This document shows, in pieces, positions 1 through 64,000 of a stretch of 64,000 nucleotides of DNA. Every line of letters begins with the position of its first letter. Within the stretch, counting starts at the first letter, position 1. Source of the DNA: Pseudomonas piscis (GTDB lineage: Bacteria; Pseudomonadota; Gammaproteobacteria; Pseudomonadales; Pseudomonadaceae); assembly GCF_009380155.1 (NCBI RefSeq), contig NZ_WHUV01000002.1, forward strand, positions 310,001 through 374,000. Direction: 5' to 3'. The position numbers and the translations under genes are program-made. The notes beneath the pieces are model-generated. The model was not told the origin of the DNA, did no database searches, and was given only the letters and a program-made list of their open reading frames with translations.

Positions 1-468
1 GACATGACCCAGCTGGCCTACAGCGGCAACTACCTGTACCCCAGCCAGGGGCCGCGCAGCTGGTTGCACCCCACCGGCTACGGCACCCTGGGCTACGGCC
101 TGCCGGCGGCCATCGGCGCCAAGCTCGGCGCGCCCGGTCGCCCGGGCCTGGTGCTGGTGGGCGACGGTGGTTTTCTCTACACCGTGCAGGAGCTCGCCAC
201 GGCGGTGGAGGAACTGGACAGCCCGCTGGTGGTATTGCTGTGGAACAACGACGCCCTGGGCCAGATCCGCGATGACATGCAGGCCCTGGACATCGAGCCC
301 ATCGGGGTTTTGCCGCGCAACCCGGACTTCACCGCCCTGGCTCGGGCCTTCGGTTGCCCGGTGAGCCAGCCGGCCAGCCTCGACGAGCTGCAACAGGCGC
401 TGCGCCGTGGGTTCGCCCAGCCCGGGGTGACGCTGATCGAGCTCAAGCACGCCTGTGCCCAGGCCTGA
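1..468 (+). CDS. aruI: Thiamine-diphosphate-dependent 2-oxo acid decarboxylase, C-terminal part (AruI-like)
   Basis: This is the C-terminal domain of a ThDP enzyme of the acetolactate-synthase superfamily; the frame is open at base 1, so the N-terminal two thirds lie outside the window. The ThDP/Mg2+ motif is visible: GDGGF at about residues 53-57 of the fragment, followed about 22 residues later by the paired Asn of WNND. aruH lies 27 bp downstream in the same direction. In P. aeruginosa the arginine-transaminase pathway pairs AruH with AruI, which decarboxylates 2-ketoarginine (5-guanidino-2-oxopentanoate) to 4-guanidinobutanal. The assignment rests on this pairing plus the family motif; the fragment alone would also fit other acetolactate-synthase-like decarboxylases. 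Confidence 0.8.
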   Translation, partial: DMTQLAYSGNYLYPSQGPRSWLHPTGYGTLGYGLPAAIGAKLGAPGRPGLVLVGDGGFLYTVQELATAVEELDSPLVVLLWNNDALGQIRDDMQALDIEPIGVLPRNPDFTALARAFGCPVSQPASLDELQQALRRGFAQPGVTLIELKHACAQA

Positions 469-495
469 CCTACATTTTTTGCCAGGAGTTTCGCC

Positions 496-1671
496 ATGCG
501 TTTTTCCAAGCTGACCCAACGTATCGCCGGCGATGGCGCCGCCGCCTGGGATATCCACTACCGGGCCCTGGCCAAGCGCGAGCGGGGCGAGCCGGTGTGG
601 CTGCTGTCGGTGGGCGACCCGGATTTCGACACCCCGCAGCCCATCGTCCAGGCGGCCATCGACAGCCTGCGCGACGGCCATACCCATTACGCCGACGTGC
701 GCGGCAAGCGTGCACTGCGCGAGGCCATTGCCCGCCGTCACCAGTCGCGCAGCGGGCAGGTGGTGCAGGCCGATGAGGTGGTGGTACTGGCCGGTGCCCA
801 GTGCGCGCTGTACAGCGTCGCCCAATGCCTGCTGGACCCGGGGGACGAGGTGATCGTCGCCGAGCCGATGTACGTCACCTACGAGGCGGTGTTCGGCGCC
901 TGCAATGCCCAGGTGGTGCCGTTGCCGGTACGCGCCGAGGAGCGCTTCCAGGTGCGCCCAGAGGACGTGGCCGCGCGCATCACCGGCAAGACCCGGGCGC
1001 TGGTGCTCAACAGCCCGCACAACCCCACGGGGGCGAGCATTCCCCGGGCCACCTGGGAGGCGTTGGCGGCGCTGTGCATCGAGCATGACCTGTGGCTGAT
1101 CTGCGACGAGGTCTACAGCGAACTGCTGTACGAGGGCGAGCACGTCAGCCCGGCCAGCCTGCCGGGCATGGCTGAGCGCACCGCGACCCTCAACAGCTTG
1201 TCCAAGTCCCATGCCATGACCGGCTGGCGCCTGGGCTGGGTGGTGGCCCCGGCGCCCCTGGCCGCGCACCTGGAGAACCTGGCGCTGTGCATGCTCTATG
1301 GCTCGCCGGAGTTCATCCAGGACGCCGCCATCGTCGCCCTGGAGCAACCCTTGCCACAGTTGGCGGCGATGACCGAGGCCTACCGCCAGCGGCGCGACCT
1401 GGTCTGCGATTGCCTGGCCGACTGCCCGGGTGCCCGGCCGCTGAAGCCCGATGGCGGCATGTTCGTGATGGTCGACATTCGCGCCACGGGCCTGAGCGCC
1501 CAGGCCTTCAGCGAACGGCTGCTGGACGAGCAGGGGGTGTCGGTATTGGCCGGTGAAGCCTTCGGTCCCAGCGCCGCCGGGCATATCCGCCTGGGCCTGG
1601 TGCTGGAGCCCGAGGCCCTGCGCGAAGCCTGCCGGCGCATTGCCCGCTGCGCCAGCGATTGCCTCGCCTAG
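496..1671 (+). CDS. aruH: Arginine:pyruvate aminotransferase (class I/II)
   Basis: A 391-residue fold-type I PLP aminotransferase that by homology converts L-arginine plus pyruvate to 2-ketoarginine plus alanine, the first step of the arginine transaminase pathway. Family landmarks are in order: an N-terminal GDPDFDTP block, NSPHNPTG that binds PLP, the CDEVYSE strand with the PLP-contacting Asp and Tyr, and SLSKSHAMTGWRLGW, which holds the Schiff-base Lys and the phosphate-binding Arg. The ATG follows an AGGAG ribosome site (GCCAGGAGTTTCGCC). Many stretches (QRIAGDGAAAWDIHYRAL, EPMYVTYEAVFGAC) match what I remember of P. aeruginosa AruH, and the length agrees. It probably forms an operon with the decarboxylase upstream. 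Confidence 0.92.
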   Translation: MRFSKLTQRIAGDGAAAWDIHYRALAKRERGEPVWLLSVGDPDFDTPQPIVQAAIDSLRDGHTHYADVRGKRALREAIARRHQSRSGQVVQADEVVVLAGAQCALYSVAQCLLDPGDEVIVAEPMYVTYEAVFGACNAQVVPLPVRAEERFQVRPEDVAARITGKTRALVLNSPHNPTGASIPRATWEALAALCIEHDLWLICDEVYSELLYEGEHVSPASLPGMAERTATLNSLSKSHAMTGWRLGWVVAPAPLAAHLENLALCMLYGSPEFIQDAAIVALEQPLPQLAAMTEAYRQRRDLVCDCLADCPGARPLKPDGGMFVMVDIRATGLSAQAFSERLLDEQGVSVLAGEAFGPSAAGHIRLGLVLEPEALREACRRIARCASDCLA

Positions 1672-1683
1672 GCGGAGGATCGT

Positions 1684-1783
1684 CGGAAGGCCCTGCGGGC
1701 CTTGGCGCAGCATCGCAGGCTCAGCAGCGGCTACAGGCTTGGTGTAGCCGCTGCCGCAGGCTGCGTACGGGCGCGCAGCGGCC
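1684..1783. repeat. REP/BIME cluster downstream of aruH
   Basis: Two inverted copies of a GC-rich REP unit. One copy, around 1685-1734, reads toward the other strand and ends GCAGCGGCTACAG. The second, 1744-1783, starts GTAGCCGCTGCCGCAGGCTG. The same unit recurs at 3101-3228. Such REPs are typical of extragenic space in Pseudomonas. Convergent gene ends (aruH and the Rrf2 gene) flank it, and the hairpin could also limit read-through. Confidence 0.8.
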
Positions 1784-1816
1784 GCAGGGTAGGGGATCGT
1801 TGGAAGGTGTTGGGGG

Positions 1817-2254
1817 TTAAGCGCGGTCGGTTTCCAGGGGCGGGTCGAAGGCCACGAACAGCTGGTCGGCGGTGATGTTGGCCAGGTCCTGGCGCATGTT
1901 GCGCTCCAGCAGGCTGAACAGCCGGGTGAAGACGTCGAACACCTTGCAGTGCTCTTCCATGCCAGAGAAGGGGTTGTCGATCTTCTCGGCGATCAGCGAG
2001 CTTTCCTGCACCGCGTCGTAGACGTCCTGCAGGGTGATCTGCGCCGCTGGGCGGGCCAGGGTCAGGCCGCCCTTGGGGCCACGGCAGGAGGCGAGGATAT
2101 CGGCCTTGACCATCTGCGACACCAGGTTGCGCACCCGCGCCGGGTGGATCTTGACCCATTTGGCGATGGTCTCGGTGCGCAGCTTCTGCGGCGCGTTGGC
2201 GGCCACGAAGGACAGGATGTAGGAAGCGGTGATCAGGCGGGTCGACTGGCTCAT
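1817..2254 (-). CDS. Rrf2-family transcriptional regulator
   Basis: A 145-residue winged-helix regulator of the Rrf2 family: an N-terminal wHTH (residues about 5-60, with the family-typical segment CRGPKGGLTLARPA forming the wing) followed by a dimerisation helix. Two cysteines (57 and 103 from the chosen start) could serve as redox or electrophile sensors, but there is no three-Cys [Fe-S] cluster as in IscR or NsrR. I chose the ATG at 2254 because an AGGGA lies upstream; a TTG four codons earlier would sit too close to it. It is divergent from a flavodoxin-like quinone reductase, and a perfect inverted repeat lies between them, so it probably controls that gene and possibly itself. Confidence 0.87.
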   Translation of the reverse strand: MSQSTRLITASYILSFVAANAPQKLRTETIAKWVKIHPARVRNLVSQMVKADILASCRGPKGGLTLARPAAQITLQDVYDAVQESSLIAEKIDNPFSGMEEHCKVFDVFTRLFSLLERNMRQDLANITADQLFVAFDPPLETDRA

Positions 2255-2341
2255 GGGTGTCTGCAAGTCCCTGGGAAGGCGCCAGTATGCCAGCGCTGGC
2301 CGTTCAACGACGCGGTGAAAGCGATTGTGTGGAAAATAAAG

Positions 2342-2362
2342 TATTTGTTACGGTAACAATTA
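2342..2362. promoter_or_regulatory. Palindromic operator between the Rrf2 gene and the quinone reductase
   Basis: TTGTTAC-G-GTAACAA at 2345-2359 is a perfect 7-1-7 inverted repeat. After one mismatch the symmetry continues for two more pairs out to 2342/2362. It lies 24 bp before the reductase ATG and abuts a TATAAA (2361-2366) that could be its -10 box, a position suited to repression. The dyad and position are seen directly; binding by the neighbouring Rrf2 protein is inferred. Confidence 0.6.
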
Positions 2363-2385
2363 TAAATAAACCCCGAGGAACCGCC

Positions 2386-3090
2386 ATGAATGTGCTGATC
2401 GTCCACGCTCACCCCGAGCCGCAATCCTTCACCGCCGCGCTGCGCGACCAGGCTCGCAGCACCTTGGAGGCCCTGGGGCACCAGGTGCAGGTCAGCGACC
2501 TGTACGCCATGGACTGGAACCCGGTGGCCAGCGCCGCCGACTTTGCCCGGCGCGATAACCCCGAGTACCTGGTCTATGCCCTGGAGCAGCGGGTGGGGGT
2601 GAAGAACGGCGGGATCGCCGCCGACATCCAGGGCGAGCTGGACAAATTGCTGTGGGCCGATCTGCTGATCCTCAATTTCCCGGTGTACTGGTTCTCGGTG
2701 CCGGCCATGCTCAAGGGCTGGATCGACCGGGTGCTGGTGTCCGGGGTGTGCTACGGCGGCAAGCGTTTCTACGACCAGGGCGGCCTGGTGGGCAAGAAGG
2801 CCCTGCTGAGCCTGACCCTGGGCGGGCGCGAGCACATGTTCGGCCAAGGGGCGATCCACGGTCCGCTGGAGGATATGTTGCGCCCGCTCTTGCGCGGCAC
2901 CCTGGCCTATGTCGGTTGCCAGGTGCTGGAGCCGTTCGTGGCCTGGCACGTGCCCTATATCAGCCAGGACGCGCGCGAAGGGTTCCTGGCCCAGTACCGC
3001 CAGCGCCTGGAGCGCATCGAAGAGGAGCAACCGCTGGTGTTCCCGCGCCTGGAACAGTTCGACGAGGCCCTGTACCCGTTACCGGCGTGA
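2386..3090 (+). CDS. NAD(P)H-dependent quinone oxidoreductase (flavodoxin-like, NQO1/KefF/MdaB type)
   Basis: A 234-residue flavoprotein of the NQO1-like superfamily, expected to reduce quinones or other electrophiles by two electrons in the cytoplasm. The N-terminal strand-loop LIVHAHPEPQSFT is the FMN/FAD phosphate-binding region. NFPVYWFSVPAMLKGWIDRVL (about residues 97-117) is the classic active-site block, and GKKALLSLTLGG follows. The ATG at 2386 has a GAGGAA ribosome site 5 bp upstream; earlier in-frame starts lie in the regulatory region and were rejected. The divergent Rrf2 gene and the palindrome just upstream suggest induction by redox or electrophile stress. The substrate is not determinable from sequence. 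Confidence 0.88.
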   Translation: MNVLIVHAHPEPQSFTAALRDQARSTLEALGHQVQVSDLYAMDWNPVASAADFARRDNPEYLVYALEQRVGVKNGGIAADIQGELDKLLWADLLILNFPVYWFSVPAMLKGWIDRVLVSGVCYGGKRFYDQGGLVGKKALLSLTLGGREHMFGQGAIHGPLEDMLRPLLRGTLAYVGCQVLEPFVAWHVPYISQDAREGFLAQYRQRLERIEEEQPLVFPRLEQFDEALYPLPA

Positions 3091-3100
3091 TGGGCTTCGT

Positions 3101-3228
3101 GTAGCCGCTGCCGCAGGCTGCGCATGGGCGCGTAGCGGCCAAGGGGTTGGTAATTGCTGGAAGGACCTGGGGGCCTTGGCGCAGCTTCGCAGGCTCAGCA
3201 GCGGCTACAGGGGGTGTAGCCGCGGCCG
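3101..3228. repeat. REP/BIME cluster, second locus
   Basis: Three REP units in alternating orientation. GTAGCCGCTGCCGCAGGCTG opens a direct copy at 3101-3140. An inverted copy at 3159-3210 is nearly identical to that at 1685-1734 (…CCTTGGCGCAGC[T/A]TCGCAGGCTCAG…). A partial direct copy starts at 3216. Together with the cluster at 1684-1783 it brackets the Rrf2/quinone-reductase pair. Confidence 0.8.
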
Positions 3229-3241
3229 TGGGGGGATCGGC

Positions 3242-4027
3242 TCAGAAGCGCAGGGTGACACCGGTGGTCAGCCAGCGGTCGCGCCGGTCCGTCAGGTGCT
3301 GGCCCAGGATCAGGTCCAGGTCCAGGGCGTGGCCGATGTGCAGGCGCGGGCCGGCTTGCCAGGCTTGTTCGCCGCCGCGCTGGCCGTAGCGTTCGGCGAT
3401 CAGGGTCAGGCTGGGCAGCAGTTCGTATTCCACCCCCGTGCCCCAGGTCCAGCGATGGTGCTGCTGGCCGTCGTCATAGGCGTGGCTCCAGCCGGTACTG
3501 AGGTTCAGGTGCAGTGCGTCGCTGGGGCTGAAGGTCAGCGGCAGGCTGAGGTCGCCGCCGTCGAAGCTGTGGCTGCGGTTCAGTGCCCAGTGGGCGGAAC
3601 CGGCGAGCGCCAGTTGCAGGCCCAGGTCGTCGCGGTCCAGCAAGGCCAGCTTGACCTGGGGGCTGAGCTGGGTTTCGCCGTGTTCATCGGTTTCCTGGCG
3701 TTGCAGTGCGGCGCCCAATTGCACCCCAGGCAGTTGGCTGAAGGTGCAGGCCGGGACCAGCACGCTGTTGTGGTTCGAGCCTTGGCGGCGATCGACCTGG
3801 TACCAGAGATCGACATTGCATTCGCCGGGGGCGTTGATCCCGCCGTTGTCCACCACGTAGGCGCCACCGGCGGCCTGGGCCTTGGAGCACAGGGCCAGGG
3901 TCGCGGTGGCGCCGGCGGTGATGGCCAGGAACAGCAGGTTGCGCTTGAGCATGCGGCTTTTGGCGACGGGCAGCGGTTGGCCCCAGGCGCGGGAGCGGGA
4001 GGAGCGATGCGGACGATGCTGGGTCAT
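3242..4027 (-). CDS. Predicted outer-membrane beta-barrel protein
   Basis: A 261-residue protein I do not recognise by name. The hydrophobic stretch NLLFLAITAGATATLALC followed by SKAQA is a signal sequence. The mature part alternates polar and hydrophobic residues and is rich in WGTGVEYELLPSL/LNLSTGWSH-type strands. It ends in the C-terminal aromatic signature TLRF, as outer-membrane barrels do. The ATG at 4027 has a TGAGA ribosome site, giving an unusually long basic N-region (about 27 residues) before the hydrophobic core; ATG 3952 would give a normal signal peptide but has no visible ribosome site. It resembles the phenol-degradation-MetA/DUF-type putative OMPs. Its position 68 bp after the DUF2493 gene could mean shared transcription. 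Confidence 0.65.
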   Translation of the reverse strand: MTQHRPHRSSRSRAWGQPLPVAKSRMLKRNLLFLAITAGATATLALCSKAQAAGGAYVVDNGGINAPGECNVDLWYQVDRRQGSNHNSVLVPACTFSQLPGVQLGAALQRQETDEHGETQLSPQVKLALLDRDDLGLQLALAGSAHWALNRSHSFDGGDLSLPLTFSPSDALHLNLSTGWSHAYDDGQQHHRWTWGTGVEYELLPSLTLIAERYGQRGGEQAWQAGPRLHIGHALDLDLILGQHLTDRRDRWLTTGVTLRF

Positions 4028-4095
4028 GGCGAATCTCACGGCTGTGGGCGCCGGGTTGGCGGCGCCCGGGGTTGGAGTCATGAAGTGGCGGGTGA

Positions 4096-4443
4096 TCACT
4101 CACCCAGGCCCAGGGTCTGGATGCCCTGGGTCCGGGCTTGGGCCAGCAGTTCCTCGGTGTCGTCGCCACCGGGCAGGGCGAGGACGATGTCGGGGCGGCT
4201 GTCGGCCAGCATGAAGCGGTTGCGCAGGCGCTCGGCATGCTTGCCGTGCAACTGCCAGTTGGGCGGGTAGCGGACGAGGTCGGCGCCGATCTCCCGGGCC
4301 CAGTCCTCGATCTGCGCCCCGAGGAACTGGCTGCCGCCATGGATCACCACCCGTACCGGGTGCAGGCGCTGGAAGGCCTCCAGTACCTGGCGGCAGCGGC
4401 GGCTGTCGGTGTAGTGGCGACCGGCGCAGATCAGGACGCGCAT
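4096..4443 (-). CDS. SLOG/DUF2493 (cpYpsA-related) family protein
   Basis: A 115-residue single-domain protein of the SLOG Rossmann-like superfamily. It starts with the family strand MRVLICAGRHYTD, followed by VVIHGGSQFLGAQIEDWA, equivalent to the nucleotide-binding GG[A/S]xGAD loop but with Leu-Gly-Ala in place of Gly-Ala-Asp. The late strand DIVLALPGGDDTEELLAQA is also typical. The family is thought to bind nucleotides or NAD-like ligands, and no reaction is established for this subgroup. Its start codon lies inside the last codons of the Na/Pi cotransporter gene (13-bp overlap), implying translational coupling and a functional link to that transporter. Confidence 0.8.
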   Translation of the reverse strand: MRVLICAGRHYTDSRRCRQVLEAFQRLHPVRVVIHGGSQFLGAQIEDWAREIGADLVRYPPNWQLHGKHAERLRNRFMLADSRPDIVLALPGGDDTEELLAQARTQGIQTLGLGE

Positions 4444-6140
4444 CGGCTGTCCTCCCGGGTGTCGTGCGACTGGCCGGGCAGGGTCTCGGCCAGTGGCTCG
4501 CCGAGATAGCCGTGCTCGATGTCACGCTCGCCGGCCCGCTCCAGCACTGGGTAGGCCAGGGCGGCGATGTGGTGGTGAACCCGCCGGTAGTCGCGCAGCA
4601 GGCGCTGGAAAATGTCCCCGGACTCGGCCCAGGCGCTGCGGTCTTCGCGCAGTTGGCGAAAGTGCTCGCGGCCGGCGGCGGCTTCCAGGCGGCGCACGTT
4701 CTCCTTGCGTGCCACCAACTGATGGGCGGTGGCCAGGTCTTCGCGCAGGAACACCGTGACCGCGAGGCTGAGGCTGGCCAGCAGTTCCTGGTGCAGCGGC
4801 ACCAGGGTCCCCAGCTCGAAGGCGGAGAACGGCTCGCTGCGACGCAGGCGTCGTACCGCCAGCTGCGCCAGGCTGCTGCTGAGGATGTCGCCGGCGTGTT
4901 CCAGGTTGATCACCAGCAGCAGGATTTCCTGGGAGCGGTCGGCGTCCTGGTCGCTGATGCCTTCCTTGCCGATGTCCGCCAGATAAGCGCGGATCGCCGC
5001 GCTGAGCAGGTCCAGGGACTGGTCGATCTGGCGGATCTGCTCGGCATTGGCCACCTGCGAGGTGCGCAGCAGTTGCAGGACCCGGTCGAGCATGCCCGAG
5101 AGCATGTCGGCCATGCGCAGGGCCTCGCGGGCGGCATTGGCCAGGCCGATATTGGCCACTTCCAGCCCGGCCTCGTCCAGGTACAGCGGCATGCCCGGGT
5201 CGGTCACTGGCGGTGGGGCCGGCAGCAGGCGGGTCAGCAGCTTGCCCATGGGCTCGGTGAAGCCGATGAACAGCAGCCCCAGCACCAGGCTGAAGACGCT
5301 GTGCAGGTAGACCACCAGCAGCGCCCCGGGCAGCTGGCGCACGCCTTCGAGCTGGGCCAGTGCGCCGATCCACGGCAATACCAGCGCCACCCCGGCCAGG
5401 CGCACCAGCAGGTTACCCAGGGGCAGGCGCCGGGCGACGTTGCCGCTGGCGCCCAGCAGCGAGGGCAGGCTGCCGCCGAGATTGACCCCCAGCACCAGGG
5501 CCATGCTGGTGGCCGGAGACAGCAGCCCGGTGCCGGCCAGCGAGGCGACCAGCAGCACCACTGCCACGCTGGAGTGGCACATCCAGGTCAGCACGACCGC
5601 CACCAGCAGCGCCAGCAGCAGGTCGCCATCCAGGCTTTGCATCACCAGGCGCAACACCGGGGTGTGTTCCACCGCACCCAGGGTGGCGCCGAGCGTGCCC
5701 AGGGCCAGGAGCATCAGGCCCAGGCCGATCAGCGCGGCGCCGATGCTTTCAAAGCGCGAGTCATCGCGCAGGCGCAGGCACAAGAAGCCCGCCAGCAACG
5801 CCACCGGGGCGGCCAGCGAGAGGTCCAGGCTCAGCAGCTGGACCACCAGGGTCGAGCCGATGTTGGCCCCCAGCATCACCGCCAGCGCCGGGGCCAGGCC
5901 CAGGGTGCCGGCGGCGGTGAAGGAGCTGGCCATCAGGCTCACTGCGGTACTGCTTTGCAGCACCCCGGTGATGCCGACGCCGCACAGCAGCGCCAGCCAG
6001 CGGTTGTTCAGGTGTTGCCCGAGCCAGTGGCGCAGCGGGCTGCCGAAGCCGCGCAGCAGCGAGTTGCAGATCATCTGCGAGCCCCACAGCAAGAGGGCGA
6101 TGGCGCCGGCCAGGTTGATCAGTAGGGTGGTTCCCGACAT
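4431..6140 (-). CDS. Na+/Pi cotransporter family protein with C-terminal PhoU-like domain (NptA/YjbB type)
   Basis: A 569-residue inner-membrane protein. The N-terminal ~310 residues contain two inverted Na/Pi-cotransporter repeats; each has the QSST/SS signature (GVLQSSTAVSLMASSFT near residue 60 and CHSSVAVVLLVASL near 190) among about eight membrane segments. Residues ~330-550 form a helical PhoU-like cytoplasmic domain. Homologues move phosphate with sodium; E. coli YjbB exports Pi. The gene has an acceptable GGGAGAA ribosome site and overlaps the DUF2493 gene. The small membrane protein and mgtA lie upstream on the same strand, so phosphate and magnesium handling may be co-ordinated; that is inference. 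Confidence 0.87.
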   Translation of the reverse strand: MSGTTLLINLAGAIALLLWGSQMICNSLLRGFGSPLRHWLGQHLNNRWLALLCGVGITGVLQSSTAVSLMASSFTAAGTLGLAPALAVMLGANIGSTLVVQLLSLDLSLAAPVALLAGFLCLRLRDDSRFESIGAALIGLGLMLLALGTLGATLGAVEHTPVLRLVMQSLDGDLLLALLVAVVLTWMCHSSVAVVLLVASLAGTGLLSPATSMALVLGVNLGGSLPSLLGASGNVARRLPLGNLLVRLAGVALVLPWIGALAQLEGVRQLPGALLVVYLHSVFSLVLGLLFIGFTEPMGKLLTRLLPAPPPVTDPGMPLYLDEAGLEVANIGLANAAREALRMADMLSGMLDRVLQLLRTSQVANAEQIRQIDQSLDLLSAAIRAYLADIGKEGISDQDADRSQEILLLVINLEHAGDILSSSLAQLAVRRLRRSEPFSAFELGTLVPLHQELLASLSLAVTVFLREDLATAHQLVARKENVRRLEAAAGREHFRQLREDRSAWAESGDIFQRLLRDYRRVHHHIAALAYPVLERAGERDIEHGYLGEPLAETLPGQSHDTREDSRCAS

Positions 6141-6167
6141 GAGGGTTCTCCCGGGACGGGTGCGGGT

Positions 6168-6368
6168 TCAGGCGATCGCCAGGCGCAGCGAGGCGCGGTT
6201 GATGGCGGCGCTCAAATCCAGCACGAAACGCATTTCCACGGCGCTCAACAGGCCCCGCGCATAGAGACGGCAACCCAGGCGGGCGAGCAGCCGGGCACAG
6301 GCGCACAAGGCGCAGACCAGCAAGGCCTTGAGGCCGCGTTGCAACGAAGAAAAAGGCTTGAGGTACAT
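6168..6368 (-). CDS. Small (66 aa) predicted membrane protein between mgtA and the Na/Pi transporter
   Basis: A short gene with a near-perfect AAAGGAG ribosome site 7 bp before the ATG at 6368. The protein begins MYLKPFSSLQRGLKALLVCALCACARLL: a basic amphipathic start and one cysteine-rich hydrophobic segment (about residues 13-29). A more polar C-terminal half ends AAINRASLRLAIA. It lies 125 bp after mgtA and 27 bp before the Na/Pi transporter on the same strand. I do not recognise a family. Small membrane peptides that modulate MgtA (MgtS, MgtR) exist in enterobacteria but are shorter and not obviously similar, so any such role is speculative. Confidence 0.65.
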   Translation of the reverse strand: MYLKPFSSLQRGLKALLVCALCACARLLARLGCRLYARGLLSAVEMRFVLDLSAAINRASLRLAIA

Positions 6369-6493
6369 GGCGACGCTCCTTTGGGGCGAGCGCTGTCGGT
6401 GTCGGCACGGCGCGGGCCGCGCCGACGGTGGCAGCAGTGGGCTGGATGATCGCAAGCGACCGCCGGCGGGCGGCCGCGCCACGTTTCAGGCCC

Positions 6494-9205
6494 TTAGAAC
6501 CACTGCTTGAAGCGGCGGATGTACAGGGTCTTCATGGTCTGGGCGACCACGCAGTAGCTGAGCAGGGTGCCCACCAGCCAAGGGAAGTACTCCCACGGCA
6601 GCGGCACCAGGCCGACCATGCTGCCCAGGGGCGAGAAGGGCACGTAGATCCCCAGCGCCATCACCAGTCCAGTAGCCAGCATCACCGGCAAGGCCGCGGT
6701 GCTCTGGATGAACGGGATCTTGCGGGTGCGCAGCATGTGCACCACCAGGGTCTGGGACAGCAGCCCCTCGATGAACCAGCCGGATTGGAACAGCGCCGCC
6801 ATCTCCACGCTGTTGGCGGCGAACACGTACCACATCAGGGCGAAGGTGGTGATGTCGAAGATCGACGAGGTCGGCCCGATCCAGATCATGAAGCGCCCGA
6901 TGTTGTTGGCGTCCCACTTGCGCGGCTTGGCCAGGTACTCCTTGTCCATCTTGTCCCAGGGCAGGGCCAGCTGGGAGAAGTCGTACATCAGGTTCTGCAG
7001 CAGCAGGTGGATCGCCAGCATCGGCAGGAACGGGATGAAGGCACTGGCCACCAGTACCGAGAACACGTTGCCGAAGTTGGAGCTGGCAGTCATGTTCAGG
7101 TACTTCATGATGTTGCCGAAGGTCTCGCGGCCCTTGATCACCCCTTCTTCGAGCACCATCAGGCTCTTTTCCAGGAGGATGATGTCCGCCGATTCCTTGG
7201 CGATGTCGGTGCCGCTGTCCACCGAGATGCCGACGTCGGCATCGCGCAGGGCCGGGGCGTCGTTGATCCCGTCGCCGAGGAAGCCCACGGTGTGGCCGTT
7301 GGCCTGCAAGGCCTTGAGCACCCGCGACTTCTGCAGCGGGGTCAGCTTGGCGAACACCGTGCGTTCTTCCACCAGCCGGCCCAGGACTTCATCGTCCATG
7401 TGCTCGATGTCGCGGCCCAGCAGTGGCTCGCCGGCTTCCAGGCCGACCTCACGGCAGATCTTGGCGGTGACGATAGGGTTGTCGCCGGTCAGTACCTTGA
7501 CTGCCACGCCGTTGTCGCGCAGGGCGGCGATGGCCGGGCCGGCGGTTTCCTTGGGCGGATCGAGGAAGGTCAGGCAGCCTTCGATCACCAGTTCGCGCTC
7601 ATCGCTGGCGCTGTACTGGCTGCGGGTCTGGCCTTTGGGCAGCTCCCGGGTGCCCACCAGCAACACGCGAAAGCCGTCACGGTTGTAGCTTTCGGCCAGG
7701 GTCAGCAGTTGTGCCCGGCGCTCGGCGTCCAGCGCCACGGTGATGCCGTCCTGGCGCACCCGGGTGGCGGTCTCGAGCATTTCCTCCACCGCGCCCTTGC
7801 ACACCAGGAGGTGCTGGCCATGGGCGTCAGCGAGGATCACCGACAGGCGCCGGCGCACGAAGTCGAACGGCAATTCATCGATCTTGCGCCAGGCGGCGGG
7901 CGGGGTGAAGCGCGGGTTCTCTTCGGCGAAGGCCACCACCGCGCGGTCCATCAGGTTCTTCATGCCGCTCTGGTGGTAGCTGTTGAGCCAGGCCAGTTGC
8001 AGTACCTGGTCGCAGCGTTGGCCGTCGATGCCCACGTGGTGCTCGAGGATGATCCGGTCCTGGGTCAGGGTGCCGGTCTTGTCGGTGCAGAGCACGTCCA
8101 TGGCGCCGAAGTTCTGGATCGCGTTGAGGCGCTTGACCACCACCTTGCGCTTGGCCATGGCCGCGGCGCCCTTGGCCAGGTTGGCGCTGACGATCATCGG
8201 CAGCATTTCCGGGGTCAGGCCGACGGCCACCGCCAGGGCGAACATGAAGGCATCGGCCCAGTCGCCCTTGGTGAAGCCGTTGATCAGAAGCACCACCGGC
8301 ACCATCACCAGCATGAAGCGGATCAGCAGCCAGCTGACACTGTTGACTCCGCGGTCGAAGGCGGTTTGCGAGCGCGAGCCGACGATGGAGCGGGCCAGGG
8401 AGCCGAAGTAGGTACGCGCGCCGGTGGCCACCACCACGGCGGTGGCGGTGCCGCTGACCACGTTGGTGCCCATGAAGCAGATGTTGGGCAAATCCAGCAG
8501 GTCTTGTTGGTCGGCGGCCTGGGCCTTGGCGGATTTCTCCTGGACGGCGCCCAAGGTGTCGTACTTCTCCACCGGCAAGGCTTCGCCGGTGAGCACCGCC
8601 TGGCTGATGAACAGGTCGCGGGATTCGATCAGGCGGATATCGGCGGGGATCATGTCGCCCGCCGAGAGCTGGATGATGTCGCCCACCACCAGTTCGCGCA
8701 TCGGTACTTCGCGTACCCGGGCCTGCATGCCCATCTGCTCGCGCCGCAGGACCGCGGCGGTGGTGCGGACCATCGCCTTGAGGGCCTCGGCGGCCTTGGC
8801 CGAGCGGTGCTCCTGCCAGAAGCGCATCAGGCCGCTGGCCAGGACCATCACCAGGACGATGATGACCCCGGTGAGATCGGTTTCTTCGCCGGCCTGCAGC
8901 GGCAGCCAGAAGTCGGTGAAGAAACTGATACCGGTCAGGGTCATCAGCACATAGATGAAGGGGTTGTTGAAGGCTTGCAGCAGCTGCACCAGGGCGTGCG
9001 GCGGACGGTCGTGGGCGACCTCGTTGTGGCCGTCCCGTTGCAGGCGGCCTTCGGCGTCCAGTTCGGTGAGGCCGGCGGTGCTGGAGTTGACATTGGCCAG
9101 GGTCACGGCCAGGCCGTTCTGGGCTTCACGGGCGGCGCGCATCGACAGCTTGTGCTGGTCGCCGGTGGCGTTGTGGTTGCGGGAAGTTGCGATTTTTACA
9201 GTCAT
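6494..9205 (-). CDS. mgtA: Magnesium-translocating P-type ATPase
   Basis: A 903-residue P3B-type ATPase importing Mg2+ across the inner membrane. Landmarks in order: the cation-ATPase N-terminal domain, the first two membrane helices (FIYVLMTLTGISFF, GVIIVLVMVLASG), the actuator TGEALPVEK, the phosphorylation site CTDKTGTLTQ, LTGDNPIVTAKI, and the hinge motif GDGINDAPALRDADVGI, followed by the C-terminal membrane helices. The ATG at 9205 is preceded by CAGGAGCACACACCC, a good ribosome site; an in-frame start 13 codons earlier was rejected. About 290 bp of upstream DNA holds a strong hairpin and a possible leader ORF, reminiscent of the regulated mgtA leaders of enterobacteria. Confidence 0.95.
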   Translation of the reverse strand: MTVKIATSRNHNATGDQHKLSMRAAREAQNGLAVTLANVNSSTAGLTELDAEGRLQRDGHNEVAHDRPPHALVQLLQAFNNPFIYVLMTLTGISFFTDFWLPLQAGEETDLTGVIIVLVMVLASGLMRFWQEHRSAKAAEALKAMVRTTAAVLRREQMGMQARVREVPMRELVVGDIIQLSAGDMIPADIRLIESRDLFISQAVLTGEALPVEKYDTLGAVQEKSAKAQAADQQDLLDLPNICFMGTNVVSGTATAVVVATGARTYFGSLARSIVGSRSQTAFDRGVNSVSWLLIRFMLVMVPVVLLINGFTKGDWADAFMFALAVAVGLTPEMLPMIVSANLAKGAAAMAKRKVVVKRLNAIQNFGAMDVLCTDKTGTLTQDRIILEHHVGIDGQRCDQVLQLAWLNSYHQSGMKNLMDRAVVAFAEENPRFTPPAAWRKIDELPFDFVRRRLSVILADAHGQHLLVCKGAVEEMLETATRVRQDGITVALDAERRAQLLTLAESYNRDGFRVLLVGTRELPKGQTRSQYSASDERELVIEGCLTFLDPPKETAGPAIAALRDNGVAVKVLTGDNPIVTAKICREVGLEAGEPLLGRDIEHMDDEVLGRLVEERTVFAKLTPLQKSRVLKALQANGHTVGFLGDGINDAPALRDADVGISVDSGTDIAKESADIILLEKSLMVLEEGVIKGRETFGNIMKYLNMTASSNFGNVFSVLVASAFIPFLPMLAIHLLLQNLMYDFSQLALPWDKMDKEYLAKPRKWDANNIGRFMIWIGPTSSIFDITTFALMWYVFAANSVEMAALFQSGWFIEGLLSQTLVVHMLRTRKIPFIQSTAALPVMLATGLVMALGIYVPFSPLGSMVGLVPLPWEYFPWLVGTLLSYCVVAQTMKTLYIRRFKQWF

Positions 9206-9251
9206 GGGTGTGTGCTCCTGCCGCTTGCTGACGGCGCGACACACGAGCTAC

Positions 9252-9392
9252 TCAACTAATCAAAGGCGAGCGAAAGTATGTCGAACCGCAGGTTGGCGAT
9301 CGATTTTGATCTGGGCGTCTTTCAGGATTTAACGTTCGCTGTCCATGCAATGAAGTTGCATGGGCAGCGAACCTACTACTGGCCTCTTCCAT
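9252..9392 (-). CDS. Possible leader peptide ORF upstream of mgtA (46 aa)
   Basis: A start at 9392 with CTGGAGAAAGTT ahead of it would encode a 46-residue peptide beginning MEEASSRFAAHATSL and rich in Arg and Pro (…NPERRPDQNRSP…). It spans the strong hairpin and ends 46 nt before the mgtA ATG. It resembles in concept, not in sequence, the proline-rich MgtL leader of Salmonella. It may equally be a chance ORF. Confidence 0.25.
   Translation of the reverse strand: MEEASSRFAAHATSLHGQRTLNPERRPDQNRSPTCGSTYFRSPLIS
9334..9372 (-). promoter_or_regulatory. Strong hairpin in the mgtA leader
   Basis: Arms 9334-9350 and 9356-9372 (GTTCGCTG…CCATGCAA / TTGCATGG…CAGCGAAC) pair over 17 positions with a single internal mismatch around a 5-nt loop. 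It lies about 130-170 nt before the mgtA start on the coding strand. An additional AATAAC-GAAA-GTTATT dyad is at 9468-9483. A structured leader controlling mgtA is inferred; no PhoP-box pair was clear to me. Confidence 0.5.
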
Positions 9393-9495
9393 AACTTTCT
9401 CCAGCATGTTCATTAACTTGAAGGCGATAGGGTGCCGACAAGTTCCTATATAAGGAATTCGTCTTTGAATAACGAAAGTTATTGGCGCCTGGAAC

Positions 9496-9780
9496 TTAGG
9501 TGCGAGCCCCGAGATACCGGCCAAGGATCAAGGCGGACTGGGTGAAGAGCCAGGCCGCGCCCCGACTCTGCGGGTCCTGGCTGTCGTCGAAGCTCCAGCG
9601 TTGTTGCAGTTGGCCGCTGGTGGGGCAGACACGCCAGTTGGCCCGCAGGTGCGTGGCGCAGGCAGCTGTGGTGCGAGAGAAAGGCGAGCGGGCCTGGGCC
9701 TTGGGCTCAGGGCGCAGCTTGACCCGCATGGTCGCGGCAAAGGCGCGAACACCGGGCATTACAGAGGAAGTGAAGGTCAT
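9496..9780 (-). CDS. Small conserved hypothetical protein (94 aa)
   Basis: No function recognised. The product is a basic, soluble 94-residue protein starting MTFTSSVMPGVRAFAATM with the central block RANWRVCPTSGQLQQRWSFDD and no membrane segment. A GCGAGGCAACTG ribosome site precedes the ATG at 9780. The composition (repeated basic residues, two Cys) resembles small Pseudomonas-restricted proteins; I accept it as real mainly for the ribosome site and lack of a better overlapping frame. Immediately upstream lies a long gene-free region with two terminator-like hairpins. Confidence 0.5.
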   Translation of the reverse strand: MTFTSSVMPGVRAFAATMRVKLRPEPKAQARSPFSRTTAACATHLRANWRVCPTSGQLQQRWSFDDSQDPQSRGAAWLFTQSALILGRYLGART

Positions 9781-9968
9781 AACAGTTGCCTCGCGACCGG
9801 ACTGGCTCCGGAGGAGGCAAGTTACGTAGGAGCGTCAAGCTCTAGCGCAGCTCACCCGACCGTGGAGTCGAGTCCCGTCTTGTTCAGGGTTAAGTGCCTG
9901 GCGGTGCCCGAGGGCCGCGACCAGACAGCGTCTAGATACTGTGTCCATTGGCTTCTTTGGTGAGTTGG

Positions 9969-9991
9969 AAAAAAGGCCGGTTTGACCGGCC
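9969..9991 (-). terminator. Rho-independent terminator, minus strand
   Basis: GGCCGGT-TTG-ACCGGCC (9975-9991) is a perfect 7-bp stem followed on the minus strand by six T (A run 9969-9974). No protein gene ends just before it on that strand, so it suggests a separate short transcript. Confidence 0.7.
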
Positions 9992-10130
9992 CGCGCAATT
10001 TACTCAGGGCGCTGGGATGAGTCAAGTTCAAATTGCCCGATAATCAATGTTCGATGATGTTTTTTTCAGCTGAGGTTCAGGCGCGGGATAAGTAACTTGT
10101 GAACTTGAACATATGAAGTAGACGGATAAT
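9969..10130 (-). ncRNA. Candidate small RNA between two terminators
   Basis: This minus-strand interval lies between the terminator of the 116-aa gene (10131-10166) and a second terminator with a six-T tail (9969-9991), and has no ORF. It contains an A-rich stretch (CTGAAAAAAACATC on the minus strand). Alternatively, the near-consensus promoter TTGACT (10025-10020) - 17 bp - TAAATT (10002-9997) may start a leader for the 94-aa gene with the hairpin at its 5' end. Which reading is right cannot be decided from sequence. Confidence 0.35.
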
Positions 10131-10166
10131 AAAAAGTGCCCATGATCGAAAAGCATCATGGGCACT
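10131..10166 (-). terminator. Rho-independent terminator after the 116-aa gene
   Basis: A perfect 12-bp stem, 10135-10146 with 10155-10166 (AGTGCCCATGAT / ATCATGGGCACT), with an 8-nt loop. On the minus strand it is followed by five T (A run 10131-10135). It lies 26 bp after the stop of the gene ending at 10192. Confidence 0.85.
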
Positions 10167-10191
10167 CAATAGTCGCGAAGTTGCCAGGACC

Positions 10192-10542
10192 TCAATGGAG
10201 CAGGTGCTGGGAAATGTCCTTGTAGGTGGCGCTGTCAGTGGCGGCCATCAATTGCCGGCCATCCTTGAAGGTGCCGATGAAGGTCACCTCGTTTTCCGTG
10301 CCCGCGATCAGGTAGCCGGCCAGGGCCCCCACCGGACCCAACAACATGGCGCCGGCCAGGCCGTAGCCCAGGGCGTCGCGGTTGGCCACGGGACTTTCGC
10401 TGGCGATTTCCAGGGACTTGAACGCCGATGCCTTGACGTCGACCCCGGCACTGTTGAACACCGTCTTGAGCCTGAAGGTACCGTGCCGGTACTCACCGGT
10501 GCCTTGCAGGAAATCACCCGATAAAACCTCGATCTTTGCCAT
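10192..10542 (-). CDS. Conserved hypothetical protein with glycine-rich hydrophobic segment (116 aa)
   Basis: Function unknown. The N-terminal half (MAKIEVLSGDFLQGTGEYRHGTF) and the C-terminal strand (EVTFIGTFKDGRQLMAATDSATYKDI) look like a small beta-rich fold that senses or scaffolds. Between them lies the hydrophobic glycine-zipper-like segment GYGLAGAMLLGPVGALAGYLIAG (about residues 59-81), which could insert in the membrane. A GGATAAGGATGATTC ribosome site precedes the ATG at 10542 and a strong terminator follows the gene, so it is probably monocistronic. Confidence 0.8.
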   Translation of the reverse strand: MAKIEVLSGDFLQGTGEYRHGTFRLKTVFNSAGVDVKASAFKSLEIASESPVANRDALGYGLAGAMLLGPVGALAGYLIAGTENEVTFIGTFKDGRQLMAATDSATYKDISQHLLH

Positions 10543-10890
10543 GTTGAATCATCCTTATCCAAGCATAACCAGACAGGCCATTGGGCTCGCCGTCATGGCG
10601 AGCGTCAACGGAGTTGCGATGAAGGGCACTACCACCAGTCAGCAGCCCTCGTGCATCCAGCCTCGGCCAGTGCTCCGCTGGCGATGCTGATCCAAGTCAG
10701 GGCTGTGAATGTTTGTAGCAGCCAGCCGACCAGTGCCCCGGGGCTTCCGACCAGCGGTGCGGCCAGCGATGGCAGAAGGGGACGAGCGGTATGAAGAGCC
10801 AGTGTCCGGCCATTACCTTGCGGTGATTCGTGACGGTTGTATTACCCTGCGTCACTGATTGTCGTCCGCTCTCGGGTCCCTGGAGTCGCC
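10543..10890. other. Gene-poor interval upstream of the isomerase
   Basis: No intact gene is evident. On the minus strand, 10813-10629 gives two membrane-protein-like pieces in different frames (see the pseudogene entry). No recognised promoter or repeat was found. Confidence 0.5.
10629..10813 (-). pseudogene. Possible remnant of a small membrane protein
   Basis: An AAGGTA-ATG at 10813 opens MAGHWLFIPLVPF. A one-base shift soon after would continue into LPSLAAPLVGSPGALVGW and LLQTFTALTWISIASGALA before a TAG at 10629. The combined peptide looks like a two-helix membrane protein, but each frame alone is short and no family is recognised, so this may be chance. Confidence 0.25.
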
Positions 10891-11673
10891 ATGCCTCGCT
10901 TCGCCGCCAACCTCAGCATGCTCTACCCGCAACACGCCTTTCTCGATCGCTTCGCCGCAGCTGCCGCCGATGGCTTTGCCGGCGTGGAATACCTGTTTCC
11001 CTATGAGCATCGCCCTGAGGAACTCAGGCAGCGCCTGGACGACCATGGCCTGCAGCAGGTGCTGTTCAACGCACCACCGGGGGACTGGGCGGCGGGAGAG
11101 CGTGGCACGGCCTCGCTGCCCGGACGCGAGCAGGAGTTTCGCGCAGGGTTCGCCCGGGCCCTGGAGTACGCCGCGGTGCTGGGTAATGCACGCATCCATG
11201 TGATGGCCGGATTGCTGGCCGACGAAGGCGAGCGGGCCCGGCACCATGGGGTCTACCTGGAGAACCTGGCCCATGCCTGCGCCCGGGCCGCCGAGGTGGG
11301 TATCACGGTACTGGTGGAGCCGATCAACACCCGGGACATGCCGGGGTTCTTCCTCACCCGCCAGGACCAGGCCCAGGCCATCTGCCGCGAAGTAGGGGCC
11401 GACAACCTCAAGGTGCAGTTCGACTGCTACCACTGCCAGATCGTCGAGGGTGACGTGGCCACCAAGCTGCGCCGCGACCTGGCGGGCATCGGCCATATCC
11501 AGGTCGCCGGGGTGCCGGAGCGCCATGAACCGGATCAGGGCGAGTTGCATTACCCCTACCTGTTCCAGTGGCTGGATGAGCTGGGTTACGCCGGCTGGGT
11601 CGGTTGCGAGTACCGGCCCCGGGGCGACACCAGCGCCGGCCTGCAATGGCTGCGGGACTGGCAGGCGCGTTGA
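10891..11673 (+). CDS. otnI: Hydroxypyruvate isomerase / 2-oxo-tetronate isomerase
   Basis: A 260-residue TIM-barrel sugar-phosphate-isomerase-like enzyme of the Hyi/OtnI family, interconverting hydroxypyruvate and tartronate semialdehyde, or 2-oxo-tetronate 4-phosphate-type substrates. Diagnostic segments: [21 protein letters not shown] at the N-terminus, HVMAGLL, the metal-ligand strand [16 protein letters not shown] (Glu), [14 protein letters not shown] (Asp, His), [17 protein letters not shown] and VGCEYRP (Glu). The start at 10891 aligns with the family; an upstream in-frame ATG adds 18 unrelated residues. It stands alone, without the usual tartronate-semialdehyde reductase or aldolase partners. 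It is convergent with a Cys-rich small gene. Confidence 0.88.
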
Positions 11674-11688
11674 TGCGATGGCCCCGGG

Positions 11689-11958
11689 CTAGGGGCAGAA
11701 GGGGCAGTACAGGTTGTCCAGGAAGTCATCGCTGTGGATGTTCGCGTCCAGGACCTGCACCACCACCGGGCCGTGGCGCGGGCACTCCAGCACTTGCCCG
11801 GCGCCGCTGCGGGCGGGCTGTTCTGCGCTGAACTCGTTGCAGCCGCACCAGGGGCACTTTTGCAGGGGCTGTTCGTGCTGCCCGAGGATCGCCAGTGTCC
11901 AGCCGCAGCCGGTGCAGTTCAGGCGGTGAAGGGCGCGGGCAGGGGTGAAGGTGGGCAT
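11689..11958 (-). CDS. Cys-rich zinc-ribbon-like protein (89 aa)
   Basis: Function unknown. The product has eight cysteines, including three CxxC pairs (C15/C18, C35/C38, C85/C88), plus C40 and C59, an arrangement that should bind one or two zinc ions. The pattern CTGCGW…CPWCGC…CPRHGP…CPFCP resembles rubredoxin/zinc-ribbon domains. A CCAAGGAACC ribosome site precedes the ATG at 11958. It begins 22 bp after the stop of another Cys-rich gene on the same strand, and with the binding-protein gene further up forms a likely three-gene operon. Confidence 0.8.
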   Translation of the reverse strand: MPTFTPARALHRLNCTGCGWTLAILGQHEQPLQKCPWCGCNEFSAEQPARSGAGQVLECPRHGPVVVQVLDANIHSDDFLDNLYCPFCP

Positions 11959-11980
11959 CGATGGTTCCTTGGCAGGGTAC

Positions 11981-12574
11981 TCAGGCGTGGTTCAGCAGCC
12001 GTTTGAGCAGGCGGGTCAGCGGTTCCCGGGCCTTGCAGCTCTTGAACGGCGAAGGGATATGTCGCAAGAAGTGCTGCCAGGGATACCCCCCCGGATCGCG
12101 CCGGGTAGACAGCAGGTAATCGTGCAGGGCCAGGGCCGACTCCCGGTGGTAGGCCCACAGCAACTGGCCCCTGTATGGCACGCCGTAATAAGCCTCGGTT
12201 GGCCAGTTCAGTACATGCCTGGCCTGGTAATCGCAGTGCGGGCAACTGACTGATCCATGGTCCAGGCTGTGCTGGCGGTAGCCGTGGCGCGGTTGTCGCC
12301 ATTGCTCGGCGCGATAGCCCTCGGGCAGCGGTCCCAGGCTCTGCAACGGGTCGCCATGCAGGCCGGGATAGTACAGGGCGTAGTGGCGGTAGTGGCCGCA
12401 GCTGTCTTGGGGGCGCCAGTATTCCAGCAACGGATGGGCCTGGAACCAGGGCACGTCGACCTTGCGCTCGATACTCACCGCCACCAGGAATTCGAAGTCG
12501 GCCTGGCCTGCGCATTGGGGGCAGGCCAGTGCCAGTTGGTGGGGCATGGGGTGGTACTGATAGAGGCCGGTCAT
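11981..12574 (-). CDS. CxxC-containing hypothetical protein (197 aa)
   Basis: I do not recognise a named family with confidence. It carries ACPQC (C18/C21) and a second pair in VSCPHCDYQ (about residue 108), plus the motif DSCGHYRHYALYYPGLHG between them. It is thus probably a two-pair zinc-ribbon protein of the CpXC type, with a C-terminal basic tail ending RLLKRLLNHA. I chose the start at 12574, seven bases after the preceding gene's stop; a longer frame upstream is only the antisense of that gene. Its neighbour is another CxxC protein, suggesting they act together. Confidence 0.7.
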   Translation of the reverse strand: MTGLYQYHPMPHQLALACPQCAGQADFEFLVAVSIERKVDVPWFQAHPLLEYWRPQDSCGHYRHYALYYPGLHGDPLQSLGPLPEGYRAEQWRQPRHGYRQHSLDHGSVSCPHCDYQARHVLNWPTEAYYGVPYRGQLLWAYHRESALALHDYLLSTRRDPGGYPWQHFLRHIPSPFKSCKAREPLTRLLKRLLNHA

Positions 12575-12581
12575 GCTCGGT

Positions 12582-13319
12582 TCAATCGGTCGATGTGCGT
12601 GGGCGGTCGATCTTCCAGCGCTGCTTGAGCCGTTGCAAGCTGCCATCGCGCTCCATCGCCTCAAGGGCCTGCTGCCAGCGGGCGACCTGAGCCGGGTCGA
12701 CCTTGGGCGAGAAGGCGATATAGGCATCCTGGTGCATCAGCGGGATCTGGTAGCGCAGCTGTTCCAGCCCCATGCCTTGCTCGGCGGCGAAGGTGCCGAC
12801 GCTCATGGTGTCGGCGACCACGTACTGCACGCGGCCGATCTGCAACAGGCGCATCATGATTTCCGGGCTGTCCACGCCCCACAGGTTGGTCAGGCCCTGT
12901 TGCCGGAGGAAGCTGTAGACCAGCCACTTGCGCGGCACGGCGATCTGGCCCTGGGTCTGCTGCAGGTCGGCCACTGGCATGGTGTCGCTGCTGCGGCTGT
13001 AGAGCGCGGTCTCGGTCTGCATCAAAGGCCCGACCCACTGGTAGTGGGTTTCGCGCTCGGCGGTGCGCAGGATGGTGAACACCGCAGTATCGGCTTCCTC
13101 GCTGGCATCGCGCAGGGCCCGCAGCATCGGCCGTTGCTGGATCTGGACAGGGTCGCCGCTGCGTTGCGCCAGGGCCTGCACCACATCGACGCCGAAACCT
13201 GCCATGTGCTCGCCCTGCTGGAAGTGCAGCGGTGGGTGGTTGTCGGTCAGCATGCGCAGCGGCTCTGCGCTGGCCGCAAGGCTCAACAGGGACAGCATGG
13301 CTCCCAGCACCCAGTTCAT
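12582..13319 (-). CDS. Solitary periplasmic substrate-binding protein (SBP_bac_3 family)
   Basis: A 245-residue protein with a signal peptide (MNWVLGAMLSLLSLAASA) and the family-3 amino-acid-binding fold: LRMLTDNHPPLHFQQ, GFGVDVVQALAQRSG, FTILRTAERE, then the second lobe around QIAVPRKWLVYSFL and YQIPLMHQDAYIAFSP. Such proteins normally serve an ABC importer for polar amino acids, but no permease or ATPase gene is adjacent. The downstream partner, seven bases away, is a CxxC protein of unknown function. An AAGGTG ribosome site supports the ATG at 13319. The ligand is not predictable. Confidence 0.82.
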   Translation of the reverse strand: MNWVLGAMLSLLSLAASAEPLRMLTDNHPPLHFQQGEHMAGFGVDVVQALAQRSGDPVQIQQRPMLRALRDASEEADTAVFTILRTAERETHYQWVGPLMQTETALYSRSSDTMPVADLQQTQGQIAVPRKWLVYSFLRQQGLTNLWGVDSPEIMMRLLQIGRVQYVVADTMSVGTFAAEQGMGLEQLRYQIPLMHQDAYIAFSPKVDPAQVARWQQALEAMERDGSLQRLKQRWKIDRPRTSTD

Positions 13320-13505
13320 CGCACACCTTGAGCACAAAAGAGCAGAGCTTAGTACGCGAGGATGCGGGCTGTCGCAGAAAATCCCAGGTATTTCCAGCTC
13401 TCGCGCCATCTGCCGGGGCGCCGGGGACAAGCCTGCACGCCAGCGTCGCCAGCGCTCGTGCCCCAGGAGTATGCTGCGCGCCATTTGCACCATGGACGCT
13501 AACCG

Positions 13506-14537
13506 ATGCCCCGATCCTCGTTCACCTCCCTGCGGGCCGCAGGGCTGTTGTGCCTGGCCCTGGCCTGTGCCCCGACCGCCCAGGCTGCGGGCCTGGCTTG
13601 CGCCAAGGCCGCCACCGCCAGCGAAAAGGCGATTTGCGCCGATTCCTACACCTTGCAACTGGATAGCCAACTGGCCAGCGCCTGGACCACGGCCCTGGCC
13701 CAGTCCAGGGAGCCCAAGGCCCTGCGCCAGGCCCAACGCCAGTGGCTCAAGGAGCGCGATGACTGCCAGGCCAACCTGGCCTGCCTGCGCGGCACCTACC
13801 AGAGTCGCCTGCTGGAGCTGCCCTTTGTGAATGTGCCGTTCGCCTGGCAGGGCACCTGGCAGCGGGTGTCCACCAGCCCTTACTTCGCCGGTGAGCTGTT
13901 CATTCGCCGCCTGGCCCAGGACCGCCTGGATTTCGAGATCTCCGGCATGGGCGGCGCCAACTCCGGGGCCTTGCAGGGCGAGGCGCGGATCCGGGGCAAT
14001 GAGGCGCACTATGCGGTGGAGGGTTGCAGTCTGGTTTTTCGCGCCCGCGATGGCCTGCTGGAGGTGGACCAGGAAGGCGAGTCCTATGCCTGCGGGGCGG
14101 GTAGCGGGGTGAACTACAGTGGCCGCTACGTGGCCTCCAAGCGTGAACTGAAACCGCATTACGATCTGCTGAGCACGGCGCTGGTGCATACCGAGGAGGA
14201 AGATCGCCAGGCCCGCCAACTGCTGGGCGCGGACTACCAGACCCTGCTCGATAGCGGCTCTGTGTTCATCGAGCAGCATTCGGCCGAGCTGCCAGACGCC
14301 CAGGTCACCCAGATGTGGCTGCGCGGGGTGGCGAACACCAATGCCGCGATCTTCCTGCGTGGGCCGCAGGGCCAGCTGTGGACCGCCATGCTGGTGGTGC
14401 AGGGGCCTGCGGACGAGGTACGGGTGCGCTACTACAGCAACGTGCCGGAGTGGAAGCACAGCCTGCCGGACGTGGTGCAGGCGTGGTACGAAGAACGCAC
14501 CAAGGGCAAGCGTCTGGCGCTGGACATGATGCCCTGA
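13506..14537 (+). CDS. Exported protein with LprI/DUF1311-like N-terminal domain
   Basis: A 343-residue secreted protein. The signal peptide (RAAGLLCLALACAPTAQAAG) is followed by the lysozyme-inhibitor-LprI-type helical domain (about residues 29-105). Its disulfide pattern is visible: C32…KAICAD C44…RDDC…NLACLRGTYQSRLLEL. The remaining ~230 residues include a lipocalin/beta-rich part (AWQGTWQRVSTSPYFAGEL, CSLVFRARDGLLEVDQEG) and a C-terminal domain with no recognised family. The N-domain predicts a periplasmic location, but inhibition of lysozyme has not been shown for such proteins and is only one option. It is probably transcribed alone, before fabV. Confidence 0.72.
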   Translation: MPRSSFTSLRAAGLLCLALACAPTAQAAGLACAKAATASEKAICADSYTLQLDSQLASAWTTALAQSREPKALRQAQRQWLKERDDCQANLACLRGTYQSRLLELPFVNVPFAWQGTWQRVSTSPYFAGELFIRRLAQDRLDFEISGMGGANSGALQGEARIRGNEAHYAVEGCSLVFRARDGLLEVDQEGESYACGAGSGVNYSGRYVASKRELKPHYDLLSTALVHTEEEDRQARQLLGADYQTLLDSGSVFIEQHSAELPDAQVTQMWLRGVANTNAAIFLRGPQGQLWTAMLVVQGPADEVRVRYYSNVPEWKHSLPDVVQAWYEERTKGKRLALDMMP

Positions 14538-14748
14538 ACCCGGCGCCCTGGAATTTACGCGCGGGGATGCTGAAGCCTGCTCGCGCAACTGCTAGAGTCT
14601 CGCCCCTGGCAGGCGGGGACACCCGGTCCTGGCGGACAAATTCCAGCGGTTGGTGACGCGAAGCCCGCGAGAGCGTCTACGACTTGTGCAAGTGACACTG
14701 CCGCCGCCGTCATCGGCGCCTGGCACATTTGAAATTGGGAGAATCTGT

Positions 14749-15945
14749 ATGGTCATCAAACCCCGCGTTCGCGGCTTTATCTGTGTGACGACCCACCCGG
14801 TCGGCTGTGAGGCCAACGTCAAGCAACAGATCGATTACGTCACCCAGCAGGGCGCCATCGACGCAGGGCCGAAGAACGTACTGGTCCTCGGCGCTTCCAC
14901 CGGCTACGGCCTGGCTGCGCGGATCACTGCAGCCTTCGGCTGTGGCGCCAATACCCTGGGCGTGTTCTTCGAGCGCGGCAGCGTCGACGGCAAGCTGGGC
15001 ACCGCCGGCTGGTACAACAGCGCGGCGTTCCACAAGTTCGCCGAAGAAAAGGGCCTGTACGCCAAGAGCATCAACGGCGACGCCTTCTCCGATGCGGTCA
15101 AGGCCGAAACCATCGAGACCATCAAGCGCGACCTGGGCAAGATCGACCTGGTGGTCTACAGCCTGGCCGCCCCGCGCCGCACCCACCCCAAGACCGGTGA
15201 AGTGCTGAGCTCGACCCTCAAGCCCCTGGGCAAGTCCGTGACCCTGCGCGGTGTCGACACCGACAAGGAAATCGTCAAGGAAACCACCCTGCAGCCTGCG
15301 ACCCAGGAAGAGATCGACGGCACCGTGGCGGTCATGGGTGGCGAAGACTGGCAGATGTGGATCGATGCCCTGCACGAAGCCGGCGTCCTGGCCGAAGGCG
15401 CCAAGACCACCGCCTTCACCTACCTGGGCGAGAAGCTGACCCACGACATCTACTGGAACGGCTCCATCGGCGAAGCCAAGAAGGACCTGGACCAGAAGGT
15501 CATCGGCATTCGCAAGGAACTCTCGGACCTGGGCGGCGATGCCCGGGTATCGGTGCTCAAGGCCGTGGTGACCCAGGCCAGCTCGGCGATCCCGATCATG
15601 CCGCTGTACCTGTCGCTGCTGTTCAAGGTGATGAAGGAGCAGGGCAGCCACGAAGGTTGCATCGAGCAGGTCTACGGCCTGTACAAGGACAGCCTGTACA
15701 ACCCGAACCCGATCATCGACGAAGAAGGCCGCCTGCGCGCCGACTACAAGGAGCTGCAACCTGAGGTCCAGGACCGTGTGAAGCAGCTGTGGGACGAAGT
15801 CACCAGCGACAACCTGTACCAGCTGACCGACTTCGCCGGCTACAAGCAGGAGTTCCTGCGCCTGTTCGGTTTCGAGATCGACGGTGTCGACTACGAAGCC
15901 GATGTCGATCCGGACGTGAAGATCGACAAGCTGGTCCAGCTGTAA
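14749..15945 (+). CDS. fabV: Trans-2-enoyl-ACP (CoA) reductase FabV
   Basis: A 398-residue NADH-dependent enoyl reductase completing each elongation round of type II fatty-acid synthesis. The family signatures are unambiguous: an N-terminal [23 protein letters not shown]-binding GASTGYGLA (residues 48-56), [11 protein letters not shown], and the catalytic Tyr235-x8-Lys244 inside [10 protein letters not shown]. The C-terminal substrate-binding region and length are normal. FabV is intrinsically resistant to triclosan in Pseudomonas. The start at 14749 has a GGGAGAATCTGT ribosome site; an earlier in-frame start adds non-homologous residues. A stem-loop lies 20 bp after the stop. Confidence 0.97.
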
Positions 15946-15965
15946 CCGCACTGCCCGCGTGACCC

Positions 15966-15991
15966 AACGCCCCTCCATCGTGAGGGGCGTT
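15966..15991. terminator. Hairpin terminator between fabV and the DUF4442 gene
   Basis: AACGCCCCTC (15966-15975) pairs perfectly with GAGGGGCGTT (15982-15991) across a 6-nt loop, 20 bp after the fabV stop and 12 bp before the end of the convergent gene. The T-run is weak, but the location suits a shared bidirectional terminator. Confidence 0.7.
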
Positions 15992-16003
15992 GTCGTTCAT
16001 GGC

Positions 16004-16444
16004 TCAGGCCAGCTTCACGTTCATGGTGATCTGCGCGGTGAACACCGCTTGCTCCTGGTCATCGAAGGCCGTCACCGCCACCACCTTGTCCCCGGCGCTG
16101 GACCAGTCCACCGCGCTGCCGTCGGCCACTGCCCGGATATCGCCCTTGGCCTTGGCCAGGTAGGCCACGGTCATGCCCTTGGGAATCCACCGCGCACCGG
16201 CGGGAATCGACACATCGGTCATGACCCCGGCCGCCAGTTCGGCGGCATTGCACAGGGCGATGGCGTGCACCGTACCCAGGTGGTTGGTGATTTCCCGGCG
16301 AAACGGTACCCGCACCTGACAGTGGCCAGCCTGCAACTCATCGATCAAGGGCGTGATGCTGGAGAAGTAGGGCGCCATCTGGCAGGCCATCTGGGTGAAT
16401 TTTTCCGCCCCGGCGGCGTTGAACATGCTGAGAACCTGGCTCAT
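16004..16444 (-). CDS. DUF4442 hotdog-fold (thioesterase-like) protein
   Basis: A 146-residue protein with the hotdog architecture of the DUF4442/YiiD-C group. The central block ITNHLGTVHAIALCNAAELAAG (about residues 52-73) corresponds to the helix and loop that bind acyl-CoA, and the C-terminal strand DKVVAVTAFDDQEQAVFTAQITMNV closes the fold. It probably hydrolyses or binds a fatty acyl thioester; the substrate is unknown. The ATG at 16444 follows GCGAGGCATTTCC. The divergent TetR gene and a tandem palindrome directly upstream indicate repression by that regulator. Confidence 0.82.
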   Translation of the reverse strand: MSQVLSMFNAAGAEKFTQMACQMAPYFSSITPLIDELQAGHCQVRVPFRREITNHLGTVHAIALCNAAELAAGVMTDVSIPAGARWIPKGMTVAYLAKAKGDIRAVADGSAVDWSSAGDKVVAVTAFDDQEQAVFTAQITMNVKLA

Positions 16445-16475
16445 GGAAATGCCTCGCTGTGGTAGGGGAGCAGGG

Positions 16476-16515
16476 TTTACAGAATAATATTCTGTAAAAG
16501 AACAATATTCGGTAA
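16476..16515. promoter_or_regulatory. Tandem palindromic operator upstream of the DUF4442 gene
   Basis: 16476-16498 is a 23-bp perfect dyad with 11-bp arms TTTACAGAATA / TATTCTGTAAA around one central A. An imperfect second copy follows directly: 16499-16515 matches 16481-16497 at 15 of 17 positions, an 18-bp period. It lies 31 bp before the DUF4442 ATG and on the same face as the divergent TetR gene, so it is the likely TetR operator. Symmetry and repetition are seen; the regulator is inferred. Confidence 0.72.
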
Positions 16516-16545
16516 AAAGAAAACCTGTCAAGCTATGGGCCTTGG

Positions 16546-16698
16546 CAGGCCGTTGAAAAACGTCGGCGAGGCAGTCAGCGCAAGGCAAAACAGGCGAAAA
16601 AGCGCAATTTACGAGTGCTAAATGAGCACTTTGACCGGGCGCGCACCAGCTTGTTTTCAACGCAGCGATGGCAACGCAGGTAGTTTTTAAACGGCCTG
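16546..16698. mobile_element. MITE-like element (153 bp)
   Basis: Terminal inverted repeats CAGGCCGTTGAAAAAC (from 16546) and its near-complement GTTTTTAAACGGCCTG (ending 16698) agree at 15 of 16 positions. The interior has no ORF and holds a small AGTGCT/AGCACT hairpin. This is the form of a miniature inverted-repeat transposable element mobilised in trans. No clear target-site duplication was found. It sits between the operator and the TetR gene. Confidence 0.7.
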
Positions 16699-16749
16699 TT
16701 AGGCTCGTGCCTGCCCCATCCATTGACCCTGCAAGGAGCCAGATCCCCC

Positions 16750-17367
16750 ATGCCGGATACCGATCTGCTGGAACGCTGCTACCCGGGCCGCCGCGCCGAA
16801 CTCAAGCGCAACATCCTCCAGCAGGCCCTGGGCTGCTTCAACCGGCTGGGCCTGGAGGCCACCACCATCGAGATGATTCGTGCCGAATGCGAGACCAGCG
16901 TCGGCGCCATCTATCACCATTTCACTAACAAGGAAGGCCTGGTCGCCGCGTTGTTCTTCACCGCCCTGGACGACCAGGCGCAATTGCGCGACAGCTACCT
17001 GGCCCAGGCGCAGACCCTGGAGCAGGGCGTCCAGGCCCTGGTGCACAGCTATGTGGATTGGGTCGACGCCCAGCCGGAGTGGGCGCGGTTCCAGTTCCAT
17101 GCACGCTTTGCCGTGACCCGTGGGCCCTTCAGTGAGGAGTTGGCCGAGCGCAACCGCACGCGCAACCGCAGCTTGCTGGAGTGGCTCAAGGCGCGTTCGG
17201 CGTCGGACGCTTTGCCGGCCATCCCGGCCGAACTGCTACCGTCGTTGATCATCGGCCAGGCCGAAAGCTATTGCCGGGCCTGGTTGTCCGGGCGGGTCCA
17301 GGGGCGTCCCCGCGAGTACCGCGAGCACTTGGCCGCCGCGGCCTGGCGCTCCATCGCCAGCCTGTAG
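16750..17367 (+). CDS. TetR-family transcriptional regulator
   Basis: A 205-residue repressor. The N-terminal HTH covers about residues 20-65: ILQQALGCFNRLGLEATTIEMI, ETSVGAIYHHFTNKEGLVAALFF, with the GAIYHHF recognition-helix motif. The C-terminal ~140 residues are the helical ligand-binding and dimer domain. The ATG at 16750 has AAGGAG upstream at rather long spacing (12 bp); a TTG start nine codons earlier has no ribosome site. It is divergent from the DUF4442 thioesterase gene and separated from it by the tandem palindrome plus a MITE. A fatty-acid or acyl-CoA inducer is plausible given the hotdog partner, but unproven. Confidence 0.88.
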   Translation: MPDTDLLERCYPGRRAELKRNILQQALGCFNRLGLEATTIEMIRAECETSVGAIYHHFTNKEGLVAALFFTALDDQAQLRDSYLAQAQTLEQGVQALVHSYVDWVDAQPEWARFQFHARFAVTRGPFSEELAERNRTRNRSLLEWLKARSASDALPAIPAELLPSLIIGQAESYCRAWLSGRVQGRPREYREHLAAAAWRSIASL

Positions 17368-17450
17368 CAGGCGCAAGTGCGCAAGATTGTTCAAGCCAGG
17401 ACCGGCAGCGGCTGGCACAGTCCGGGTCCATCATTTGCGTGCGGGGTTCC

Positions 17451-18149
17451 ATGTCCAGCGTTCTTCTACCGCGCGCCGCCTTCATCCGCGGCGCCATTGC
17501 CATCGTGCCCCTGTCCCTGGCCACCGCGCCCTGGGGCTTGCTGGCCGGCTCCATGGCCATCGAGGCCAATCTTTCGCCGTTGCAGGCCCAGGGCCTGTCG
17601 GGCATCGTGTTCGCCGGTGCCGCGCAGCTGGTGGCCATCGGCATGCTCAAGGGCGGGGCGGGGATCTTCTCGATCCTGCTGACCACCTTGCTGCTCACCT
17701 CCCAGCACCTGCTGTATGGCATGAGCATGCGGTCGGTGATCGCGCCGTTGCCGGGGCGCTGGCGCCTGGGCCTGGGCTTTCTGCTCACCGACGAGCTGTT
17801 CGCCCTCACCAGCGCCCACGACAAGCAGCAGTTCGACCGCTGGTATGCCCTGGGCGTGGGCCTGACCTTCTACGTGGCCTGGAACCTGTTCACCCTGCTG
17901 GGCATCGTGCTCGGCAAGAGCATTCCGGGGCTTGAGCACCTGGGGCTGGACTTCTCCATCGCCGCCACCTTCATCGCCTTGATCACCCCCCTGGTGCGCA
18001 ATGTACCGACCGTGGTCTGCGTCGCGGTGTCGTTGTTCTGCTCGGTGCTGTTGAGCTACTGGCAGTGGGGCTCGGCCCTGGTGATTTCGGGCCTGGCGGG
18101 CATGACCGCGGGTTTTGTCTGCAACAAGCTGTATCGGGGGCGCGCATGA
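17451..18149 (+). CDS. azlC: AzlC-family branched-chain amino acid exporter, large subunit
   Basis: A 232-residue inner-membrane protein of the AzlC/YgaZ family, about six to seven helices. The conserved opening is RGAIAIVPLSLATAPWGLLAGSMAIEANLSPLQAQGLSGIVFAGAAQL, shown here in outline only, followed by SQHLLYGMSMR and FLLTDELFAL, both family hallmarks. With AzlD it exports branched-chain amino acids (BrnFE/YgaZH type). The ATG at 17451 is the first start with the proper N-terminus. Its stop overlaps the azlD start, so the two are translationally coupled. The TetR gene lies 83 bp upstream in the same direction and might share transcription. Confidence 0.88.
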   Translation: MSSVLLPRAAFIRGAIAIVPLSLATAPWGLLAGSMAIEANLSPLQAQGLSGIVFAGAAQLVAIGMLKGGAGIFSILLTTLLLTSQHLLYGMSMRSVIAPLPGRWRLGLGFLLTDELFALTSAHDKQQFDRWYALGVGLTFYVAWNLFTLLGIVLGKSIPGLEHLGLDFSIAATFIALITPLVRNVPTVVCVAVSLFCSVLLSYWQWGSALVISGLAGMTAGFVCNKLYRGRA

Positions 18150-18460
18150 TGGTCTGGGCAGTGATTTTCGGCATGGGCCTGCTGGTCTTCCTCAACCGCT
18201 ACGTGTTCCTCGAACCGCGCCTGCCGCTGCGCCTGAGCAGCAATGCGCGGCAGTTCCTCGGTTTCGCCGTGCCGGGCATGCTCACCGCGATCTGCGGGCC
18301 GATCGTGTTCATGCCCGAGCACCAGTTGAACCTGCGGCTGGACAATCCCTACCTGCTCAGCTCCCTGGTGGCCATCGTGCTGGTGATCTACACCCGCAAC
18401 ACCTTGCTCAGCATGCTGTTGAGCATGGGTTTCTTTTTTCTCTTGCGCTGGTGGCTGTAG
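18146..18460 (+). CDS. azlD: AzlD-family branched-chain amino acid exporter, small subunit
   Basis: A 104-residue hydrophobic partner of AzlC with about four membrane segments: MMVWAVIFGMGLLVFLNRY, FLGFAVPGMLTAICGPIVF, LLSSLVAIVLVIYTRNTLLS and LLSMGFFFLLRWW. The conserved small-subunit feature is RNTLLSMLLSMGFFFLL near the C-terminus. The start codon ATG overlaps the azlC stop (ATGA), and a second ATG follows directly. Both proteins are needed for export in characterised homologues. Confidence 0.87.
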   Translation: MMVWAVIFGMGLLVFLNRYVFLEPRLPLRLSSNARQFLGFAVPGMLTAICGPIVFMPEHQLNLRLDNPYLLSSLVAIVLVIYTRNTLLSMLLSMGFFFLLRWWL

Positions 18461-18527
18461 CGGCCGATTGCGGTAGCCTGGGCACCTTTGGGCCCAGGCG
18501 GCCCACCAACCGCAACGGAAGCACTGG

Positions 18528-19514
18528 ATGAGCGAATTTCCCCATGACATCGACCTGGACCAGTTCTGGGGCCAGGATGATCCCGCCAAGCGCCTGCCAC
18601 CTCCCAGCGACCAGCTGATCGCCGAACTGCAAGAGGAACTGGGCTACCGCTTCCCCGATTCCTATGTGGCCTTCATGCGCCTGCGCAATGGCGGGCGGCC
18701 CGAGCTCACCTGTTTCCCGGTGGAGCAGGGCACCTCCTGGGCCGAGGATCATTGTGCGATCGACTCGTTCCTGGCCATCTCCCGCGAGGGTGGCGACAGT
18801 CTGGGCGGACCCTCCGGCAGCCGTTTCATGATCGAGGACTGGGGCTATCCGGACCTGGGGATCTACATCTGCGACTGCCCGTCCGCCGGGCACGACATGG
18901 TGGCCCTGGACTACAGCGAGTGCGGGCCGCAAGGTGAGCCGCGAGTGGTGCACGTGGACCAGGAGGGCGACTACGAGGTGACCGTCCTGGCCCCGGACTT
19001 CGAGACCTTCGTCCGTGGCCTGGTGTCTTGGGAGGTCTACGACACCTCCGAGCAGGACTACCTGGATGACCTGGACAAGGTGGCCAACGCCGAGTTCTCG
19101 CCGATGCTGGCCGAGCTGCTGGAACACTTCGCCCAGGTGCCGGACCTGGGCCCGCGCATCCGCCACATCGCCCTGGGCATCGTCCAGGACAAGCGCTACT
19201 TCGCCCTGCATGCCGACCCGTTGTCGCAACTGCTGTACGACCTGCAGTTCTGGCTGTACCAGGAACGCCACGGGGTCATCGGCAAGCAGCAGTACCTGCA
19301 GGACTACCGCGAGATGATCGCCTTCGCCAAGGGCTTCGGCAGCGGTGGCTACGCCCCTGACTTCATCAACGACTGGTGGCGGGCAAGGATGGCCGGCGGC
19401 CAGTTGCTCCAGGTCGGTGGTGGTTTTGCCTTCAGCGCCGAATACCGCCAGCACCTGCTCGCGCAGCTGGCTGGCTTTCCCGCCACCCCCCTTGATCTCC
19501 AGGAGCAACCATGA
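18528..19514 (+). CDS. SMI1/KNR4 family (SUKH) protein
   Basis: A 328-residue soluble protein with an N-terminal SMI1/KNR4 (SUKH-1) domain: residues ~28-60 [21 protein letters not shown] plus AFMRLRNGG, ending about residue 165 with [17 protein letters not shown]. The rest is a helical region of unknown function. SUKH proteins are common immunity proteins against contact-dependent and polymorphic toxins, but no toxin gene lies nearby. The last four bases overlap the start of a Nudix gene, so here it looks like part of a metabolic pair rather than an immunity cassette. Confidence 0.78.
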
Positions 19515-20464
19515 GCGAGGCCTCGATCCGCATCACCGGCGAGCAGACCCTCTCCGACAACTGGTATGTGCTGAAGAAATACAGCTTCGAGCTGCGCCGC
19601 CGCGACGGCAGTTGGCAGGCCCAGACCCGCGAGGTCTATGACCGTGGCAACGGCGCCACCATCTTGCTGTACAACCTGGAGCGGCGCACGGTGCTGCTGA
19701 CCCGGCAGTTCCGCATGCCGGCCTATGTCAACGATCACGACGGCTATCTGATCGAGACCGCCGCCGGGCTGCTGGACAACGCCAGCCCCGAGGTGCGCAT
19801 CCGCCAGGAAGCCGAGGAGGAAACCGGCTACCGGGTCGGCGAGGTGCAGAAGGTCTTCGACGCCTTCATGAGCCCCGGCTCGGTGACCGAGCGCGTGCAT
19901 TTCTTCATCGCCCGCTATCAGGCCGAGGACCGGATCGACGATGGCGGCGGCCTGGAGCACGAAGGCGAGGACATCGAGGTCCTGGAACTGGATATCGACC
20001 AGGCCCTGGGCATGATCCACAGCGGGGAAATCGCCGACGGCAAGACCATCATGCTCCTGCAGTACTTGCAATTGCATGTGCTCAAGCCCCGCAGCCTGAT
20101 GGTGCTGGTGGCCGGCCCTTACCGTTCCGGCACCGGTGACGACCCGGCGCTGCTGGCGCGCAACGTCGAGGCCATGGAGCAGTGTGCGGCGCAGGTGCTG
20201 GCCGCCGGGCATTTTCCGCTGCTGGGGGAGTGGGTGGCCCTGCCCATGACGCGCCTGGCCGGCTCCACGGCAGTGGGCGATGAAATCTACCAAGCGCGGT
20301 TCCATGCCTACGCCGAACGCCTGTTGCAGCGCTGCGACGCGGTATTGCGGATCGGCGGACCATCGACCGGCTGCGACGCCATGCTCGAGCAGGCCCGACG
20401 CCAGGGCCTGGCCATCTACCACGGGGTCGAACAGTTGCCGGTGCTCGCCGTCGAGCGCAACTGA
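19511..20464 (+). CDS. Nudix hydrolase (NudK-like) fused to DUF4406
   Basis: A 317-residue fusion. Residues ~1-192 are a GDP-mannose/ADP-sugar pyrophosphatase of the NudK type ([34 protein letters not shown]), with the Nudix box at 86-107. The first box glutamate position (G-x5-E) is Ser92 here, while the metal-binding EAEEETGY core is intact. Residues ~195-310 are a DUF4406 domain related to nucleoside 2-deoxyribosyltransferases ([27 protein letters not shown]). The combination suggests sequential cleavage of a nucleotide sugar or nucleoside-diphosphate derivative. It begins within the stop codon of the SMI1 gene (ATGA). Confidence 0.83.
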
Positions 20465-20680
20465 GCCCCCGGCTGCCCCTCCATCGCGCCAGCGGCGCCC
20501 GGGTTCGCCCGGGCGTGCCGCCGGCCTCTGTCCATTCGTGCAACGCCAGGGGCGCGGCGCCTGCCAGCCCCGCGGAAAAATACTGTCTATCGTCTATAGG
20601 CAAGCGGGAGCTTCGTCGAACGCCGCGCGGGAGCCGCAGGGACGCGCCGGTCGATCTGTCGTCATGGCACCTGGAGCACT

Positions 20681-23251
20681 ATGGAAAACCACGGTCCTGT
20701 TCTGCCCCAAGGGTTCAGCCCCTCCAACCAGGCGTTGACCCGGGTCACCTTGCTCAGCTGCTGCGGGCTGTTGCTGGCGCTGTTCCTGTTCACCACGGCG
20801 CTCCTGGTGTTCATCGCCCTGGAGCAGAACCGCAGCGCCGAGCAACACAACCGCCAGGATATCGACAAGGCCCTGCAAACCCTGGCCAGTAACACCCGCA
20901 CCACCATCAAGGACTACGCGTTGTGGGGCGATGCCTACCGGAACCTGCACCTGACGGTGGATATCGACTGGGCCTTCACCCGGCAGAACTTCGGCTCCAG
21001 CCTGTATCGCGACCTGGGCTTCGACGGCGTCTTCGTGATCGGCCCTGCCGGCACCACCCGCTATGCCCTGGTGGCCGGCCAGCTGGCCGCGATGGACGCC
21101 GGCGACTGGCTGGGGGCGCAACTCGCGCCGTTGGTGGCCCAGGCGCGCCAGACCCCGGCCGGGCATCCGGTCAGCCGCTACCTGTCCATCGGTGGTACGC
21201 CGGCCCTGGTGGCCGCCGATGTGCTGGGCACTGGCGGCGATCCCCAGGTTCGCGCCGACAACGGGCCGCAGTCGGTGCTGGTGTTCGTTGCCCGGCTCAA
21301 CCCGCCGCGCTTGTTGGCCATGGGCCGTGGGCTGGAGATCGAGCAACTGCGGGTGGCCGGCGCCGCGCTCCCTGGGAACCAGCCCCGGCTGGCCTTGCCC
21401 GACGCCGCCGGGTTCTTGCAGTGGCAGCCGGCCCGCCCCGGCCATCAGTTGCTGGTGGTGGTGATGCCGCTGTTGTTGCTGGTCGGGCTGCTGGTGGGAT
21501 TGCTGGCAATGTTCCTGCTGCGCCGGACCGCCCTGGCAGCCCAAGTCATGGACCGGCAGATGCACGAGCTGCAGGCCGGTCGCGCGGCCCTGGCGGCCAG
21601 CGAGGCGCGCTTTCGCGATGTGGCCGAGGCGGCCTCCGACTGGATCTGGGAAGTCGATGGGCAACTGCGCCTGACCTACCTGTCCGAGCGTTTCCAGACG
21701 GTCACCGGGTTGTCCCGCGATGCGACCCTGGGCCAACCCCTGGATACCTTGCTCAGCAGCGAGCAGGGGTCGCTGTCGCAATGGCTGGCGGCACCCGGAC
21801 AGTCCGCGCGGACGGTGCTGCAATGCACCTACCTGGACGGCAGCCGGCAGCCGCGGATCTGCCGCCTGTCGTTGCGCGCCTTGGCCGAAGGCGGGTTTCG
21901 CGGCACCGCCAGCGACATCACCGAGGAAGTCGCGGCCCGCCGGCGCATCGAATACCTGTCCCAGCACGACACCCTCACCGGGCTGGCCAACCGGGCGCGG
22001 ATGCAAGAGTTCCTCGAGGGCAAGCTGTTGGTGTCGCCATCCTTGCAGGAGCCGCTGCTGATGCTCAGCGTCGACCTCGATCGCTTCAAGCCGGTGAACG
22101 ACCTGCTGGGCCATGGCGCCGGCGACCAGGTGCTGCACGAGGTGTCCCGGCGCCTGAGTCGTTGCCTGCGCAGCGAGGACCTGGTGGCCCGGGTCGGTGG
22201 CGACGAGTTCGTGCTGGTGGTGCCGGGGCATGTGGCCCAGGTGGAGATCGAGGGCCTGTGCCGGCGGGTGATCGAGCATATCGAGGCGCCGTTCTACGTG
22301 GCCGGCCACGAAGTGTTCATCAGCGCCAGCATCGGCATCGCCCGGGCCCCGGCGGATGCCACCCAGGCCGATGAATTGCTGCGCCTGGCCGATATCGCCC
22401 TCTACGAGGCCAAGGCCGCCGGGCGCAGCACCTGGCGTTTCTATGCGGCGCAGATGAACGCGCGGATCATCGAGCGCCGGCGCCTGGAGCAGGACTTGCG
22501 CCAAGCCATCGACCAGGGCCAGTTGCAGCTGCAGTTCCTGCCGCGCTACCGCCTGGCGGACCATCGGCTGGTGGGCGCCGAGGCATTGGTGCGCTGGGCC
22601 CATCCCCGGCACGGGCTGCTGGGGCCGGAAGTGTTCGTACCCATCGCCGAAGACAGCGGACTGATCCTGCCGCTGAGCAACTGGGTGTTGCAGGCGGCCT
22701 GCCAGGCGGCGCTGGACTGGCCGCAAGAGCTGCCGGTGGCGGTCAAGGTGTCGTCCGCGGAATTCCAGCGGGCCAGGCTGGTGGCGCGGGTCAAGGCGGC
22801 GCTGGAGCACAGCGGCCTGGCTGCGGGGCGCCTGGAACTGGAACTGAGCGACAAGCTGCTGCTGGACGACCGGCGCCAGGTGCTGGACATCATGCGTGGG
22901 CTCAAGACCTTGGGCGTGGGCCTGTTGATGGATGATTTCGGCACCGGCTACTGGGCCTTGCAGCATCTGCAGAGCCTGCCCCTGGATGGCTTGAAGATCG
23001 ACCGCAGCTTCGTCGCGGGCCTGGCGGGCAACGCTGCCGGGCGGTCGATCGTCCAGGCGATCGTCGACCTGGGCCACGCCTTGTCGTTGCGGGTGGTCGC
23101 CGAAGGCGTGCAGGACCAGCAACAGTTCCAGGCCCTGCGCGATATCGGCTGCGATGAAGTGCAGGGGCTCTACCTGGCCGGGCCGCTCTTGAACCAGAAC
23201 CTGCTGGACCTCTTCGCCGGGCTGCCGGCCAGCGTCGACCCGGCCCATTGA
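20681..23251 (+). CDS. CHASE4-PAS-GGDEF-EAL protein with degenerate EAL domain
   Basis: An 856-residue inner-membrane c-di-GMP signalling protein. Two membrane helices (about 23-46 and 258-280) bracket a CHASE4 periplasmic sensor (LWGDAYRNL near 81-89). A PAS domain (~305-415) and GGDEF domain (~425-590) follow; the latter has an intact GGDEF at 506-510, an RxxD inhibitory site (RSED 497-500) and D-TLTGLANR, so cyclase activity is likely. The EAL domain (~600-850) keeps EAL at 634-636, DD 751-752 and K772. However, the metal-ligand Asn is Lys689 (VAVKVSS), ITE is ELSD (721-724), and YQP is FLP (619-621). It is therefore probably a non-catalytic or GTP/c-di-GMP-sensing EAL. The gene is convergent with the wss operon, 7 bp away. 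Confidence 0.9.
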   Translation: MENHGPVLPQGFSPSNQALTRVTLLSCCGLLLALFLFTTALLVFIALEQNRSAEQHNRQDIDKALQTLASNTRTTIKDYALWGDAYRNLHLTVDIDWAFTRQNFGSSLYRDLGFDGVFVIGPAGTTRYALVAGQLAAMDAGDWLGAQLAPLVAQARQTPAGHPVSRYLSIGGTPALVAADVLGTGGDPQVRADNGPQSVLVFVARLNPPRLLAMGRGLEIEQLRVAGAALPGNQPRLALPDAAGFLQWQPARPGHQLLVVVMPLLLLVGLLVGLLAMFLLRRTALAAQVMDRQMHELQAGRAALAASEARFRDVAEAASDWIWEVDGQLRLTYLSERFQTVTGLSRDATLGQPLDTLLSSEQGSLSQWLAAPGQSARTVLQCTYLDGSRQPRICRLSLRALAEGGFRGTASDITEEVAARRRIEYLSQHDTLTGLANRARMQEFLEGKLLVSPSLQEPLLMLSVDLDRFKPVNDLLGHGAGDQVLHEVSRRLSRCLRSEDLVARVGGDEFVLVVPGHVAQVEIEGLCRRVIEHIEAPFYVAGHEVFISASIGIARAPADATQADELLRLADIALYEAKAAGRSTWRFYAAQMNARIIERRRLEQDLRQAIDQGQLQLQFLPRYRLADHRLVGAEALVRWAHPRHGLLGPEVFVPIAEDSGLILPLSNWVLQAACQAALDWPQELPVAVKVSSAEFQRARLVARVKAALEHSGLAAGRLELELSDKLLLDDRRQVLDIMRGLKTLGVGLLMDDFGTGYWALQHLQSLPLDGLKIDRSFVAGLAGNAAGRSIVQAIVDLGHALSLRVVAEGVQDQQQFQALRDIGCDEVQGLYLAGPLLNQNLLDLFAGLPASVDPAH

Positions 23252-23258
23252 CGGCGCG

Positions 23259-24410
23259 CTACGGCAGTTGCAACTGCTGTGCGGCAGGCGCCTGCAGGTC
23301 GCGCTCGGGGATTTCCCAGACGATCAGCCGCGGCGGTGTCTGCTTGAACGCCGGGCTGGCGAAGTAGGCATTGGCGGCCCCGGCGAACTCGCCGCCGTCC
23401 TTGGCGAAGTTGCCCAGGGGCGCGCCGAGGGCGAGCTGGAGGAACCCGGCAAAGTTCGAGTGACGAGAAAACGAGGTGCCGATCAGCACGCTGTTGGGGA
23501 GGTTGGCGTCCCCCAGCAGGTCATCCAGGCTTTGCTCGGCCGCGCTCGGGGTGGCCTGGCTCTGGCTGATCCGGCTGGCGGCAACCCACTGTCGGGGTGG
23601 TTGCAGGCGTTGTGGCAGCCAGTCGATGCCCGCCAGCCGCACCAGGTCCCCGGGTTGCGGGGCAGGGGCTGTCTGTTCGAGAACGAAGGCCGCCGCCGGT
23701 GTCGGTTGCACCGGCATGGCGCGCACCGTTTGGGCGATGGCTTGGGCAGCGGCCTGGGCGCCGCTCTCGCTCCAGTGGGTGTCGGTCCGCAGGAAGGCGT
23801 CGCTGCCCAGGGGCGCCAGGGCAGGGGTCAGGTCCAGGGTCCGGACGCCGGCCTGCCGCAGCCGGTCGAGCCAGGCGCGGGTACGCATTTGCAGGGCCGG
23901 CGCCCGGGGCAGGCCGCAAAGCTGGTCGGCGGCGATGCGGCTCTTGTCCGGAACCACCGCCACCAGCAGCTCGATGCCGCGTTCTTGCAGGCGCCTTTGC
24001 AGTTCGAGCACGCCCCGGACCTTGCTCGCGGCATTGGCCTGGGCATTGGGGTACAAACGCAATTCGTCGCTGAGGAACAACCAGCCGGGGCAGCCCTGGC
24101 GTACCCGGGGCCCGAGGTCGCCGAGCAGCAGCCAGCTGCCGCCGCGTTCCAGCTCGGCCGCTTGGCGGGCCAGGGGCGCCTCCTGCAATTGCTTGGCGAA
24201 GCGCCGGGTGAGTTCGCCGTGCAGCAGCATGTCGCGGTCCACGTGCTGGGGGAGGAAACTGACCGGCCCCTTTAACATCAGCCACAGGCAGGAGAACAAT
24301 CCGGCGGTCAGGAACAGGGCCAGGACCCAGCCGGCCAATGGGCTGGCTCGCAGGTCCAGGGCACTGGGCGCGACAGGGGCGATGGAGGACGAGGCGGCTG
24401 GCTGCTTCAT
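23259..24410 (-). CDS. wssI: WssI: AlgJ/AlgX-like SGNH cellulose O-acetylation protein
   Basis: A 383-residue membrane-anchored periplasmic protein. One N-terminal helix (GWVLALFLTAGLFSCLWLML, ~27-46) precedes an SGNH-type domain of the AlgJ/AlgX family. The signature FLRTDTHWSESGAQA (D210, H212, W213) is the Asp-His pair, and IGTSFSRHSNF near residue 307 contains the nucleophile Ser. It is predicted to transfer acetyl groups delivered by the MBOAT partner WssH onto cellulose. The start at 24410 overlaps the wssH stop (TGATG). It is the last gene of the operon here; a wssJ homologue would normally follow and is absent. Confidence 0.9.
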   Translation of the reverse strand: MKQPAASSSIAPVAPSALDLRASPLAGWVLALFLTAGLFSCLWLMLKGPVSFLPQHVDRDMLLHGELTRRFAKQLQEAPLARQAAELERGGSWLLLGDLGPRVRQGCPGWLFLSDELRLYPNAQANAASKVRGVLELQRRLQERGIELLVAVVPDKSRIAADQLCGLPRAPALQMRTRAWLDRLRQAGVRTLDLTPALAPLGSDAFLRTDTHWSESGAQAAAQAIAQTVRAMPVQPTPAAAFVLEQTAPAPQPGDLVRLAGIDWLPQRLQPPRQWVAASRISQSQATPSAAEQSLDDLLGDANLPNSVLIGTSFSRHSNFAGFLQLALGAPLGNFAKDGGEFAGAANAYFASPAFKQTPPRLIVWEIPERDLQAPAAQQLQLP

Positions 24411-25825
24411 CAGAATTGGAAGTACAGGAAGGGCACGGCATCGCGGCTGGCGATCAGGCTGATCGCCAGCAGGAAGCCGGCCACGGGCCAAAGGGCGGCC
24501 GCCAGCAGGAACCACCTGCGGTCGGCGTATCGGGCATGCACATGTGGTTGCACCAGCGGCGCGAGGATGCCGGCCAGGCCCAGCAGGGCCGCCACGCCGT
24601 GGGCCGGCCGCAGTGTCGCGGCCAGGGCGTCGCCCAGGGCCAGGCCGTGCCGGCCGAACTGGCCGGCGTACATGTCCAGGGCGCTGGCGAAGTCCGGTGC
24701 GCGGAACAGCGTCCAGGCCAGGCAGACGAACAGCAGCGTCGCGCAGTGGCTGGTCCAGCGCGGCAGGCTAGGCAACCGCGAGCGCGACCAGGCGCGATCG
24801 ACGCAGAGCGCCACGCCATGGGCCGATCCCCAGAGCAGGTAGTTCCAGCTGTCGCCGCCGTGCCACAGGCCGGCGATGGCCATGGTCAGGAACAGGTTGC
24901 GGTAGGTCTTCCAGGTACCCTTGCGGTTGCCGCCCAGGGCTATGTACAGGTAGTCGCGCAGCCAACTGGACAGCGACAGGTGCCAGCGCCGCCAGAAGTC
25001 CTGGATGCTGTAGGCCAGGTACGGGCGGTTGAAGTTCTCCGGGAAGTGGAAACCCAGCATCAGCCCCAGGCCGATGGCCATGGCGCTGTAGCCGGCGAAG
25101 TCGAAGAACAGTTGCAGCGAATAGGCCAGGCAGCCGATCCAGGCGTCGACGAAGGACGGCCGATCGAGGTGGAAGGCCAGGTCCACCAGGGGCGACAGGG
25201 TGTCGGCCACCAGTACCTTCATGCACAGGCCGATCATGAAGCGCCGGGCGCCCAGGGCGAAGTTCTGCGCGGTGAAGTAGCGCTGCGCAAGCTCCCGGCG
25301 TACCCAGTCGTAGCGGATGATCGGGCCCGCGATGGAGTGGCCGAACATCGAGAGGTAGGTGGCGTAGTTGACCAGGCTGCGTTCCACCGGCACCACATGG
25401 CGATGGACGTCCACCAGGTAGGAAATGGCCTGCAGCACGATGAACGACAAGCCCGCCGGCAGCGCCACCTTCTGCCACTCCATGGGCAGCGCGCCGTAGT
25501 GGCTGAGTAACTGGTTGAAGGTGGCGGCGAGGATGTTGGCGTACTTGTACCAGCACAGCACCAGGGTGTTGATCAGGATCAGCGCCGCCAGCAGTCGCAG
25601 GCGCCGTCGCGAGCCGTCGTCAGTGTGCGCCAGCAGCAGGCCGCCGCCCCAGGCCAGCACCGTCAAGGCCATGTGCAGCAACAGGAACAACGGGCTCAGC
25701 CAGCCATAGAACAGCCAACTGCCGACCAGCAGCACCAGGTTGCGCCAGGCTGGCCGGGCCAGGGCGTAGACCAGCAGGAACGCCGGCAGGAACAGGGTCA
25801 GGAACTCGAGCGAGGCGAAGACCAT
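24410..25825 (-). CDS. wssH: WssH: MBOAT-family O-acyltransferase (AlgI-like)
   Basis: A 471-residue polytopic protein of the membrane-bound O-acyltransferase family. It carries the AlgI-type start MVFASLEFLTLFLPAFLLVY, the RYDWVRRELAQR block, WRRWHLSLSSWLRDYLYI and, around residues 310-325, GLWHGGDSWNYLLWGSAHG holding the catalytic His. It passes acetyl groups from a cytoplasmic donor across the inner membrane to WssI/WssF for cellulose acetylation, by analogy with alginate. It lies 17 bp after wssG and is coupled to wssI by overlap. Confidence 0.93.
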   Translation of the reverse strand: MVFASLEFLTLFLPAFLLVYALARPAWRNLVLLVGSWLFYGWLSPLFLLLHMALTVLAWGGGLLLAHTDDGSRRRLRLLAALILINTLVLCWYKYANILAATFNQLLSHYGALPMEWQKVALPAGLSFIVLQAISYLVDVHRHVVPVERSLVNYATYLSMFGHSIAGPIIRYDWVRRELAQRYFTAQNFALGARRFMIGLCMKVLVADTLSPLVDLAFHLDRPSFVDAWIGCLAYSLQLFFDFAGYSAMAIGLGLMLGFHFPENFNRPYLAYSIQDFWRRWHLSLSSWLRDYLYIALGGNRKGTWKTYRNLFLTMAIAGLWHGGDSWNYLLWGSAHGVALCVDRAWSRSRLPSLPRWTSHCATLLFVCLAWTLFRAPDFASALDMYAGQFGRHGLALGDALAATLRPAHGVAALLGLAGILAPLVQPHVHARYADRRWFLLAAALWPVAGFLLAISLIASRDAVPFLYFQF

Positions 25826-25842
25826 GATTGGCGCTTATCCGC

Positions 25843-26517
25843 TCAGTGGGCCGAGCTGTCGGTGACCGCCAGCAGCCTCGGTCCGGCGGTGGAGGGCAGC
25901 AATAGCAGGCTGTAGCGCTGGCCGGCCTGCAGGGCGCCCAACTGCACCACCGGGCCGCTGTCCCGGCCATCGCAGTTGAGCTGTACCGCCAGTTCGCCAC
26001 GGGGGTTGAGTTCCTGGCGCCGGGGGTTGCCCGGGGCGGCCTTCTGGAACAGGTCCAGGTCGCGCCCGGCCAGGTTGATCCGGGGCGCCAGGCAGCTTGG
26101 GTCGGCATTGAACAGCGCCAGCGAGGCCTTGAGTTGATTGGGCAGCTCGAAGGTCTCGTTGATCGCCAGTTGGCGGATACCCTGGCCAGCCGCCAGGGCG
26201 AACACTGTGGTGAAGTCCCCGGCCGCCACTTCGATCTCCAGCGCAGATTGCTGGCCGTCACGGCTGAGCAGGCCCTTGAGCGGCTGGCCGCCCGGCACCG
26301 CGATAAAGGCGCTGACCGGTTCGGCGGCGCTCAGTACCAGGGCCGTGCCCGTACCCTCGGGGGTCAGTGTCAACGGCGTGTCGGCGACGTTGACCAGGCG
26401 CAGGTAGGCCGAGTCCCGGGCCGGGCCGGTGGGGTACAGGGCGATCGGTCCGGCGCTGGCATCCAGGCCCAGGAACAGCGCCGCCAGGGCAACGCAACAG
26501 CGCAGCGAAGGGTTCAT
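25843..26517 (-). CDS. wssG: WssG: AlgF-like periplasmic acetylation protein
   Basis: A 224-residue exported protein (signal peptide RCCVALAALFLGLDASAG) homologous to AlgF. The mature start GPIALYPTGPARDSAYLRLVNVADTPL and the C-terminal GQRYSLLLLPSTAGPRLLAV are typical of the family. AlgF is a periplasmic helper of polymer acetylation without a known catalytic motif. The start ATG at 26517 overlaps the wssF stop (ATGA). It lies between the SGNH and MBOAT genes, as in the P. fluorescens wss operon. Confidence 0.9.
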   Translation of the reverse strand: MNPSLRCCVALAALFLGLDASAGPIALYPTGPARDSAYLRLVNVADTPLTLTPEGTGTALVLSAAEPVSAFIAVPGGQPLKGLLSRDGQQSALEIEVAAGDFTTVFALAAGQGIRQLAINETFELPNQLKASLALFNADPSCLAPRINLAGRDLDLFQKAAPGNPRRQELNPRGELAVQLNCDGRDSGPVVQLGALQAGQRYSLLLLPSTAGPRLLAVTDSSAH

Positions 26518-27200
26518 GGCTGGTTCCCCTTGACCGCCTGGGCCGGCAGCTGGCTCATGGCCCCGCCTATGGCATTGGCCCAGGCCTTGTAGCCGGCGAT
26601 GGTGAAGTGCTGGCCGTCGGAGGTGACCCACTGGCCCGGCTTGGAGAAACGGGTGGAGTCGATGTAGGTGCAGGGCGCGACCATGTTGGCCAGGGTGGCG
26701 GCCACCAACTGCGTACGCACCTGGTTCTTGCTGTACTGGTTTTCATGGATATCGCCGCCGTTGGCCTTGCCCCAGGCCGGGCCGACCCACACGCATTTGG
26801 CGCCGCTGGCGGCTATCTGCCGGGTCAGGGCGGTGACGCTCTGGTAGGCCCAGACCTTGGGAAACGGCGTGCTCTTGTAGGACGCCAGGGTGTCGCCAAT
26901 GATCAGCACCACCAGGTCCGGCCGGTCCTTGGCGATCACCTCCTTGATCGGTTGGGTGTCCATGGTCCCGCGGGTGTGGATCACGATCTTGCCGCCCGGG
27001 TCGCGGGTCGCGCCGCAGTCCAGCTTGAGCTTGGGAACCATCCAGTCCTCGGCGTTGGCGCCACAGGCGCCGATGGCATGCACCTGGGCGCCCTGGCGGG
27101 TCAGCTCGTCATACAGGGGATTCATCAGCGAATCGGGAAAACTCATGTGGCTTTCACCGATCACCAGCAGGGTCAGTCCAGCCAATACGGAAGATGCCAT
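26514..27200 (-). CDS. wssF: WssF: SGNH/GDSL hydrolase-fold protein of cellulose acetylation
   Basis: A 228-residue SGNH-fold protein. Block I is LLVIGESHMSFPDS (Ser17 in GESH), the oxyanion region is VVLIIGDTLAS, and block V is TSDGQHFTIAGYKAWANAI with the Asp-His pair. In SBW25 the gene order wssE-F-G-H-I matches, and WssF is proposed to present or transfer acyl groups. No standard signal peptide is obvious, because the short hydrophobic start runs straight into the catalytic strand; the site of action is therefore uncertain. It lies 18 bp after wssE. Confidence 0.87.
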   Translation of the reverse strand: MASSVLAGLTLLVIGESHMSFPDSLMNPLYDELTRQGAQVHAIGACGANAEDWMVPKLKLDCGATRDPGGKIVIHTRGTMDTQPIKEVIAKDRPDLVVLIIGDTLASYKSTPFPKVWAYQSVTALTRQIAASGAKCVWVGPAWGKANGGDIHENQYSKNQVRTQLVAATLANMVAPCTYIDSTRFSKPGQWVTSDGQHFTIAGYKAWANAIGGAMSQLPAQAVKGNQP

Positions 27201-27218
27201 CGATCATGCCTCGTTGAA

Positions 27219-30200
27219 TCAATAGGAATTCGAATAGGGGGAGCCGAACGGACTGACCGGCAGGCTCATTGGCCCGGTCATGTCCTCGAAGGTGTATCGC
27301 AGGTACAGGCCTGCGGCGAACTGGCGGTAGTCGCTGGCGTTGTCCAGGCCCAGGCTGGCGCCCAGGAAGAACCGCGAGCCGAACTTGTACTCGCCGGCGG
27401 CGTTGAGGCTGTAGCCCAGGCCGGTCTTGCTGCTGCCGGAGTAGCGCGACAGCCCGACGGCATCGGCGTTGCCCTGCAGGTCCCGGTGCCCGGGGAAGAT
27501 CGGCGCACCATCCTGGCCGATGTGCTGGACCCCCAGTGAACCGCGCAACCGGTAGGTGAAGCGTTCGGTACGCTGGGCCCAACTGACCGGTACGCCGAGG
27601 GCGAAGAAGGTCTGCGGGCTGAAGTAGCCACCGTGGCCGTAGGTGTAGAAACCCTGGTTTTCCCCGTAGCGCAGGGCCGATCCGCTCAAGCCCAGGGTGA
27701 GGATGCGGTCCTCGGCGTTCTGCAGGTACCAGTAGATGCCGCTGCCCAGTTCCAGGCGATCGTTGGACTCGACGTTGTTGCCCAGCAGCTTGTGGGCCGA
27801 GGCATAGCCATAGGCGCCCATGCGCTGGTCGTCGTAGCTCAGTTCGCCGCGCACGCCGTTGGCGGTGACACCGCCCCAGCGCTTGCCGCTGCGCGGGTCG
27901 CGCGAGCCGGCGAAGGAGGTCAGGCTGTCGATCACCGGGCGCCGTGACAGGCTCACGCCGTAGCGATAGTCCGGGTCGGCCGCGAACGGCCGGTTCAGGC
28001 TGATCCCGCCGATCGCCGTGCTGTAGGTGAACCCCAGGGGGCTGACTCCGGCATCGGCCTTAAGGCCCAGGTCGCGGTCCTGGTAGGCAAGGGCGAAGCC
28101 AACCCCGCTGTCTTTTTGCGAACCCACCGGAGCCAGGGTGCTGGTACCGAAGCGGGCCGCCGCGTCGCCCTTGGGGCTGCCGGCGTACAGGGTCACCGGA
28201 GTCACCCGCAAGGCCAGGCTGGCACTGCTGTCGTCCAGGGGCAGGGAAAGCTCGAAGGGCGCCTCGATATCCAGCAACCGGCCCAGGCCCTTCTCGCTGT
28301 TGTTGGCCCGTACCGTCAGGCCCTGCACCGCGTAGCCGGTGCTTTCGGCGGCCAGTTGATCAAGCTCACGGCGCGCCGGGCTCGGGCTGTCGGCCCAGGC
28401 CGGTTCTGGTCCCTGGGTATCATCGTCCCGGGCATAGGGATCGACCTGGCCGGCGCTGTCGGCCACGCCCCGGCCTTGTCCCGGATCCACCAGCGGCGGG
28501 AACCCCGAGTCGGGCCCTGGGTGCCTGCGCCGGCCCTGGGGCACCGCTGGCGGCACCAGCTCGGCACTGGCCAGGGTAGTGGCCTCGCGGCGTTGGCCGG
28601 GCAGGCCGACGAAGGGATTGAACGGCCTGGGCCGGGCGGCGGGACGCAGCACCAGGCGCTCGGTTCGTTGGCTGTCCTCGATGGCCACCGCCTTGCGCAG
28701 CAGCCTGCTGGCTTCGGCGCTGTTGCCCAGGCGACGGTAGATCCGCGCGCCCTGGGTCAGCACCTGGGGATCCTCGGGTTCCAGCTCCAGGGCCCTGGCG
28801 ACGGATTTTTCCGCGGTGCCACGGTCCCGGCCCTTGAGTGCGATATCCGCCAGGCCCAGGTGCAGGCGGGCGTTGCGCGGGTCGCCCTGGAGTAATGGGG
28901 CGTAGAGCTGGCGGGCTTTTTCCGGGTTGCCACTGGCGGCGTACATCTGCGCCAGGGAGGTCACGCCCGGGGCTGCGGCGGGGCGTTCGGCCAGGGCCGG
29001 GGAGAGCACGTCGTAGGCCGCCACCAGGTCGTTGCGCTCGCGCAGCGCGTCGGCCTGCCTGACCCGGTACAGGTACAGCAGGTCGGCATGCTGCTGGCGG
29101 CTGTCCTCGTCCATGGGCTGGTCTTGCCAGTGCCGCAGGATGTCGCCAGCCTCGGCGTCCTGGCCGGCCTTGAGCAGCACCCCGGCATACAGCAGTTGCG
29201 ACTGGGCGTCAGTGGCGGGGGAGCGTTCCAGCAACTGGCGCATCAGGCCGATGCCGTGCTGCGGATCGCCGGCTTCGGCGTAGGCCGCGGCCAGCACCGC
29301 CACGCGGGTGGGCTTGTCGCGGGTCAGCGGGGCGCTGTCGTCCAGCAGGGCCCAGGCTTCCTGGCGCTGGCCACGGCGGGCCATGTCCACTGCCTGCTCG
29401 GTCTGGATATGCAGGCGGATATCCAGGTCCAGTTCATTCATATCGTCGCTGCGCCGGCCCGCCGGAACCTGTTCCAGGCTGCGCCGGGCCTTGCGCCATT
29501 CGCCCAGTTCGGCCGACAGCAGGGTGCTGGCGTAGAGCGCGTCGGCCTGGCCGGGCTGGCGCTTGAGGGCCTGCTCCATCAGGTCGCGGGCGGCCTGGGC
29601 CTGGCCGCTGCGCAGCAGGACCCGGGCCAGGGCGAAGCGGGTCCAGGCATTGTCCGGATCGTCGGCCAGGGCCTGCTGGTAGGCCTTGCGGGCACCCGCC
29701 AGGTCGCCCCGGCGTTCGGCCAGCTTGGCCACCTGGGTCGCACGCAGGGCGCGAATGTGCACGCTGGGCGCCAGGCGCGCCTGTTGCGCCGGGCCCAGGC
29801 CGTCGATCAGGCGCAGTGCTTCTTCGGCACGCCCGGCCTGGGACAACAGGTTGACCAGGCCGCCCAGGGCATCGGGGTAATCCGGCTTGCGGGCCAGGAC
29901 CTCGCGATAGCCGGCCTCGGCTTCGCGCCGCTGGCCCATGCGCGCCTGCAATCCGGCCAGGGCCGTGGGGCCTGCCGGTTCCAGGGGATTGCGAGCAAGG
30001 GCCTGGTCGATGGCCGCCCGGGCCTCGGTGTAGCGCCCGGCCCGCTGTTCTTGCTCGGCGCGGGCCAGCAGGCGCCAGTAGCGCACGTCCTCCAGGGCGC
30101 TTCGCCATTGACCGCCGCCGGGGGCCTGGGTCGCCCGTTGCAGGTAGTCCTGGGCTTCGTCCAGGCGCTTCTGTTGCTGGCGCAGGATGCCCATGCCGCC

Positions 30201-31127
30201 CAGGGCGTCGTAGTCGTTGGGTTGCACCAGCAGGCGCGCCTGGAAAGCTTGCTCGGCGCCGGCCAGGTTGCCGTTGTCCAGGGCCTGGAGGCCCCGGGCC
30301 ACCTGTGGGTCGCGGCGCCAGCCGGAGCCGCTGCGACCCTGGGCGATGCCCTTGTTCATCAGGTTGCGGATTTCCTGGTCGTCGGGGTGGGCCTCCAGGT
30401 ATTGGCGGAACAGCGATACCTGGTCCCGCGATGGCGGGCCGAGCCATTGCAAGGCGAAGCGCCAGGTCTGGTCGGCATTGCCGCCGATGTCCGGGTTGTG
30501 CGAGAGCCGGGCCAGGGCCCGGATGCCTTCCGGCCGGCTGTCCGGGTTGCGTGCCAGGTGCAGGGCCAGGAACAAGGCCAGGATCGAGTCGTCCGGGCGT
30601 TCGCGCTGCAGACGCTCCAGGCCGACACGAGCCGCGGGCCAGCCACCGCTGGCGAAACCCAGGGTGTTGTAGTACTCGCGGGCGATCAGGCCCTGGGGTT
30701 GGCGTCCGCCCAGCAGTTGGCGGTAGACCTGCACGGCTTCGTCACGCTGCTCGGCATCGCTCAGTTCGCGGGCTTGTTCCAGCAACTGCTGCTGGGATTG
30801 CGGGCTCAGGGCGATGTCCTGTTGCAGTTGCAAGGCCTGGCGCGGCATCGGCGTGAGCGCTTGCAGCCGGGTCAGGTAGGCCTGGGCCTCGGCCATGCGC
30901 TTGCGCTGCAGGCTGATCAGGCCCAGGCCGTACAGGGCGTCGGGTTGTTCCGGAGCCAGGTTGAGCAGCTTGTTCCAGGCTTCGGCGGCCCGCTCGGGGT
31001 GCTCCTTGGCCTGCCAGTAGTAACCCTGCTGGATCAGCAGCGCCTCGGGGCCGCCGGCCTGGTCGGCGAGGACCCAGGTGCAGCCCAGCAGGGTCCAAGT
31101 GGCCAGGACTAGCCTTGGCTTGCGCAT
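27219..31127 (-). CDS. wssE: WssE/BcsC: TPR and outer-membrane cellulose export protein
   Basis: A 1302-residue outer-membrane secretin-like pore. It has a signal peptide (RLVLATWTLLGCTWVLADQ) and about 900 residues of tetratricopeptide repeats, for example AWNKLLNLAPEQPDALYGLG and ALDNGNLAGAEQAFQARLL. The C-terminal BcsC barrel domain of ~340 residues contains blocks such as RGELSYDDQRMGAYGYASA and GLGYSLNAAGEYKFG. The TPR part spans the periplasm and binds the acetylation machinery, and the barrel exports the chain. The ATG at 31127 has a GGGAGG ribosome site inside the bcsZ end, so the two overlap by 19 bp. It is somewhat longer than E. coli BcsC, as usual for Pseudomonas WssE. Confidence 0.93.
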   Translation of the reverse strand: MRKPRLVLATWTLLGCTWVLADQAGGPEALLIQQGYYWQAKEHPERAAEAWNKLLNLAPEQPDALYGLGLISLQRKRMAEAQAYLTRLQALTPMPRQALQLQQDIALSPQSQQQLLEQARELSDAEQRDEAVQVYRQLLGGRQPQGLIAREYYNTLGFASGGWPAARVGLERLQRERPDDSILALFLALHLARNPDSRPEGIRALARLSHNPDIGGNADQTWRFALQWLGPPSRDQVSLFRQYLEAHPDDQEIRNLMNKGIAQGRSGSGWRRDPQVARGLQALDNGNLAGAEQAFQARLLVQPNDYDALGGMGILRQQQKRLDEAQDYLQRATQAPGGGQWRSALEDVRYWRLLARAEQEQRAGRYTEARAAIDQALARNPLEPAGPTALAGLQARMGQRREAEAGYREVLARKPDYPDALGGLVNLLSQAGRAEEALRLIDGLGPAQQARLAPSVHIRALRATQVAKLAERRGDLAGARKAYQQALADDPDNAWTRFALARVLLRSGQAQAARDLMEQALKRQPGQADALYASTLLSAELGEWRKARRSLEQVPAGRRSDDMNELDLDIRLHIQTEQAVDMARRGQRQEAWALLDDSAPLTRDKPTRVAVLAAAYAEAGDPQHGIGLMRQLLERSPATDAQSQLLYAGVLLKAGQDAEAGDILRHWQDQPMDEDSRQQHADLLYLYRVRQADALRERNDLVAAYDVLSPALAERPAAAPGVTSLAQMYAASGNPEKARQLYAPLLQGDPRNARLHLGLADIALKGRDRGTAEKSVARALELEPEDPQVLTQGARIYRRLGNSAEASRLLRKAVAIEDSQRTERLVLRPAARPRPFNPFVGLPGQRREATTLASAELVPPAVPQGRRRHPGPDSGFPPLVDPGQGRGVADSAGQVDPYARDDDTQGPEPAWADSPSPARRELDQLAAESTGYAVQGLTVRANNSEKGLGRLLDIEAPFELSLPLDDSSASLALRVTPVTLYAGSPKGDAAARFGTSTLAPVGSQKDSGVGFALAYQDRDLGLKADAGVSPLGFTYSTAIGGISLNRPFAADPDYRYGVSLSRRPVIDSLTSFAGSRDPRSGKRWGGVTANGVRGELSYDDQRMGAYGYASAHKLLGNNVESNDRLELGSGIYWYLQNAEDRILTLGLSGSALRYGENQGFYTYGHGGYFSPQTFFALGVPVSWAQRTERFTYRLRGSLGVQHIGQDGAPIFPGHRDLQGNADAVGLSRYSGSSKTGLGYSLNAAGEYKFGSRFFLGASLGLDNASDYRQFAAGLYLRYTFEDMTGPMSLPVSPFGSPYSNSY

Positions 31128-32341
31128 GCGGCCTCCCATGGCAGCCCGAGGGTGCCGTCCTGGTTGAAGTGGTAGCGTTTTTCGCTGAAGCCCAGGGAAA
31201 ACAGGCTGAGCATCAGGTGGTAGTACTGGTGCTGCTGGTGGGCCGGGTTGGCCGGGTCGCGGTAGTTGGCGATGGCCTGGTCGACGATGCGCTGCTGCTG
31301 CTCGGCCAGCAACGGCTGGCCCTTGGCGCGAAAGTACGGCACCAGGGCGGCGGAGAATCCGTAGGGTCCGAGGCCTTCGGTACGGCCGCTGAGGACCTCG
31401 ACCTTCTCCGGCGGGGTGCCACTGGAGGCCGTGGCGCGGGCCATGCCATCCAGGTGCTGGAGCAGCTTTGCGGCCAGGGGATCGCTGGCTGGGGTCAGGC
31501 CGGCCCAGAGATAGACGCGGATCGCATCGTAGCTGCCGACCTGGTTGCTGAAAGGGTCGACGACGAAGAGTCCCCGGTCCAGGTCGGTGGCTCTGTAGGC
31601 CACCCAGTCCGGGACGAAACCGTAGCGGTTCATGTCCTTGTCGGCGACCATCGCCAGGGTGTTCTCGGCCACTTCGCGCCAGGGGCCGCCGGGGCCTTCG
31701 CGGGTGAAACGCCGCAGCAGCGGCAGCGGCAGGTAGCTGGCGTTGAAGCGCCACAGCTGGTCCGGGTGCTCGAAGCCCACCGGCCCCGGCAGCAGCATCC
31801 GGCCCAGGCCGGGAATCGGCTTGACCAGGGTCTTCTCGACATTGGCCAGCAGTTGGCGGGCCGCGTTGCGATAGTCCGGCTTGTGCCACAGGCGATCGGC
31901 CTCCAGCAGGGCGAAGGCGAACCACAGGTCGGCGTCGCTGGCCGAGTTCTGGTCGAGGATGCCCCAGGTGCCATCAGGCCTGGCGCCCCACAGCCAGCCG
32001 GGCAGGTTGTGGGCCGGATCGCTGCCGGCCAGGTTGTCGCGGGTCCAGCGCCACAGGCGTTCGAAGCTCTCGGGGTCATTGGCCACCAGGGCGAAGAACA
32101 TGCCGTAGGACTGCCCCTCGGAACTGCTCTGGTTGGGGTCCATGCTGGAGCCGAGCATGCGCCCGTCGGCCTGGACAAAACGCTGGGCGTAGTCCTGCCA
32201 CAGGGGCCAGGTCCGGGTCGGGCAGGTGTCGGCCTGGGCCATGCCCGGCACGGCCAGCGCGAGGGCCACGGCCAAGTGCGGCGCAGCCAGGGCCCGCGCC
32301 TGCCGGCAGAGCCGCGCAAGTGCTGAAAGACGTGTGCTCAT
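31109..32341 (-). CDS. wssD: WssD/BcsZ: periplasmic endo-1,4-beta-glucanase (GH8)
   Basis: A 410-residue glycoside hydrolase family 8 enzyme with a signal peptide ending ALALAVPGMAQA. The catalytic acid Glu75 lies in SSSEGQSYGMFFAL, and the base Asp272 in GSYDAIRVYLWAGL. The substrate cleft includes SASDADLWFAFALLEA. BcsZ trims nascent or misfolded cellulose in the periplasm and is needed for proper export or acetylation patterns. The gene starts 13 bp after wssC and overlaps wssE. Length is normal for the family. Confidence 0.95.
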   Translation of the reverse strand: MSTRLSALARLCRQARALAAPHLAVALALAVPGMAQADTCPTRTWPLWQDYAQRFVQADGRMLGSSMDPNQSSSEGQSYGMFFALVANDPESFERLWRWTRDNLAGSDPAHNLPGWLWGARPDGTWGILDQNSASDADLWFAFALLEADRLWHKPDYRNAARQLLANVEKTLVKPIPGLGRMLLPGPVGFEHPDQLWRFNASYLPLPLLRRFTREGPGGPWREVAENTLAMVADKDMNRYGFVPDWVAYRATDLDRGLFVVDPFSNQVGSYDAIRVYLWAGLTPASDPLAAKLLQHLDGMARATASSGTPPEKVEVLSGRTEGLGPYGFSAALVPYFRAKGQPLLAEQQQRIVDQAIANYRDPANPAHQQHQYYHLMLSLFSLGFSEKRYHFNQDGTLGLPWEAACASQG

Positions 32342-32354
32342 GGTCGCGGTCCCA

Positions 32355-34643
32355 TCAGGAAAGACGTTGCCTGGCGCGGCTGCGCAGGGCCAGGTAGATC
32401 AGGCCGCTGACCAGCAGCAGGCTGCCCAGGGTCACCAGCAGCATCCACAGCGGATGCTGCGAGAGCAGCCACTGGATGCGCTTGAACAGGCCAAGATCGC
32501 CGACGTAGTACTGTTCCTCGGCTACCAGCGAGGTGATTTCCTTGCCATTCACCAGGGCCAGGCTGCCCTGGATGCTGCCCTGGTAGTCGGCGCCACCGAT
32601 CAACGCCGCGGTGGCTTCCACCAGGCCCTCGGGCTGGCCTGCGGCGATCAGCACCACGCTGCGTCCGGCTTGCAGCGGCGACTCGAAACCGGCCAGGAAG
32701 GTGCTGCCCGGTTCCCCGCTGTAGCTCAGGCGCAGGCGGGCCGGACGCGGGTTGGCCTCGGGCTCCGGGCTGATCCATTGGCGCAGGCGCAGGGTCAGGT
32801 CCGACAACGAGAAGCGCTGGTGTTCGCTGTCGCGGGTCGCGGGCAGGTACCCGGCCCATTGCTCGAGCAAGGGCTGGTTGGTGCCGGAGGCGAACACCAG
32901 CAGGTCCTTGTCGCTGACCTGCCGGGCCTGGTCGGCGCCGACTACGCGGACGGCCGTCGCCGGGTAGCCGGTGGCTTCGCCGAAGCGCCCGAGCACCGTC
33001 AGGTAGGCGCTCCATTCTGCCGGGCCGCTGTGCTCCGGCAGCACCACGGCGCTCTGGGACAGATCGGCCAGGCGGGTGAAGGGGAAGCCGCTGTCGTTGA
33101 AGACCCCGAGGTTGGGCAGGGCGATGTAGTGGTTGTAGCCGCTGACATCCAGGGTCGAATCCGGATCGATCAGGCCGCGCATGTTGTCGATGATGATGTC
33201 CCGGCATTCACCCTGCTTGACGTAGTCGTACATGAAGCGCAGTTGCAGGCGCGAACGCGGCGTGGCGGTGCCCAGGGGCAGCAGGACCCTGGTTTCCCGT
33301 GGCAGGCCGGGGTCTGTCTGCAGGCGCTCCAGCAGCGCGGTGCCGCCGTCGAGGTTGCCCACCGAAGGCAGCGGCATGGACTTCATGAAGTGGTCGTTGA
33401 GGTGCACCAGCAGCGCCGAGTTGGTGGAGAACTGCTGCGGTGTGTAGCGGTACTTGAGGTCCAGCGGCACTCCGCTTTCGCGCCAGTTGAACAGGTCGGG
33501 GGCCAGGCGCAGGGGGATCTCGATATTGCCCGGGTTGTAGCCCGAGACGCTGAGCTTGCCGGGTTCGATCAGTTCACCGAGCTTGACCGGGCGATTGGAG
33601 GGCAGCCAGTTCGGGGCATCGTAGGGTTGGCGCGGCTGCAATGCTTCTAGCTGCTCGACCACCACGCTGGCGCCGCTCAGGGCCTTGCCGCCGACGGTCA
33701 GGGCATTGGCCGCCAGCTTCAGTTCGTCGGTGTTGCGGCCACTGATGATCAAGACCTTGCCCCGGGCATCGCCGGGATTGCTCACCAGGCTCAGGCTGGG
33801 GCCCTTGGCGGCCGGCACTTCGAGGTTGCCCAGGCGCAGTGGTTCCTTGGCGATCGCCAGCAAGACCGCGTTGCCCTGCGCCGGCAACTGGTCTCGGCTG
33901 CTGGGGAAGCTGGCGCCACGGTAGGCGGCCAGGGCGCCGATCCAGGACGACACCGCGCCGGCGGCCTCCAGGGTGGCATTGTCCGGAGTGCCGGCGAAGA
34001 CCATCGGCAAGCGTACCTGGCGCGAGTCGCGGCGATCGAAGAAGGGCAGCGGCAGGATCGCCAAGTCGTTCTTCAGGGTGATCGGTGAAACCTCGATCTG
34101 CAGTTCGCTGCTGTTGTTGATCTTGGCCCACAGGCTGCTGTGCAGCGGGTCTTCGCACTGCATGGTGTAGTGGCCGATGAACTGCAGGCGCAGGTGGTTG
34201 AACTCGGTGATCAGCTGCGGCGGGATCCGCACCTCCTGCTCCTGGGGCAGGCCTGCACCCTCCTTGGGCAGGGCCAGGCTTGCGGCGACCTGGTCGTTGA
34301 CCAGTACGTTGATCTGCGACAGCTCGGCCAGCAGGGCCGGCGAGTAGCTGTAGCGCAGCAGCAGGCGGGCGCCGGTCACCACTTCGTCGGCCCGGATACC
34401 GAAGTCCACGCTGTCGGAGGCCTCGGTACCTTGCAGGTTCATGGTGTCGCGACGCCCCAGCTGCTTGAGGCTCAGCTGGTAGCTGGCCACCGCCGGCGCC
34501 GCAGCGTCGGCGGTGGCCGGCAGCTCCTGGGCCGTGGCCCATTGTCCCAGGCCGCCCAGGCACAGCGCCGAGGCGGCCAGCAGATTCCTTTGGGGGCGCT
34601 TGTGGCGCGGTTCGAGGCCGGCAGAGCAAGAGGTCGGTTTCAT
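32355..34643 (-). CDS. wssC: WssC/BcsB: cellulose synthase regulatory subunit
   Basis: A 762-residue periplasmic subunit with a signal peptide (NLLAASALCLGGLGQWATAQ). It has alternating carbohydrate-binding-like and flavodoxin-like domains, for example YSPALLAELSQINVLVNDQ, HLRLQFIGHYTMQCEDP and RDIIIDNMRGLIDPDSTLDVSGY. The C-terminal helix HPLWMLLVTLGSLLLVSGLI anchors it next to BcsA. Together they form the inner-membrane channel that guides glucan outward. The ATG at 34643 shares a base with the wssB stop; a GTG one codon earlier is possible. Confidence 0.95.
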   Translation of the reverse strand: MKPTSCSAGLEPRHKRPQRNLLAASALCLGGLGQWATAQELPATADAAAPAVASYQLSLKQLGRRDTMNLQGTEASDSVDFGIRADEVVTGARLLLRYSYSPALLAELSQINVLVNDQVAASLALPKEGAGLPQEQEVRIPPQLITEFNHLRLQFIGHYTMQCEDPLHSSLWAKINNSSELQIEVSPITLKNDLAILPLPFFDRRDSRQVRLPMVFAGTPDNATLEAAGAVSSWIGALAAYRGASFPSSRDQLPAQGNAVLLAIAKEPLRLGNLEVPAAKGPSLSLVSNPGDARGKVLIISGRNTDELKLAANALTVGGKALSGASVVVEQLEALQPRQPYDAPNWLPSNRPVKLGELIEPGKLSVSGYNPGNIEIPLRLAPDLFNWRESGVPLDLKYRYTPQQFSTNSALLVHLNDHFMKSMPLPSVGNLDGGTALLERLQTDPGLPRETRVLLPLGTATPRSRLQLRFMYDYVKQGECRDIIIDNMRGLIDPDSTLDVSGYNHYIALPNLGVFNDSGFPFTRLADLSQSAVVLPEHSGPAEWSAYLTVLGRFGEATGYPATAVRVVGADQARQVSDKDLLVFASGTNQPLLEQWAGYLPATRDSEHQRFSLSDLTLRLRQWISPEPEANPRPARLRLSYSGEPGSTFLAGFESPLQAGRSVVLIAAGQPEGLVEATAALIGGADYQGSIQGSLALVNGKEITSLVAEEQYYVGDLGLFKRIQWLLSQHPLWMLLVTLGSLLLVSGLIYLALRSRARQRLS

Positions 34644-36865
34644 CACTTGTCCATGAGAGTGGTGAGCGGTGGCTGGGAATCGGTACGGCGGGTGCGCTGC
34701 CGACGTTGGAGGCTCAGGCAGGCCCTGAGCAGGGCGCCGACGCCGCCCAGGCCGATACGGCTGACTTCGCGCAGGGCCGACAGCGGAGTGTCGACCTTGC
34801 CGCTGCCCCAGCTGGCGGCCCAGGTGTCGGCGCGGGAGAAGGTCAGGCGCACCAGTTCGCTTTGCTGGCGCAGGCTCAGGGGCTCGAACTGCGCGCCGAC
34901 GAAGTTGCCGTTGCGAAACACCACGCGGGTGTCGAATTCGCTGGCGCGCTGGTTGCGAAACAGCGACACCCGCAGGTGTTCGCCACGCTGTACCAGGCTG
35001 GCTTCGGGCAGCCGCAGGCCGAGCCCGCGTTGCGAGAAGTCCTGGGTCTGGCCCATGACCTGCGAGCCATCGTCCAGGGTCACCTGTATCGGCAGTTGTG
35101 CCTGGACCCGGGGTTCGGCGCGGACCTGGCGGGTTTCACTGGCTACCGCCACGGCGGCGCTGGTGATGATCAGGTTGTAGAGGGTCCAGGCCAGGTTGAT
35201 CAGTACTGTGGTGCGGCTGTCCGGCTCGCCCCAGAACAGCTGCTGGATGCCCATGCACAGGCCGATGAAGTTGAGCAGCAACAGGACGATATAGGGCCGG
35301 GCCAGCTTCCAGTCGAAGAACTCGTGGTCGATGATGCCGCCCTTGTCGGTGACGTTGAAACCGCCGAACTTCGGCTTGACCAGGGCGATCAGCACCGGCG
35401 GCATGATGTACCAGGCCAGCACCGTCTCGTAGACCTCGTTCCAGAACGAATGGCGAAAGCGTCCCTGGATCCGCGAGTTGGTCAGGCTGGCATGGAACAG
35501 GTGCGGCAGGACGTAGGCGGTGATCATCAAGGCCGAGGCGTGGAAGATCTCGGCGCCGAATATCAGGTAGGCCAGTGGCGCGGTGAGAAATACCAGGCGC
35601 GGCAGGCCGTAGAAGAAGTGCAGCATGGCATTGGCGTAGCAGATTCGCTGGCCCAGGTTCAGGCCCTTGCCGCCCAGGGGATTGTCGATGCGGAAGATCT
35701 GCGCCATGCCCCGGGCCCAGCGGATCCGCTGGCTGATGTGCCGCGACAGGCTTTCGGTGGCCAGGCCGGCGGCCTGGGGCAGCGCCAGGTAGGCGGTGTT
35801 GTAGCCGGCGCGGTTGAGCTTGAGGGCGGTGTGGGCATCCTCGGTGACGGTCTCGGTCGCCACGCCGCCGACTTCTTCCAGGGTGCTGCGGCGCAGCACC
35901 GCGCAGGAACCGCAGAAGAAAGTGGCGTTCCACAGGTCGTTGCCATCTTGCACCAGGCCATAGAACAGCTCGCCTTCGTTGGGCACCGCGCGGAAGGTGT
36001 TGAGGTTCTTCTCGAACGGGTCCGGGGAGAAGAAATAGTGCGGGGTCTGCAGCATCGCCAGCTTGGGGTCCTTGATGAACCAGCCCATGGCGACCTGCAG
36101 GAAGGAGCGGGTGGGCACATGGTCGGCGTCGAACATGGCGATGAACTCGCCGTCGGTGATCTGCAGCGCGTGGTTGAGGTTGCCGGCCTTGGCGTTGGCG
36201 TTGTCGTCGCGGGTGATGTAGTTGACGCCGATGTCCTGGCAGAACTGGCGGAAGTCGTCGCGGCGACCGTCGTCGAGCACATGAACCCGCAGCTTGTCCT
36301 TGGGCCAATCCATCGCCTGGGCGGCGAAGATGCTCAATTTGACGATGTTCAGGCCTTCGTTGTAGGTGGGGATGAACACGTCCACCGTCGGCCAGGTATG
36401 CGGTTCGCCCTGGAGCAGTACCGGCTGGCGCCGCAGCGGCCAGGCGGTCTGCAGGTAGCCGAACATCAGCACCACCAGGGCGTAGATCTCGGCCAGCACC
36501 AGGCCGTAGCCGAACAGCGCATCCAGCCAGGCATCGAAACCCAGGGTCGAGGTCAGGCGCCAGTACATGTAGCGCAGCGAGGCGATCAGCGACAGCACGA
36601 TCAGCATCAGGATCGGCAGTCGCCCGGGAATGCGCCTGATCACCAGCGCCGCGAGGAAGCACAGCAGGGCGAACAGGCACTGGCTGTAGAGATCCAGCGG
36701 TGCGCTGACGCTGCTCAATAACAGCAGTGCAGCCAGGATCCAGAGCATGCCTACGAATGATCGGCGGATTGATTTAGGCCAGGCCGACAGGCGGTCGAGC
36801 CAGGCGCCGGGGTGCACTTCAAGACGCCCCTGGGCAAGGGACGGGCGCGGTGTTTCCTGGGTCAT
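34643..36865 (-). CDS. wssB: WssB/BcsA: cellulose synthase catalytic subunit (UDP-forming) with PilZ domain
   Basis: A 740-residue processive GT2 synthase that polymerises UDP-glucose to beta-1,4-glucan. Membrane helices surround the GT domain with all family motifs: DDG 198-200, DAD 246-248, TED 341-343 and QRIRW 379-383 (Q(Q/R)xRW). The C-terminal PilZ domain has R582-A-E-P-R586 and D609-F-S-Q-R-G614, the c-di-GMP-binding pattern, so synthesis is activated by c-di-GMP. The start at 36865 overlaps the wssA stop (ATGA). A longer upstream frame is not homologous. Confidence 0.97.
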   Translation of the reverse strand: MTQETPRPSLAQGRLEVHPGAWLDRLSAWPKSIRRSFVGMLWILAALLLLSSVSAPLDLYSQCLFALLCFLAALVIRRIPGRLPILMLIVLSLIASLRYMYWRLTSTLGFDAWLDALFGYGLVLAEIYALVVLMFGYLQTAWPLRRQPVLLQGEPHTWPTVDVFIPTYNEGLNIVKLSIFAAQAMDWPKDKLRVHVLDDGRRDDFRQFCQDIGVNYITRDDNANAKAGNLNHALQITDGEFIAMFDADHVPTRSFLQVAMGWFIKDPKLAMLQTPHYFFSPDPFEKNLNTFRAVPNEGELFYGLVQDGNDLWNATFFCGSCAVLRRSTLEEVGGVATETVTEDAHTALKLNRAGYNTAYLALPQAAGLATESLSRHISQRIRWARGMAQIFRIDNPLGGKGLNLGQRICYANAMLHFFYGLPRLVFLTAPLAYLIFGAEIFHASALMITAYVLPHLFHASLTNSRIQGRFRHSFWNEVYETVLAWYIMPPVLIALVKPKFGGFNVTDKGGIIDHEFFDWKLARPYIVLLLLNFIGLCMGIQQLFWGEPDSRTTVLINLAWTLYNLIITSAAVAVASETRQVRAEPRVQAQLPIQVTLDDGSQVMGQTQDFSQRGLGLRLPEASLVQRGEHLRVSLFRNQRASEFDTRVVFRNGNFVGAQFEPLSLRQQSELVRLTFSRADTWAASWGSGKVDTPLSALREVSRIGLGGVGALLRACLSLQRRQRTRRTDSQPPLTTLMDK

Positions 36866-37920
36866 GGGGATATGGGCTCTTGGGTATCGTGCGCGAGCAG
36901 TTGATCGAGTGCCGCGCCGATCTGCAGGATCTCTGCGCAGCCTCGGGTGCTTGGGCCCCGGGCCAGGGGATTGCGTTCGTAGGCCAGGGCTTCGCCTAGC
37001 TGGTGGTCCTGGTGGACCGTCCCCAGCAGTTGGTCGCCCAGCTGGTTGCGCAGGATCTCGGCCATGTCGAGGCTGAAGCTGCGCTGGTCGTCCAGCAGGT
37101 TGATCAGGTAACGGCAAACCGGTGCCCGCGAGCCTTGGCGGTGGCTGGCCAACAAGCGGTCCAGGCGTTGCAGGCTGTTGTAGCTGGCGGCATCGGCCAG
37201 GGTGACGATCAGCAGCGCATCGGCCACTTGCAACACCTGGCGCAGGTAGCAGGACGCCCCGGTTGGCGTGTCGATCAGCACCGTGTCGCCAGCCTTGAGG
37301 TCAAGCTGGGCAAGATGCCGGGCCAGCCAGTTGCTGTCCTGCTCCAGGACTTGTTCGAGCCGGCGTTGCTGGTCTTCCCGGGCATTGCCGTAGGCCAGGC
37401 ACTGGGTCCGGGCATGACCGGTGCGCAGGTAGTCTTGCCAGTTGGCGGCGCCTTCGTCGGCTTCGACTATCCCTGCCTGTTGCGGGCCAAGCCCAAGGTG
37501 CAGGGCCAGGGCATTCTGCGGGTCCAGGTCGATGGCCAGCACCCGGCCGTTGGGGCGCTCCAGGGCGCAGGCGAGCCCGGCGGTGAGAGTGGTACGTCCG
37601 ACACCGCCCTTGCCCGACAACAGCGCAACCACCCTGGCCCTGGATGGACCTTTCGGGCCCGCGTCGGGCTGCGGCTGTAGCGGGTCGAGGTGCTGGCGCT
37701 GCTGGCGGACCTGGGCCAGCAGGGCACCCAGGGCATTGGCCGGGGCTGCCATCTGGGCCCGGGGTGGCTGGATTGCGGTCGAGAAGGCAGGTACAGGCGC
37801 CGCCTGGAGCACGGCCGACCGATCATCGGCGTACTCGTAGCTGGGTTCGATTTCCTGATAGTGCTCCGCACTGGCCCCGAACCTGCTGAACAGGTTCGCA
37901 ATGTCGTCCGAACGATGCAT
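36862..37920 (-). CDS. wssA: WssA/BcsQ: ParA/MinD-like ATPase with BcsP/R-like N-terminus
   Basis: A 352-residue protein. Residues ~95-345 form a ParA/MinD P-loop ATPase of the BcsQ type (SGKGGVGRTT at 102-111, LAIDLDPQNAL, DTVLIDTPTGAS), thought to place or assemble the cellulose machine at the cell pole. The first ~30 residues (DDIANLFSRFGASAEHYQEI) look like the short BcsP/BcsR helical domain that in other species is a separate gene; the linker is Pro/Gln rich. The ATG at 37920 follows CAGGGATGTCCC. It is the first gene of the wss operon. Confidence 0.88.
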   Translation of the reverse strand: MHRSDDIANLFSRFGASAEHYQEIEPSYEYADDRSAVLQAAPVPAFSTAIQPPRAQMAAPANALGALLAQVRQQRQHLDPLQPQPDAGPKGPSRARVVALLSGKGGVGRTTLTAGLACALERPNGRVLAIDLDPQNALALHLGLGPQQAGIVEADEGAANWQDYLRTGHARTQCLAYGNAREDQQRRLEQVLEQDSNWLARHLAQLDLKAGDTVLIDTPTGASCYLRQVLQVADALLIVTLADAASYNSLQRLDRLLASHRQGSRAPVCRYLINLLDDQRSFSLDMAEILRNQLGDQLLGTVHQDHQLGEALAYERNPLARGPSTRGCAEILQIGAALDQLLAHDTQEPISP

Positions 37921-38514
37921 GGGACATCCCTGAATATTGGTCTTATTAGATTGAGGGACGGACTCCTGTCTGGCCGCTCGCATCCTTGCTGCTTTGCAAA
38001 TTTTCCTGAGGCGAATGCTGGCTATCTAATTCCGTCATTATTTTGTTGTCTATTTGATTTTTTTATCACCACCTGGGTTTTTTGACGTTATTTTGACGAC
38101 CAAAAGCTTGAAGCGTTGATCGAGCCTTGCCGAGGCTGGCATCCAGGTCTGCACCCTTGGCTGGAGGAGGCCGAGCCAGAGCTTTTGCTGGGTTGGTGGG
38201 CAGATTGTGCTGGCCACGGCGTCTCGCTGGGGACCTGCTCCGGGGGCATCGCCGAGGGGCCGGGCTGGTCGTTTCTCTGGGGCGTCTGCTCGGGCCCCTT
38301 TGAGTGGCTGGCGGTCACCGTGGGGTTACAGCCCAGCGCCGGGGTGGTTTCACTGGTATCTTGGCGCGCCGGTGCTGGCCGGCTATCCGGGGGCGCCTTG
38401 GCGTTCCTGTCATGTTCCTGCAATGCCTGCGTGCCAATAAGGATCCGCTATGTTTGATCTGCGCCGCCTCGAGACCGGGGCCGGAACGCGTCCGTTTTCC
38501 AAGGAGAGGTCACG
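37921..38514. other. wss promoter region and gene-free spacer
   Basis: About 590 bp between divergent wssA and the RNase T2 gene. Bases 37980-38100 are strikingly AT-rich for this genome and contain the direct repeat TTTTGACG at 38080-38087 and 38091-38098. From 38116 to 38457 a plus-strand ORF exists, but it lacks a ribosome site and family and I do not accept it as a gene. The RNase T2 promoter must lie before 38500. Confidence 0.6.
38080..38098. promoter_or_regulatory. Direct repeat in the AT-rich wss control region
   Basis: TTTTGACG occurs twice with an 11-bp period (38080-38087, 38091-38098), about one helical turn, 160-180 bp upstream of wssA. On the operon's strand it reads CGTCAAAA-TAA-CGTCAAAA. 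FleQ and AmrZ are known regulators of Pseudomonas wss/pel promoters and FleQ boxes contain GTCA…TTGAC halves; a match here is partial and inferred. Confidence 0.35.
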
Positions 38515-39171
38515 ATGAGAAAGCTTTTCACCCTGCTGGCAGCCCTGGTGCTGACCCTGGGGATGGTAGGGATCAGCGACGCGCGTTCGTCCAAGCAACA
38601 ACGCGACTCGGTGGCCGGGAGCTTCGACTATTACTTGTTGAGCCTGTCCTGGTCGCCGACCTTCTGCCTGATGCATCCGGACAACGAGCAGTGCTCGGGC
38701 AAGGGCTACGGCTTCGTCCTGCACGGCTTGTGGCCGCAATACAGCCGGGGCGGCTGGCCGCAGTCGTGCCCACCCTTGACCCAGCTCAACCGTGAGGAAA
38801 TCGCCAAGGGCCTGACTCTGTTCCCCACCGAAAAGCTGCTCAAGCATGAGTGGAGCAAGCACGGTACCTGCAGTGGCCTGGGCGCCATGGGTTACCTGGA
38901 CAAGGCCGACCAGGCCCTGGGCAAGGTGAAGATTCCAGAAACCCTGCAACCCTCCACCAGCGTGCGTTACTACGAGGCGGCGCAAATCGCCCAGCAGTTG
39001 CGCCAGAGCAACCCGGGGATCACCGAAAATGGCGTGGCAGTCCTGTGCAGCGGGCCGGAGCTGTCCGAAGTGCGGGTGTGCCTGGGCAAGGACCTGGAGT
39101 TCGCCGACTGCGGCAAGGGCGTGAAGACCCAGTGCCGCTCCGGGCAGATCCGCATTCCTCCGGTGCGCTGA
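38515..39171 (+). CDS. Ribonuclease T2 family endoribonuclease, exported (RNase I-like)
   Basis: A 218-residue periplasmic or secreted RNase. The signal peptide is LFTLLAALVLTLGMVGISDA. The two conserved active-site segments are present: CAS1 FVLHGLWPQY (His70) and CAS2 KHEWSKHGTC (His111, Glu112, His116). Six cysteines are available for disulfides. It would degrade single-stranded RNA non-specifically to cyclic phosphates, probably for nucleotide salvage. An AAGGAGAGG ribosome site precedes the ATG at 38515, and a hairpin follows the gene. It is divergent from wssA with a long intergenic region, and no functional link is evident. Confidence 0.93.
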   Translation: MRKLFTLLAALVLTLGMVGISDARSSKQQRDSVAGSFDYYLLSLSWSPTFCLMHPDNEQCSGKGYGFVLHGLWPQYSRGGWPQSCPPLTQLNREEIAKGLTLFPTEKLLKHEWSKHGTCSGLGAMGYLDKADQALGKVKIPETLQPSTSVRYYEAAQIAQQLRQSNPGITENGVAVLCSGPELSEVRVCLGKDLEFADCGKGVKTQCRSGQIRIPPVR

Positions 39172-39179
39172 ACGAGCTG

Positions 39180-39208
39180 CCGGCTCCTGCCGCGAGGGCT
39201 GGAGCCGG
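39180..39208 (+). terminator. Hairpin after the RNase T2 gene
   Basis: CCGGCTCC (39180-39187) pairs perfectly with GGAGCCGG (39201-39208), followed by TTT. It lies between the convergent ends of the RNase T2 and DapA-family genes. Confidence 0.6.
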
Positions 39209-39216
39209 TTTGCGGG

Positions 39217-40077
39217 CTAAAGGGCGGCCAGCAGGCGCTGCAGGCGCTCGGCGGTTGCTGCGCTGCAATCCTCCATCGGTGCCCGCAACTGTGCTTCGAG
39301 CAATCCCTGATGGGCCAGCAAGGCCTTGACCGGTGCCGGATTGGGCTCGCTGAACAAGCCCTGGATCAATGGCGCCAGGCGCATGAAGGTGGCGCGGGCG
39401 GCTTCCAGCTGCTGATCCGCAACCTGGCGTTGCAACTGCACGAACAACTCGGGGCGGATATGCGCCGAGGCGGCGATCGCGCCGCTGGCGCCCAGGCAGA
39501 GCGCGTTGAACAGTTGCAGGTCCTCGCCGCACAGCACCTGCGCGTCGCCGCTGGCCAGCACTGCCAGGGTCTTTTCCAGATTGCCACCACAGTCCTTGAC
39601 CGCCGCGACCTGCGGGTGGCGGACGATCGCCAGCAAAGTCTGCTGGTTCAGGGTCACGCCGGTGCGATACGGGATGTCGTAGATGATCAGCGGCACGCTG
39701 GACGCATCGGCGACGCAGCCGAAGAAGCTTTCCAGGGCAGCCTGGGAGGGGCGGATGTAGTAGGGCGCCGGCACCAGCAGGCCGGCCACCGGACGTTCCA
39801 GGATGCGCTGTTGCAGGTCCAACAGGGCCGGCAGGTTGTTGCCCGCCAACCCCATGAGCACTTTCCCGGGGGGCGCCAGCTCCACCAGTGCGTCGAGCAC
39901 CGCCAGTTGCTCGTCCTTGTCCAGGGCGGCGGCTTCACCGGTGGTGCCGCAGGCTACCAGCCCGGCCACGCCGCTTTCCAGCAGGTGGGCGGCGAGTCGG
40001 CGCAGGGCGGTGAAATCGATGGCGCCGTGGCGAAAGGGAGTGACGATGGGGACCCAGATACCGTGAAACGATGACAT
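39217..40077 (-). CDS. DapA/NanA-family class I aldolase (dihydrodipicolinate synthase-like)
   Basis: A 286-residue TIM-barrel lyase using a Schiff base. The motifs are GTTGE (45-49) for substrate carboxylate and the Tyr in IYDIPYRTGV. The catalytic Lys sits in VAAVKDCGGN (~162-171). It may condense pyruvate with aspartate semialdehyde or act on another 2-oxo acid; several DapA paralogues occur in pseudomonads, and a lone, non-operonic copy like this may be catabolic rather than the housekeeping dapA. A CAGGAGAATATGC-type ribosome site supports the ATG at 40077. Substrate specificity is unresolved. Confidence 0.87.
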   Translation of the reverse strand: MSSFHGIWVPIVTPFRHGAIDFTALRRLAAHLLESGVAGLVACGTTGEAAALDKDEQLAVLDALVELAPPGKVLMGLAGNNLPALLDLQQRILERPVAGLLVPAPYYIRPSQAALESFFGCVADASSVPLIIYDIPYRTGVTLNQQTLLAIVRHPQVAAVKDCGGNLEKTLAVLASGDAQVLCGEDLQLFNALCLGASGAIAASAHIRPELFVQLQRQVADQQLEAARATFMRLAPLIQGLFSEPNPAPVKALLAHQGLLEAQLRAPMEDCSAATAERLQRLLAAL

Positions 40078-40676
40078 GCATATTCTCCTGGTGCTTGACC
40101 GTCGGGTCGTCGTCAGAAGAGTAGAAGGGCGGTCGGCAAGGGGTGTTCCGTAGCGAGGTCCTGTCAGCTCATCTGACGGGACACAGCGCCCCGGTCACAT
40201 GAGCGGCTGTTTCTTCGATTTGCGGCTGCAGGCCATCCACGCCGGGGCCTTGGCAACTTGGCCAATGGCGCGCGGTACGTGGAAGGTGGCGTGGGGCATG
40301 GTGGTGGCCGGCTCGCAAACAAGGCGCCCAGTTTCAGGAACCGTCCGGCGTTTTGTCAATCCTCCCCGGGTGCGGCGCAGGGTCCCGGGGCCAGGCTTGT
40401 GCTACACCATCACGAAGCTTTCTCTGAAAGGTTTTCAGTTGCCAGGCTACGTATTGATCCATGTCAAGAATCTTGCAGATTGTTGCCGGATCGTTCCTGT
40501 CCACACCGCACATTCGATAGCGCTCGCCAAGGCGCTATCTACACTCGACTCCACCGGCGCCGACTGCCGGGGAAGTCTTGCCGGGGGCAGGAGCAGTCTT
40601 CGAGTCATCGCAGGATGCGCAGTTGCGGTTCGATCATGACGGGCAATCAACAGACTTCCTGCGAGGTTTTTTCAAG
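40078..40676. other. Divergent regulatory region between the DapA-family gene and aer
   Basis: About 600 bp with no accepted gene. GTCAG-CTCAT-CTGAC (40163-40177) is a short dyad near the aldolase promoter, and an ANR/FNR-like box lies at 40454-40467. Plus-strand ORFs here lack ribosome sites and family features. Confidence 0.55.
40454..40467 (+). promoter_or_regulatory. ANR/FNR-like box upstream of aer
   Basis: TTGAT-CCAT-GTCAA matches the ANR/FNR consensus TTGATN4ATCAA at nine of ten defined positions. aer is known to be ANR-regulated in P. aeruginosa. The site is about 210 bp before the start codon, so a leader of roughly 170 nt is implied; no good -10 was found at the expected distance. 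Confidence 0.55.
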
Positions 40677-42242
40677 GTGAAGAACAATCTCCCAGTGACC
40701 CAGCGCGAGCGGGTGTTCCCCGCCGAGCAGCGGCTCATCTCCGCCACCGACTCCCACGGCAAGCTGACCTACTGCAACGACGAGTTCGTCGAGGTCAGCG
40801 GTTTCACCCGCGAACAACTGATCGGCAGCCCGCACAATATCGTGCGCCACCCGGACATGCCGCCAGCGGTATTCGCCCATATGTGGTCCTACCTCAAGGA
40901 CGGCAAGAGCTGGATGGGCATCGTCAAGAATCGCTGCCAGAACGGCGACCACTACTGGGTCAATGCCTATGTCACGCCGATTTTCAGCGCAGGCGTGATC
41001 ACCGGCTACGAGTCGGTGCGGGTCAAGCCCGAGCGCGAGCAGGTCGAGCGGGCCGCGGCCCTCTACCAGCGCATGCGCGGCGCCGACATGGCCATGCCCT
41101 GGAGCCAGCGGCTGCTGGTGGCTGGCGAGATCCTGCTACCGCCGCTGCTCGCCCTGGCAGCCATTGCCCTGGCCAGCTGGCTGGGTGGACCCTGGGCCGG
41201 AGTGGCTTGCGCCGTGGCCGGGCTGTTCGCCGTGCAGGCCCATGGTGCATATCGCACCCGGCGGTTGCTGGCGCGCATCAGCGCGGTGTCCCTGGGCAGC
41301 TTCGATAGCGAACTGATCGCCCGCACCTATACCGACGAGCGTGGGCCGGTGGCGCGCCTGCAGATGATCCTGATCAGCGAGGCGGCGAAGATCCGTACCG
41401 CCCTGAGCCGTCTCGGGGACTATGCCAACCAGGCCGCGGAGCTGGCTTCCACCAGCCAGAACCTGTCGCGCCAGGCAGAGTCGGCCCTGGGCAAGCAGCG
41501 TGACGAGGCAGACATGGCGGCCACGGCGATGAACCAGATGGCGGCGTCCATCGCCCAGGTCTCGGTGCATGTGCAGGACACCGCCTCGGCGGCCGACCGG
41601 GTCAACGAGCTGACCCATGTCGGTTCCGAGGAAGCCCGGCGGACCCGGGTCATGATCGAGAAGCTGGCCGCTACCGTGGACACGGTCAGTCAGTCGGTCC
41701 AGGGCCTGGCCGACGAGACCCAGTCGATCCAGCTGGCGGCGAACATGATTCATTCCATCGCCGAGCAGACCAACCTCTTGGCGCTCAATGCCGCCATCGA
41801 GGCTGCCCGCGCCGGGGAGCAGGGGCGTGGCTTCGCCGTGGTGGCCGATGAGGTAAGGGCCCTGGCATCCAAGACCCGGGAATCGACCCAGAGCATCCAG
41901 CAGATCATCGCCACCTTGCAGGAGGTGGCCAGCCAGGCGGTGGAAGTGGCGCGCCAGGGCAGTGTCGAGGCGCGCTCCGGAGTGGCCCAGGTGATCAGCA
42001 CCGAACAGGCGCTGGATGGCATCAATACGGCGATGGAGCGCATCCAGCAGATGAGCCAGCAGATGGCCGCCGCTTCCGAGCAGCAGGCCCATGTGGCCGA
42101 GGAGATTTCCGGGCAGATCACCAATATCGCCCGGGTCTCGGACCAGAACGCCGATATCGCCGTGCACTCCTGCAGCATCGGCGGCGACCTTGAGTCCACG
42201 GCCCATGAGCTCAATGCCCTGGTCACGCGTTTCAATAGCTGA
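40677..42242 (+). CDS. aer: Aerotaxis receptor Aer (PAS-methyl-accepting chemotaxis protein)
   Basis: A 521-residue energy-taxis receptor. The N-terminal PAS domain that binds FAD (residues ~8-120) starts [20 protein letters not shown] and includes [19 protein letters not shown] and [10 protein letters not shown] hydrophobic hairpin (about 150-195) and HAMP-like region follow. The MCP signalling domain has the hairpin tip [36 protein letters not shown]. The start is GTG at 40677, chosen because M/V-K-N-N-L-P is the Aer N-terminus and the length equals that of the family; the frame is open further upstream without homology. An ANR box lies upstream. Confidence 0.93.
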
Positions 42243-42335
42243 ACGACGATTGCAGGGTTGTTTTCTTCAATACGTGATGTTGCTCGCTTCGTAATCTGTG
42301 GGCGGTCGATTCGACCCGGACAAGAGAGGCGAGAG

Positions 42336-42920
42336 ATGAGCGTAGTGTTTTCCATGGCGGCCTTTGCCCTGGCCGCATCCATTACCCCCGGGCCGGTGAA
42401 TATCCTGGCCCTGGGCAGCGGGGCCCGTTTCGGCTTCAAGGCCAGCCTGAGCCACGTAGCTGGCGCGACCCTGGGCTTTACCTTGCTGCTGGTACTGACG
42501 GGCCTGGGGTTGAACGAACTATTGCGCCAGTGGCCGGCACTGACCCAGGGCATCCGCCTGTTTGGCGTGGCGTTCCTGCTGTACATGGCCTGGAAGCTGG
42601 TCCGGGATGATGGTCGAGTGACTGCCGACGGCCAGGTCCGCGCACCTTCGGCCTGGTATGGAGCCCTGATGCAGTGGCTCAATCCCAAGGCCTGGCTGGC
42701 CTGCGTGGCCGGCATCGGGGCGTTTGCCGCCGACGGCGATACGCGGCTGGTCTGGCTGTTCGCCGCGGTGTATCTCGTTATCTGCTACCTGTCGATTGCC
42801 TGCTGGGCCTATGCCGGCAGTTTCCTGCGCCACTACCTGGACAATCCTGCGGGCATGCGCCTGTTCAATCGCAGCATGGCTGCACTGCTGGCGGTCAGCG
42901 CGGCGTACCTGTTTACCTGA
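42336..42920 (+). CDS. LysE-family amino acid/metabolite exporter
   Basis: A 194-residue RhtB/LysE superfamily membrane protein with about six helices. The family opening MAAFALAASITPGPVNILALGSGARFG includes the conserved TPGP, and later come LFGVAFLLYMAWKL and MQWLNPKAWLACV (the conserved NPK). It exports amino acids or related compounds; the substrate is unknown. GAGAGGCGAGAG supplies a ribosome site. Its stop overlaps that of the convergent AraC gene by 8 bp, so the two form a tail-to-tail pair. Confidence 0.88.
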   Translation: MSVVFSMAAFALAASITPGPVNILALGSGARFGFKASLSHVAGATLGFTLLLVLTGLGLNELLRQWPALTQGIRLFGVAFLLYMAWKLVRDDGRVTADGQVRAPSAWYGALMQWLNPKAWLACVAGIGAFAADGDTRLVWLFAAVYLVICYLSIACWAYAGSFLRHYLDNPAGMRLFNRSMAALLAVSAAYLFT

Positions 42921-43749
42921 GGCCTTGCTGGTACTGCCCGGGCGTCGCGGCCAAGTGCTGCTTGAACGCCCGCTGGAAGTGCGCCTGGTCGGCAAAGCCG
43001 GCCTCCAGGGCCACCTCGGCGATCGATGCACCGCTGCGCAGGCGGGCCTGGGCGAACTGCACCCGCTGGTTGACCAGGTAGGCATGGGGCGGCATGCCGA
43101 ACCGCTGGCCAAAGGCGCGGGTCAGGTAGGAGGCCGAGAGTTGGGCGGCCTGGCAGATATCTTCCAGGACCAGGGGCTCGGTGCAGTGCTGGCGGATGTA
43201 GCGGGCGGCGCGCTCGAGCTTTTCGTTGCTGTCCCGGGGGAGGCTGTCGGCCGGGTTCAGGCGCTGGTGCAGGTCACTGAAGAACGCCACGGCACAGTTG
43301 TGCTTGTGCAGGGTATCGCCGCGTTCGTCCACCAGGACCTGGTACAGCGTCTGGAGCTCGGCAAACAATTGCGGATCGTCGCTGTGGGTGGCACTGAAAG
43401 GACGAAAGCCCGAAGCCGCATCGAAACCCAGCTCATGCTGCAAGGCGGTCAGCCAGGGCGTGTCGACGTAGAGCATGCGATAAGACCAGGGTTGGTCGTC
43501 GATCGGGTTGCAGGCATGCACCACGCCGGGGTTCATCAACACCACGGTGCCGGTTCCGACCCGCCACTGTTCGCCTTCGCTGAGGTAGGTGCTCTGGCCC
43601 GCGGTGATGCAACCGATGGAGAACTGCTCATGGGCATGGCGGTTGTAGCAGACCTTGTGTCCATCGGCGATGGACCGGGCCTCGATGAAGGGCAGGGCCG
43701 GGTCGCGCCAGAAACGCGGAGCGATGTCAGGGTGCAGGGCGCTCTTCAT
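42913..43749 (-). CDS. AraC-family transcriptional regulator
   Basis: A 278-residue regulator with an N-terminal cupin-type arabinose-binding-like domain (HAHEQFSIGCITAGQSTYLSEGE and VVLMNPGVVHACNP) and two C-terminal HTH motifs (LVLEDICQAAQLSASYLTRAF and IAEVALEAGFADQAHFQRAFKQHLAATPGQY). The PGVVH/HAHE layout is that of the LysE-associated AraC regulators. It is convergent with the LysE gene, which it may control. The start at 43749 is the first Met before the conserved domain. The VOC gene begins 47 bp upstream on the same strand. Confidence 0.9.
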   Translation of the reverse strand: MKSALHPDIAPRFWRDPALPFIEARSIADGHKVCYNRHAHEQFSIGCITAGQSTYLSEGEQWRVGTGTVVLMNPGVVHACNPIDDQPWSYRMLYVDTPWLTALQHELGFDAASGFRPFSATHSDDPQLFAELQTLYQVLVDERGDTLHKHNCAVAFFSDLHQRLNPADSLPRDSNEKLERAARYIRQHCTEPLVLEDICQAAQLSASYLTRAFGQRFGMPPHAYLVNQRVQFAQARLRSGASIAEVALEAGFADQAHFQRAFKQHLAATPGQYQQGLR

Positions 43750-43796
43750 CAGGGCCGTCCATTGTCCAGGGTGCCGGCGATTGTAGAGGGGATGGC

Positions 43797-44300
43797 TCAG
43801 GATTTGCCATCGAAGGCGCGTTGCAGGCGCTGGATATCCAGTTTCTTCATGCCCAGCAGGGCTTGCATCACTCGTTGTGAGCGGCTCGGGTCGGGGTCGC
43901 ACATCATCTGTGCCAGGACCTGCGGCACGATCTGCCAGGACAGGCCGAAGCGGTCCTTGAGCCAGCCGCATTGCTGGGCCTGTGGCGGGCCGCCAAAACC
44001 CAGGGCATTCCAGTAGTGGTCCAGTTCGGCCTGGGTCCGGCAATGCACCTGCAGCGATATGGCTTCGTTGAAGGTGAAGGCCGGACCGCCGTTGAGCGCG
44101 GTGAAGGCCTGGCCGTCGAGTTCGAACACCACGCTCATCACCGAGCCTTCGGGCCGGCCATGGAACTCGAAGCCGGCCTTGCCGTAGTGGCTGACGTGGG
44201 TGATGCGCGAGCCCTCGAAGATCGAGCAGTAGAACTGCGCGGCCTCCTGGGCCTGGTGGTCGAACCACAGGCAGGGCGTGATGGTCTGGATGCGTTGCAT
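43797..44300 (-). CDS. VOC-superfamily protein (PhnB/3-demethylubiquinone-methyltransferase-like)
   Basis: A 167-residue protein of the vicinal-oxygen-chelate fold, PhnB-like group. The N-terminal betaalphabeta unit is QTITPCLWFDHQAQEAAQFYCSIF, followed by VFELDGQAFTALNGGPAFTFNEAISLQVHC. The second half has CGWLKDRFGLSWQIVPQVLAQM, typical of this group. Members bind metals or small ligands, and the reaction is unknown. ATG 44300 is chosen over an upstream Met because MQRIQTITPCLWF is the family start. It may be co-transcribed with the AraC gene. Confidence 0.87.
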   Translation of the reverse strand: MQRIQTITPCLWFDHQAQEAAQFYCSIFEGSRITHVSHYGKAGFEFHGRPEGSVMSVVFELDGQAFTALNGGPAFTFNEAISLQVHCRTQAELDHYWNALGFGGPPQAQQCGWLKDRFGLSWQIVPQVLAQMMCDPDPSRSQRVMQALLGMKKLDIQRLQRAFDGKS

Positions 44301-44345
44301 GGTGCCGGCCCTCTGCGGGTTGATCACGCTTGCATAAGCGTAGTC

Positions 44346-44366
44346 AACCCGCTGGCGAGGCGGGTT
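44346..44366 (-). terminator. Weak hairpin after the TonB receptor gene
   Basis: AACCCGC (44346-44352) pairs with GCGGGTT (44360-44366) across 7 nt, 19 bp after the receptor stop on the minus strand. There is no T-run, so termination is uncertain. Confidence 0.35.
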
Positions 44367-44384
44367 ACCGTGGATCGGACCGGG

Positions 44385-46856
44385 TTAGAAGTCCCAGCGG
44401 GTGGCCAGTTGCAGGCTGCGCGGTTCGCCGTAGAAGCCGGTGCCGAAGTTGCCGATGCCGGTGTAGTACTTCTTGTCGAAGAGGTTCTTCACGTTCAGCG
44501 TGGAGCTCAGGTGCTGGCTGAACTGATAGCGCGCCATGGCATCCACCAGGAAATAACCATCCTGGGCAATACGCGAGTCGTGCCCGCCATTGACCGTGTC
44601 GTTCGGGTCGGGCTGGTAGACCTTGCCGAAGAACTGGCTCTGCCAGTTGACCCCGCCGCCCAAGGTCAGGCGTTCCCAGGCGCCAGGCAGGCGGTAGGTG
44701 CTGAACAGCCGTGCCACTTGCTGTGGTTCGGTGGTCTGCAGGACCGAGCCGTAGACGTAGTCGTGGTTGGCATCGCGGGTGTGGTTGTAGCTGTAGCCGG
44801 CTGACAGGTTCCAGCCTTCGCGCAGTTCGCCGGCCACCTTGATTTCGAAGCCCTTGGTGGTCGCGCCCTTGGTCGGGCGGTAGATGGCATCGATGCCCCA
44901 GCCGTCCACCAGTTGCGCGACGTTGTCCTGCTCGGTGTGGAAGACCGCGAAGCTGGCGTTGACCCGACCGTCCAGGTATTCGGCCTTGATCCCGGCTTCG
45001 TAGCTGTCGCCCTGCACCGGGTCGAGGATCTTGCCGTCGACACCCTTGCTCATCTGTGGTTGGTAGATGCTGGTGTAGCTGGTGTACAGCGAATAGCGCT
45101 CATCGAGGTCATAGACCAGCCCGGCGTAGGGGGTGACGACCCCGGTCTGCTGGTAGCGCTGGCGTGCATCGGCCTGGCCGGGGTCGAAGTAGCGGGTGTT
45201 GTCGATGCCCTTGAAGTCGCTGACCCGGGTGCCGAGGATCACCGCCAGGTCGTCGCTGGGCTTGAGCCGGGTGGCCAGGTAGGCGCCGGTCTGGCGCTGG
45301 AGGATGTCGTTGTCGCCGATCTTCGGGATGTCCGGCTTGGCGAACTCGCCGCGCCAGTCGTAGATGCTGCCGCCCACCGGCGGGTAAACCGAGCCGTGGA
45401 CCGGGATGTCCTGCTTGGCGTTCATCAACATGAAACCGGCGATCAGCTCGTGCTCGCGGCCGAACAGGCTGAAGGGACCGTGCAGGTTGATGTCGAGGTT
45501 GTCCTGCACCTGTTCGCCCTTGAACTTGCCCATGTACATGAACATGCCGTTGCCTGTGGCCTGGTCCGGGTTGCCGCCGCTGGCCGAACCCAACAGGGTG
45601 TCGTGCTGGCGGCGCAGGCGGTCGTAGCTGACCTTCAAGGTCCAGTCGTGGGCCAGTTGTTGTTCCACGGAGGTGAACAGGGTCTGGTTCTTGAAGTCGC
45701 GGCGGCTCCAGTCGGTAGCCGGGTTGAACGAACGGGAGAAGTGGGTCCGCGAGCCATTGCCGAAGTACATCGGGAAGCCGGTCCAGGTGGCGCCCCGGGA
45801 GCGCGTATTCTGCTGGTCCAGGCCTATGGTCAGCAGGGTGTCCGGGGTGAGGTCGGCCTCGAGCACGCCGTAGGCGATGTCCTTGGTGTTCTGGTAATGG
45901 TCGAGGTAGGAGCTGCGGTCCTGGTAGACCCCGACAAAACGTCCGCGCAGCTTGCCTGTTTCGCTCAGCGGGCCGGAGATATCCCCTTCACTGCGATAGT
46001 TGTCCCAGGAGCCGACCGTGCCGGTGATCGAGGCCTTGAACTCTTTGGTCGGCCGCTTGCGGATCAGGTTGACGGTGGCTGAAGGATCGCCGGAGCCGGT
46101 CATCAGGCCGGTGGCGCCCTTGATGATCTCCACTCGGTCGAAGGTCGCCATGTCGGTGCTGGTGGTGCCGTAGTCGTAGACCCCGTCGTAGGTGGCGTTG
46201 ACTCCGTCGTACTGGAAATTGGTGATGGGCATGCCGCGGCTGGAGAACTCCCAGCGCTCGCTGTCGTAGTTCTGCACGCTGACGCCGGGGGCTCGGCGCA
46301 AGGTGTCGGCGATGCTGGTAGCGCCCTGGTCGTCCATCTGCTGGCGGGTGACCACGGTCACTGTTTGCGGGGTTTCGCGCAGTGACAGGTTGAGACCGGT
46401 GGCCGAGGCGCTGGCGCCGGTGGTGTAGCTGTGGCTGTCTTCGGTGACGTTGCCCAGGGCCTGGGCGGAAATCTGCGTGGCCCCCAGTTGCAGTGGACCC
46501 TTGTTGGCGGGAAGCGCCTTGAGTACATAGCCGCCGCTGACCGCCTGGGCCTGCAGGCCGGAGTTCGCCAGCAGCAGTTGCAGGCCTTCTGCGACGCTGT
46601 AGCTACCGTTCAGGCCGGGACTTTGCTTGCCCGCCGCCAGGTCGTTGTGCCCGGCGATGAACAGCGTGCTTTGCTCGGCGAAGCGGTTGAGCACGGTGAC
46701 CAGCGGCCCGGGGCCGATGCTGTAGTTGCGGCGCATGGCTGCGCCCTGGCTGTCACCACCCTCCGGCGCGGCATGGACCCAGGGAGCGGCGCATAGCAGC
46801 GCGGCGCACAGGGGCAGGGTATGGAAGGGCAGGCGCGAACGGCTGGGTAATGGCAT
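44385..46856 (-). CDS. TonB-dependent siderophore receptor with STN signalling domain (FpvA type)
   Basis: An 823-residue outer-membrane transporter. It has a signal peptide (…ALLCAAPWVHA) and an STN/secretin-TonB N-terminal domain (~40-115, RNYSIGPGPLVTVLNRFAEQ… to GGYVLKAL) that talks to FecR. The plug domain follows (ETPQTVTVVTRQQMDDQG, EIIKGATGLMTGSGDPSATVNLIRKRP), then a 22-strand barrel ending in FGEPRSLQLATRWDF-like C-terminal Phe. It imports a ferric siderophore whose identity is not predictable. Fur and the adjacent sigma/anti-sigma pair should control it. The 5' leader contains an inverted repeat covering its ribosome site. Confidence 0.94.
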   Translation of the reverse strand: MPLPSRSRLPFHTLPLCAALLCAAPWVHAAPEGGDSQGAAMRRNYSIGPGPLVTVLNRFAEQSTLFIAGHNDLAAGKQSPGLNGSYSVAEGLQLLLANSGLQAQAVSGGYVLKALPANKGPLQLGATQISAQALGNVTEDSHSYTTGASASATGLNLSLRETPQTVTVVTRQQMDDQGATSIADTLRRAPGVSVQNYDSERWEFSSRGMPITNFQYDGVNATYDGVYDYGTTSTDMATFDRVEIIKGATGLMTGSGDPSATVNLIRKRPTKEFKASITGTVGSWDNYRSEGDISGPLSETGKLRGRFVGVYQDRSSYLDHYQNTKDIAYGVLEADLTPDTLLTIGLDQQNTRSRGATWTGFPMYFGNGSRTHFSRSFNPATDWSRRDFKNQTLFTSVEQQLAHDWTLKVSYDRLRRQHDTLLGSASGGNPDQATGNGMFMYMGKFKGEQVQDNLDINLHGPFSLFGREHELIAGFMLMNAKQDIPVHGSVYPPVGGSIYDWRGEFAKPDIPKIGDNDILQRQTGAYLATRLKPSDDLAVILGTRVSDFKGIDNTRYFDPGQADARQRYQQTGVVTPYAGLVYDLDERYSLYTSYTSIYQPQMSKGVDGKILDPVQGDSYEAGIKAEYLDGRVNASFAVFHTEQDNVAQLVDGWGIDAIYRPTKGATTKGFEIKVAGELREGWNLSAGYSYNHTRDANHDYVYGSVLQTTEPQQVARLFSTYRLPGAWERLTLGGGVNWQSQFFGKVYQPDPNDTVNGGHDSRIAQDGYFLVDAMARYQFSQHLSSTLNVKNLFDKKYYTGIGNFGTGFYGEPRSLQLATRWDF

Positions 46857-46858
46857 GG

Positions 46859-46928
46859 GGTTCCCTTGTGGATCGGCAATGTGAGGACTGTTACCGGGTT
46901 GACCGAACGCCAACGGCAAAAGGGAACC
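46859..46928 (-). promoter_or_regulatory. Possible RBS-sequestering leader of the receptor gene
   Basis: On the mRNA strand, GGTTCCCTT (46928-46920) is the exact complement of AAGGGAACC (46867-46859), which contains the ribosome site just before the ATG at 46856. The 52-nt loop would let a 9-bp stem hide the ribosome site. Pairing is seen in the sequence; a regulatory role is inferred. Confidence 0.4.
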
Positions 46929-46952
46929 GGTCATGCAAAAAAAACATCAGCC

Positions 46953-47930
46953 TCAGGTTCGCGGCTCCAGGGTCACCCACCAAGAGGCCAGGCGCCGGAC
47001 CCGCACTGGTAACGCCGCTTCCAGCAGGGCCAGGGCCTGGTCGGGATCGTGCAGGGGGAAGGAGCCCATCACCGGCAGGCGGGCGATGGCCGGATCGCAA
47101 CCCAGGTGGCCGCCGCGATAGCGCCCCAGCTCTTCCAGCAACTGCTCCAGGGGCAGGTTGTCGGCCAGCAGCAGGCCACGACTCCAGGCTTCGCGGGCAG
47201 AGCTGGCGGCCTGCAGTTGTCCCTGGGACAGGTTGTCGAAGCGCAATTGCTGGCCGGCATTTACCACCTGTACCTGCCGGCCATCGGTGCTGCGTACTTC
47301 CACGGCGCCGGCGTAGACATTGAGCTGGCTGTCGCTGGCGTTGCAGCGCACGCTGAAACGGGTTCCCAGGGCGCGCAGGCGTCCGTGATCGGTCTGCACC
47401 AGGAACGGGCGCTGCGGGTCCTTGGCGGTGTCGATGAGGATTTCCCCCAGGCGTAATGCCAGCAGTCGTTGCTCGCTGCTGTAGAGCACATCCACGGCGC
47501 TCAGCGCGTTGAGCCACAGGTGCGTGCCATCGCTGAGCAGGGTGTCGCGGATTTCCCCGGTGCCAGTGGCGTAGTCCGCGCGCCAGCGGCTCAGGGCCTG
47601 GGGCAGGGCGGTGCCGCGCCACGTACTCCAGCCCAGGCCGGCCAGCAGTAGCGCACCGAGCACCTGGCGTCGTGCCAGGGGGGCGCGCCGGTTACTGCGC
47701 AGCGCCTGGCTGGCGGGCTGGCGGGTATTGGTTTCCTGCAGCGGTAACAGGCGCTGGTGGATCCGTTCGACATAGGCCCAGGCCTGGCGATGTTCCGCAC
47801 TGTGTTCGAACCAGGCTTGCCATTGGCGGTGCTGTTCGTCGCTGCTGGCCTGATCCTGCAGTTGCACATACCAATGCGCCGCTTGTTGCAGGCTGGCATG
47901 GCTGAGCCGGCCGCCGGATTGCTGGTCCAT
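46953..47930 (-). CDS. FecR-family anti-sigma factor/signal transducer
   Basis: A 325-residue inner-membrane protein relaying siderophore occupancy from the receptor to the sigma factor. The cytoplasmic anti-sigma domain is residues ~1-85 (AAHWYVQLQDQASSDEQHRQWQAWFEHSAEHRQAWAYVERIH region with the conserved Trp residues). One membrane helix (QVLGALLLAGLGWSTW) follows, then the periplasmic FecR/STN-like domain (ATGTGEIRDTLLSDGTHLWLNALSAVDV…GTRFSVR). It begins 3 bp after the sigma gene and ends 96 bp before the receptor. Confidence 0.94.
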   Translation of the reverse strand: MDQQSGGRLSHASLQQAAHWYVQLQDQASSDEQHRQWQAWFEHSAEHRQAWAYVERIHQRLLPLQETNTRQPASQALRSNRRAPLARRQVLGALLLAGLGWSTWRGTALPQALSRWRADYATGTGEIRDTLLSDGTHLWLNALSAVDVLYSSEQRLLALRLGEILIDTAKDPQRPFLVQTDHGRLRALGTRFSVRCNASDSQLNVYAGAVEVRSTDGRQVQVVNAGQQLRFDNLSQGQLQAASSAREAWSRGLLLADNLPLEQLLEELGRYRGGHLGCDPAIARLPVMGSFPLHDPDQALALLEAALPVRVRRLASWWVTLEPRT

Positions 47931-47933
47931 GGG

Positions 47934-48467
47934 TCACTCCACCAACAGGCCGTCGAGCTCGGCCTCCAGCACCGCACAATGCAGCAGAGCCTGGGCCAGG
48001 TACTTCTTGACCATGCGTTCCGACACTGCCAGTTCCTCGGCAATCGCCTTGTAGGGCCGGCCGTGCAGTTGCGCCAGGATGAACGCCGCGCGCACCTTGG
48101 CCGGCAGGCGGCTGAGCATGGCGTCCACTTCATGCAAGGTCTCGACAATGATCGCTCGTTGTTCCGGGGACGGTTGCACTGCCTGGGGCCGCGCCGCCAG
48201 GGCCTGTTGCCAGGCCTGTTCCAGTTGCCGGCGGCGCCAGTGGTCGATGCATAGGCCCCGGGCCACGGTGGCGAGATAGGAGCGCTGGTGGACCTCGTCG
48301 TGCAGCTCGGGGGGGCGCTTGAGCACCCGGACAAAAATGTCGTGGGCCAGGTCAGCGGCATCCCAGGCATGGTTCAGTCGCCGGCGCAGCATCTCGTAGA
48401 GCCAGTGGTGATGGGCGTCGTAGAGGTTATGCACCGAGACGGGACTGGCGAGTGGAGGGGAGGACAA
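47934..48467 (-). CDS. ECF RNA polymerase sigma factor (FecI-type, iron starvation)
   Basis: A 177-residue sigma-70 family member with region 2 (LYEMLRRRLNHAWDAADLAHDIFVRVLK, including the -10 recognition DAADLAHDIF) and region 4 (LPAKVRAAFILAQLHGRPYKAIAEELAVSERMVKKYLAQAL). It directs transcription of the TonB receptor gene when FecR releases it. The N-terminus is uncertain: the only sensible full-length start is a TTG at 48467 with no clear ribosome site. A Fur-like box lies just upstream, at 48497-48521. Confidence 0.9.
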   Translation of the reverse strand: MSSPPLASPVSVHNLYDAHHHWLYEMLRRRLNHAWDAADLAHDIFVRVLKRPPELHDEVHQRSYLATVARGLCIDHWRRRQLEQAWQQALAARPQAVQPSPEQRAIIVETLHEVDAMLSRLPAKVRAAFILAQLHGRPYKAIAEELAVSERMVKKYLAQALLHCAVLEAELDGLLVE

Positions 48468-48793
48468 GAGGCGGTATCCGGTGGCGAGCTAGGTGTAAAT
48501 GGGAATTGATCGCGATTAAATCAAAAGCCCCTGGCCCCTGCAAACGATATCGAGCCGCTGCGCTGCAATGGGCGGTGTTTGAGCGTATGGGTGAAATTGC
48601 CGCCGGGCCTGGCGTGTATGAAGCGATGAAAGATCCTGGGCCTGGCTATTCAGTGCTTGCTGGAAGGGGTTTCTTAAGTGGTATCTTCGCTTTCAGTCTC
48701 AGGGTACGGCAATGTGCCGCAGCACCGGGGCGAGACAAGACGGGACGCCCCTGGTGGTATCAGGCCGGCAGTGACTGCAAAGGGGGGAAGCTG
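48468..48793. other. Divergent promoter region between the sigma gene and the EIIC-EAL gene
   Basis: Roughly 325 bp that contain the Fur-like box at 48497-48521. The part from 48530 to 48780 presumably carries the EIIC-EAL promoter, but I could not pick out a convincing -35/-10 pair or an operator there. Confidence 0.5.
48497..48521 (-). promoter_or_regulatory. Fur-like box upstream of the ECF sigma gene
   Basis: AAATGGGAATTGATCGCGAT continues to TAAAT; it compares with the iron-box form AATGAGAATTGATTCTCATT with several mismatches. The location, 30-54 bp ahead of the sigma start in a FecI system, fits Fur repression. Confidence 0.5.
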
Positions 48794-50881
48794 ATGCGCG
48801 GACCGCGATTCAAGCTGTTTTTCACCCATCGCCTGGCGCTGCTGGCGGGTGCCGAATCCCTGCGTTCGATCCGCGAAGGCCTGCTCTGGCTATTGCCCTG
48901 CCTGCTGCTCTCGGCGTTGCTGCTGATCCTCGCGCAATGTGCCCAGGTCCTGGGGGCTCCGAGGGAACTGGTGCAGCTGCTGGCCGGCCTGCACGAGCGC
49001 ATCAATTCGATCATTCCACTGTTGGTGGCAGCGTCCATCGGCTACATGCTGGCGCTCCAGTACCGCCTGCCGCAGCTGCCGGTGGCTTTCCTGTGCCTGT
49101 CCTACGTGGTGATCGCCATCTACATGCTGCACGACTACCCGCTGGCGGCGGCGAGCTTCGTGCTGTTCATCGCCATCGCCTCGCCGCTGGTCAACGTGCC
49201 CATCATGGCCAGGCTGCACCGCCAGCGCTGGACCAGGCTGCTGGACGAGGATCTGGTGGGGCACAACCTCAAGGGCACCATCAACATGGTGCTGCCGGGG
49301 ATCTTCACCTCGTTGTTGCTGGTGGCGGTCTTGCAGTCGCTGCTGCAGATCCAGGACTTCGCCTACATCCAGCAGCCGCTGGACCTCAAGGACCTGGGCA
49401 ATCCCTACCTCAGCGGCGTGGCGCTGACCCTGGGCAATTCGCTGTTGTGGTTCTTCGGCATCCACGGCACCCACGCCCTGCAACCCTTCATGGAGGTGAT
49501 GGACCAGGCGGTGGCGCTCAATGCCGCGGACCAGGCCGCCGGCCAACCGCTGCGTTACGCCCTCAACAGCGGCCTGCTGGGGTGTTTCGCCTTCATTGGC
49601 GGTTCCGGCGGCTCCCTGGCGCTGGTGTTGGCTATCCTCGGGTTCTCCAGCATCCGCTCCCTGCGCCTGCTGGCCTTGGCGAGCCTGGCGCTGTCGCTGT
49701 TCAACGTCAACGAGCTGCTGTTGTTCGGCCTGCCGATCATCCTCAACCCGAGGTTGCTGGTGCCTTTCATGCTGGTGCCCATGGTCAACGTCAGCCTGGC
49801 ACTGCTGGTGGTGCAGCTGGGCTGGGTGAGCCCGGCGCTGGTGGAAGTGCCCTTCACTTCACCGGTGCTGCTCAACGCTTACCTCAGCACCCAGGGCGAC
49901 TGGGGCGCGGTGCTCCTGCAACTGGTGCTGCTGGGTGTCGGCACCCTGATCTACATCCCCTATATCCGCAGCCTTCACCATCAGGGCGAGGCTGGCGAGC
50001 AGGTCTACCTGAAGACTTTCGACACCACGTTCCGTGGCCTCGAGGAACGTAGCCGGCTGTTCGAACTGGACCCGATGGTCGCGTCCTACAAGGAAACCGC
50101 CCGGCAGTCCCTGCAACTGGCGCGGATCCAGCAATTGAGCGAGTACGACTTCCACCTGGAGTACCAGCCCCAGGTGTCCAAGGACACGGGCCGCTGCACC
50201 GGTTGCGAGGCGCTGATGCGCGCGCGCGACGGCGATGGCCAGGTGCGCCTGCCCTGGGAGTTGCTGCAGTGGCTGGGCCAGGCCGGGCTGATGCCCGAGG
50301 TGGATTTCTGGGTCGCCTCCCAGGCGGTGCGCCAGCACTTGCTCTGGCGCCGCAATGGCTTCGAGTTGCCGATCACCATCAATGTCTCCAGCGCTACCCT
50401 GGCCTCGGCGGAGCATGGCGAGCGCTTGCTGGACATCCTGGGCCGGGCCCGCGGTCAGGTATCGGTGGAGATCACCGAGGATGCCCTGGTGGGCGACGCG
50501 CTGCGTACCTTGCGCTGGATCGAGCAGTTGCACGCCCTGGGGGCGAAGGTCTACATCGATGATTTCGGTACCGGTTTCTCGGCCCTGAGCTACCTGCACC
50601 AGTTCCCGGTGGACGGCATCAAGATCGATCGCAGCTTCGTCCTGGCCCAGCGTGAGCCCCAGGGTGCCCAGGTCCTCAACGGCTTGCTGCGTTTTTGCGA
50701 GACCCTGGGCCTCAAGGTGGTAGTGGAGGGGGTGGAGACTCAGGAGCAGCTGGAGTTCCTGCAGTCGAGCTCGGAGCTGATTATCCAGGGCTGGTACTAC
50801 AGCAAGGCGCTGCCGGGCGCGCAGATTCCCGGGTTCGCCAGCCAGAGGGCCCAGGCCGCCCAGGCGCCCGGCGATGACTGA
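48794..50881 (+). CDS. PTS-EIIC (lactose/cellobiose family) domain fused to a c-di-GMP phosphodiesterase EAL domain
   Basis: A 695-residue membrane protein with an unusual architecture. Residues ~1-400 are a complete EIIC membrane domain of the Lac/cellobiose class: about ten helices, the conserved FFGIHGTHA (His224) and FNVNELLLFGLP (Glu307), positions that in ChbC-type transporters bind the sugar. Residues ~430-685 are an EAL domain with every catalytic residue: E472 of EAL, N530, E559-I-T, D589/D590, K610 and VVEGVET. It should hydrolyse c-di-GMP in response to a sugar in the membrane domain. No EIIA/EIIB genes are nearby. The ATG at 48794 follows AGGGGGGAAGC. Confidence 0.88.
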   Translation: MRGPRFKLFFTHRLALLAGAESLRSIREGLLWLLPCLLLSALLLILAQCAQVLGAPRELVQLLAGLHERINSIIPLLVAASIGYMLALQYRLPQLPVAFLCLSYVVIAIYMLHDYPLAAASFVLFIAIASPLVNVPIMARLHRQRWTRLLDEDLVGHNLKGTINMVLPGIFTSLLLVAVLQSLLQIQDFAYIQQPLDLKDLGNPYLSGVALTLGNSLLWFFGIHGTHALQPFMEVMDQAVALNAADQAAGQPLRYALNSGLLGCFAFIGGSGGSLALVLAILGFSSIRSLRLLALASLALSLFNVNELLLFGLPIILNPRLLVPFMLVPMVNVSLALLVVQLGWVSPALVEVPFTSPVLLNAYLSTQGDWGAVLLQLVLLGVGTLIYIPYIRSLHHQGEAGEQVYLKTFDTTFRGLEERSRLFELDPMVASYKETARQSLQLARIQQLSEYDFHLEYQPQVSKDTGRCTGCEALMRARDGDGQVRLPWELLQWLGQAGLMPEVDFWVASQAVRQHLLWRRNGFELPITINVSSATLASAEHGERLLDILGRARGQVSVEITEDALVGDALRTLRWIEQLHALGAKVYIDDFGTGFSALSYLHQFPVDGIKIDRSFVLAQREPQGAQVLNGLLRFCETLGLKVVVEGVETQEQLEFLQSSSELIIQGWYYSKALPGAQIPGFASQRAQAAQAPGDD

Positions 50882-50991
50882 TGCCCCAGGCCGTCGTGCC
50901 CTGGCCCCCGGGGGCAGGCGCAGGCCCGTTTTGCCCTGGCTCCGGGCATTTTGAACTACGCTTGACGTCTTAGCCGCGAATGGAGTCAGCG

Positions 50992-51966
50992 ATGTTGTAC
51001 CCAAGCAAACCCAACAATGAGGCCCTGCGGATCCAGACCTTGCGGGCGCTGAATGTCCTCGACACCCCGCCGGAGGAGCGTTTCGATCGCCTGACCCGGC
51101 TGGCCAAGCGCTTGTTCAACGTGCCCATCGCGTTGGTCAGCCTGGTGGACGGTGATCGCCAGTGGTTCAAGTCCTGCGCGGGCCTGGATGCCAGCGAAAC
51201 GCCACGGGATATCTCGTTCTGCGGACATGCGATCCTTGGCGACCAGATCCTCACGGTGTGCGATGCCGAGCAGGACGTGCGTTTCCATGACAACCCGCTG
51301 GTGGTGGGCGATCCCGGAATCCGCTTCTACGCCGGCTGCCCGCTGACGGTGGCCAACGGCAGCAAGCTGGGCACCTTGTGCCTGATCGACGTCAAGCCCC
51401 GGGACCTGGACGACGAGGAGCGGGCGCTGCTGCGGGACCTGGCGCGCATGGCCGAGCAGGAGCTGGCGGCGGTGCAGATGGCCAGCATGGATGAGCTGAC
51501 CCTGCTGTCCAACCGCCGTGGGTTCGAGGCCCTGGCCCGGCATGCGCTGGGAGTCTGCAAGCGCCTGGACAAGCCGGCGACCCTGCTGTTCTTCGATCTC
51601 AACGATTTCAAGCAGATCAACGACACCTATGGCCATGCCGAGGGCGATGGTGCGCTGAAGACCTTCGCCGACGTGCTGCGCATCGCCTTTCGCGAGAGCG
51701 ATGTGGTCGGTCGCCTGGGTGGCGATGAGTTCGTGGTCCTGCTGACCGCCGCCGATCATGTGGAAACCTCGAACATCATGGCCCGATTGCGCGAGATCCT
51801 CGATGAACGCAACGCCACCTTGAAGCGCGGCTACGACATTCGCTTCAGCGTCGGCCAGATCGAATACAACGCCGAGCGCCATCCGGACGTGGAGGCGTTG
51901 CTGGCCGATGCCGACAAGGCCATGTACCTGCAAAAGCAGGCCAGCAAGCGCCAGCGTCAAGACTGA
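50992..51966 (+). CDS. GAF-GGDEF diguanylate cyclase
   Basis: A 324-residue cytoplasmic enzyme: a GAF domain (residues ~20-160) in front of a GGDEF domain (~165-320) with D-ELTLLSNRRGF, DLNDFKQINDTYGHAEGDG and an intact GGDEF at 243-247. The inhibitory RxxD site is RESD 234-237. It should make c-di-GMP, with product feedback. I chose ATG 50992 because GGAG lies 6 bp upstream; an ATG four codons earlier has none. It lies 110 bp after the EIIC-EAL gene, so a synthase and a phosphodiesterase are adjacent. Its stop overlaps the convergent gene by 10 bp. Confidence 0.92.
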   Translation: MLYPSKPNNEALRIQTLRALNVLDTPPEERFDRLTRLAKRLFNVPIALVSLVDGDRQWFKSCAGLDASETPRDISFCGHAILGDQILTVCDAEQDVRFHDNPLVVGDPGIRFYAGCPLTVANGSKLGTLCLIDVKPRDLDDEERALLRDLARMAEQELAAVQMASMDELTLLSNRRGFEALARHALGVCKRLDKPATLLFFDLNDFKQINDTYGHAEGDGALKTFADVLRIAFRESDVVGRLGGDEFVVLLTAADHVETSNIMARLREILDERNATLKRGYDIRFSVGQIEYNAERHPDVEALLADADKAMYLQKQASKRQRQD

Positions 51967-52445
51967 TCGGCAGACAGTGGCTCAGGCCCCGGAGCCTGGT
52001 CCGGCCGCGTCAGGCAGCGTCTTGGGATGTTGCCCTGATAGTAGGTACTGACCAGGAATTTCCCGGGCTTGTTGACCTTGAGATTGAGGAATTCATCGCC
52101 GCAGGCGGGAAATCGCTCGACGAACTGGCCCTGCGTCGGGTTGTAGATGAACACCCGGTGGATCGTGTAAGTACCCATCCCATCATCGACATGCCAGATG
52201 GCGAAGTCGCCGACCCCATCGAAGTTGAAATCGTCGAGCTCGACGTGCAGCGGCTTTTCGGCCTGCACCCGCAGTTCTCTGGATTGGGTGTGACCGTTGC
52301 GTTGTATTTCCAGGCTGACCTGCTGGCCATGCAGGGCAAGCGTGACGGTGGTGTGCTTGTCCGGCTGGAAAGTCGTTGGTTGGGCTTGGACGCTCATTGC
52401 GAAAAGACCGCCCAGGGCCATCATGGCCCATTGTTTGTTATGCAT
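51957..52445 (-). CDS. Exported XAC2610-like hypothetical protein
   Basis: A 162-residue secreted protein. After the signal peptide (MMALGGLFAMSVQAQ) it is beta-rich, with VTLALHGQQVSLEIQRNG, then DDFNFDGVGDFAIWHVDDG, an Asp-rich calcium-binding-like loop, followed by VFIYNPTQGQFVERFP and CGDEFLNLKV. It resembles the XAC2610 family of unknown function (Asp-rich FG-GAP-like blade). It is tail-to-tail with the cyclase gene. No partner is evident. Confidence 0.75.
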   Translation of the reverse strand: MHNKQWAMMALGGLFAMSVQAQPTTFQPDKHTTVTLALHGQQVSLEIQRNGHTQSRELRVQAEKPLHVELDDFNFDGVGDFAIWHVDDGMGTYTIHRVFIYNPTQGQFVERFPACGDEFLNLKVNKPGKFLVSTYYQGNIPRRCLTRPDQAPGPEPLSADQS

Positions 52446-52502
52446 GGATTCAGCATGTCCGGTGATGAAGGTTGGGGCCTGGCCGGCGGCCCCGGTTGCG
52501 GC

Positions 52503-54113
52503 TCATCCGGCGTTTGCCGGTGCCAGGAACGCGGCTTCCAGCAATTGGCGGGTGTAAGGGTGTTGTGGGGCGTCGAAGATCGTCCTGGCGTCGCCTTGTT
52601 CCACCACCTGGCCGTGCTTGATCACCATCAGTTGGTGGCTCAGGGCCTTGACCACCGCCAGGTCATGGCTAATGAACAGGTAGGTCAGGTTGTACTTGCC
52701 TTGCAGCCTGCGCAGCAGCTCCACCACCTGGCGCTGGACGGTGCGATCCAGGGCCGAGGTCGGTTCGTCCAGGAGGATCAGCCGGGGCTTGAGCACCAGG
52801 GCCCGGGCAATGGCGATGCGCTGGCGTTGACCGCCGGAAAACTCATGGGGGTAGCGGTGGCGCGTCTGCGGGTCCAGGCCCACTTCCTCGAGCGCCGCGA
52901 TGATCGCCTGTTCTTGTTCCTGCTCGGTGCCGATCCTGTGGATGCGCAGGCCCTCGCCAACGATCTGGCTCACGCTCATGCGCGGGCTGAGGCTGCCGAA
53001 GGGGTCCTGGAACACCACCTGCATTTCTCGCCGTAGCGGTCGTACCTGCTGCTGGGACAGGCGGTCCAACTGCTGGCCTTCGAAGCGGATCAGGCCCTGG
53101 CTGGCGATCAGCCGCAGGATCGCCAGGCCCAGGGTCGACTTGCCCGAGCCGCTCTCGCCGACGATGCCCAGGGTCTGACCCTGGGGCAGGCTGAAATGAA
53201 TGCCGTCCACCGCCTTGACGTGGTCCACGGTGCGGCGCAGCAGGCCCTTCTTGATCGGGAACCAGACCTTGAGGTCATTCACTTCCAGCAGAGGCGCGCC
53301 GACCTGGCTGGCGATTGGCAGGCCACTGGGCTCGGCGGCCAGCAGTTCCCGGGTATAGGGATGCTGCGGGGCCCGGAACAGCTCTTCGCAAGGCGCCTGC
53401 TCGACGATCCGGCCCTTTTGCATGACGCACACCCGATGGGCGATGCGCCGCACCAGGTTGAGGTCGTGACTGATCAGCAGCAGGGCCATGCCCAGGCGCG
53501 CCTGCAGGTCCTTGAGCAACTGCAGGATCTTCAACTGCACGGTGACGTCCAGGGCAGTGGTGGGTTCGTCGGCGATCAGCAGTTCCGGCTCGCAGGCCAG
53601 GGCCATGGCGATCATCACTCGTTGGCGCTGGCCGCCGGACAGCTCGTGGGGCAGGGCCTTGAGGCGCTTGCGCGGCTCGGGGATGCCCACCAGCTCCAGC
53701 AGTTCCAGGGTGCGCTGGGTGGCGACCTTGCCGGTCAGGCCCTTGTGGATCGCCAGCACCTCGTTGATCTGCTTTTCGATGTTGTGCAGCGGGTTCAGCG
53801 AGGTCATGGGCTCCTGGAAGATCATGGCGATGCGGTTGCCACGAATGTGCCGGATGCTCTTTTCCTTCAGGGTCAGCAGGTCGTGCCCGGAATAGTTGAT
53901 GCTGCCCGACGGGTGCTGGGCCAGGGGGTAGGGCAGCAGGCGCAGGATGGAGTGGGCGGTGACCGACTTGCCCGACCCGCTCTCGCCCACCAGGGCCAGG
54001 GTCTCGCCGCGCTTGATGTCGAAGCTGATGCCTTCGACCACTCGCTGGCGCTGTTCGCCGGCGACGAATTCGACGGCCAGCTCGCGCACTTCGATCAGGT
54101 TGTCCTGGGTCAT
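52503..54113 (-). CDS. nppD: NppD/YejF-type peptide ABC transporter ATP-binding protein (fused dimer)
   Basis: A 536-residue protein containing two complete ABC domains. Each has Walker A (GESGSGKSVTAHSILR ~ residues 40-48; GESGSGKSTLGLAIL in the second half), a signature LSGGQRQRV / FSGGQRQRI, and Walker B (LLIADEPTTALD / LILLDEPTSALD). It energises import of small peptides and peptidyl-nucleoside antibiotics in the Npp system of P. aeruginosa (YejF in E. coli takes up microcin C). The start at 54113 is one base past the stop of the permease gene. It is the last gene of a five-gene operon. Confidence 0.93.
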   Translation of the reverse strand: MTQDNLIEVRELAVEFVAGEQRQRVVEGISFDIKRGETLALVGESGSGKSVTAHSILRLLPYPLAQHPSGSINYSGHDLLTLKEKSIRHIRGNRIAMIFQEPMTSLNPLHNIEKQINEVLAIHKGLTGKVATQRTLELLELVGIPEPRKRLKALPHELSGGQRQRVMIAMALACEPELLIADEPTTALDVTVQLKILQLLKDLQARLGMALLLISHDLNLVRRIAHRVCVMQKGRIVEQAPCEELFRAPQHPYTRELLAAEPSGLPIASQVGAPLLEVNDLKVWFPIKKGLLRRTVDHVKAVDGIHFSLPQGQTLGIVGESGSGKSTLGLAILRLIASQGLIRFEGQQLDRLSQQQVRPLRREMQVVFQDPFGSLSPRMSVSQIVGEGLRIHRIGTEQEQEQAIIAALEEVGLDPQTRHRYPHEFSGGQRQRIAIARALVLKPRLILLDEPTSALDRTVQRQVVELLRRLQGKYNLTYLFISHDLAVVKALSHQLMVIKHGQVVEQGDARTIFDAPQHPYTRQLLEAAFLAPANAG

Positions 54114-54114
54114 G

Positions 54115-55134
54115 TCATTTCCTCGGGTCGAAGGCATCGCGGGCGGATTCGCCGATGAACACCAGCAGGCTCAGCATCAGGGCCAGCACGGCGAAGGCAC
54201 TCATGCCCAGCCAGGGCGCCTGCAGGTTGGACTTGCCCTGGGCCACCAGCTCGCCCAGGGACGGCGCGCCGGGAGGCAGGCCGAAGCCGAGGAAGTCCAG
54301 GGCGGTGAGGGTGCCGATGGCGCCGGTGAGGATGAACGGCATGAAGGTCATGGTCGAGACCATGGCGTTGGGCAGGATATGGCGGAACATGATGGCGCCG
54401 TTCTGCATCCCCAGGGCCCGGGCCGCACGCACGTATTCCAGGTTGCGCCCGCGCAGGAACTCGGCCCGCACCACGTCCACCAGGCTCATCCAGGAAAACA
54501 GCAGCATGATGCCCAGCAGCCACCAGAAGTTGGGCTGCACGAAGCTGGCGAGGATGATCAGCAGGTAGAGCACCGGTAGCCCGGACCACATTTCCAGGAA
54601 ACGCTGCCCGGCCAGGTCCACCCAGCCACCGTAGAAGCCCTGGAGGGCGCCGGCGGTGACGCCGATGATCGAACTGAGGATGGTCAGGGTCAGGGCGAAC
54701 AGCACCGACACCCGGAAGCCGTAGATGATCCGCGCCAGGACGTCGCGGCCCTGGTCGTCGGTGCCCAGCAGGTTGTCGCTGGAGGGCGGCGCCGGGGCTG
54801 GCACCCGCAGGTCGTAGTTGATGCTCTGGTAGCTGAAGGGGATCGGTGCCCAGAGCACCCAGGCATCCTTCTGGGCCAGCAGTTCGCGGATGTACGGGCT
54901 CTTGTAGTTGGCTTCCAGGGGGAATTCGCCGCCGAAGGTGGTTTCCGGGTAGCGCTTGAGCGCCGGGAAATACCAGCCGCCGTCGTAGTGCACCACCAGG
55001 GGTTTGTCGTTGGCGATCAACTCGGCGCCCAGGCTCAGGACGAACAGCACCAGGAACAGCCACAGCGACCACCAGCCGCGCTTGTTGGCCTTGAAGCGCT
55101 CGAAGCGCCGGCGATTGAGGGGGGACAGGTTCAT
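54115..55134 (-). CDS. nppC: NppC/YejE-type peptide ABC transporter permease
   Basis: A 339-residue inner-membrane permease of the DppC/OppC class. The N-terminal helix (GWWSLWLFLVLFVLSLGAELIAN) and a large periplasmic loop precede the permease core. The EAA signature region EYVRAARALGMQNGAIMFRHILPNA binds the ATPase, and TALDFLGFGLPPGAPSLGELVAQGK is the OppC-type C-terminal block. It pairs with NppB to form the channel. Genes on both sides are separated by a single base. Confidence 0.93.
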   Translation of the reverse strand: MNLSPLNRRRFERFKANKRGWWSLWLFLVLFVLSLGAELIANDKPLVVHYDGGWYFPALKRYPETTFGGEFPLEANYKSPYIRELLAQKDAWVLWAPIPFSYQSINYDLRVPAPAPPSSDNLLGTDDQGRDVLARIIYGFRVSVLFALTLTILSSIIGVTAGALQGFYGGWVDLAGQRFLEMWSGLPVLYLLIILASFVQPNFWWLLGIMLLFSWMSLVDVVRAEFLRGRNLEYVRAARALGMQNGAIMFRHILPNAMVSTMTFMPFILTGAIGTLTALDFLGFGLPPGAPSLGELVAQGKSNLQAPWLGMSAFAVLALMLSLLVFIGESARDAFDPRK

Positions 55135-55135
55135 C

Positions 55136-56209
55136 TCAATGCTCCCGGCTGTCGAAGTCGATGCGTGGGTCGACCAGGGTGTAGGTCAGGTCGCCGATCA
55201 GTTTCACCACCAGGCCCAGCAGGGTGAAGATGAACAGCGTGCCGAACACCACCGGGTAGTCACGGTTGATCGCGGCCTCGAAGCTCATCAGGCCCAGGCC
55301 GTCCAGGGAAAAGATCACCTCCACCAGCAAGGACCCGGTGAAGAAGATGCCGATGAAGGCCGACGGGAAGCCGGCGATCACCAGCAGCATCGCGTTGCGG
55401 AACACATGGCCGTAGAGCACCCGGCGCTGGGTCAGGCCCTTGGCCTTGGCGGTGATCACGTACTGCTTGTTGATCTCGTCGAGGAAGCTGTTCTTGGTCA
55501 GCAGGGTCATGGTGGCGAAGTGGCCGATCACCAGGGCCGTGACCGGCAGCGCCAGGTGCCAGAAGTAGTCGAGCAGCTTGCGTCCCAGGCCCAGTTGCTC
55601 GAAGTCGCTGGAGGTCAAGCCGCGCAGGGGGAACCAGTTGAGGTAGCTGCCGCCGGCGAACACCACGATCAGCAGGATGGCGAACAGGAATGCCGGGATC
55701 GCGTAGCCGATGATGATCGCCGAGCTGGTCCAGACGTCGAAATGGCTGCCGTGGCGGGTGGCCTTGGCGATCCCCAGGGGGATCGACACCAGGTACATGA
55801 TCAGGGTGCTCCACAACCCGAGGGAGATCGAGACCGGCATCTTTTCCTTGATCAGGTCCACCACCTTGGCATCGCGGAAGAAACTGTCGCCGAAGTCCAG
55901 GGTGGCGTAGTTCTTGATCATGATCCACAGTCGTTCCGGCGCCGACTTGTCGAAGCCGTACATGTGCTCGATTTCCTTGATCAGTGCCGGGTCCAGGCCC
56001 TGGGCGCCACGGTAGCTGGACCCGGCCACCGAGACTTCGGCGCCACCGCCGGCGATGCGGCTGGTGGCGCCTTCGAAGCCTTCGAGCTTGGCGATCATCT
56101 GCTCCACCGGGCCGCCCGGGGCGGCCTGGATGATCACGAAGTTGATCAGGAGGATGCCCAGCAGGGTCGGGATGATCAGCAACAGGCGGCGAATGATGTA
56201 GGCCAGCAT
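55136..56209 (-). CDS. nppB: NppB/YejB-type peptide ABC transporter permease
   Basis: A 357-residue permease of the DppB/OppB class: [24 protein letters not shown] at the N-terminus, six helices, and the EAA loop [24 protein letters not shown] that docks to NppD. The C-terminal helix is [25 protein letters not shown]. The long N-terminal periplasmic loop (residues 30-130) is typical of YejB. The ATG at 56209 begins with the conserved start; an extended frame upstream is not homologous. One base separates it from the binding-protein gene. Confidence 0.94.
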
Positions 56210-56210
56210 C

Positions 56211-58064
56211 TCATTGCACCGTTTCGGCCGCGGCCGCCTGGTTGTCCGGCGCCGGTTCCACGGCGGGCTTGGCATCGGGCTTGATCCACCAGGTGTAGAT
56301 GCCGATGTCGTACTTGGGCGCGACCTTGGGGTGGCCTACGTGGTTCCAGTAGGCCACGCGCCAGGTCTTGATGTGCCAGTTTGGGATCACGTAGTAGCCC
56401 CATTGCAGGACCCGGTCCAGGGCCTTGGCATGGGCTACCAGGCTGGCTCGGGAGTCGGCGTTGATCAGACTCTCGACCAGCCGGTCGATGGCCGGGTCCT
56501 TGAGGCCGATGTAGTTGCGGCTGCCGGGCTTGTCGGCGCTGCTGGACATCCAGAATTCACGCTGCTCGTTACCCGGGGAATTGGACTGCGGGAAGCTGCC
56601 GACGATCATGTCGAAGTCCCGCGAGCGGACCCGGGTGATGTACTGGGACACGTCCACCCGGCGGATCACCAGGTCGATGCCCAGGTCGGCGAGGTTGCGC
56701 TTGAACGGCAGCAGCACGCGCTCGAACTCGGTCTGGGCCAGCAGGAACTCGAGCACCACCGGCTTGCCTTGGGCGTCCACCATCTTGTCGTCGACGATAT
56801 GCCAGCCGGCATCCTGCAGCAGTTGGTAGGCCTGGCGCTGTTGGGCGCGGATCATGCCGCTGCCGTCGCACAGGGCCGGGGCGAAGGCCTGGGTGAACAC
56901 CTGCTCGGGAATCTGCCCGCGTAGCGGCTCGAGGATCGCCAGCTCGTCCGGGCCCGGCAGGCCGGTGGCGGCCATCTCCGAGTTCTCGAAGTAGCTGCGG
57001 GTGCGGGTATAGGCGCCGTTGAACAGCTGCTTGTTGCTCCATTCGAAGTCCAGCAGCAGGCTCAGGGCATGGCGCACCCGCACGTCCTGGAACAGCGGGC
57101 GCCGGGTGTTGAAGACGAAACCCTGCATGCCGGTAGGGTTGCCGTTGGGGATCTGCTCCTTGATCAACCGTCCCTGGGCCACGGCCGGGACGTTGTAGGC
57201 GTTGGCCCAGTTCTTCGCGCTTATTTCCAGCCAGTAGTCGAACTGGCCGGCCTTGAGGGCTTCCAGGGCCACGGTGTTGTCGCGGTAGTAGTCGCTGGTG
57301 ATGGTGTCGAAGTTGTAGAAGCCGCGATTGACCGGCAAGTCGCGGGCCCAGTAGTCCTTGACCCGCTCATAGCGGATCGAGCGCCCGGCCTTGACCTCGG
57401 TCACCCGGTAGGGGCCGCTGCCCAGGGGTACTTCGAGGTTGCTCTTGGCGAAGTCGCGGTGCTCCCACCAGTGCTTGGGCAGGATCGTCAGCTGGCCGAG
57501 GATCAGCGGCAGCTCGCGGTTGTTGCTGTGCTTGAACTTGAACAGGACCCGCAACGGGTCTTCGGCGATCACCTGCTCGACATCGGCGTAGTAACCGCGA
57601 TACAGCGGCGAGCCGGCGTTGGTCAGGGTCTGGAAGCTGAACACCACATCCTCGGCGCGCAGCGGATGGCCATCGTTGAAGCGTGCCTCGGGCCGCAGGT
57701 AGAAACGTACCCAGCTGTTGTCCGGCGCTTTCTCGATCCGCCCGGCCACCAGGCCGTACTCGGTGAAGGGTTCGTCCAGGCTCTGGGCCATCAGGGTGTC
57801 GTACACCAGGCCGATGTTGCTCTCCGGCACGCCCTTGCTGATGAACGGGTTGAGGCTGTCGAAGCTGCCGAAACCGGCCATGCGGAAGGTCCCGCCCTTG
57901 GGGGCGTCGGGCTTGACGAAGTCGAAGTGCTGGAAACCCGCCGGGTATTTCGGCGCTTCGCCGTAGAGGGTCACGGCATGTTGTGGCGTGGCCTGGGCGC
58001 AGCAGGCGATGACGCCGAGCAACAAGCCGCTGGTGTGCAGGAGCAGGGCACGCAGGGGCATCAT
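56211..58064 (-). CDS. nppA2: Peptide ABC transporter substrate-binding protein (second, NppA2-like)
   Basis: A 617-residue periplasmic binding protein of the SBP_bac_5/DppA-YejA class. It has a signal peptide ([12 protein letters not shown]), the YejA motif [32 protein letters not shown], the ligand-cleft repeats [15 protein letters not shown] and PLGSGPYRV, and the C-terminal [12 protein letters not shown]. It delivers short peptides to NppBCD. Two ATGs in a row (58064/58061) overlap the stop of its paralogue. Its length fits the class. Confidence 0.9.
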
Positions 58065-59890
58065 TGGGTGGTCTCCAAGGACTTCAGCCACCAGGCGCCG
58101 AGACCCAGGGTATAGGGCGGCGTGGTGACGAAGGCGAACCGGTTACGGTAGGCCAGGCGGTGATAGTTGAGGTACCAGTTGGGAATCATGTAGTGCTGCC
58201 ACAGTAGCACCCGGTCCAGGGCACGGCCGGCGGCCAATTGCTCATCGCGGCTCTGGGCCGCCAGGAGCTGCTCCAGCAGGTGATCGACGATGGGGTTGTC
58301 GATGCCCGCATAGTTCTTGCTGCCCTTGACCGCTACCTGGCTTGAGTGGAAGTACTGCCATTGCTCCAGGCCCGGGCTCAGGGTCTGGTTGAGGGTCATG
58401 AGGATCATGTCGTAGTCGAACTGGTCCAGGCGCTGCTTGTATTGCGCGCGGTCGACAGTGCGCAGGCGCGCGTCGATGCCGATGCTGGCCAGGTTCTCCA
58501 CGTAGGGCTGGAGGATGCGCTCCAGGTTGGGGTTGACCAGCATCAGCTCGAACCGCAGCGCTTGTCCGGCACTGTTCTGCAGGCGCTGGCCGTTGAGCTT
58601 CCAGCCAGCCTCGCCCAGCAGCCCCAGGGCCCGGCGCAGGGTCTGGCGCGGGATGCCGCGGCCGTCGGTGCTCGGCAAGCTGAAGGGCTGGGTGAATAGG
58701 CTGGCTGGCAACTGCTCGCGATAGGGCGAAAGCAGCAGCCATTCGCGGCCCTGGGGCACGCCCGTGGCGGAGAACGCGCTGTTGGGGTAGTAGCTCAGGG
58801 CGCGCTGGTAGGCGCCGCTGAACAGCGTGCGGTTGGTCCACTGGAAGTCGAACATCATGCCCAGGGCTTCACGTACCCGCACATCGGCGAAAGTCGCGCG
58901 CCGGGTGTTCATGAACAGGCCCTGGGTCTGGGTGGGGATCTGGTGCGCCACCTGGGCCTTGATCACCTCGCCACGGCGCACCGCCGGGAAGTCGTAGCCG
59001 CTGGCCCAGTTCTTGGCCTGGTGCTCGATGTAGATATCGAATTCACCGGCCTTGAAGGCCTCGAACGCCACGTCGCTGTCGCGGTAGAACTCCACCTCGA
59101 CCCGGTCGAAGTTGGCGAACCCGCGGTTGACCGGCAAGTCCTTGCCCCAATAGTCCTTGACCCTCTCGAACACCAGCTGGCGGCCCGGCTGCACTTGGGT
59201 AATGCGATAGGGACCGCTGCCCAGGGGCGGGGTGAAGGTGGTGGCCTTGAAGTCGCGGTCCTTCCAGTAATGCTGGGGCAATACCGGCATTTCCCCCAGG
59301 CGCAGGATCAGCAGCGGGTTGCCGGCACGCTTGAACACGAAGCGGATGCGCTGCGGGCCGAGGATGTCGACCCGCTGCACTTCCTGCAGGTTGGTGCGGT
59401 ACTGCGGATGGCCTTCCTTGAGCAGCAGGCGGTAGGAGAACGCCACGTCCCGAGCGGTGATCGGCATGCCGTCGTGGAAGCGGGCTTCGGGGCGCAGGTT
59501 GAACACCACCCAGCTGCGATCTTCGCTGTACTCCACCGAACGGGCGATCAGACCGTAGCTGGAAGTGGGTTCGTCGCCGGAGGGCGCATAGAGGCCAGTG
59601 CCCACCATCAGCGGCTCGTTGAGCTCGTTGACCCCGTATTGCAGGAAGTTCGGCGTGGCCACCGGGCTGGTGCCCTTGAAGGTGTAGGGGTTGAGGGTGT
59701 CGAAAGTGCCGAAGGCCATGACCCGCAAGGTGCCGCCCTTGGGCGCGGCGGGGTTGACCCAGTCGAAGTGGGTGAAGCGGGCCGGGTACTTGAGCGTGCC
59801 GAACTGCGCATAGCCATGACTCTCGATGAGTGTCGCGCTTGCGGGAAAGCTCAAGGCCAGGCTGATGAGGAGCGGGAGCAGGAGACGCAT
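58061..59890 (-). CDS. nppA1: Peptide ABC transporter substrate-binding protein (first, NppA1-like)
   Basis: A 609-residue paralogue of the following protein, sharing the same class motifs ([62 protein letters not shown]) and a signal peptide (PLLISLALSFPASA). The two differ across the ligand lobes, so they probably have different peptide preferences. The nppA1A2BCD order agrees with P. aeruginosa. It is the first gene of the operon, with the promoter within the ~200 bp upstream; I saw no clear operator there. Confidence 0.9.
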   Translation of the reverse strand: MRLLLPLLISLALSFPASATLIESHGYAQFGTLKYPARFTHFDWVNPAAPKGGTLRVMAFGTFDTLNPYTFKGTSPVATPNFLQYGVNELNEPLMVGTGLYAPSGDEPTSSYGLIARSVEYSEDRSWVVFNLRPEARFHDGMPITARDVAFSYRLLLKEGHPQYRTNLQEVQRVDILGPQRIRFVFKRAGNPLLILRLGEMPVLPQHYWKDRDFKATTFTPPLGSGPYRITQVQPGRQLVFERVKDYWGKDLPVNRGFANFDRVEVEFYRDSDVAFEAFKAGEFDIYIEHQAKNWASGYDFPAVRRGEVIKAQVAHQIPTQTQGLFMNTRRATFADVRVREALGMMFDFQWTNRTLFSGAYQRALSYYPNSAFSATGVPQGREWLLLSPYREQLPASLFTQPFSLPSTDGRGIPRQTLRRALGLLGEAGWKLNGQRLQNSAGQALRFELMLVNPNLERILQPYVENLASIGIDARLRTVDRAQYKQRLDQFDYDMILMTLNQTLSPGLEQWQYFHSSQVAVKGSKNYAGIDNPIVDHLLEQLLAAQSRDEQLAAGRALDRVLLWQHYMIPNWYLNYHRLAYRNRFAFVTTPPYTLGLGAWWLKSLETTQ

Positions 59891-60055
59891 CGAGTCAGAG
59901 ATCCGATCCAGGCGGCTTGGGCTATGTGTCCGGTACAGTAACAGCTTGTATCGGCAGGAAAAAGCTCGTTCTGGCGGTGCGCGCAGATGGCGGCAGGTGG
60001 GCTCTGGGGCGGGGGCGGGTCGGTATCGCCGGGGGCTCTGGGAAGCTCAGGCGCA

Positions 60056-60085
60056 GGGCTTGCCGGTGGTGACACCGGCAAGCCC
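60056..60085 (-). terminator. Hairpin after mltD
   Basis: GGGCTTGCCGGTG (60056-60068) pairs perfectly with CACCGGCAAGCCC (60073-60085) across a 4-nt loop, 9 bp after the mltD stop. A very stable 13-bp stem but with no T-run, so it may end transcription weakly or protect the 3' end. Confidence 0.6.
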
Positions 60086-60094
60086 CGTCGGCAC

Positions 60095-61522
60095 TCAGTG
60101 CGGCAGGTAGACGGTGAGCGTCTGGCCCGGCTTGAGGGCCTGGCCGGCCCGTGGGTTCCAGCGCTTGAGGTGCTGCATCTCGACGTTGAATCGCTTGGCT
60201 ACCATGTACAGCGAATCGCCTTGCTTGACTTTGTACTGGGTCGACTTGCGTTTCTCGGTAGCGGCCACGGTGGTCTTCTTGCTGCCGGCCTGGCGCGCGT
60301 CCTGCAGGACCAGGGTCTGGCCGACCTTGAGGTTCTTGCCGCTGAGCTTGTTCCAGCGCTGCAGGTCCTGGACCCCGACCTTGTTGGCCTTGGCGATCAG
60401 CGCCAGGTTGTCGCCGCGCTTGACCTTGTAGACCCGCTTGCGCAGCGAGTCGCGGCCTTCGTCGCTGGCGAACGCAGCCTTGAGCGAGCGCTTGCTGATC
60501 AGTTCCTCAGGCTTCATGGTCGACAGGCTGGTGGTCAGCAACTGCGCCTTGGAGGTGGGTACCAGCAGGTGCTGCGGACCGTCGATGGTGGTGCGCTGCT
60601 TGAACGCCGGGTTGAGCTGGAACAGCTCGTCCTCATCGATGTTGGCCACCGCCGCGACCTTGGACAGGTCCATGCGCTGGTTGATCTCCACCACCTGGAA
60701 GTAGGGTTCGTTGGCGATGGGGTTGAGGTTGATGCCGTAGGCCTCGGGGGCCAGCACCACCTGGGACAGGGCCAGCAGCTTGGGCACGTAGGCCTGTGTT
60801 TCCGATGGCAGCGGCAGGTTCCAGTAGTCGGTGGGCAGGCCGAGCTTCTCGTTGCGCTCGATGGCCCGGCTGACGGTGCCTTCGCCGGCGTTGTAGGCCG
60901 CGAGGGCCAGCAGCCAGTCGCCGTTGAACATGTCATGCAGGCGGGTCAGGTAGTCCATGGCCGCGGTGGTCGAGGCGGTGATGTCGCGGCGGCCATCGTA
61001 GAAACGGGTCTGGCGCAAGTTGAAGGAGCGACCGGTGGCCGGGACGAATTGCCACAGGCCCACGGCATCGGCCCGGGAATAGGCCAGCGGGTTGTAGGCG
61101 CTTTCGATCACTGGCAGCAGGGCCAGCTCCAGCGGCATGTTGCGCTCTTCAAGACGCTCGACGATGTAGTGGATATAAAGGCTGCCGCGCTCGCTGGCGT
61201 TCTGCAGGAAGGACGGATTGCTGGCGAACCACAGGCGCTGTTGCTCGATGCGCGGGTTGACGCCCAGATTCTCTTGCAACTGGAAGCCCTGGCGCATGCG
61301 TTCCCAGACGTCCTGGGGGACTTGCGGGCTGGGCTGGGTGCCCAGCCAGATGGGTTTCTGCTTGATACGGGCGTTGAGATTCGGAGTGTGTGTGGCTTCA
61401 GTCTGCGGGACGTGACCGGTGCTTTGGCAGCCCGCAAGAGTCGCTGACACAGCTACCGCGATGGCCTGGGCCAAGCGCGTCAATGCGTCTGAACTGATGG
61501 CGTAACGAATAAATGACGACAT
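60095..61522 (-). CDS. mltD: Membrane-bound lytic murein transglycosylase D
   Basis: A 475-residue lipoprotein. The lipobox Ala-Thr-Leu-Ala-Gly-Cys32 is visible. An SLT/GH23 domain (~120-250) has Glu140 in PVIESAYNPLAYS and the sequence QFVPATGRSFNL, and two C-terminal LysM domains follow (YKVKRGDNLALIAKANKV and YKVKQGDSLYMVAKRFNV). It cleaves the glycan strands of peptidoglycan from the outer-membrane inner face. The start at 61522 puts the lipobox in place; eight further residues upstream are possible. The gene lies head-to-tail after gloB, 98 bp away. Confidence 0.95.
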   Translation of the reverse strand: MSSFIRYAISSDALTRLAQAIAVAVSATLAGCQSTGHVPQTEATHTPNLNARIKQKPIWLGTQPSPQVPQDVWERMRQGFQLQENLGVNPRIEQQRLWFASNPSFLQNASERGSLYIHYIVERLEERNMPLELALLPVIESAYNPLAYSRADAVGLWQFVPATGRSFNLRQTRFYDGRRDITASTTAAMDYLTRLHDMFNGDWLLALAAYNAGEGTVSRAIERNEKLGLPTDYWNLPLPSETQAYVPKLLALSQVVLAPEAYGINLNPIANEPYFQVVEINQRMDLSKVAAVANIDEDELFQLNPAFKQRTTIDGPQHLLVPTSKAQLLTTSLSTMKPEELISKRSLKAAFASDEGRDSLRKRVYKVKRGDNLALIAKANKVGVQDLQRWNKLSGKNLKVGQTLVLQDARQAGSKKTTVAATEKRKSTQYKVKQGDSLYMVAKRFNVEMQHLKRWNPRAGQALKPGQTLTVYLPH

Positions 61523-61620
61523 TGGCTGGAAGTTAGTTCCGGGCAAAAATGTCGGGCGATTCTAGAAAGCACCCGAAGAGCGGTCAACCATTCAGAATTT
61601 CTATGCCAATGCCGGGGTTC

Positions 61621-62388
61621 TTAGAATTTATCTTTCCAGGCCCGCAAAGCCGCAAAAACCGCACTCTGCGACGGGGTATCCCGGCCGTTCCGTTCGTCCG
61701 CTTTTTGTTTAACGGATGTTTCACCGGTACGCAGGAAAGGGTTGGTCGACTTCTCCAGGGCCAGGGTCGATGGCAGGGTCATGAGGCCTTGCTCGCGCTG
61801 GCGTGCGACTTTTTCCAGGCGCTGGGCGATCTCTGGGTTGGTCGGCTCCACGGCCTGGGCGAAGCGCAGGTTGCCCAAGGTGTATTCGTGGGTGCAGTAG
61901 ACCAGAGTGTCGTCCGGCAGCGCCGCGAGGCGGCCCAGGGACTGGTGCATCTGTTCGGCGGTGCCCTCGAACAGGCGACCGCAACCGGCGGCGAACAGCG
62001 TGTCGCCACAGAACAGCAGGCCCCGGTGGTAGTAGGCGATATGCCCCAGGGTATGGCCGGGTACCGCCAGGACCAGGAAGTCCCAGCCGAGGATGTTGAG
62101 CTGGTCTTCATCGTCCAGGGCCACGTCGCGGGCGGGGATCTTCTCCCGGGCCGGGCCGTAGACCGTGGCGCCGCTATGCTGTTTCAAGCGCTCGACGCCG
62201 CCGACGTGGTCGTGGTGGTGGTGGGTCACCAGGATGTCGCTCAGGCGCCAGTCCGGGTGTTGTTCCAGCCAGGCCAGTACCGGTGCCGCATCCCCCGGGT
62301 CGACGACGGCGCAGCGTTGGCTGCGATGATCTTGTAACAACCAGATGTAGTTGTCGGTGAAGGCGGGCAGGGCACTGATCTGTATCAT
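61621..62388 (-). CDS. gloB: Hydroxyacylglutathione hydrolase (glyoxalase II)
   Basis: A 255-residue metallo-beta-lactamase-fold enzyme that hydrolyses S-D-lactoylglutathione to D-lactate and glutathione in methylglyoxal detoxification. The metal-binding motif T-H56-H-H58-H-D60-H61 and later HTLGHIAYY and [17 protein letters not shown] are canonical, as is the C-terminal HxxxxPFLR-type region (here [11 protein letters not shown]). The start at 62388 gives the correct [17 protein letters not shown]-terminus. It is divergent from the methyltransferase gene, with 65 bp shared. Confidence 0.96.
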
Positions 62389-62453
62389 CTTCGGATTCGC
62401 CAAGGGGAAAACAATGGCGCATCTTAGAACTTCCTGGCGTGTTGGAGAATGCA

Positions 62454-63212
62454 ATGACCGATAAAGCCTTCGCTCAGGCAGATCCCGACTGGCTGGCCCT
62501 GATCAGCACGGCCCGGGACTGGCTGTCCGGGCCGCTGGGGCAATTCCTGCTGGATGAAGAGCGGCGCATGCTCGAAGAAGAACTGGGGCGGTTCTTCGGC
62601 GGTTACCTGGTGCACTACGGCCCTTCGGCGCAGACCCCGCCGGCGGCGCCCCAGGTCCAGCGCAACGTTCGCCTGGGAGCTCCGTTGCCGGGGGTGGAGA
62701 TCGTCTGCGAGGAGCAGGCCTGGCCCCTGAGCGAACATGCTGCCGATGTAGTGGTGCTGCAGCATGGCCTGGATTTTTCGCTGTCGCCCCATGGCCTGCT
62801 GCGCGAGGCGGCCAGCAGCGTGCGTCCGGGTGGCCACCTGCTGATCGTCGGGATCAATCCCTGGAGCACCTGGGGCCTGCGCCGGGTGTTCGCCCACGAC
62901 GGCTTGCGCCAGGCCCGTTGCATCGCGCCCTCGCGCGTCGGCGACTGGCTCAACCTGCTGGGCTTCGCGCTGGAGAAACGGCGCTTCGGGTGCTATCGTC
63001 CGCCGCTTGCTTCGCCAGCATGGCAGGCGCGGCTGGCCGGTTGGGAGCGCCGGGCCGGCAAATGGCAGCTATCGGGTGGTGGTTTCTACCTGCTGGTGGC
63101 GCGCAAGATCGCCGTGGGCCTGCGCCCGGTACGCCAGGTCCGGCGCGAGCCGGTGGGCAAGCTGGTGCCGCTGCCCATGGCCAAGGTCAACCGGCGCAAT
63201 AGCGAGCCCTGA
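62454..63212 (+). CDS. SAM-dependent methyltransferase-like protein (class I)
   Basis: A 252-residue protein of the PA1814 type, conserved between gloB and rnhA in Pseudomonas. The class I fold is degenerate near the N-terminal Gly-rich loop ([15 protein letters not shown]), but the post-core segment [40 protein letters not shown] is typical of methyltransferases, with LRPGG-like SVRPGG. The substrate is unknown. The ATG at 62454 has TTGGAGAATGCA upstream. The gene may be co-transcribed with rnhA, 106 bp downstream. Confidence 0.85.
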
Positions 63213-63318
63213 ACAACTGCTGCAACTCTCTCTTTATATAGATCGGCCGGGCTTGCCCGGTCTTGGCCTTGTCGGCTGTGGCTGGCGGGGCAATGGCAAT
63301 TTCTGATGGAAGGCGTGG

Positions 63319-63768
63319 ATGAGCGATAGCGTAGAAATCTTTACCGACGGTGCCTGCAAGGGCAATCCCGGCCCGGGTGGCTGGGGCGCGCTGCTGGTGT
63401 GCAAGGGCGTCGAGAAGGAGCTCTGGGGTGGCGAGGCAAATACCACCAACAACCGCATGGAGCTGCTGGCGGCGATTCGCGGCCTGCAGGAACTCAAGCG
63501 CCAGTGCGATGTACAGCTGATCACCGACTCGCAGTACGTGATGAAGGGCATCACCGAGTGGATGGTCAACTGGAAGAAGCGGGGCTGGAAGACCGCTGCC
63601 AAGGAGCCGGTGAAGAACGCCGACCTGTGGCAACAGCTGGACGAGCAGGTCAACCGGCATCAGGTCACCTGGAAATGGGTACGCGGCCATACCGGGCACC
63701 ATGGCAACGAGCGTGCCGACCAACTGGCCAACCGCGGCGTGGACGAGGTCCGTGGCAACAAGGCCTGA
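63319..63768 (+). CDS. rnhA: Ribonuclease HI
   Basis: A 149-residue enzyme degrading RNA of RNA:DNA hybrids in the cytoplasm, removing primers and R-loops. All catalytic carboxylates are present: Asp10 ([17 protein letters not shown]), Glu48 (RMEL), Asp70 (ITDSQY) and Asp134 ([10 protein letters not shown]), with the basic protrusion [22 protein letters not shown]. Length and start agree with the family. It precedes dnaQ, as in many gammaproteobacteria. Confidence 0.97.
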
Positions 63769-63839
63769 TGGCTGTCGTCCTGCCGTTCGCTGCACTCATG
63801 TGCGCTGGGCCGGCCTTGCCGCGCCTGTGCGCCGTCCCC

Positions 63840-63868
63840 GGGCGGGGCGTGCTAAAATCCCGCCCTTT
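63840..63868 (+). terminator. Terminator-like hairpin between rnhA and dnaQ
   Basis: GGGCGGG (63840-63846) pairs with CCCGCCC (63859-63865), followed by TTT. The loop contains TAAAAT, which could also act as the dnaQ -10 box, so terminator and promoter functions may overlap. Confidence 0.4.
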
Positions 63869-63891
63869 GCCAGATTGAGAACTGACCACTG

Positions 63892-64000
63892 ATGGCCAAC
63901 AGATCTATTGTCCTCGATACCGAAACCACCGGTATGCCGGTGACCGACGGCCACCGGATCATTGAAATCGGTGGCGTCGAGTTGATTGGCCGACGCCTGA
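63892..64000 (+). CDS. dnaQ: DNA polymerase III epsilon subunit, N-terminal part
   Basis: The first 36 residues, running off the window. MANRSIVLDTETTGMPVTDG includes the exonuclease Exo I motif DTETTG, followed by HRIIEIGGVELIGRRL. The protein is the 3'-5' proofreading exonuclease of the replicative polymerase. Its place after rnhA matches the usual rnhA-dnaQ order. Confidence 0.95.
   Translation, partial: MANRSIVLDTETTGMPVTDGHRIIEIGGVELIGRRL

Follow-up and report, generated by a model that had tools for sequence, protein, structure and literature searches.

Organization of the EIIC-EAL gene and its surroundings

The window analyzed here is the whole stretch of 64,000 nucleotides from Pseudomonas piscis (contig NZ_WHUV01000002.1, positions 310,001 to 374,000 of the forward strand), and all coordinates refer to it. 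An open reading frame at positions 48794 to 50881 of the plus strand starts with ATG, has no internal stops, and encodes a fusion protein of 695 amino acids plus stop. Direct reading of the sequence places a purine-rich, Shine-Dalgarno-like stretch (AAGGGGGGAA, 48780 to 48789, plus strand) upstream of the ATG at 48794. A promoter scan of the fusion gene region retrieved no sigma-70-type match, and the four terminator-like matches found there, with 1.6 expected, are all intragenic.

Pfam recognizes two domains in the protein and no others, PTS_EIIC at residues 28 to 329 (E value of 2.1e-21) and EAL at residues 447 to 671 (50132 to 50806, plus strand; E value of 2e-56). The PTS_EIIC profile PF02378 scores 76.7 bits, above its cutoff of 30.7, and the NCBIfam lacE model TIGR00410, which delimits a larger EIIC domain of the Lac/cellobiose type at residues 18 to 399 (48845 to 49990, plus strand), scores 158.9 bits, below its curated cutoff of 236. 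The 47 residues left between the domain borders (residues 400 to 446; 49991 to 50131, plus strand) form a linker that is less conserved than both domains in nine of nine comparisons. An AlphaFold prediction on four close sequences gave a mean pLDDT of 41 and was unusable; the linker lies below 50 in the model, and the helices predicted for it were therefore not relied on.

A GAF-GGDEF gene identified by Pfam (50980 to 51966, plus strand) begins 98 nucleotides downstream of the fusion gene. An operon of the two genes was considered and rejected, because the gap is approximately 0.6 to 4.3 kb in the close relatives that retain the GAF-GGDEF gene. One close relative (L039) has no GAF-GGDEF match within the stretch examined, and seven more distant carriers (L037 and L042 to L047) lack the tested neighbors within 18 to 19 kb, showing that the closeness of the two genes in the window is local. 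At the Pseudomonas protegens FD6 locus (L073), a long open reading frame on the opposite strand lies next to the fusion.

Distribution and phylogeny of the fusion family

The preliminary description had asked how widespread the combination of PTS_EIIC and EAL is. Within the genus, 73 of 398 sampled genomes match the EIIC-EAL family (about 18% of the sampled species), and chains with PTS_EIIC followed by EAL also occur in Vibrio, Photobacterium, Pseudoalteromonas, Tritonibacter, Clostridioides, and Acetoanaerobium; a survey of Clostridioides difficile reportedly mentions EIIC-EAL proteins as well. Among the 30 closest within-genus loci, counting that of the window, 29 have both domains in one frame. 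Apparently broken copies are present in 3 of the 73 genomes (G376, G358, and G359), which suggests that the gene is dispensable in places, and a blastn search of E. coli genomes with the fusion DNA gave no matches.

The within-genus fusions for the trees were chosen by hand for spread; they number ten, including the window protein, with the divergent L037 in addition. Of the standalone EIICs, neither the alignment nor the trees include a near-copy (L059), a short sequence (L068), and an unannotated one (L089), and L117 to L120 were added after the trees; all of these were scored for the loop motif described below. A single branch of the EIIC tree separates the 23 fusions from 18 permeases (support of 97/95), and the same split is obtained against 17 permeases when the solved structure 3qnq is removed (90/87). 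The EIIC and EAL trees contain identical sets of three proteobacterial subclades, indicating that the two halves travel together. With regard to one versus two origins of the fusion, three fusions (from C. difficile, Acetoanaerobium, and a third genome of the same phylum) fall in the EAL tree beside another EAL domain of the P. piscis genome; a single fusion clade is not rejected in that tree (p-AU of 0.157), and all 23 lie on one side in the EIIC tree. Judged from coding sequences, both halves are conserved under purifying selection, with dN of 0.093 and dS of 0.49 for the EIIC part and dN of 0.085 and dS of 0.60 for the EAL part in the comparison with relative L006.

The EAL domain

The catalytic set of the window protein is intact. 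E472 is the glutamate of the EAL motif; N530, E559, D589, D590, K610, E645, and Q665 are also present, and all ten checked residues, including those of the EAL, DDFG, and EGVE motifs, are in place. The assignment of these residues as catalytic follows work on RocR. Pfam and the alignment thus agree with the first description of the protein as an EIIC domain joined to an EAL domain with all its catalytic residues. The ten residues are found in 22 of the 23 fusions, and the remaining one, a trimmed fragment, is gapped at the glutamine. Among the 24 other EAL domains encoded by the P. piscis genome, the set of ten is complete in 19 and incomplete in 5. The structures 4rni and 4hu3 are among the solved EAL chains closest to the domain. 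The best reading of this sequence is that of a predicted active c-di-GMP phosphodiesterase.

These residues bear on the direction of signaling. If c-di-GMP were the input, the EAL domain would sense it and gate the EIIC domain as a facilitator of an unphosphorylated sugar, an arrangement that is in keeping with the descent of EIIC folds from transporters, with the existence of EAL proteins that act as receptors, such as LapD and FimX, and with the fact that transport free of phosphorylation needs neither EIIA nor EIIB. However, receptors of the LapD and FimX type are degenerate at the catalytic site, and the loss of catalytic residues that defines them is absent from the window protein; the fusions are complete in 22 of 23 cases, with one residue unread in the 23rd. 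Such loss is seen elsewhere in the genome, in 5 of the 24 remaining EAL domains, but spares the fusion family, and c-di-GMP as the input appears improbable.

The sugar pocket of the EIIC domain

The solved relative of the EIIC domain is the cellobiose/chitobiose EIIC 3qnq (E value of 3.5e-25), whose residue numbers were counted along the sequence alignment. H224 (49463 to 49465, plus strand) and E307 (49712 to 49714, plus strand), the two positions singled out in the preliminary description, align with His250 and Glu334 of 3qnq. The glutamate is invariant in the 23 fusions and the 17 aligned permeases, and the histidine is present in 19 fusions (three have asparagine and one glutamine) and in 16 permeases. 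Asn304 is found in all 23 fusions and Trp219 in 22, and G269, G270, G272, P314, and N318, located near the pocket, are each held in at least 90% of the fusions and likewise of the permeases. Trp382 of 3qnq is replaced by phenylalanine in the window protein, and this, together with the asparagine or glutamine at position 224 in 4 of the 23 fusions, means that the specificity of 3qnq is not transferable. Cellobiose as the ligand of the EIIC domain would be a guess.

Two positions were considered as markers and rejected. H224 does not serve as a sign of lost phosphotransfer, because one permease with adjoining EIIA and EIIB also has asparagine there; with this exception among the 17 permeases, the position fails to separate fusions from permeases. 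A proline after the pocket glutamate (17 of 17 permeases versus 3 of 23 fusions) was discarded as a permease marker because 3qnq has methionine.

The replacement of H224 in four fusions is what would be expected of an EIIC domain that is only a membrane anchor or dimerization scaffold without a ligand, with the activity of the EAL domain being constitutive or set by expression and location; membrane domains of unknown input are indeed common among EAL proteins. Residues of the pocket would be needless in a pure anchor, whereas the pocket glutamate and Asn304 are invariant in fusions from both Clostridia and Proteobacteria, and the glycines, P314, and N318 are held as they are in permeases. This conservation makes a pure anchor unlikely.

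Missing phosphotransferase partners and the lost loop motif

No EIIA or EIIB adjoins the fusion gene, as had been noted at the outset. The Lac-type EIIA profile PF02255, which is positive in the controls E. coli, Bacillus subtilis, and Lactococcus lactis, has no match in the window genome and none in any of the 73 fusion-bearing genomes. EIIB was searched by PF02302, one of several EIIB models (another being that of the glucose type); in the window genome this model matches only two domains within one FruA-like frame, and across the 73 genomes it retrieves exactly two tandem FruA-like copies in 72 and none in G041, the pair lying within one frame in all but one genome. By PF02255 and PF02302, the genome thus has no cognate EIIA and EIIB of the kind that a Lac/cellobiose permease has. 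At eight annotated permease loci, EIIA and EIIB adjoin the permease in six, with L088 having EIIA only and L083 neither.

The fusions and the permeases also differ in a loop, probably cytoplasmic, at residues 145 to 172 of the window protein (49226 to 49309, plus strand), where the permease motif VP.....SF..L.P, as defined in the present analysis, is replaced. The equivalents of its F163 and L166 are present in 17 of 17 aligned permeases and in none of the 23 aligned fusions. In a wider set, the motif occurs at 22 of 24 standalone EIIC loci, the exceptions being L068, which is short, and L118, which has a stop inside the match, and all 61 fusion loci, repeated entries for one gene included, lack it; since the standalone EIICs were picked by similarity to the fusions, this contrast may fail for the permease family as a whole. 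We infer that the lost motif serves EIIB docking.

The absence of the uptake partners from the genome by PF02255 and PF02302, the split in the EIIC tree, and the lost loop motif support the earlier proposal that the EIIC part serves in sensing and probably not in transport. The opposing case, that of a common annotated transporter with separate EIIA and EIIB partners, is at odds with the absence of Lac-type EIIA from all 73 genomes and with the FruA-like pair as the only EIIB found. A related reading takes the protein for a functional PTS permease that has an EAL domain attached and relies on EIIB supplied by FruA or another system. The score of PF02378, the histidine and glutamate at the positions of His250 and Glu334, and the use of a single EIIB model are compatible with it, but the TIGR00410 score lies below its cutoff, the PF02302 matches are limited to the FruA-like pair, and the loop motif divides permeases from fusions completely in the alignment, so that such borrowing seems very improbable.

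Relation to the cellulose operon

As the preliminary description had stated, a cellulose operon lies in the same window; genes for BcsC, GH8, BcsB, and a BcsA-like glycosyltransferase with PilZ are found at 27219 to 37117, approximately 16 kb from the fusion. This closeness, together with the fact that cellobiose permeases belong to the same EIIC type, is in keeping with the further proposal that the fusion could be a cellobiose sensor feeding back on cellulose made by the bcs genes. That proposal did not hold. BcsB is present in 25 of 73 genomes with the fusion and in 26 of 80 from the same genus without it (Fisher P value of 0.86), and it is missing from the six nearest relatives that have the EIIC part (G324, G376, G061, G353, G272, and G073). 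The closeness is seen only in the window genome: among the 25 genomes having both, the two are 2.5 to 3.4 Mb apart in the 8 others with both on one contig and on different contigs in the remaining 16. Co-occurrence and distance speak against the feedback, leaving a cellulose-linked cellobiose sensor barely credible.

Proposed function and relation to known systems

The explanation that we favor, and consider rather probable, is that of an orphan EIIC receptor fused to a predicted active c-di-GMP phosphodiesterase, in the manner of a transceptor. The membrane EIIC domain, kin to the Lac/cellobiose PTS permeases, retains the core of the sugar pocket and would work without EIIA and EIIB, so that its ligand would not be phosphorylated. 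Binding of an outside saccharide, probably small and beta-linked, would shift the conformation of the EIIC domain, and this shift, transmitted via the 47-residue linker, would rearrange paired EAL domains and alter how fast c-di-GMP is hydrolyzed to pGpG. The sequences themselves establish that the two domains are fused, that the catalytic residues are all in place, that the partners and the loop motif are lost, and that both halves are conserved; ligand binding, the pairing and coupling of the domains, and the sign of the response are what we infer. To our knowledge, most c-di-GMP phosphodiesterases have no known input signal, and the literature covered, which includes few subscription journals, contained no experimental work on an EIIC-EAL protein.

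The fusion resembles the permeases of the bcChbC type (3qnq; TIGR00410) in whole-domain sequence, in the pocket glutamate and histidine, and in the conserved glycines and prolines. It differs from them in having neither EIIA nor EIIB of the type, in the loss of the loop motif, in the phenylalanine at the position of Trp382, in the attached EAL domain, and in its separate branch of the tree. A precedent that works in a similar way, by analogy, is CbrA of Pseudomonas, a transporter-histidine kinase transceptor in which a membrane transporter domain and a signaling enzyme likewise share one chain; unlike the EIIC-EAL fusion, CbrA combines an SLC5 symporter with a kinase and recognizes histidine (PMC7096432, PMC13022988). 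The EIIAGlc-PdeS system of Vibrio cholerae also uses PTS components to couple sugar status to a c-di-GMP phosphodiesterase, but its EIIA is soluble and, when phosphorylated, acts on an enzyme that is a protein of its own, whereas in the fusion the membrane EIIC domain is part of the enzyme and Lac-type EIIA is absent (PMC8846402, PMC6877527).

The joining of PTS_EIIC to GGDEF, EAL, and/or HD has been catalogued from Pfam architectures as rare in c-di-GMP signaling proteins, in a review that terms PTS_EIIC a phosphoreceiver (PMC8846402). The fusion genomes differ from this portrayal in having no Lac-type EIIA in any of 73 cases and no matching EIIB found, which makes an input by phosphorelay unlikely. 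In a broader and more tentative reading, which we regard as plausible without leaning toward it, the fusions would form an old and widespread family in Proteobacteria and Clostridia, in which a PTS permease domain, having dropped EIIA, EIIB, and the loop motif while retaining the pocket, was turned into a stand-alone saccharide receptor that reads outside sugar directly into c-di-GMP hydrolysis. If the PTS-derived pocket is a receptor, outside sugars would be directly testable as c-di-GMP inputs in about 18% of the sampled species of the genus and in the relatives from Vibrio and Clostridia. If true, the family would clearly exemplify how a PTS permease domain can turn into a receptor that does without phosphotransfer, contrary to the phosphoreceiver reading in that review (PMC8846402).

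An EIIC domain joined to an EAL domain

The gene at positions 48794 to 50881 on the forward strand is a single frame of 695 residues, and its ATG is preceded by a purine-rich AAGGGGGGAA stretch, read from the sequence. Pfam places a PTS_EIIC domain at residues 28 to 329 (E value, 2.1e-21) and an EAL domain at residues 447 to 671 (E value, 2e-56). The only solved EIIC recovered by sequence search was 3qnq (E value, 3.5e-25), which we take to be bcChbC; counted along the alignment, H224 and E307 of the fusion are His250 and Glu334 of 3qnq. The reading frame, the Pfam domains, and this alignment bear out the coordinates and residues of the preliminary description. The nearest solved structures to the EAL half are 4rni (“Motility regulator”) and DosP 4hu3. 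A predicted model of the whole protein, built from 4 sequences, has a mean pLDDT of 41, too low to be relied on.

The EAL domain contains all ten residues checked (E472, L474, R476, N530, E559, D589, D590, K610, E645, and Q665), presumably the catalytic ones after the RocR work, as had been claimed from the first reading. Of 23 compared fusions, the window protein counted, 22 retain all ten; the 23rd has a gap at the Q position because its fragment was trimmed. The window genome has 25 EAL matches, and of the 24 outside the fusion, 19 have all ten residues and 5 do not. Judged by these residues, the enzyme half of the fusion looks active. In a fusion from another genome of the class (locus L071, from 1369 on, forward strand), a short segment around the EGVE motif of the EAL half appears to be tandemly repeated.

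Distribution and ancestry

The preliminary description had proposed checking how widespread the architecture is. The EIIC query matches 73 of 398 Pseudomonas genomes, window genome counted (E value, 1e-10). Domain content was examined locus by locus in the 30 closest loci, the window's included, and in six further carriers (G041, G092, G168, G333, G358, and G359), while in each of the other 37 the open frame spans 696 codons or more. Both domains lie in a single frame in 29 of the 30, the exception (L007) being frame-broken, and both are present in all six further carriers, with the start region broken in G358 and G359. Copies thus appear broken in 3 of the 73 genomes (L007 in G376, L046 in G359, and L047 in G358), once inside the EAL half and twice near the N terminus; assembly errors could account for this. 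Among named relatives, P. protegens FD6 and 14B2 come closest (85% in the EIIC part), and the 14B2 copy (L075) is split into two pieces.

An even sample of the class gave 1 match in 369 genomes, the window genome itself. A sample of the phylum gave 16 in 299, standalone permeases and fusions mixed, with the fusion checked in 9 of the 16. Among relatives of one carrier, G1022, 3 of 290 match its EIIC, and a further one (L116) likewise carries the fusion. The fusion of Vibrio sp. THAF190c is 37.5% identical over 99% of the query, and further fusions occur in Acetoanaerobium, Clostridioides difficile (on a plasmid), Tritonibacter, Photobacterium, and Pseudoalteromonas. By sequence, the EIIC-EAL fusion is a family. 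A divergent branch within Pseudomonas (L037 of G041, from 9655 on, forward strand; 31% identical) groups with the Pseudoalteromonas and Tritonibacter members.

In an EIIC tree of 23 fusions, 17 standalone permeases, and 3qnq, the fusions fall on one side of a branch with bootstrap 97 and SH-aLRT 95 (90 and 87 without 3qnq). The EAL tree groups 20 fusions in a clade (90/93), with three subclades identical to those of the EIIC tree; the EALs of the other three (C. difficile, Acetoanaerobium, and one further member of the same phylum) are placed next to a different EAL from the window genome, and a single clade of all fusions is not rejected (p-AU, 0.157). Together the trees point to one or two fusion events, the halves being inherited together since, although the trees contain some long branches, their root is uncertain, and the EAL-tree bootstrap had not converged. 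Compared with L006, another fusion locus, dN and dS are 0.093 and 0.49 for EIIC, 0.085 and 0.60 for EAL, and 0.121 and 0.66 for the linker. Both halves show a lower dN than dS in all 9 comparisons, in several of which dS nears or exceeds 1. Judged from its substitutions, the EIIC part is not in decay.

An EIIC with a conserved pocket and missing partners

Profile search of the 6.93-Mb window genome gave four PTS_EIIC matches, one of them in a FruA-like frame carrying two EIIB domains, no match to Lac-type EIIA (PF02255), and no PF02302 EIIB beyond the FruA-like frame. PF02255 was found in 0 of the 73 carriers, whereas the same model matches in E. coli, B. subtilis, and L. lactis. Exactly two PF02302 matches, in tandem, were found in 72 carriers and none in G041, PF02302 being the EIIB model searched. 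Each pair shares one frame (split in G358), typically some 590 codons long, which we read as FruA, with the sequence-level check made in the window genome alone. At annotated standalone permease loci, EIIA and EIIB genes adjoin in 6 of 8; L088 has an EIIA gene beside a 568-residue EIIC possibly containing EIIB, and L083 lacks both. The membrane half of the fusion is therefore, by gene content, an orphan EIIC with the partners of its type missing.

The pocket glutamate is present in 23/23 fusions and 17/17 permeases, and the pocket histidine in 19/23 (N in three, Q in one) and 16/17 (N in one), respectively. At the site of 3qnq Trp382, 11 fusions have W and 12 have F or L, including F in the window protein, versus W in 16 permeases and F in one. 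A proline after the pocket glutamate (17/17 permeases, 3/23 fusions) was dropped as a permease marker because 3qnq has Met there. The clearest difference is one EIIC loop, which we place on the cytoplasmic side from an N terminus predicted to lie inside and its positive residues. Permeases carry the motif VP.....SF..L.P there, with P, F, and L in 17/17 and S in 16, and 3qnq has the same motif; neither F nor L occurs in any of the 23 fusions. Across all fetched loci, the motif is present in 22 of 24 standalone EIICs (the others being L068, which is short, and L118, with a stop inside the match) and in 0 of 61 fusion loci, repeats of one gene counted. The loop motif may serve in EIIB docking. 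The absence of a Lac-type EIIA, of a matching PF02302 EIIB, and of this motif strengthens the earlier proposal of a sensor rather than a transporter.

Gene neighborhood and cellulose

Upstream and divergent from the fusion gene lie genes for an ECF sigma factor, FecR, and a TonB receptor (44385 to 48467, reverse strand), a set syntenic in several close relatives; the downstream neighbor is a GAF-GGDEF gene (Pfam). Close relatives retain much of the neighbor set, with a gap of about 0.6 to 4.3 kb from fusion to GAF-GGDEF gene, and none of the tested neighbors is shared by the 7 more distant carriers examined. Given these variable neighbors, the fusion gene looks like its own transcription unit.

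The cellulose (bcs) operon (27219 to 37117, reverse strand) is real, and feedback between it and the fusion had been proposed. That proposal is not upheld: the operon's BcsB is about equally frequent in genomes with the fusion (25/73) and without an EIIC match (26/80; Fisher P = 0.86, and 0.61 when two weak matches among the 26 are omitted). The 80 were taken, by handle order, from the start of a set of 150 drawn at random. The two lie 16 kb apart in the window genome alone, versus 2.5 to 3.4 Mb in the 8 other genomes that have both on one contig, and on separate contigs in the remaining 16. This nearness looks like local chance. None of the six nearest EIIC-carrying relatives (G324, G376, G061, G353, G272, and G073) has BcsB, which suggests that the operon was either gained locally or lost in these relatives. 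Five genomes (G006, G070, G079, G141, and G333) have two or three BcsB matches each, probably reflecting several cellulose-type operons. Beyond the operon, as seen from the fusion, a CHASE4-PAS-GGDEF-EAL protein is encoded at 20681 to 23251 (forward strand).

A probable transceptor-like receptor

Literature searches did not turn up any experimental work on EIIC-EAL proteins. A review counts PTS_EIIC among the rare domains of c-di-GMP proteins and terms it a phosphoreceiver (PMC8846402), a reading against which, for this family, the missing PTS partners speak. The same source describes V. cholerae EIIAGlc acting on PdeS, a different route from sugar to c-di-GMP. CbrA, a transporter domain fused to a signaling enzyme (PMC7096432, PMC13022988), offers a precedent for such a joining.

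The best reading of the fusion is a transceptor-like receptor, in which a saccharide-binding EIIC would control the attached EAL phosphodiesterase. The fusion itself, the catalytic set, the missing partners, the conserved pocket core, the missing loop motif, and the selection are shown at the sequence level; beyond them we infer ligand binding, pairing, coupling, and the direction of the response. The EIIC domain, the PTS phosphoryl carriers of its type gone, would bind a saccharide, the fusion proteins would pair, and binding would alter, through the linker, the activity of the fused phosphodiesterase.
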